From contig WELB01000331.1 of the NCBI GenBank assembly GCA_009602725.1, positions 38,326 through 66,349 of the forward strand: 28,024 nt of DNA, given 5' to 3'. Position numbers and translations under genes: made by a program. The stretch is from Spirogloea muscicola (Eukaryota > Streptophyta > Zygnematophyceae > Spirogloeales > Spirogloeaceae). The notes below the pieces were generated by a model. It was not told the DNA's origin. It did no database searches and was given only the letters and a program-made list of their open reading frames with translations. Below, piece after piece: positions 1 to 28,024 of the stretch (within the stretch, counting starts at the first letter, position 1; the number at the start of each line of letters is the position of its first letter).

Positions 1-423
1 GTCACCACCGATGTGGTCGACCGCTCCAACCTGGGGCTCTCTGCCTCGCGGGCCGGCCACGCTGCCTCGAAGGCCGCTCGCTGCAAGGCGGCCAAGCACT
101 CCGATCACCCACCTGCCGACGAGTTCGTCCCCTTGGCGGTGGACGTGCACGGGGCTCTTGGGTCCCAATGGCTTGACCTATTGGCTAGGCTTGCGCGGCG
201 GGCTGTGTCCCGCAGACGCGGCGAGCCAGCCGACTTCAACGCCGCGGGCTCGTGGGCTCAGGTATATCGGATGCGCCTCTCTGTATCCCTGCAGCGGTCC
301 ATGGCCCACGCTCTGCATCTGCGAGCTGGCCGTGCTCTCGCTGCGGGCTCTGGCTTTCGTCAGGGTGATAGCTTCCCGGCAGCTAGTCTGTCGGATCTGA
401 GGCTCCTCACTCGTACTTATTGA
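1..423 (+). pseudogene. Retroelement polyprotein C-terminal fragment (restriction-endonuclease-like region)
   Basis: The frame is open from the first base of the window to the TGA at 421-423, about 140 residues, so the 5' end is cut by the window edge. It begins VTTDVVD, continues through an Ala/Lys-rich stretch (AASKAARCKAAKHSDH), then FVPLAVDVHGALG, LDLLARLARRAVSRR and YRMRLSVSLQRSMAHALHLRAGRAL. The same order of blocks recurs in other fragments here, near 9685-10060 (-), 16087-16520 (-) and 18490-18650 (-). From memory of the family, this arrangement resembles the extreme C-terminus of algal and animal retroelement ORFs, where a PD-(D/E)xK-like endonuclease region is followed by a helical, arginine-rich tail. 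No reverse-transcriptase motif is present in this piece. It is followed directly by the stem-loop tail typical of this repeat family, so it is best read as a 5'-truncated insertion. A host gene is unlikely; family assignment is moderate. Confidence 0.5.
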
Positions 424-640
424 GTGATCCATCCTCGGAGTGTTTTCATTGAGGATAGGGGCTGGACAAGCCAGCCCAAAAAAGAAGATCCATCCTCCCC
501 CTGTTTTACCATTGCATCCTCAGGCCCCTTTGTAGCTGCTCACCGCTCTTAGGCCCCTCTGAACCTTTGTGAATTCTTTTTGGGCTGGCTTTTCGCAGCC
601 CTTGCCCCCATTGGGAGTGCCACTTCTTCTGATGTCGCCC
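424..640 (+). repeat. Retroelement 3' tail with GGGCTGG/CCAGCCC stem-loop
   Basis: Untranslated tail after the polyprotein stop. It carries a 7-bp perfect stem, GGGCTGG at 459-465 and CCAGCCC at 471-477, with a 5-base loop, followed by an A-rich stretch. A second, diverged tail follows at about 565-620, reading toward the minus strand. Related tails occur at 3851-3875, 8945-9010, 9525-9600, 18285-18367 and 18401-18483. Confidence 0.5.
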
Positions 641-797
641 CGATCGCGGGGAGGGGGGCCCGTCGGCCTCTCGCCTGGTCGGCCCGGCGTGGGGGAAGAG
701 GCTCCATCCCTCCCTCCTCCGCCCTTCCCTGCATGCATGGCCCCACGGCCCAGAGCTTGCCGACGCCGCCGCCGCCGCATGGCATGGCATGGCATGG
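640..797 (+). repeat. 5'-flank segment of the receiver-domain family, copy A
   Basis: GC-rich sequence that closely matches the minus strand of 8340-8560, the region just upstream of copy B's start codon. Both carry a block reading GGCCCGTCGGCCTCTCGC, a TCCCTTCCCTG(C/T)ATGCATG block and a GACGCCGCCGCCGC run. In copy A it ends in four CATGG pentamers at 778-797. About 15 bases later the sequence jumps into the middle of family exon 2, so exon 1 and the first part of exon 2 are deleted here. Confidence 0.55.
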
Positions 798-812
798 GGC
801 CTGGCACCTACT

Positions 813-2591
813 TCATTGCTACCAACGGCGGTGGACAAGACGAGCTCTGGCGGCCACCTTGCTGGCAGCAATGGCCTGAGGTCATCCGCAGCAGAAGCTC
901 AAGTACAGGGCCCCGCTCCCGCCTCAGCAGACCCCTTGCTGGACGCTCCGACGTCGGCGGCTGGGCTGTTTTTGCAACCTCCCCTGCCACCGGGGAGTGG
1001 AGCTCAAGCTCCGGAGGATCCTCAGTCTACGTCCCAGCGTCGTGCCTGGCGCCATAATTTCTGTCAGCCCAGAACCCCCAGCTCCTTTGAGGAGCTGCCA
1101 AGCAGTATGTCTCTCCTGCCTGGTCCTCTCGCGTCGCCAGGGCATGCTCCCGACACCATTGCACAGGCCCCTGCTTCAGGTTCTTCCAGAACACGTGGAC
1201 TGAGGGTGAGTCACCCCTCTTTCGTTGCCCTCTGAATGTTGTAATCTATCTCCTATCTCCTCGAGCAAGCTCTTGTATTTCAGTATATGTTCATTGTTCA
1301 GCGATCGTCGATGAACTCGATATTGAATCTAGCTAAAGTTGTACAAAAGCGGCAGCACCGTGTGTTTCTATTAGACATCTTGCCTACGCTAAGGAGTCAA
1401 GATCGGGAAGCAACGTTGACTGCTCATATAGGTGAAGATTGAGACTTGCCTGATGAGAGCTTTGTACGTGACTTTAAGAGATTGTGCAGATTTTAGTCAT
1501 TAGCGACGGACCTGACAATGTCAGGGATGTTGAGCATGCACTGGACAAGTACTGTCTTGACGCACCTCAATTGGGCACTGCACAGTGAGGACTAAGCTGG
1601 ATACAATAATTCCAGCTTTGCTTGAAAGCTTCCTCAGATATCTGGCCACTGCGATGTGGTGGCAGGCTGCAGTACAACCCTCTTGTATTCTGATTGCATC
1701 CCATTTCAATCCATGTCATTCCATTGTTTTGGTAGTTACGTCAGACGCGTGGGACAACTGCAGATCTTTTTTGATGACTCACATGTCTTTGGCTGTGCTT
1801 TCGTAACAGAATCAACTTTGAGGTGGTGGCATGGGCAGACGCGAGCAGCAGAATTCTTAGGGGAGACAAGATGGACGCCCTTCTGCTTGATGAAAGGTGG
1901 AGTGATGATGAACTAACCGTAGACCCATCTCTGCTGCGCCTTATGCTGTCCATGTCACCTGGGCCGCATACGAAGCCAGCTCTATGATCACGTGAGTTGT
2001 CGGCAATGTCAGCAACATCAGTATACAATAGCTTCATGATTAACCAGATGGTAACTTTCTGCTTGCATCCTCTTGTGAAGGCTAAAAGTCAAGACTGGCT
2101 TCTACACGTGCCGCTGGTTCGACAATACGAAGTGGATCACAACTTCTCACAGATGCCCATCATTGGCATCTCCAACACTGTGAAGCGTGCTGACCTGGTA
2201 ATGATGGCTGTTTCAGCACCAAGGGGGCCATGCGTTTGGTTGGTGTCAGCATCTATGTGAGCATGAGTTGTGGCGCCAAGATAACTGATGCTTCCATGAG
2301 CCTGTCACGTACTTGCAAGCTTGTTAGACTCGGCACAACAAGGCCCTGCAAACGGACTCCCGTGCTGGTAATTCGTGCTGACATCCGGGCTGTGACTTGC
2401 AGGAAAAGTACGCTATGTCTGGTTACTCAGCTATCTGGGGAAATGCGATCAGTGAGCGCACAGCTGGAAAGCCCATATGCGACTTTCTGACTACATACAA
2501 AGCGCCCTCTAGCAAAAGACGAGCTCAACTGAAGCGAGGAGACATTGCAGAGGTCAAGGAATCGTTCAACGGCTTCATGACGTTTGTATAG
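813..2591 (+). pseudogene. Receiver-domain family, copy A (5'-truncated)
   Basis: The visible parts are exon 2 remnant 813-1205 (Ser/Pro-rich, donor GTGAGT), receiver exon 1 1490-1584, receiver exon 2 1810-1953, a receiver exon 3 of uncertain start ending at 2197, and last exon 2403-2591 with stop TAG. The joined product has a beta-1 like VISDGPDN, a putative phosphoacceptor strand MDALLLDERW, MPIIGISNTVKRADL and EKYAMSGYSAI, in the order of a response-regulator REC domain. Exons 1490-1584 and 1810-1953 join in phase 2. Defects: exon 1 and the N-terminal half are missing, exon 2 has an indel near 1000-1010, and the conserved Lys-Pro after beta-5 has become Asn-Ala (GNAIS). It is most likely a pseudogene. 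Receiver assignment is by motif only. Confidence 0.5.
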
Positions 2592-3400
2592 CAACGCGAG
2601 ATACTGCTTAGCTGTTGGCCATATTAACTCCTGCAGTTGTGTCTTGTGTTGTGTGATACATGTTTGATGGGAAAAGGAGGCACTTATTCCAGTGTCTCCT
2701 TGCACCCTTAGTAATAGCGTATACGAGTAACACTGACGAGATGTGGTGCTTTGTACGCACCTCATGTAGTCTGTGCACTGTATGGAGAACAGCTCTGACC
2801 ATCCAAGACCAAGCTTTGAATTTATCTGGTTGTGACAAATAAAAAGCTTATAGCTTCAACCTATACGTGCCTGCGATAAACTGTTGTCGATAAAGTCATG
2901 ATGTTTCACTGTGGGGCATCTCCTCTCGCAATTGAGCATGACAATACCATCTTGAAGCATAGAAGGTGTCCCTTCCTGTCATCAATGTAGGTACGGGTGT
3001 GTAGTGGGGTCAGCTTCGCTTCAGCACCTAACTTAGCAGCTTCATTTAGAGCACTCATTGGACAAGCTTAAGGCCATTGGATCTATAGAAGGCTTGCCCT
3101 TGCTGACGAGCGAGCACCAAATACGGGACGAAAGTCCAGGGAGAGATTCAGTCCAGTCTGACTTCGCCATCGGGTTGCTGGTCTGTATTTCATAGGAATG
3201 AAGCTCTTCCAAGAAGAGGCAGCGGCTGTGAAAGCCTGCTTCGAAGCACTAGGCAAGGTCTCAAGGAGATATCAGCGCGGGAATGGCAGACCACTCTACT
3301 CAGAATTAGCTATGCAGATTGCAGATTGTAGTACATGCACGCAGGCCCCCTCGTCGACAGCAGCAAGTCGACATGAATGACAAGCAGAACGGGCTTGTTG
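2592..3400 (+). repeat. Conserved 3' flank of receiver-domain family, copy A
   Basis: Non-coding sequence shared with the downstream regions of copy D (15307-16120) and copy E (21890-22627), and in reverse with parts of copies B and C. Landmarks are a hairpin (GGAGGCAC, 8-base loop, GTGTCTCC at 2686-2709), a CTCCTCTCGCA-like block near 2920, a GTAGTGGGGTCAGC block near 3001 and an AAGAGGCAGCGGCTGTGAAAGCC block near 3215. An AATAAA hexamer occurs at about 2838. The similarity shows that the duplicated unit extends well beyond the coding exons. Confidence 0.55.
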
Positions 3401-3419
3401 CCTCGGCATCGGTCATAGG

Positions 3420-3850
3420 GGCACATGTTTCCATGCGCGAGCGCCCCCTGACGCGGCAATTGGTGTGAAGGACGAGCCCATTGCCAAGGAGGAGGACACG
3501 CAGCTCTTTTGGAAAGGCGAGGAATCTCAAAAGCCGGACCACATATCCTTGTAGAGATCGCTCGACGTAGCCCACGTCCACATTGTAAAGAAGGACGTTC
3601 GAATGTTCAATGACAGGATGGACGTTATTTCCAGTGGTCTCTAATCACTGTGGCGCCTCGACGGATCAAAACGTCGGGCGTTGCCAGGCCGCCGGGGGAG
3701 GCGCGCGAGAAGGCCTTCCATCTGCGCGCGGGAAGTGGCGCGGCCCCAACGTCGGGCTTACTAGCGGGGAGGGGGGGGACTTCCTTCCCTCCACCTCTCT
3801 TTTCTATGGGCGAGCCCTTTCTTTCTGAAGAAGGGCTCGCCCATTGAGGG
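3420..3850 (+). mobile_element. Retroelement 5' segment, internally deleted
   Basis: This segment matches 17430-17820 (+) and, reversed, 9200-9480. Shared landmarks are GCGAGCGC-CCC, GACGAGCC, a CGTAGCCCACGTCCACAT block, GATAGGATGGA-like sequence, GGCGCCAGGCCGCCGGGGGAGGCGCGC-like sequence and GCGCGCGGGAAGTGG. Here it runs straight into a short 3' tail with the stem-loop at 3851-3875, with no polyprotein body between. This is the structure of a non-autonomous, internally deleted derivative. Confidence 0.45.
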
Positions 3851-3875
3851 TAGGGGCTGGAAAAGCCAGCCCCTA
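3851..3875. repeat. Perfect 10-bp stem-loop (TAGGGGCTGG / CCAGCCCCTA)
   Basis: TAGGGGCTGG at 3851-3860 is followed by a 5-base loop and CCAGCCCCTA at 3866-3875, a perfect 10-bp inverted repeat. It is the best-preserved example of the stem-loop that marks this retroelement tail. Confidence 0.7.
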
Positions 3876-3879
3876 TCTT

Positions 3880-4830
3880 TCTGCTACGCCTTCAAGGCAG
3901 CTCTGTGATCAGCTGGCGCTCTGATCGGACTAATATCAGCCGCTCTTCCAGCATGAATGATTTGAATTGATTCTCCACGTTGGTTGTCAGGTCAGCAGCT
4001 TATTTGCGGACCTGGTCGACATGGCACGCCCCCACGCGGTGGCCGCGTGCTTCCACGCCGTGTCCACACACCCTTCGGGCCGGGGTCAAGAGACGCCGCG
4101 AGAGTGCGAGGGAACCCTCGCAGTCTGCAACGCCACCGCATTTCGCCCCAGTCCAAACTGCAACCCTCAGGCGCTGCCGCCGCTGCTGCTGCCAATGCTG
4201 CCGTGATGGTCGCAAGCACCTTCATACTTCAGTCACACTTGTCGCTGCCACCGTTAGGTGCTGCTATTCTGGCAGCGCCATCCTCATCAGCACAACACTA
4301 ACGTTCTTGGGAATCTGCATGAATCTGCACACAATGATGTAGCCTGATCAACTCAGACTTAAGCGTGGCACTCCCTTTCGTGCTTTTACGAGACACCGCT
4401 GGCGAGGCATCAACTTCAGCAGGGCGTGACGTGATAAGACGTTGAGATTGAGAAAGCGGAACACTTGTAAACTCTCTTCTCCTGGCTTCGGCGGTCGGCC
4501 ATGGCAAGAACAAGTCTTAACAAAATCCGATGGGTCCAGCTTGCCCAGTGTTTGTCGACCAAGGCGGCGAAGCTAAGCAGCCACCAACTTCATGCTGTGG
4601 GCTAATGAGTCACACAGATGATGTCTTCATGCTCAATAAAGACGACAAAAAGACAAATGGCAACAACGGGATCAGTGGCTGATACAGCAGGCACATTGGA
4701 CAGTGCACTAGTATCGGGCAAATGGTACAGCAGACAGGCTGAATGATCGGAGCTGTGAATCGCTTCTTGTATCACAAGCCCATTACACCTAGAGCTTCGG
4801 CTGGAATGGTCACAACATCCGCTCCATGCA
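3880..4830. other. Unassigned stretch between repeats
   Basis: I recognise no gene here. Around 3967-4300 all three plus frames stay open for 70-120 codons, and a GCTGCC-rich stretch lies at 4165-4205, but no frame has family motifs and the open frames follow from the GC-rich composition. The remainder, 4300-4830, has no long open frame on either strand. Decayed repeat DNA is the likeliest content. Confidence 0.4.
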
Positions 4831-4834
4831 GTAA

Positions 4835-4876
4835 ATGCTGAGTACAAGAGGGTGGATGCTGAGTACAAGAGGGTGG
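4835..4876. repeat. 21-bp perfect tandem duplication
   Basis: The 21-base unit ATGCTGAGTACAAGAGGGTGG is present twice in a row, at 4835-4855 and 4856-4876. It lies beyond the point where copy B's 3' flank stops matching the other copies. Confidence 0.85.
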
Positions 4877-4959
4877 GCTTTAAAGAACCCAGTTAATGTC
4901 TATACACATTGTGTCCTGTCAGTCGTTAGGTTGCAAGGAGACAGTGGAAGATGTGCCTC

Positions 4960-5402
4960 ACAGATCGATCATAATATTCACAAGACCACAGATTCGGCAT
5001 ACGTTTGAGGTGCTTGCACCTCCCTCCCGGCTTGGGTTCTGAATCGTCAGCACGGACAATTCTTCTGTGGAAACAATGGTTAAGCTTGTCCAGTGAGTGC
5101 GCTGTTGGAGCTGCTAACTTGGTGCTTAGAAGCAACCCCACAAATTCAACCTTACATACTGTCATGACGAAAAGGAAAGGCCTTGCTCTTCCATACAATG
5201 CACATATATATGAGGGGCGTACTAAGCACCATTCCTATTACGTAGTTTTACTCGGATACGCTAGTACTGAGGGTGCAAGGAGAGACTGAAAGAAGTGCAT
5301 CCTTTCCCCATGTAAGATGTAACACACCACATAAGACACACCTAAGCTTCCAATAAATTGCAGGATCGAACATGGCCAACTGCTAAGCAGTATCTCGCCG
5401 TC
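4960..5402 (-). repeat. Conserved 3' flank of receiver-domain family, copy B
   Basis: Reading the minus strand, this matches the flank downstream of copy D. Shared blocks are TATGTAAGGTTG, AGCAGCTCCAACAG(C/A)GCACTCACTGGACA and, nearer the gene, the GCATCC...CTCCTTGCACCCT hairpin region (about 5270-5300). The similarity weakens below about 5000. Confidence 0.5.
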
Positions 5403-8243
5403 CTATACAAATGCTATGAAGCCAAGAAACCGTTTCCAGTCCGGTACAACATCTCCTCGCTTCAGTTGAACTCGTCTCTCAGGTGAGGGCGCTTTGTATC
5501 TTATCAAGTAGTTGCGCAGCCACTTGCCGATTATGCGCTCATCGATTGGCTTTCCCAAGACAGCTGAGTAACCTGACATAGCGTACTTTTTCTGCAACTC
5601 ACAGCCCAAATGTCAGCACGGAAGTCCAGCACGGAAGTCAGCTTGCAGGGCCTTGTTGAGCCGAGGCCTAACAAGCTTGCAAGTACGTGTCAAGCTCATG
5701 AAACCATCAGCTATCTTGGCGCCACAACTTATGCTCATGAAGATGCTGACACTAAGCAAACCAATGGCCACCGTTGTGCTAGACATGAGTCATTACCAGG
5801 TCAGGAACCGTCTCCTTGACAGCAGAGATGCCAATTATGGGCATCTCGGGCTGGTTGCAATCCACTTCGCGTTGTCGAACCAGCCAGCACAGATTCCGAC
5901 AATCGGTAGAAAAGCATCTACACACGAGGATGCAAGCAGAAGGTTATTGACATCGGGATATATTTCAAGCCATTGGACACGGATGTTGCTGACATTGCCG
6001 ACGAGTCACGCGATTATTGTATGGGCTGCAGGTGCGGCCCAAGTAACATGGTCTACGTCAGGGGTAGCAGAGAGAAGTCCACGATGAGTGCATCATCCAC
6101 TTTACCTTTCTCAATGAGGATGGCGTCAAACTTCTCTTGTTCTCCTTCCATGCTGCCAATGGACGACAATATGTCTTCGACATCTGTTCCTATGACCACC
6201 TCAAATTTGGCTCTGTCACAATATACAGCCGAATATCGTCAGTCGTCTATCAACAATGCAATTGTATCACATACCTGACATAGTAGTCACCAGGAGAATG
6301 GAATGACATTGAATGACACAAAGTTGCACTGCAGTTTCCCAGAACTGCAAGTCCGCTATATTGCAGCCAGACGCCACAATGCAGCGGCCAGATTTCTTCG
6401 ATGGAGCAGTCAATGGAAGCAGAAATCATGTATCCAGCTTGATATACACTGTGCACTGCCCAGTGAGGTGCGTCAAGATAGTACATGTCCAATGCATGCT
6501 CGAGATCCCAGACCTTGACAGATACGTCAATAATTAAAACCTGCACAATCTGTCAAAGTTATAAATCAAGCTCTCATAAGGCAAGTCTAAATCCTCGCCT
6601 ACGTGACCAGTCAATGTTGCTTCCCAACCATGACTCCTTGGCATAGGCAAGATACATCCTAGCAACACACAGGCTGCCGCTTCTGTACAGCTTAAGCGAG
6701 AGAATAGTGAAAGCACTGAGGATTGCTGACTAATGAATCTATGATGACATGCCAGAGCTTGCTAGAGGAGATATGAAAGCATGACAACATCCAGAGGGCA
6801 AAGGAACAGGATTGACTTACTTTTGGTTCACGAAATCTGAAAGGATTTGAATCAGAAGACTGTGCAGTGCGATACAAGCTGCTAGACCATATCATGCTCC
6901 TAATGTTGGTGTTGGGTGCACGCCTTGGCGGCGCGAGAGGACCAGTAGGCAGGAGGGACACATCGATTGGCAGCTCGGAGACGAGCTGGGGATTGTGGAC
7001 TGACGGAGATGATGGCGACAGGCACGGCGCTGGGACCAAGAGTGAGGACCCTCCGGAGCTTGAGCTCTTCGGTGGCAGTGGAGGTTGCAAGGGTAGCCCA
7101 GCCGCCGTCGTTGGAGTGTCCAGCAAGGGGTCTGCTGAGGCGGGCATGTGCCCCTGTGCTTGAGCTTCCACAGCTAACGACCTCAGGCCAATGCTGCCAG
7201 TAAGCTGGCCGCCAGAGCTCGTCTTGGCCACTGCCGTTGGCATCAATGCCGCATGCCCAAGGTGCGTTGCCGCCCCTTCCGATGGGTCGCCAGGACTGAG
7301 CCCGGCACTTGAAAGATTGAGCTGTGCCAAGGTGTTGACATCCTGGACGACGACGGGCGTGGGCGTAGAACAACGAATTGCCAGGTGGGCAGGAGCCACG
7401 CAGGTCGGCAGAGCTTGCTCGTTGCAGTCCTCCATGGCCGCCGTTGCCGCCACCACCACCGCCGGCAATCCCGCTGTCTCCACCGCCGCTTCCTTCTGCA
7501 CTGCGCTGCTGTGAGGTACGGCAGCTGGTTGGTGTACAACGTCAACCGCCAGCAAGTCGGCATCGAGGAGAAACAGCAGCGCGGCGTTCGCCAGGGCCTG
7601 TGCCGTTGCAGCCGGCAGGAGCACGATGCCGATGTCGTCACCGTCCTCTCCTGACACTGCTGCAGCTTGGGCAGCTCCCCAGTGCTGGCGGGTCGCATCA
7701 CCCACAGTCAGCTCTGCGAGCACCGCTGCCACCCGGGGCTTTACAACTTCACGCACTACCCGAGAGCTTCACGAGTCTCCGTACGCAAGGGCCAGCCGCT
7801 CCATCACCTGGTCCAGCGGTGCGTGACGTTGTAAAGCCAGCGGGGGTCGTGTCAGGGCGGCAGCAAGAGAGGAGCTGGGCGCACTCACAAGCGGCGCCAA
7901 TGAAGCAAATTCACACCGTTAGTAGGTGTATCTTGGAGCTCGATAGTCTACGTCTCGCGAGTCTAAGCTGCTTATAGCTGCCCACCTGCGCTGGTGGGGC
8001 CTTGCTGCCGTCGCCGTTCTCCTCCGTCCTGAGCGTCTCTCCTTTGCAGTTGCTGTCGTCAGCGGCGATTGTGACTGCGACGGTGTCCGCCACGGAGCCG
8101 GTCCGTATACGGGCACGCGCCGCTTTGCTCAGCGGCGGCTCGGGCGCGGGTGGCGATGGCTCGCCGCCGCCGCCGCCACCGGCTGCGTCAGGAAGCGGGC
8201 TGCCGTGGTCGTAAGCCGCCTCGTCTCTGTCGCCGCCGGCCAT
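5403..8243 (-). pseudogene. Receiver-domain family, copy B (longest copy with intact exon 1)
   Basis: Exon 1 is 7986-8243, ATG to donor GTGGGC, 86 codons beginning MAGGDRDEAAYDHG and rich in Gly, Pro and Ala, with no stop. Exon 2 is open from about 7756 down to 6831 (donor GTAAGT) and is Ala/Ser/Pro-rich with no recognised fold. It includes DDIGIVLLPAATAQALANAA and a long Ser/Pro tail. Receiver exon 1 is 6450-6540, receiver exon 2 6048-6212, receiver exon 3 ends at 5797, and the last exon is 5403-5591. Defects: the exon 2 acceptor CAG present in copy E is missing, exon 2 is out of frame in its first part, receiver exon 1 is 4 bases shorter than in copies A and E, and the putative phosphoacceptor strand reads FDAILIEKG with Asp replaced by Glu. 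The last exon keeps GKPI. The 5' end looks gene-like, but the whole is probably not functional. Confidence 0.5.
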
Positions 8244-8339
8244 TGCGGGGCGGGTGCCGGCTCGGGCTCGGGCTGAGCGGCGGCCTCGTCGGAGGGGGCG
8301 GCGGCGGCGGCGACGGCGCTGGGGGCAGCGGCGGCGGCG

Positions 8340-8560
8340 TCGGGAAGCTCTGGAGCCCTTGGGGCATGCATACAGGGAAGGGAGGAGAGAGAGCGGCTGC
8401 TAGAGAAGAAAGAAGCACAAGCGGCTGCTGATATTAAAAAATCGGCTGTAAACTGCCAGCCAGATGCCAGAAAGAGAGGGAGGAGCGTTTCCCCTCCTGC
8501 CAGGCCGACCACGCGAGAGGCCGACGGGCCCCCCCTCCCTGCGATCGGCTGCTGGCCTCT
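8340..8560 (-). repeat. 5' flank of receiver-domain family, copy B
   Basis: GC-rich sequence upstream of the copy B start codon that matches 640-780 (+). Relative to that copy it carries an extra block at about 8425-8470 related to the retroelement tail (TCTGGCTGGCA...CAGCCGATT...ATATCAGCAGCCGC), also found in the 8716-9212 inverted repeat. The extra block is presumably a later insertion. Any promoter for the family should lie here, but I can point to no specific box. Confidence 0.45.
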
Positions 8561-8579
8561 CAAGCTGACCAGCGGCGCC

Positions 8580-8790
8580 GGGAGCAGGGTGCTGCCCTTC
8601 CCGGTGGCTCGGTGCCTTTGGGTCTGGTGTCCTGCTACCGTATGCGACTGTATGTCCCTGCAGCGCTCCCAAGCGCTTGCTTTGCACCGCCGCGCTGGTC
8701 GCGCCCTTGCAGCAGCCTCTGGCTTGCGCAGCGGGGTTGCTCTTCCTCCCCTCAGCTCATCTGACTTCCTACTGCTGACAGGGGGGTATT
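8580..8790 (+). pseudogene. Retroelement polyprotein tail, frameshifted fragment
   Basis: The peptide blocks CYRMRL, SLQRSQALALHRRAGRALAAAS and the terminal LLLTGGY stop at 8790-8792 match the C-terminus of the fragment at 1-423. They lie in two frames, so there is a frameshift near 8645-8660. The 3' half of this fragment forms the left arm of the 180-bp inverted repeat. Confidence 0.45.
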
Positions 8791-9212
8791 GAGGGCGCCC
8801 TGTCTGCCTAGCCTTTGGCTCCGTCATGAAGACCTGTATGCATCTGGCTGGCATTTCACAGCCGATTCTTTCATATCAGCAGCCGCTTTCTCTGATCGGA
8901 CATACTTGAATTAAGAGCTGCCGTGAAGAAGTGGCTCTCTGGATGGGGGCAAGGGCTGTGAAAGCCAGCCCGAAAAGAATTGGTAAAGGTTCGAAGGGGC
9001 CAAATGACGGAGAAGCTGCCCTGAAGGCGTAGCAGAGAAAGCGGCTGCTGATATGAAAGAATCGGCTGTGAAATGCCAGCCAGATGCATACAGGTGTTCA
9101 TGACGGAGCCAAAGGCTACGCAGACAGGGCGCCCTCAATATCCCCGTGTCAGCAGTAGAAAAGTCAGCTGAGCTGAGGGGAGGAAGAGCAACCCCGCTGC
9201 GCAAGCCAGAGG
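8716..9212. repeat. Long inverted repeat, arms about 180 bp, spacer 138 bp
   Basis: The left arm 8716-8894 and the reverse complement of the right arm 9033-9212 align over their whole length with roughly ten differences by eye. Each arm runs from CCTCTGGCTTGCGCAGCGGG through TTGAGGGCGCCCTGTCTGC and GCATCTGGCTGGCATTTCACAG to CCGCTTTCTCTG. The 138-base spacer holds a retroelement tail (GGGCTGTGAAAGCCAGCCC, about 8954-8972). The arms carry the 3' end of the retroelement polyprotein, so two tails face each other. Outside both arms the similarity stops abruptly. Confidence 0.85.
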
Positions 9213-9480
9213 AGAGAGCAGAGAGGGATTGCCCAGTCCCCACCAGCAAGCCCAACGTTGGGAGCTGCACCACTCCCCGCGCGCATATGGAAAGGCCTCG
9301 CCGGGCGCCTCCCCTGGCGGCCTGGCGCCGCCCGGGGGTTTGAATGTCGGGCGAGGCGCCCAGGTGAGCAGAAACACCATTGGATCCTACGTCCATCCTA
9401 TCATCGGTGCCCGACTTTCGTCATTCCTCCATACAATGTGGACGTGGGCTACGTAGAGCGAAACTAAGAAGGGAGATCGT
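9200..9480 (-). mobile_element. Retroelement 5' segment, reverse copy
   Basis: Read on the minus strand, it matches 3420-3850 (+) and 17430-17820 (+), including CGTAGCCCACGTCCACAT, GATAGGATGGACGTA, GGCGCCTCGCCCGACATTC and GGCGCCAGGCCGCCAGG. In its own direction it passes directly into the polyprotein tail of the right arm of the inverted repeat (CAGCTGAC...LLLTRGY). The element therefore has its first and last parts but no centre. Confidence 0.5.
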
Positions 9481-9619
9481 TATACCAGTAGAGGGCGATT
9501 CCTCTCTTCCAGTAGAGGGCGATAGCTGTGATTGGCCAGCCCAGAAATAAGAATGGACAGAGTACGAAGGGGCCAGAAAAGCGTCAAAGCCCACAGCGAC
9601 TCAAGTGGCCACTGGGTGC
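9481..9619. repeat. Retroelement tail sequence and short direct repeat
   Basis: CCAGTAGAGGGCGAT occurs twice, near 9488-9502 and 9510-9524. It is followed by a tail-type block, TTGGCCAGCCCAGAAATAAGAATGGACAGAGTACGAAGGGGCC, resembling those at 18285 and 18401 (AAAAAGAATGGACAAGGTCC). No gene is seen. Confidence 0.45.
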
Positions 9620-10519
9620 TCAATGTGCCCTGTTGAGCAGCCGCAGGCTTATAGAAAGTAGTCTCCGAGTAGCGGGTCCCCTAGCTACAGCCAGAGGCTG
9701 CAGCCAAAGCGCCACCGGCACGCGGATGCAACGCGTGTGCCATTGACCGCTGCAGCGATATGTACAGGCGCCTGCATTGTACCTGGGCAAGAGAGCCTGC
9801 CGCGTTGAATATGCCTGCTCCCCGTGGTAACGTCGGGACACAGCGCTGAGCGAGAGGCGGTGCAGGAGCTTGGTCGACCGAGCGCTGACCGCCGCTTGGA
9901 CGTCGATAGCAAGGAGAAAAACCTCGTCCTCCAGCGGATGATCAGCATATTTTGCCTCCTCGCCTCGAGCTGCACCGGCGACTATATGCCCTGCCTTGGA
10001 GGCAGAGGCAGTGGGGTTGGCCGGGTCGAACGCGTCTGTCGTCACCACGTTCGCAAATAGGCGCGGTCCACCAGCCAGTGGAGTGGCATGCTCAGAGCAA
10101 GTGATCACCTTTCCGGCCAGGTCCGGGTGTTCCGCCAGTATCTCCTGATGGTCGAAGAGGAGCAACACCTGGAGTGGCATCGCACCAGTACCCACTTCCA
10201 CCACCGCCTGCTCCAGCGAGCGTCGTCCGTGGACGAGGAACCTCTGGGACACCGAAGTGGCGACCAGTGCCCAGCTGCCCAGGTACGCCGCCCTGCATGC
10301 GCGGGCGAGCGTGGCAAAAACCGAGGCCGCCGCAGCCGAGGGGAGCATCGCCCGATGCAGGGCAGCTAGCGATAGGCGGAAGCCTGGTGGCGGACCAGAA
10401 ACGCGAGGCTCGCCACCACACCTGCGTCGAAGGTGAGGCATGCGGTCGCCAAAGCTGCCCCAAGTGAGGTGCTCACATTCGCCGACCAGTCTGCCGGGGT
10501 TCAGTCTCTTCACTAGCAA
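9620..10519 (-). pseudogene. Retroelement polyprotein, RT-distal and endonuclease-like part
   Basis: One 299-residue frame is open. From about residue 55 it reads like a retroelement ORF: HRAMLPSAAAASVFATLARACRAAYLG, then RRSLEQAVVEVGTG, LPLQVLLLFDHQEILAE-like sequence and LAGKVITCSEH. It then passes abruptly into GGPRLFANVVTTDAFDP, AGAARGEEAKYADHPLEDE, FLLAIDVQAAV and a degenerate YRC..QWHTRCIRV tail. Compared with the endonuclease-like fragment at 17820-18052, about 40 residues before GGPR are missing. The first 50 residues are out of frame with the RT-like peptide, since a neighbouring frame gives ATACLTFDAGVVASLAFLVR. It has no catalytic YxDD motif because the RT core lies further upstream in the full element. 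Not functional. Confidence 0.5.
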
Positions 10520-10574
10520 ACGACTTTCGCAGAGCGTTTGGGGGTCACTGCCTAAGTGCTAGTCATGTCAACTT

Positions 10575-11045
10575 GCTGCCGGTGACGAGGGGTCCTTGTA
10601 TACTGAGATCTGACATCTGCGTAGCTGCTTTTGTGGTTGGCCTTTTCCGCGCTAGAATCCTAAGCTGGCTTATCACAGCCGCTGCCTCCTCTTCTTTGCT
10701 TCACGGCAATGTTGTCATGCTCGACTGCGACGAGGAGATGCCCCACATAACGTGATAATTTTTATCGACAACAGAAACTGCAGGCACATCCATTAGAAGC
10801 TATAAGCTCTACGTGTGTCACAAAAGCGTTAATCCCAAAGCTTGGTCTTGGATGGACAGAGCGTGTCCTCCATACAGTGCATAGACTACATGAGGGGCGT
10901 ACAAAGCACCATCCCTATTACATAGTGTACTCGTATGCGCTTCAATTATGGGCGCAAGGAGACACTGGAAGAAGACACAAGACACACCAGATCAGAGAAA
11001 TTGCAGGAATGAAAATGGACAACAGCTAAGCAGTATCTCAACTTG
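10575..11045 (-). repeat. Conserved 3' flank of receiver-domain family, copy C
   Basis: On the minus strand it contains the hairpin region (TCTTCCAGTGTCTCCTTGCGCCC, about 10955-10980), AGCTTATAGCTTC, TGGGGCATCTCCTCGTCGCAG and AGGAGGCAGCGGCTGTGATAAGCCAGC, in the same order as the flanks of copies D and E. About 250 bases between the last two blocks are deleted relative to copy D. Confidence 0.5.
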
Positions 11046-12862
11046 CTATACAAATGCCATAAAGCCGTCAAACGGTTTTTTGACCTCTGCAATATCTCCT
11101 CGCTCCACTTGAGCTCGTCTTTCAATTGAGGGCGGCTTGTATGTTGTTAAGTAATTGCATAGCCACTTGCCAGCTAAGCGCACATTAATTGGCTTTCCCA
11201 AAGTAGCTGAGTAACCTGACTTAGCGTACTCTTCCTGCAAGTGACAGCCCAGATGTCAGCACGGAAGTCCAGCACGGAAGTCTGCATGCAGGGCCTTGTT
11301 GTGCCAAAGTCTAACAAGCTTGCAAGTACGTGACAAGCTCATGGGACCATGAACTATCTTGGCGCCACAACTCATGCTCACGGAGACGCTGACACCAAGT
11401 AAACGCATGGCCCCCGTGGTGCTGAAACAGCCATCATTACCAGGTCAGCACCCTTCACGTTTGCAGTGATACCAATTATGGGCACCTCTGGCACTTCGGA
11501 ATTTACTTCGTGTTGTCGAAGCAGCTGGCACGTTCCCAAAAAGCTTGTGGAAAACCATCTTCACACGAGGATGCAAGCTAAGTGTTACTGCAATCGGGCT
11601 ATAACTGAAGCCATTGAACATGGACGTTGATGACATTGCCGACGAGTCACGTTATCATTGTACTGGATGCAAATGCGGCCCTAAGTCAGATGGACTGCGT
11701 AAGGTGTAGCAGAGAGAGATCCACAGTGAATTTATGATCACTCCACCTTTCATCAAGGAGGAAGGCGTCAAACTTCTCTTGTGTCTTCTCCCACATCCGA
11801 AGGAAGCACATCATGTCCTCAACATCTGTCCCTGTTGTCACCACTTCAAAACCAGCTCTGTCACCAAAGTACAGCCGTATAAAAGTCAGTCGTCTATAAC
11901 AAACTGCAAATATACCACATGTCTCAAGTTGTCGTCACGAAAAGAATGGGATAACGGTAGATGACATAAGCGTTGCACTGCAGGTTTCCAGAACCGCAGG
12001 CCAGGTATACTGCAGCCTGACATGACATCGCCGCGGCCAGATCTCTCTGAAGGAGCAATCACAAATCCGATGTGATGTATCCAGCTTGATATTCACTGTG
12101 CAATGCCCAGTTGAGGTGCTTCAAAATTTTACTTGTCCCAGTGCCTGCTTGACAACCTGGACATTGACAGGTCCGTCGCCCATGACCAAAACCTGCACAA
12201 GCTCTCAAAGTCACGTACAAAGCTCTTATCAGGAAGTCTTTGACATTTGATCAAGCTGACCACTTAATTTTGCTTCTCATTCTTGACTCTTTGGCGTAAG
12301 CAAGCTCTATCTTCAATGCACACAGGACTGCCGCTTCTGTACAACTTAGAAAAGCCGTTGTATTAATATAAATGAGGATCGCTAAAAGCTATATATATAC
12401 GGACTTGCCAGAGCTTGCCAGCTAAGATATGAATGTATGACTTTACCCAGAGGGCAAGAAAGAGGGGTGACACACCTTCAGTCCACGTGATTTGGAAGGA
12501 CCTGAAGCAGGCGACTGCGCAGTGGTCAATGAGCTGCTAGGAGATAACCTGCTCCCAGTGTTGGTGCCGGAAGCATGCCTTGGCGACGCTAGAGGACCAG
12601 TAGGCAGGAGAGACATATCGCTTGGCAGCTCGCAGACGAGCTGGGGATCCTGGGCTGACAGGGATGATGGCGTCAGGCACGGCGCTGGGACGAAGAATGA
12701 GGGCCCTCCGGAGCTTGAGCTTTTCGGTGGCAGGGGAGGTTGCAGAAACAGCCCAGCCGCCAACGTCGGAGCGTCCATCAAGGGGTCTGCTGTGGCGGGC
12801 ATGGGCCCCTGTGCTTGAATTTTTGCTGCTGACGACCTCAGGCCAATGCTGCCAGCGACAGC
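11046..12862 (-). pseudogene. Receiver-domain family, copy C (5'-truncated)
   Basis: Exon 2 remnant is 12476-12862 (Ser/Pro-rich, donor GTGTGT). Receiver exon 1 is 12097-12192, one base longer than in copies A and E and therefore frameshifted to a stop. Receiver exon 2 is 11690-11857 and gives the best receiver-like peptide of all copies for this part, AGFEVVTTGTDVEDMMCFLR followed by FDAFLLDERWSD. Receiver exon 3 ends at 11441. The last exon is 11046-11234 (EEYAKSGYSATLGKPI). The donor after receiver exon 2 is changed from GT to CT. Its 5' end is fused to a stray piece of another last exon at 12874-12934, beyond which copy D runs in the opposite direction. Confidence 0.5.
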
Positions 12863-12873
12863 ACGTGTTGCTG

Positions 12874-12934
12874 GGGGCGCTTTGTATGTTGTTAAGTAGT
12901 TGTGGAGCCACTTGCCAGCTGTGCGCTTGTGAAG
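12874..12934 (-). pseudogene. Stray fragment of the receiver-family last exon
   Basis: On the minus strand this encodes HKRTAGKWLHNYLTTYKAPP, the middle of the family last exon, equivalent to about 15160-15230 in copy D. It lies between the truncated 5' ends of copies C and D and reads in frame into copy C's exon 2, creating a chimeric 227-codon open frame (12443-13126). It is evidence of a sixth, otherwise lost, copy or of template switching during rearrangement. Confidence 0.65.
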
Positions 12935-15306
12935 CCCCGCACGGCAGCGGTGCTCGCAGAAATCACTGTTGGTGGTGCGACCCGCCAGCAGTGGGGAGCT
13001 GCCGAAGCTGCGGCGGCAGCGGCAGCGGTGCCAGGAGAGGGTGGACGACATCGGCATCGTGCTCCTGCCGGCTGCAACGGCACAGGCCCTGGCTAACGCA
13101 TCGCTGCTGTTCCTCCCCTCTGCCAAATTGTTGGCGCTTGAGGCTGTGCACCAGCCAGCTGCCGTTCTTCACAGCAGCGCAGTGCAGAAGGAAGAGGCGG
13201 AGGAGACAACGGCGTTGCCGGCGGCGGTGGTGGCTGCAACGGCAGCAATGGCGGACCGCATAAGAGCAAGCTTCGCCGACCTGCGAGGCTCCTTCCAAAT
13301 TTACGATCCGTTGTCCTTCGCCAGCGGTCGTCGTCAGTGATGTCGAGAACGTGGCACAGCAAAATGCTGCAAGTGCCGGGCTGAGTCCTCGCGATCCTCG
13401 TGACCAGTCAAAGGGGTGGATATACAATCCAAACAGTGCCTTATGGGAGCCAACGGTGGTGACCATGACGAGCTCTGGCGGCCAGCTTGCTGGCAGCAAT
13501 CGCCTGAGATCGTCAGCTGCAGAAGCTCAAGGACAGGGGCCCATGCCCGGTTCAGCAGACCCCTTGCTGGAAGGTCCGAGGACGTCGGCTGGGCTGCCCT
13601 TGCAACCTCCACTGCCACCGGGAAGCTCAAGCTCCGGAGGGTCCTCAGTTCTTGTCCCAGCGCCATGCCTGCCGCCATCATCTCCTCCATCAGTCCAAAG
13701 TGCCCAGCTCGTCTCCGAGCTGCCAAGCTATCTGTCTCTCCTGCCTACCGGTCCTCTCGAGTCGCCAAGGCATGCTCCCAACACCAACAAAGGGAGCAAG
13801 TTCTCGTCTAGCAGCTCATTGACAACCGCACAAGTACCTGCCTCAGGTCCTTCCAGAACATGTAGACCGAAGGTAAGTCACCCCTCTTGCTTTGCCCTCT
13901 GCATGTTGCCACAGTCTCAATTCTCCACTAGCAAGCTTTGGCATGTCAGTATGAACTTGTTCAGCAGTCCTCAATGGTATCAAGCATAAATCTAGCTTAG
14001 TCCTTATAGAAGCGGCAGTCCTATTTGTTTCGAGATATATATCTATCTTGCCTACGCCAAGGAGTCAAGATCGGCAAGCAACATTGACGTGGCACGTGGG
14101 TGAAGATTGAGACTTGCCTGATGAGAGCTTTGTACGTGACTTTGAGAGCTTATGCAGGTTTTGGTCATTGTCAACCAAAGAAATGCCGCGTCGAACTGGT
14201 TCGTCGAACGTGCACCGTACAGGTACTATCTTGACGCACCTCAACTGGGGGGCATTTCACAGTAATGTTTAGCTGGATACATGACATCTGCTTTTTGGTT
14301 CCTCCTTCAGAGAGATCTGGCCGCTGCGATGTAGTGTCAGGCTGCAATATAGCTGACTTGTAGTTCTGGAAATTTGCAGTGCAACTCTTGTTTTATTTAA
14401 AGTCATCCCAATTTGTTGGTGACAACTGTTTTAGATACGTGCTATGAATGCTTAGTGTTAGAGATGATTGACATGAATTTGGCTTTTTTGGGTGGCAGGG
14501 GCGAAATTGAGGCGGTGTTAGTGGACGATGACGAAGAATTGATGGGGCGCATGGTTGCACGGTCACACTACTACTGGAACTTTGACGCCTTCCTCATTGA
14601 TGAAAGGTGGAGTGATGATGAACTCACCATGGACTTCTCTCTGCTACCCCATAAGCAGTCTATGTTACCTGGACCGCATTTGCATCCGGTTCAACGAACG
14701 CAGAATTCGTCGGCAATGTCAGCAACATCCTTATTCAATGGCTTTATGTACAGTCCCACGAATGTGACGTTCTGCTTGCATCCTCGGGTGAACTTTCAGT
14801 TACACTAAACATGTCGAACTGTGCAAGCTGCTTCGACAACACGAAGTGGACCGCAACAAGCCAGAGATGCCCAGTATTGGCATCTACAACAATGTGAAGG
14901 GGTCTGACCTGGTAATGATAGCTCTTTCAGCACCATGGGGGCCATGCGTTTGGTTGGTGTTAGCATCTCCGTGAGCATGAGTGTGGCGCCAAGATAGCTT
15001 GTGCTTTCATGAGCTTGTTCACGTACTTACGAGCCTTTGAGACTTCGGCACAACGAGGCCCTGCAAGCGGACTTCCGTGCTGGACTTCCGTGCTGACATC
15101 TGGGCTGTCACTTGCAGGAAAAGTACGCAATGTCGGGTTTTTCAGCTATCTTGGAACGGCACATTAATGAGCCCACAGTTGGCAAGTGGCTTTGCAACTA
15201 TTTAACAACGTATGAACCCCCTTCAAATGAAAGCCGAGCTCAACTGAAGCGAGGAGACATTGCAGACGTCATGAAACCGTTTTACGGCTTTATAGCGTTT
15301 GTATAG
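12930..15306 (+). pseudogene. Receiver-domain family, copy D (5'-truncated, frameshifted)
   Basis: Homology starts inside exon 2 at KPRTAAVLAEITVGGATRQQ and runs to the donor GTAAGT after 13872, but three frames are used in turn (switches near 13020-13050 and 13330-13350). Receiver exon 1 is 14158-14261, 9 bases longer than in copies A and E, and its acidic patch after beta-1 is replaced by VNQRNA. Receiver exon 2 is 14499-14663 (GEIEAVLVDDDEELMG, then FDAFLIDERWSDDE), joined in phase 2. Receiver exon 3 includes HVELCKLLRQHEVDRNKPEM and ends at 14911. The last exon is 15118-15306, where GKP has become ERH. It lies head to head with copy C and is a pseudogene. Confidence 0.5.
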
Positions 15307-16120
15307 CTAAGGCGAAATACAGCTTAGCTGTTGGCCATGTTACCTCCTGCAGGTGTGTCGTATTGTGTGATACATGTTTAATAGAGAAAGGAGGCACTTC
15401 TTCCAGTGCCTCCTTGCACCCTTAGTAATGGGTAGACGTTAAGACTGACGTAATAGGAATGGTGCTTTGTTGCCCCTCATGTAATCTGTGCACTGTATGG
15501 AGACCAAGCTCCGACCATCCAAGACCAAGCTTTGGGCTTTTTGGCTGTGACATACAAAGAGCTTATAGCTTCAACTTATCGATGTGCCTGCATTTACTAT
15601 CATTATACAATTCATGATGTTATTGTGGGGCATCTCCTCGTCGCAGTGTTGAGCATGACAATATCATGAAGCATAGAATGTGCTCTCTTATTGTTGTCAC
15701 TGTATGTAAGGTTGTGTAATGGGGTCAGCCTCGAAGCACCTAAAATAGCAGCTCCAACAGAGCACTCACTGGACAGGCTTGAACCCATTGGATCTGCAGC
15801 AGGCTTGTCCTTGCTGACGTATGGAGCAACAAAGCCGGGAAGGTCCAGGGAGAGGTTCACCTCAGTCTGGAACGCCAGCAGGTTGCTGGTCTTTGTTCCA
15901 CGGAAACGAAGGTCTTACAAGAGGAGGCAGCGGCTGTGAAAAGCCAGCTTGGAAGGAGTAGGCAAGGTCTCAAGGCGATATCAGCACGGAAAAGGTCAAC
16001 CACTTGACACAAAGTAGCTATGCAGAGTCTCAAATCGTAGTATATCCACTCAGGAGCCCCTCGTCAACAGCAGCAAGCCGGCATGACTAGCAGAAGGGGG
16101 TCATAGCCCCGGCAAGTCCT
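15307..16120 (+). repeat. Conserved 3' flank of receiver-domain family, copy D
   Basis: This is the fullest version of the flank shared by all copies. It contains a perfect hairpin, GGAGGCAC at 15390-15397 and GTGCCTCC at 15406-15413 with an 8-base loop, then TGGGGCATCTCCTCGTCGCAG near 15625, a GGGGTCAGCCTCGAAGCACCTAA block near 15721, and AGGAGGCAGCGGCTGTGAAAAGCCAGC near 15921. The last block resembles the retroelement tail, so the unit may have captured one. Confidence 0.55.
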
Positions 16121-16618
16121 AGGGGGCAGCCAAGGCACGGCCGGCACAGGGATTTAAGGCGAAATCGAGGCGAAACTCTGGAAGGAATGCAGTGACACGG
16201 ATAGAAGCATGCAGTATAATAGGGCCTGCAAGCGCGCGGCACTAATGTCTGCTGCTCACCCTGCTGCTTCAGCCGTCGTGCAAGCGGCTTAAGGAGGTCG
16301 AGCCATCGAGCCCCAAACACTCCGCGAAAGTCTCTTGCTAGTGAACAGACTCATCCCCTGCAGACTGGTCGGCGAATGTGAGCACTCACTCGGGGCGGCT
16401 TTGACGACCGCATGCCTCACCTTCGTGGCTCTGGTTGCTGTGCTCAAAGGCGGGATACTTGAAGCGTCCGTCGTGACCACATCTGGAACGACAAAATTGC
16501 AACGAGCAAAGCGCGGGCCACTGCTCAGATCTAGCGACCAAGGCGAGAGGCTCATTGAAAGAACAGATGTTCCCAAGAGGGGCGATGCCTGTGGAAGGCC
16601 AGCCTCATAACAATTCAA
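16087..16618 (-). pseudogene. Retroelement endonuclease-like fragment, degenerate
   Basis: On the minus strand the peptides VVPDVVTTDASS, RHAVVKAAPSECSHSPTSLQ and, after a frameshift near 16320, VFGARWLDLLKPLARRLKQQ follow the same order as the endonuclease-like region of the 9620-10519 and 1-423 fragments. Its outer part, 16340-16700, is a direct repeat of 22628-22955. On the plus strand the same bases give an RT-like SLGAALTTACLTFVA peptide, so the coding direction of the outer part is ambiguous. Confidence 0.4.
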
Positions 16619-16639
16619 GTCCGAATGGGCCAGGAATTG

Positions 16640-17430
16640 CTAAATCACACAGGTATGCAAGTGTTTGTTATCACGAGAGGGTGCTCAATCACCCCTCCTT
16701 AGAAGAGAGTGCTCTCGTCTTGGACGCGGCCTCGACGAGCGGCATTTGGTTGTGCGATGGCTGCCTTCGCCACCCTCCAGCGGCTAGCTGGCCGCCCTCA
16801 GCCTGACCACCCGTTGCTGATGTCAACATCATGGGTCATCTACTTGACCTGCCAGACCTTCTCTTAGGCGGCACCTCAATCGAGCACAACAAAGGAGATG
16901 TAAGAAGGCGTATTCGTGCTCAGCAGAGGCTGGTGTGGGGTCGAGGAGGATGTTTGAGAATGTCAGCTGGGGCATTGCGCCTCAGCGTCACTCAGCTGCA
17001 GGCAAGTGAGCCTTGGGCTGTCGGTTGATGCAGCCTGTCAAAGAACGTACATCTCGGGCACATAGATGAGAAATGCAAGAGGGATAAGCGTGGAACCATC
17101 ATATACCTCCTGCGTACCTCCTCTGCGGATGCTGCATCCTTTTACCAAATGGGGCTGCTTGTTGTTGTGCTTCTTCTTCTGCATGCATTTCACACCTTAT
17201 TGTCTTCGCACAGCAAGTCATGACTCCAAAGAAGGCAAAGGGGTTGATATCAAGTTGGCCCTGGTACTTGCAGCTTCGCATATCTTGCATAGACTCAAGG
17301 AGCCATTGGAAAGGACGCCTGAAAGCAGTCCAGACAAACCGCGTCCGTATGTAGGACAAATGTCGGCTTCAGCCTGGCTGGCTGGACATGACATCCAACG
17401 AAGGCACTTTACCCACGTCGCTCACATAAA
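16640..17430. other. Unassigned stretch
   Basis: Plus-strand open frames lie at 16831-17028 and 17066-17548, the second with a hydrophobic run GCLLLCFFFCMHFTPYC near residues 30-45. I recognise no domain. The 3' part of the second frame runs into the repeat segment at 17430, so it is not a clean gene. I regard this as decayed repeat or unique spacer DNA. Confidence 0.35.
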
Positions 17431-17820
17431 GCCATGTGCGAGCGCGCCCCCGACGAGGGAGTGTCTTAAGGATGAGCCAATATCCAAGCAGGAGGAGCAG
17501 CAGCTCCTTGCAAAAGGCGAGGCCTGCGTAAAGCCAGCCCACATATAACTGAACCTTGCACTCACTCTACGTAGCCCACCTCCACATCGTAAGGGCGAAC
17601 GTCGGGCTTCGATGATAGGATGGAATTTGATATCCAGCGGTCGTCTCATTGGGAGCGCCTCGCCCGATGGTTCAGTACGTCGGGCGGCGCCAGGCCGCCG
17701 GGCGAGGCGCGCGCCGAGGCTTGCATCTGCGCGCGGGGAGTGGCGCAGCCCCCAATGTCGGGCTCTGCTGGCGGGAGGGAAAAGGTCCCCTCCCATCCCT
17801 CCCTCCCTCCCTCCCTCCAG
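17430..17820 (+). mobile_element. Retroelement 5' segment
   Basis: It matches 3420-3850 (+) and 9200-9480 (-) through the blocks CGTAGCCCACCTCCACAT, GATGATAGGATGGA, GGCGCCAGGCCGCCGGGCGAGGCGCGCG and GCGCGCGGGGAGTGG. It ends in a TCCC tetranucleotide run at 17796-17818 and leads directly into an endonuclease-like coding fragment. Confidence 0.5.
17796..17818 (+). repeat. TCCC tetranucleotide run
   Basis: Five perfect TCCC units plus a partial sixth. The run lies exactly at the junction between the retroelement 5' segment and the endonuclease-like fragment, and may mark the recombination point that removed the element's centre. Confidence 0.8.
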
Positions 17821-18052
17821 GGCGTCCACAATCTCCTACGGGACGCCCTGGCAGGCTTGATGCGCGACGCCGGCTACCGCGCCATCGTTGAAGTGAGCAA
17901 TGTAATGCCCATCACCACGGATTCCCAGGGAGGCCATCACCGTCGCACCCTGGACATTGTGGGTGTACAACCTGGCGGAGGCCCACGAGCTTTGGTTGAT
18001 GTGGTGGTGACTGAGGCATACAAGAGTTCCGCTTCCACACACATTGCTGGCC
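17821..18052 (+). pseudogene. Retroelement endonuclease-like fragment (N-terminal half)
   Basis: The open frame reads GVHNLLRDALAGLMRDAGYR, then VEVSNVMPITTDSQGG, RRTLDIVGVQPGGG and PRALVDVVVTEAYKSS. The order helix, then RxLDIV, then an ALVDVVVTEA strand resembles the start of the restriction-endonuclease-like domain of retroelement polyproteins (a PD-ExK-type core with Asp in the DIV and DVVVT strands). That reading rests on pattern alone. The frame ends at the single unknown base 18053, after which the sequence matches the same domain on the opposite strand. Confidence 0.5.
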
Positions 18053-18053
18053 N

Positions 18054-18258
18054 TGCCGAAGGCCCCTTGCACGTCTATCGCGAGTGCTGCGCATCTCCAC
18101 CCGGGTAATCCGCATATCTGCGCTCCTTGCCCTGACCCGCTGTGCCGACCGCGTGCCCTGCTGTCGACGCCGGCATTGGTGGAGTTGACGGAGTCGGTAG
18201 TCACCACACCCGCAATGATGCGGGGACCTTCTCCAAGCGAGATGAAACTGCCAAACAT
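18054..18258 (-). pseudogene. Retroelement endonuclease-like fragment (reverse)
   Basis: On the minus strand this reads EGPRIIAGVVTTDSVNSTNA, GSGQGAQICGLPG and ALAIDVQGAFG. It matches GGPRLFANVVTTDAFDP and LLAIDVQAAV in the 9620-10519 fragment. It abuts the plus-strand fragment at the ambiguous base 18053. Confidence 0.5.
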
Positions 18259-18284
18259 TTAGAAGCTCGCCCAATCATGACGGT

Positions 18285-18483
18285 GGCTGAGAAAGGCCTG
18301 CCCAAAAAGAATGGACAAGGTCCAAAGAGCCGAAAGGCGCCTAACCCATACAGCTATGCACGAGACTACAGCAAGAAAATGTTCACCCAAGGAAGGTAGG
18401 GGCTGGGAAAGGCCAGCCCAAGACGAATGAACAAGGTCCAACGAGCCGAAAGGCGCCTAAGCCACACAGCAATGCACGAGACT
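18285..18483 (+). repeat. 83-bp retroelement tail in direct repeat
   Basis: The two units, 18285-18367 and 18401-18483, are equal in length and align without gaps. Each starts GGCTG-GAAAGGCC, continues through GAATG-ACAAGGTCCAA and GAGCCGAAAGGCGCCTAA, and ends GCACGAGACT. The second unit is preceded by the stem-loop base GGGCTGG (18400-18406) paired with CCAGCCC (18413-18419). A third, shorter relative occurs at about 18763-18800. Confidence 0.7.
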
Positions 18484-18489
18484 GGCGCA

Positions 18490-18800
18490 AATGGAAGCTT
18501 GGTAACCACGAGTGAGCAGCAGCAAATCGGAGTGGCTCGCAGGTGGGGAAATATCCACGCCGAGACCCAGAAGCACCATCCATAGCGCGGCCTGCCCGCA
18601 AGTGGACTGCGTGACCCAGGGAGCGTTGGAGAGAGACAGACAGCCGCATGCGGAAGACCTGGACCCAAATGTTGCATCCCTGAGGAGGTCATGGGCAGCC
18701 GTTCGCCGCGGTTTGCACAGCGGAGGAACGTGCGCCACCACGTGCGCCGCCACCTGCGAAAGAATGGACAAGGTCCGAAAGGGGCTGAAAAGCGCTGAAA
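18490..18800 (-). pseudogene. Retroelement polyprotein C-terminal tail (reverse)
   Basis: The minus strand encodes MRLSVSLQRSLGHAVHLRAG followed by RAMDGASGSRRG, matching YRMRLSVSLQRSMAHALHLRAG at 240-350. It lies in front of the endonuclease-like fragment at 18054-18258 when read on the minus strand, opposite to the order in a complete element, so these are separate insertions. Confidence 0.5.
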
Positions 18801-18849
18801 CACGTAGATTTAACTAACCGTCAAGAGCGGGCGGGCTGCTCGCGGAGCG

Positions 18850-19073
18850 ACCGACCAGGCCCAGATCGGCACGGGCTGCAAGCAAAGGAGAAAGAATCCA
18901 CGGAATGCCAGATGGACACCACGGGGCCAAAGGCGTGGGACCCAGCCGGGCGGGCAGAAATATCTCCTCCGTCATTCTTCCGTCGCCGCCGCCAGCGCCG
19001 CCGCCGCCATCGCTGAAGCGGCCGCCGCCGAGTCCCAGCCGTCGCCGGTCGCCGAGCCGACACCCGCCCGGCA
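18850..19073 (+). repeat. 5' flank of receiver-domain family, copy E
   Basis: GC-rich sequence whose last part (CCGAGCCGACACCCGCCCGGCA before the ATG) matches the bases before copy B's start. It includes CCGCCG runs at about 18975-19030. The rest differs from the flanks of copies A and B, so the similarity is limited to the start region. Confidence 0.4.
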
Positions 19074-21889
19074 ATGGCCGGTGGCGACCGAGTCGAGGCG
19101 ATAGACGTCCACGGCAGCATGCTGCCTGATGCAGGCGGCAGCGGAGGCAGCGGCGAGCCTTAGCCACCCGCGTCCGCGCCGCCGTTGAGCAAAGCGGCGC
19201 GTGCCTGCATAAGGACCAGCCCCGCGGCGCGCACCGCCGCCGCCGCCACCGCCGCCGCCGACGGCAACTGCAAAGGAGAGACGCTTGGAACGGAGGACGG
19301 CGACGTCGGCAGCGGGGCCCCACCAGCGCAGGCGAGCAGCTATAGCAGCGCATACTGGACTAATGAGCTCAAGATACAAATACAATGCGTGCATTTGCTT
19401 GGCGGCGCAGCTCATGAGTTCGCCCAGCTCTTTTCTTGTTGCCGCCCTGACACGGCCCCCGCCACCCCCGCCGGCGTACCGTGGACCAGGTGATGGAGCG
19501 GCTGACCCTCGCGCATGGCAAATCGTGGAGTTCCGCGTTGTGCGTGAAGTTGTAAAGCCCCGGGCGGCAGCGGTGCTCGCAGAGCTCACCGTGGGTGACG
19601 CGACCCGCCAGCACTGGGGAGCAACCGAAGCAGCTGCAGTGGCGGCAGGAGAGGGCGGCAACGACATCGGCATTGTGCTGCTGCCAGCTGCAACGGCACA
19701 GGCCCTGGAGAACGCCGCGCTGCTCTTCCTCCCCTCTGCTGGGTCGCTGGCCGTTGAGACTGTGAAGCAGGCAGCTGCCGTTCCTCACAGCAGCACATTG
19801 CAGAAGGAAGCGGCGGTCGAGACGGCGGCGTTGCCGGCGGGAGTGGTGGCGGCAACAGCAGCCATGGAGGACCCCAAAGAGCAAGCTTCGCCGACCTGCG
19901 TGGCTCCTTCCAGTTTGACAATCCATTGTTCTTCGTTGACCGTCGTCCTCCAGGATGTCAACAGCATGCCACAGCTCAATGTTCCAAATGCCGGGCTCAG
20001 TCCGCACGACCAAACGGAGGGGGCGGCAACGCACCTGGCGCATGCGGCTGTGGTGCCGATGGCGGTGGCCAAGACGAGCTCTGGCGGCCAGCTTGCTGGC
20101 AGCTACGGCCTGAGGTCGTCAGCAGCAGAAGCTCAAGTACAAGGGCCCATGCCCGCCTCAGCAGACCCCTTGCTGGACACTCCGACGACGGCGGCTGGGC
20201 TGCCCTTGCAACCTCCACTGCCACCGGGAAGCTTAAGCTCCGGAGGGTCCTCTTTTGTCCCAGCGCCGTGCCTGTCGCCACCATCTCCGTCGGTCCAGAA
20301 ACCCCAGCTCGTCTGCGAGCTGCCAAGTACACTGTCTCCCCTGCCTACTGGTCCTCTCCCGTCGGTGAGGCATGTTCCCACCACCAAAACTGGGAGCAAG
20401 TTGTCGTCTAGCAGCTCATTCATCACTGCACAGTCCGCTTCTTCAGGCCCTTCCAAGGTACGTGGACCGAAGGTAAGTCACCCCTCTTTCTTTGCCATCT
20501 GGACGTCGTTATAGTGCTGTATCTCCTTTAGAAAGCTCTGGCATGTCAATATAGCTTCATTATTCAGCGGTTTTGTTAGATATCAAAATTAAGTCTAGGT
20601 AAAGTTGTACAGAAGCGGCAGTCCTGTGTGTTTCCAAGATATATCTTACCTAAGCCTAAGGAGTCAAGATCGGGAAGCAACATTGACTGGTCCCGTAGGT
20701 GACGATTGAGACTGCCTGATGGGGCCTTTGTACGTGACTTTGAGAGCTTGTGCAGGTATTGGTCATAAGCGACGGATCTGACGATGTCAAGGATGTGGTA
20801 CATGCACTGGACGCTTACTGTCTTGATGCACCTCAAGTGGGCATTGCAAAGTGAGGATTTAAGCTGGAAACAACGAATTCCAGCTTGAGTTGATAGCTTC
20901 TTCAGAAACATCAGGCCGCTGTGAAGTGGTGTCAGACTGCAACATACTCGACTTGCAATTCTCAAAAGTGCAGTGCAATCCTCTTGTAACTTGATTCCAT
21001 TCCATATCATTCCATTGTTTCGGGAAACACTTCAGAGACGTGTGACAACGTGTGCAGTTTCTTATTGACGACTGACATGTATTCGGCTGTTTTTTGGTGC
21101 CAGAGTTGAGCTTGAGGTGGTGGCATGGGCACACATGATTTACAGAAGAGAGATTCGTGGAGAGAAGATTGACGCCCTTCTTCTTGATGAAAGGTGGAGT
21201 GCTGATGAGCCTGATCGTAGGTCCATCTCTATTAAGCCTTATGCTGTCCATCTTACCTGGGCCGCATACGAAGCCAGCTATAATCATGTGAATCGACAGC
21301 AAAGTCAGCAACATCATCATACAATAGCTTCATGTATGCCAAATTAGAACAATTTGCTTGCATTCTCGTGTGAAGGTTCAAAGTCGAGAAGAGCTTCAAA
21401 ACGTGCCGGCTGGTTCGACATTTCGAAGTGGATCGTAACCTGCCAGAGATGCCCATTATTGGCATCTCCGCAGAAGTGAAGCGTGCTGACCTGGTAATGA
21501 TGGCTGTTTCAGCACCATGGTGGCCATGCGTTTGGTTAGTGTCAGCATCTCCGTGGGCCTTAGTTGTGGCGTCAAAGATAGCTTATGGTCCCATGAGATT
21601 GTCATGTACTCGCAAGCTTATTAGACTTTGGCACAACAAGGCCCTGCAAGCGGACTTCCGTGCTGGACTTTCATATTGACATTTTGGCTGTCACTTGCAG
21701 AAAAAGTACGCCATATTAGGTTACTCAGCAATCTTGGGAAAGCCAATCAATGAGCGCACGGCTGGCAAGAGGCTTTGCAACTACCTGACTACATACAAAC
21801 CGCTCTCAACTGAAAGACGAGCTCAACTGAAGCGGGAAGACATTGCAGAGGTCAAGAAACCGTTTAACGGCTTCATAGCATTTGTATAG
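19074..21889 (+). CDS. Receiver-domain (REC) family protein, copy E, most complete copy, possibly disabled
   Basis: Exon model: exon 1 19074-19331 (86 codons, same length as copy B), exon 2 19411-20472 (354 open codons, acceptor GCAG, donor GTAAGT), receiver exon 1 20756-20850, receiver exon 2 from 21104 to about 21251, receiver exon 3 ending 21493 (donor GTAATG, start uncertain), last exon 21701-21889 (stop TAG). Exon 2 is Ala/Ser/Pro-rich without a recognised fold. The C-terminal exons give VLVISDGSDD (beta-1), VELEVVAWA (beta-2), IDALLLDERW (phosphoacceptor strand), LPEMPIIGISAEVKRADL (beta-4) and KKYAILGYSAILGKPI (beta-5 with Lys-Pro). This is the order and spacing of a response-regulator receiver as found in hybrid histidine kinases. 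No kinase or ATPase domain is visible. Defects: exon 1 has TAG at 19161-19163 where copy B has Ser TCG, and its donor is GC. Translation could begin at the ATG at 19414. The function is unknown beyond the receiver inference. Confidence 0.45.
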
Positions 21890-22627
21890 CAAGGCGAGAT
21901 ACTGCTTAGCTATAGGCCATGTTCACTCCTGCAAATCTCACAAAAGCTCATGTGTCTCTTGTGTTGTGTGACGCATATTTGATGGCAAAAGGAGGCACTT
22001 CTTCACTGTCTCCTTGCACCCTTAGTAATAGCGTATACGAGTAGTACTGATGTGATAGGATGGTGCTTTCTACGCGCCTCATGTACTCTGTGCACTGTAT
22101 GGACAACAAGCTCTGACCATTTAAGACCAAGCTTTGGATTTACCGGGTGTGACATTCAAGGAGCTTATAGCTTCAACTAATGGATATGCCTGCGGTCACT
22201 GTTGTCGGTACAAGTCATGATATTATTGTGTGTTATCTCCTCGTCGCAGTTGAGCATGACATCATCCTCGTGAAGCATAGAAGGTCTACTCTTCTTGCTG
22301 TTATAGTATAATATAGTATAGTAGGTTGTGTAGTGGGGTCAGCTGCGAAGCATCTAATTTAGCAGTTTCAGTAAGGCACACGTTAGACAAGCTTTAACCC
22401 ATTCAATCTGCAGAAGGCTTGTCCTTGCTGACGTCTGAGTACCAAAATCGGGAGGAGGGTCCAGGGAGACGTTCAGCCAGTCTGACTTCACCAGCACATT
22501 GCTGGTCTGTGATTTACAGGAATGAAGCTCTTCCAAGGGAAGGCAGCGGCTGCGGAACCCAGCTTAGAAGGAGTAGGCAAGATCTCGAGGCGATATCAGC
22601 GCAGTAAAGGCCATTTGCTTGACACTT
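21890..22627 (+). repeat. Conserved 3' flank of receiver-domain family, copy E
   Basis: It follows the same block order as copies A and D, including the hairpin region (GGAGGCAC at 21991-21998 paired with a CTGTCTCC-type arm), the GAGCTTATAGCTTCAAC block near 22161 and the AAGGCAGCGGCTGCGGAA block near 22540. It contains an A/T-rich run, TATAGTATAATATAGTATAG, at about 22305-22321. The similarity to copy D ends near 22627, where a retroelement fragment begins. Confidence 0.5.
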
Positions 22628-22955
22628 TTGCTTGTGAACAGAATTACACCTTGCCGACTGGGTTAGCGAATATGAGCACCTCATTCGGGGCAGCTTTGGC
22701 GACCGCATGTCTCTTCTTCGTGGCTAAACAAGTGTCTGCTGTGCTCGAAAGCGGGATACTTGAAGCGTCAGTTGTGATCACAGTTCACAACTTGAAAGCA
22801 GCAAAGCGAGGGCCACTAGCAACCGATCTAGCGACCAAGTCGAGAGTCTTCATTGGGATAAATAGACTCTTCCGAAGAGGAACCCCGAATGGTCCGGAGA
22901 TTGCTAGATCACATAGCTATGCAAGTGACTAGCACGAGTGGGTGCTAAATGACCC
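22628..22955. mobile_element. Retroelement fragment, direct repeat of 16340-16700
   Basis: It aligns over about 330 bases with 16340-16700, sharing GCGGGATACTTGAAGCGTC, AGCAAAGCG.GGGCCACT, TCTAGCGACCAAG and GGGTGCT.AAT.ACCC. On the minus strand it reads VITTDASSIPLSS and HAVAKAAPNEVLIFAN (endonuclease-like). On the plus strand it reads STSFGAALATACLFFVA (RT-like). I cannot decide the direction. Confidence 0.4.
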
Positions 22956-23700
22956 TCTGAATTCAAGATCCGCCTCGCCAGTGGTCTTTTGCAAGACGTG
23001 GGGGGGGTGCCACGGTGTGATCTGGGTGGATCTGCTACATTACTGTGTGCACATTCACAAAAAAAAGTTGGGACAAGAACGGTGGACGAGCGAGCGAGTT
23101 CTGCTGGTTGGTACCCACGAGCGAGCTCGGGGACCCGCCCCCCGCGGGCAGGAGCGCGCCACGTCGACGTGGGGCGCCTGGGGGAGGCGGTCGATAAGCC
23201 TATGAGGGCGCGGTGGGGAGGGAGGCAAGCGTGGGGCCTTCGGGCGAGGGGGAGCTAAGCGGACTGACTGCAAGCCGGGGAGAGAGGGAGAAGAGGGAGG
23301 GTAGGCGGGGCACGTGGCTCTTGGCGCCAGCTGGCCGACGCCATTGCCACTGCCACTCCCGCCGCCCTTCCCGCAGCCGCCGCCGCCGCCGCCGCCGCCT
23401 CCGCCGCCGCCGTCGCTACCGCCTCCACCGCCGCCGCCGCAAGGGCGCCCGGGCNTCCCTCGCCGTCGCCTGCCCCCCCTGCGGCCGCTCTCCTCTGCCG
23501 GTGCGGCCTTCCGTCCTCTCATCTAAGGAGAACGAAACGGAAACGGAAACGGAAACGGAAACGGAGACGGAAACGGAAACGGAAAGGAAACTGCTCTTTA
23601 GCCGCCTGGCATCACCTTCGCAGTGCCAAAGCTCGGCATCGATTCGCCCGCAGGCGAAGGACCGGCAGGTCGAGAGCTGATGCCATGGCTCGCGGCGCTG
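22955..23700. other. GC-rich low-complexity region upstream of the PsbS-like gene
   Basis: It contains a CCG trinucleotide run (about 23376-23403), further CCG/GCC stretches to 23440, one unknown base at 23455 and a GAAACG array. Open frames on both strands through 23055-23680 encode only poly-Gly, poly-Pro, poly-Arg or Glu-Thr repeats and are composition artefacts. The promoter and 5' UTR of the downstream gene should lie in the right-hand part, but no core element stands out. Confidence 0.5.
23534..23581 (+). repeat. GAAACG hexamer tandem array
   Basis: Eight consecutive hexamers, seven GAAACG and one GAGACG (sixth unit), followed by a decayed unit. It lies about 125 bases upstream of the start codon of the PsbS-like gene. 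Confidence 0.9.
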
Positions 23701-23707
23701 CCGGAAA

Positions 23708-25050
23708 ATGCAGGCTGCAGGCCTCTCGATTTGCCTCGCTGCGCGCCCTGCGGCCGCTGCCGCGCCGCTCCGAGCTCGCAACTCGTGAGCGCCTTCAAGC
23801 CCGCCAATGCACTCCGCCAATGAGCCTCTTTAGAAGGGCCCCACTTGCGGCTCAAGTACTCGCAGTCGCTAGTCGCAGCAGTTCTTGATCAGTCAAATGT
23901 CTCATCCGGAGCTCCAGACTGGGCCTGGACTGCTCAGCTGTGTGGTACTGGGGCCGGCCTTACACTACCACAGCTGCAAGTGATGGCAAGACAGCAGCAC
24001 TCCAAGCGGCAATGCTGGCGCTTGGCCAGATTGCAATGACCAAGCAGGTGGTCAAGGCAACTCGGCTCCGGCAGGCTCGAAGCATGAAGGCGGGCTCAGG
24101 CGAGAAGCAATCGTGGCTGGGCGGGGTGCCTTAGATAGCAGGGTGGCCGCAGTCCCTTGGCGGTATGTGCGCTTTGGTCTGCAATTAATGCCTTTATCAA
24201 TGTTCCAGGCAGCAGAGCCAGCAGCCTGGTGGTACGGGCGTCGGGCGAAGGGACGCCGGTGGAGGGCAAGAAGGAGCCGTTCGGCCTCGGCGGCCCCGGG
24301 ACGTACTTTGGCTTTGGCACAAAGCAGGAGATCTACGTCGGCCGTATGGCCATGCTTGGCTTCACGGTGCGTCACAGCGCGGCCGTGCTATGTTTGCCAG
24401 CTCCGCTAGCACTCACCCTTTGGTCGCGCCACGACTGGCACGAAAGGTAGTGCAGCGACTGGCGTGCACTATCCCATAGCCTGCTTGATCTGAGATACAA
24501 CTCTGTTATGTCATGAATATCTTGTGTGCAGACCGGAATCATCATGGAGGTGCTCACAGGCAAGGGCGTGATAGCTCAGCTCGGCCTTGACCCTACCATC
24601 GTGCGCTTCCCTTTCCTGCTCGGCCTCGTCTTCCTACTTGTCGGCGGCCTGCTTGGTGGCTATGTTGTCATCAACAACCCGCCCAATTTTGACCGTGCGC
24701 CCGTCAACGAGGGTGCCGGCGTGCCACGCGACCCACTCAGAACATTCGACTCTGCGAACCTTGACCCTCTCACGACATACACACGTGGAGGGATCGTCAC
24801 ACGGCCCGATGGCCAGGTCAGTAAAGTGCTTACCGGTCCCCATATGTTACCGGTCCCCATATGAAGCCCCACGTATTGGTGGCAAAGTCTGCATGTCTGC
24901 TGTCTTGGCACATACCCACATACCTACGAATCTGTCATTGAATGCAGCAATGTCACGTGTCATTGTCTCACTACTGAACCGGGTCATTGATGCTTGCAGA
25001 AAGGGCGTGAACCTTACGTTTCAGACATTGAGCCTCCCAAGCAGGAGTGA
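23708..25050 (+). CDS. Chloroplast two-helix light-harvesting-like protein (PsbS/SEP-related)
   Basis: Four exons, 23708-23784, 24213-24366, 24532-24816 and 25000-25050, join in frame with GT-AG introns of 428, 165 and 183 bases to give 188 residues. Residues 1 to about 36 (MQAAGLSICLAARPAAAAAP... ending SSLVVRA|S) look like a plastid transit peptide. The mature part has a PsbS-like entry (YFGFGTKQEIYVGRMAMLGF) with the ExxxGRxAM chlorophyll-binding motif of the LHC superfamily, then MEVLTGKGVIAQLGL, very like PsbS after its helices. A second hydrophobic segment, FPFLLGLVFLLVGGLLGGYV, follows, then a polar tail of about 70 residues ending EPPKQE. PsbS has four helices and ELIPs three, so this is a two-helix form, as in the SEP/LIL proteins. 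A thylakoid role in photoprotection or pigment handling is inferred. The start ATG was chosen because its exon 1 ends at GTGAGC and restores frame with exon 2. An ATG at 23685 in another frame also gives a basic peptide but does not splice in frame. It converges with the phosphatase gene 250 bases downstream. Confidence 0.88.
24830..24863 (+). repeat. 17-bp perfect tandem duplication in intron 3
   Basis: TTACCGGTCCCCATATG is present twice in succession, at 24830-24846 and 24847-24863, 14 bases inside intron 3 of the PsbS-like gene. Confidence 0.9.
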
Positions 25051-25301
25051 GCGAAATTCTAGTGCACCAACTTGTCATCTTTTGTCTTTGCTGGTCAAAG
25101 CAACGCCTCTGACATGCCACAAAGGACGGATCTTGTCAGGGCCGAGTCAGTCCAGTTGGAGCAGTACGAGTTGCTTCGCCTGATCTTCGCAAGGCCAGTA
25201 GGGCCACATTTCTTTCACGAAAGAATAAAAGAATATCAGTAGCAGCTCCAGTAATTGAACGAATCTAAGGGACAAACAAGGAAGGCAACCTCTGACAACA
25301 G

Positions 25302-28024
25302 CTAAAGGTCGACAGTTGGAAACGTCTTCCTCCAGTCATCTAAAATAAGTGACCACCAAGTTCTGAAGGAAGTGGCCACAGATGCTAATATGCGATACCA
25401 AGCACTGGTCCTATCCTCTGAGTGAGGCTTGATTGAGCAAACATCCTCGAAGCTGTGCAGCAAGTGAGGGCCTGCAACCTTCTCCTGCAGTACCAATTCA
25501 CATGAATATCGCTATTAGAGGAGGGTCATAGAAAGATGTCGAGGTTATCTCCATTTGAGATATGATAAGTGGGTCACTTATACCTTGGAGACTTCAAATA
25601 AGCAAAAAATGGCAGGTATTACCTTGAAATCCTGGAAAGGGCAGAGTATTGTGCCACCACAAGCCTGGTGGCAAGAACTGGTTGTTAATACGTCTCAGAA
25701 GAGCCAATCAACGTACAAAATCTGCAGGAAACTGCTCTGCAGAGGAAAGCAAAGTGCAGACTTTCATAGCAGAGTAATGGTTGACGAAGTAAATCCTGAA
25801 CGCTTGGCAGGGAGCAAGGGGTAACCTACTGGCATGACCACAGGCTGCTCGTTGTGAAGGGCCATGACGTAATACTTCCACTGATCCTCCTGACTGTCAG
25901 TGGCAGCCACAGTGGATGCACCATGCACGTCGCTAGGCACCCTTGTGGGATTGTCAAGGGTGGATGCCTCCTGTCCATCCTTGTCGCGTGAGCCTTGGCA
26001 GCGGTACAGGACCAAAGCCGTGTTGCCGCCAAATGGTGCCACCTCGGCTCCACGCCACGTCCGCACGACTGGCGGGTATGGGAGCTCTGGCAACGGGAGC
26101 TTCTCCTTGACTTTCTCCACCTCTGTTTGCGAAGGAGCAACCACGACAGTGCAGAACACAATTCGTCATGGATTAAGCTTCAGTTAGGAACAGCAAGATA
26201 AGCATACATTCAGGAGCTCTCGAGTCATCGTTCAAGCAAGAGCACTGACCGTTAGGACCACCAAGGAAGAGGCCCAGGAGGCATGTCAACGGCACCAGCG
26301 TCTCAGCATGCGCGAATCGCAGCTTTGCTCGTTGCCGCACTCGACGTTGCCAGTCTGTGCCAGTGGTTGCCTCTTGTCGCTCGCTGTGGCCTGCAGCGAC
26401 TGCATCGTCCATGGCTTTGACCATGTCACGCAGCAGCGCGACGCCCATGCGATAGTTCACGGCTGCGCCGTAGCCCTTGAGAAGGTGCAGCTCGACGTCA
26501 TCTGCCCACTCAAGTACTGCAGCCTCACTAGCAGTGAATAGGGCGCACGCCCTATCCTGCCGGTCGAGCAGCGCCGCCTCCTGGACAGAGGCATACCCAG
26601 AGCCACAAGCACGAATGAGGCATTGCACGCCGCAAAAGTGAGAGTCTGGACAGCCACCACACTGTGCAGCAGGTGGTTGCAGTATATCAGGTGACATTTG
26701 GCATTGAAGCACAGATAGCTAAACCCTAACCCTGACTCTGTCTGAAGTTGCTTACAATCTAAAGCTCTATGACTGGCGCTTGATAGCATTGACGGTCTAC
26801 AAGCAGGATCGTGGAAAAAAGCATGTGGGTGCCAGAGAACCTGTTTGCACAGGAGCCAGAGGGAGGCGACGTCGGCGGCACCAGGGCTGAGGTACGGATG
26901 GCGCTTCGCAACAGATGCAGCAACATCCGCATAGGCACGGGCCTGCAGCCTCGCCACCTCGGCCTTCATCGCCTTCTTTGACGCTGCGTACGCTGCACAG
27001 TTGTCGTGGAAGCGCAGGTGGATGTCATGCGCCAGCGTGTCGGTGGTGACCGCAAACGCCCGGAAGCGGTCCGCGCCGAGACTGCCGTTGCCCTCAAAGA
27101 GGCCCAGGCCAAAGGCCACAGCGCTCGCCGACGCCCGCGGAACCTGCACATGCGACGAGCGCTGGCATGCCGGTGACCGCCGGGTACCCACAACCATCTT
27201 CCAGGAGCTAAGCCAGCCATGACGGGGCCCTTCTCAGCCTTAGTTGGTCAAGGTGTCAAATTGTGGATTTAGAGATACGGGATCAAACCCCGTCGCTCGC
27301 CGAGGACGTGGGGCAAAGGTGGGGCGTACTTGCGTGGCGGCAATCACGTACGCGCTGTGGTGGTAGGGAGCGCCGAGCAGCGCCGGGAAGCGGCCGCGCA
27401 GCCGCCGGCCCAGCGCGAACATCTCCTCCTCGCCGCCAGGTATCAGCTCGCCGGAGCCGCCGCCGCCGCCGGCGTCGTCCCAGGGGTCCCGGGAGCCGCC
27501 GTCGCCGGCCATCCAGGCGGGGGCGTCGCTGGCCGCCGCCGCCGCCGCCCGCAGCCTGGCCGCCAGCTGGCTGAGCTGCCGGGCGCGCTTCCGAGTTGGG
27601 CCTCTCGCGCCATGCCGAACCTGCGCTTGCAGAGTAAGCGTAAGCAGAAGCGACTGGTGGGCTCGCGATACGATCCCAAACTCCTAACCCCTCAACCCGA
27701 AACCGTAAACCCGCGATGAGGAGCGGCAAAGCTGGCGCTCGGCAGCGTCCCGGCGGCGCATCGGACCGCCGCCGGCCCGGCATCGCTGCCTGCCACGAGA
27801 AGGCTACGCCGCCAAGCCCCAGAGACCTAATCCTAACCCAAACCCTAACCCTGACCGCCAAGCGCTATGACCCTAGACCCCGGCGGCAGCTCCGGGCGAG
27901 ATGGGGCAGCCACCAGGAGGTTGACGTGGATGGCCTCGCAGCCGGCGGCGGCGGCGGCGGCCACCGCGTCGCCGTCGGCATGACCCCGCACGGCGGCGCC
28001 GTAACTGCGGCGGCGGCGGCGGCG
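25302..28024 (-). CDS. MINPP1: Multiple inositol polyphosphate phosphatase (histidine acid phosphatase), 5'-partial
   Basis: The seven exons in transcript order are 27914-28024 (partial), 27330-27620, 26841-27143, 26250-26580, 25830-26122, 25664-25623 and 25302-25484. All junctions are GT-AG and in frame, giving 517 visible residues. The catalytic motif VRHGARGPT (RHGxRxP) starts exon 2, preceded by CEAIHVNLL at the end of exon 1. Next come EEEMFALGRRLRGRFPALL, then AATQ-VPRASASAVAFGLGLF across the second junction, LLKGYGAAVNYRMG, and the proton-donor motif RFAHAETLVPL (HAE). The C-terminal part includes EVAPFGGNTALVLYRC, YYVMALHNEQPVVMP, and a 14-residue microexon CGGTILCPFQDFK. The family hydrolyses InsP6 and lower inositol phosphates, and 2,3-bisphosphoglycerate in animals, in the secretory pathway or outside the cell. 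The signal peptide should lie beyond the window. The Arg run at the very edge (28007-28024) may be intronic. The last 35 residues are unlike relatives as I recall them and may be mis-spliced. Confidence 0.92.
26720..26736 (+). repeat. Telomere-like motif in phosphatase intron 3
   Basis: TAAACCCTAACCCTGAC, about two CCCTAA-type units, lies inside the intron 26581-26840. Confidence 0.7.
27680..27856 (+). repeat. Telomere-like motifs in phosphatase intron 1
   Basis: CTAATCCTAACCCAAACCCTAACCCTGACC at 27827-27856 contains three to four CCCTAA-type units. A degenerate stretch (CTCCTAACCCCTCAACCCG and GTAAACCC) lies at about 27680-27714. Both are within intron 27621-27913. Confidence 0.7.

Follow-up and report, generated by a model that had tools for sequence, protein, structure and literature searches.

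Kinase-less receiver repeats of the alga Spirogloea muscicola very probably derive from a PHYX1-type phytochrome histidine kinase

Introduction

How has a receiver domain, split over short exons, come to be repeated in both orientations in a stretch of algal DNA where no kinase is seen? The question is raised by a part of contig WELB01000331.1 of Spirogloea muscicola (C331:38326-66349, 28,024 nt), the whole of which we call the window; positions given without a contig are those of the window, and other contigs are designated likewise (C16, C123, etc.). A sequence-only reading of this DNA had described a five-copy family, amplified directly and in inverted orientation, in which an Ala/Ser/Pro-rich N-terminal half precedes a receiver. 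The amplification is borne out by the repeat analysis, which finds five related copies, three on the + strand (A, D and E) and two on the − strand (B and C). Five is the number for the window; across the genome, the last receiver exon is present at a minimum of 21 loci. At three of these it belongs to phytochrome kinases, referred to as the parents and described below.

Exon structure of copy E

The intergenic DNA upstream of copy E (16815-17763, +) is collinear with the stretch that separates the PHYX1-type gene from a PHL-type gene on C16: C16:669957-670671 is 75.8% identical to C331:55140-55869 (blastn), and a further matching piece reaches position 17763. The PHL-derived 5′ part of E (19043-19481, +) gives a 75% alignment to C16:671349-671806. 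It has an ATG at 19074 and, at 19161-19163, an in-frame TAG in place of the TCG of copy B, and it retains the remnant of a GARP helix (WTNELK..LLGGA). At 19482 the homology moves to C16:663752, and the following linker exon (19482-20472, +), which is homologous to the linker between the kinase and the receiver of the phytochrome, is part of a frame that is open from 19213 to 20514 and has a GTAAGT donor at 20473.

The receiver is encoded by the subsequent exons, all on the + strand. The exon at 20756-20850 covers beta-1 and alpha-1 (VLVISDGSDD...), the border common to the family being at 20814. The exon at 21104-21193 extends from beta-2 to the phospho-acceptor Asp (VELEVVAWA..IDALLLDE) and ends at an in-phase GTGGAG donor. 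The intron that follows extends from its donor at 21194 (GTGGAGTG) to an acceptor ending at 21375 (GTGTGAAG), and keeps the frame. The exon at 21376-21493 (FKVEKSFKTCRLVRHFEVDRNLPEMPIIGISAEVKRADL), whose splice sites are in phase, was absent from the earlier list, in which the peptide MPIIGISAEVKRADL was quoted with no exon assigned to it; this is the exon that encodes it. The last exon (21701-21889), again with in-phase splice sites, contains beta-5, the Lys of GKPI, the C-terminal tail and the stop. Among 20 aligned copies, GT-AG borders are present in 16 for intron 1, in 18 for intron 3 (21193/21376) and in all 20 for intron 4.

The end of exon 2 requires a comment. At the place of E 20815, 18 of the 20 aligned copies, including all three parents, have GT, and E has TT. 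This difference, together with the higher receiver scores obtained with the shared border, suggests that copy E has probably lost its normal exon-2 donor. The alternative donor of E, GTGAGG at 20851, would lengthen the product by 12 residues in the same phase; the parents have no GT there. It is important to note that the spliced models of all copies are predictions made from sequence alone.

The five motif peptides of the sequence-only reading, from VLVISDGSDD through GYSAILGKPI, are thus encoded in order in copy E. Its exon list had to be amended: the last exon (21701-21889) is unchanged, the exon given as 21104-21251 ends at 21193, the exon at 21376-21493 has to be added, and the border of the exon at 20756-20850 is doubtful, with the donor probably lost.

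Identity of the receiver

The profile search proposed in the same reading returned a match between spliced E, with exon 2 at 20756-20850, and Pfam Response_reg (PF00072), of 20.0 bits (E-value 8.2e-4), yet below the curated cut-off of 30.2 bits; with exon 3 extended to 21251, the score is 14.3 bits. This longer exon 2 was used to score E, and also for the analyses of residues, the PDB profile and the first analysis of omega. With the shared exon-2 border, the score of the C16 parent rises from 40.7 to 53.6 bits and that of the C331 parent is 54.2 bits, while copy c199_217 goes from 24.6 to 30.5 bits, above the cut-off. It is the only one to pass among six kinase-less copies other than E that were scored with this border; four are at 21.1-29.2 bits and one has no match. 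The profile does not match c158_1 or D.

Taking E-values up to 1, a Response_reg match is found in 9 of the 11 open-frame copies with the longer exon 2 (three of which are parents), and in 7 of 8 with the shorter exon 2 (two are parents; E, B and D are outside this set), the best value being 1.9e-14. Across the copies, receiver matches are more frequent than chance. A profile made of 11 copies retrieves histidine-kinase chains such as SLN1 from the PDB (best E-value 6.1e-4). The predicted E protein is 57-58% identical to the parents, with exon-by-exon homology and intron places in common. The receiver predicted in copy E is therefore descended from a bona fide receiver: the identity proposed earlier from motifs holds by homology with the parents, although the score of E itself is under the cut-off.

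We take the acidic pair, the phospho-acceptor Asp, the Ser/Thr and the Lys to be the catalytic residues of the receiver. The parents retain all of them. In E, the first acid is replaced by Ser, and the second acid, the acceptor Asp, the Ser and the Lys are retained. At least one parental catalytic residue is missing in each of the eight kinase-less copies that are open with the longer as well as with the shorter exon 2: the first acid and the acceptor Asp in c199_208, the first acid and the Lys in c331_97, c199_222 and c199_217, both acids and the Lys in c158_1 and c12_951, and several residues in D. The acceptor Asp is kept in seven of these eight.

The N-terminal 420 residues of E have no Pfam match. 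The Ala/Ser/Pro-rich N-terminal half that had been noticed is indeed present, and it corresponds to the phytochrome linker between kinase and receiver. In the parents, a weak YopE match to the same Ala-rich linker (13.5-15 bits for a cut-off of 25) was regarded as an artefact of composition, and a weak DHQ_synthase match was treated as another.

The parent phytochromes

The order of domains in the parents is GAF, PHY, PAS, HisKA, HATPase_c, a long Ala/Ser/Pro-rich linker and the receiver. On C16, C123 and C331, a single exon frame of 782-814 aa contains HATPase_c (84.7-88.5 bits, three out of three) and then a linker that resembles exon 1 of E; upstream, the C16 parent has HisKA (32.4 bits) and PAS (28.5 bits). 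Exon pieces joined by eye give 26.1 bits for GAF (cut-off 22.4) and 27.5 bits for PHY (cut-off 27), the values in single frames being under the cut-off (19 bits for GAF, 13.7-20.6 bits for PHY). Compared to the PDB, the joined pieces match plant phytochromes with E-values down to 1.4e-23. The C331 parent ends 12.9 kb upstream of the window, and its HATPase_c (C331:21987-22352) is 16 kb upstream. The earlier remark that no kinase is visible is thus correct for the window, in which none was found, but C331 also carries the parent hybrid kinase.

The GAF domain of the parent departs from that of plant phytochromes at the chromophore Cys (Lys), the next His (Gln) and the Asp of the DIP motif (Ala), which we assume to be residues of the bilin site. 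The H-box is HEIRNPLNG. In the Zygnematales and Coleochaetales, PHYX1 is described as lacking the known bilin Cys and keeping the kinase His, and sometimes a receiver (Li et al. 2015, PMC4525182), and PHYX1 and PHYX2 are retained in several streptophyte algae (PMC7027972). The parent is alike, since the charophyte PHYX1 of the former work has a histidine kinase module with its His, sometimes a C-terminal receiver, and no bilin Cys (PMC4525182). The parent fits this published description, and we call it PHYX1-type by description rather than by tree. The copies of the window differ in that they consist of linker and receiver only, some with PHL sequence in front, an arrangement which is not part of the description of PHYX1 in the available portion of that article (PMC4525182).

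The genome of S. muscicola is described as triplicated (PMC7994812). The PHYX1-type parents form a triplet (C16, C123, C331), in which blocks that are 82-89% identical cover the gene and continue into the DNA upstream of it; PHY genes also occur as triplets, on C48, C72 and C146, and on C16, C101 and C175. On each of C48, C72 and C146, there are two copies, 14-16 kb apart, of these better-conserved phytochromes (PHY).

Copies in the genome and in the window

When 471 contigs (153 Mb) are searched with the exons of copy E, a count by hand gives 21 or more loci that contain the last receiver exon, on C331, C199, C158, C123, C12, C16 and C107. According to HATPase_c profile matches, a kinase adjoins this exon at three of them (C16, C123 and C331), and the remaining 18 are classed as kinase-less. 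The HATPase_c scoring around the loci covered 38 of 141 candidates, and the upstream DNA that was compared belongs to only part of the copies, so that some of the 18 may yet have a kinase. With HATPase and HisKA of the parent as tblastn queries, only the three parents matched among the loci examined and the window. In a FastTree analysis of the DNA alignment, 15 kinase-less copies are split from the three parents with a support of 1.0 (c158_11 and c123_117 were left out of the tree, and the fragments at C158:19162, C199:230102 and C158:9107 are outside the alignment). Those kinase-less copies that were included in the tree thus make up a single clade.

In the window, where the borders of copies A to D are approximate, copy A (814-3300, +) consists of a 5′-truncated linker and a receiver, with a one-base frameshift in its fourth exon. 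Copy B (5100-8257, −) has the PHL-to-linker junction of E and a Glu in place of the acceptor Asp; its receiver frame stays open only with a non-GT border at the end of exon 3. Copy C (10740-12856, −), also a 5′-truncated linker and receiver, has a frameshift in exon 2. It meets copy D head to head, and a stray piece of the last receiver exon is found at the junction (12881-12934, −; 72% identity by tblastn, E-value 1.7e-4). Copy D (12925-16010, +) is likewise 5′-truncated; its receiver frame is open and divergent, and the AG of its exon-4 acceptor is gone from the usual place. Reading through at GT-AG borders thus fails in A, B and C, D is minus an acceptor and E minus a donor.

Other elements were observed in the same DNA. 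An inverted repeat of 129 nt (8766-8894 and 9033-9161) is 96% complementary, with a spacing of 138 nt, and palindromic hairpins GGGCTGG-NN-AAGCCAGCCC are present at 459-477, 3854-3872 and 8953-8971 (five strand matches at three sites, for 0.18 expected). A recurring protein remnant, EFVPLAVDVHGALGSQWLDLLARL..QVYRMRLSVSLQRSMAHALHLRAG.., is encoded at 1-423 and at about 8650-8760, and also in L006, in L014 and upstream of c12_951; a Pfam search gave no match for it, and we presume that it stems from the C terminus of a LINE-type element. A histidine acid phosphatase gene of at least two exons lies at 26254-27629 on the − strand (His_Phos_2, 51.9 and 24.8 bits). At 24200-25050 (+), exons encoding FGFGTKQEIYVGRMAMLGFT... 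resemble by eye a small thylakoid protein, with no match in a single-frame Pfam search; we read them, as an assumption, as PsbS- or LHC-related.

The PHL-type sequence in front of the linker

The C16 parent is followed on the same strand, at a distance of about 5 kb, by a degenerate PHL-type gene, which has a Myb_CC_LHEQLE match of 24.6 bits (cut-off 29.1) and a GARP-like remnant. A better PHL gene, X309, is on C309 (Myb_CC_LHEQLE, 39.6 bits; its Myb match is under the cut-off). We assume that the GARP label is appropriate for the PHR/PHL family and for the X309 sequence.

The homology of copy E switches from the PHL-type gene to the phytochrome linker at 19481/19482, and B has the same junction; the blastp E-values against the degenerate gene are 1.9e-16 for the 5′ part of E and 1.2e-21 for that of B. 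In the copies of C199 and C12, it is the coil exon of PHL that continues in frame into the linker. The in-frame fusion of c199_217, for instance, matches the coil exon of X309 (blastp, 5e-16) and the linker of the parent (3e-23), and c199_208 matches a PHL coil exon (2e-16). With the LHEQLE profile, c199_208 has an E-value of 0.21, under the cut-off, c12_951 and c199_217 have no match, and the coil is not seen in copy E. Nine of the 18 kinase-less copies were found to be preceded by PHL sequence (B, E, c331_97, c199_208, c199_217, c199_222, c199_247, c158_1 and c12_951); among the other nine, A, C and D are 5′-truncated and PHL sequence is not shown in front of the remaining six.

A profile search of the 18 receiver loci gave no GARP match. 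Among the loci examined, a degenerate GARP is found by tblastn only in L006 (C199:230-232k) and in the C16 gene beside the parent. In L006, a GARP stretch with a stop is ahead of the linker, and a LINE-like remnant interrupts the copy after receiver exon 2; the 2 kb that follow contain no receiver exons. On account of this GARP stretch, the GARP domain may have been part of the first fusion. An intact DNA-binding domain upstream of c199_208 and c12_951 was considered and rejected, Pfam having found no domain in 7.5-7.8 kb of DNA.

The breakpoint on the PHL side is in the GARP exon in B and E, as opposed to the coil exon in the C199 and C12 copies, which would be explained either by one event and a later deletion or by two events. 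Pieces of the interval between PHYX1 and PHL on C16 match C331 at 38.5-39.0, 55.1-55.9 and 57.4-57.8 kb, so the array sits at the corresponding place.

Constraint and decay

With the longer exon 2, the receiver frame is open in 8 of 17 kinase-less copies (E, D, c331_97, c199_208, c199_217, c199_222, c158_1 and c12_951) and broken in nine. With the shorter one, ten are open and seven are broken, the additions being B, with its non-GT border, and c158_11, in which the start of exon 2 is defective.

The ratio omega was estimated on 10 sequences with our own codon likelihood script, which gives a one-ratio likelihood of -2342.84 compared to -2342.77 for IQ-TREE on the same sequences. Broken copies and D were left out, as were B and c158_11 in the run with the shorter exon, and the p values are uncorrected, with three tests per run. 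With the longer exon 2 (159 codons), omega is 0.14 in the parents, 0.67 in E (p 0.25 against 1), 0.48 on the four homeologous tips (p 0.012) and 1.04 on the other kinase-less branches. With the shorter exon 2 (147 codons), the values are 0.12, 0.69 (p 0.31), 0.42 (p 0.005) and 1.02, respectively. The parents are under strong constraint, E and most of the kinase-less branches look neutral, and the four homeologous copies elsewhere look constrained.

The identities of exons and introns can be compared in the same manner. They are 95.1-95.5 and 84.1-88.1% for the parents, 96.0 and 90.1% for c331_97/c199_222, and 93.1 and 88.3% for c158_1/c12_951, against 80.1 and 80.7% for E/A and 83.0 and 81.5% for E/c12_951. 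Between E and B, C or D, the receiver exons are not more similar than the introns, and exons are even less alike than introns in E-B, in E-D (68.0 vs 75.8%) and in C-D (68.6 vs 76.3%); this may be due to relaxed decay, a biased alignment or rapid evolution. The copies of the window, E included, are most likely decaying or neutral.

Origin and possible function of the repeats

With high probability, in our opinion, the repeats derive from a PHYX1-type phytochrome histidine kinase and have lost its kinase; tandem duplication would have created a chimera with the PHL-type gene that was then copied. We infer that one end of a local tandem duplication fell in the linker exon of the phytochrome and the other in the PHL gene, which would have placed PHL 5′ sequence ahead of the linker and receiver exons. 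Since the PHL-type gene is only about 5 kb downstream of the C16 parent, such a duplication would explain both the fusion and the array, and a duplication spanning both genes is the simplest reading of the sequences. The chimera would then have multiplied as tandem, inverted and dispersed copies, some of which would predate the triplication of the genome.

What the copies do, if anything, can be discussed by considering other explanations. That E and its relatives are working stand-alone response regulators, phosphorylated by histidine kinases, is improbable. E does keep the acceptor Asp, the Ser and the Lys and a linker frame that is open from 19213, and terminal-branch omega is below 1 in four copies elsewhere (0.48 or 0.42, p 0.012 or 0.005). 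On the contrary, all eight open kinase-less copies lack at least one catalytic residue that the parents kept, E has a stop in its first exon and has lost the common exon-2 donor, its exons are about as conserved as its introns, and its omega (0.67-0.69) is not separable from 1, the other kinase-less branches being at 1.02-1.04. The opposite proposal, that every kinase-less copy is a functionless pseudogene spread by segmental duplication, deserves more credit but is still doubtful to us: it accounts for the receiver frames that are broken (9 or 7 of 17, depending on exon 2) and for exons that show no constraint in the window, but not for the pairs c331_97/c199_222 and c158_1/c12_951, whose exons are more identical than their introns and whose omega is less than 1, nor for the exon-1 frames of 505-535 aa that are still open in three copies.

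The presence of copies in both orientations and on several contigs, with LINE-like remnants and palindromic hairpins around some of them, could also evoke a mobile element that captured a receiver. We regard this as very improbable, for in the pairwise comparisons made the homology blocks end at differing places, flanks and introns having been copied as genomic segments, and the array is at the interval that corresponds to PHYX1-PHL on C16.

Under the derivation from the phytochrome and the PHL-type gene that we favor, the constrained copies (C331:97k/C199:222k and C12:951k/C158:3k) would be pseudo-receivers, incapable of normal phosphorelay, which, if active, would bind proteins that interact with the parent phytochrome or with PHL proteins. 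PHYX1, which lacks the usual chromophore site of phytochromes, has no established role that we are aware of. More speculatively, and we consider this unlikely as a whole, the re-use of a phytochrome receiver behind a PHR/PHL N-terminus, in a duplicate that had lost the sensor and the kinase, may have founded a lineage-specific family of pseudo-receivers before the triplication, with some copies selected, which perhaps couples PHYX1 to PHL-controlled genes. Such proteins may compete for the phosphorelay of PHYX1, or pair with PHL coils.

Likenesses with known regulators should be qualified. PHR/PHL factors, which combine GARP and MYB-CC, are the source of the 5′ part of nine copies, via the coil exon or the first exon, but no intact GARP was found ahead of a receiver, and remnants are seen only in E and at C199:230-232k. 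Plant type-B response regulators have a receiver with GARP in one gene; the repeats share with them a receiver and GARP-family ancestry in one gene, but the order is opposite, the receiver has another source and no GARP is intact. In the pseudo-response regulators of land plants, a receiver-like domain has lost its catalytic residues, as here, but the origin is separate and most open copies (7 of 8) keep the acceptor Asp. In the open-licence full-text literature, we found nothing on a fusion of MYB-CC and receiver with phytochrome, on MYB-CC or GARP together with a streptophyte response regulator, or on pseudo-response regulators or type-B regulators in Zygnematophyceae.

No group is more closely related to land plants than the zygnematophyte algae. 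A receiver that has been split from its kinase, apparently beside the parent gene, would illustrate the stepwise re-wiring of the output domain of a phytochrome, and the chimeric copies may serve as natural deletion products for asking what the receiver of PHYX1 binds.
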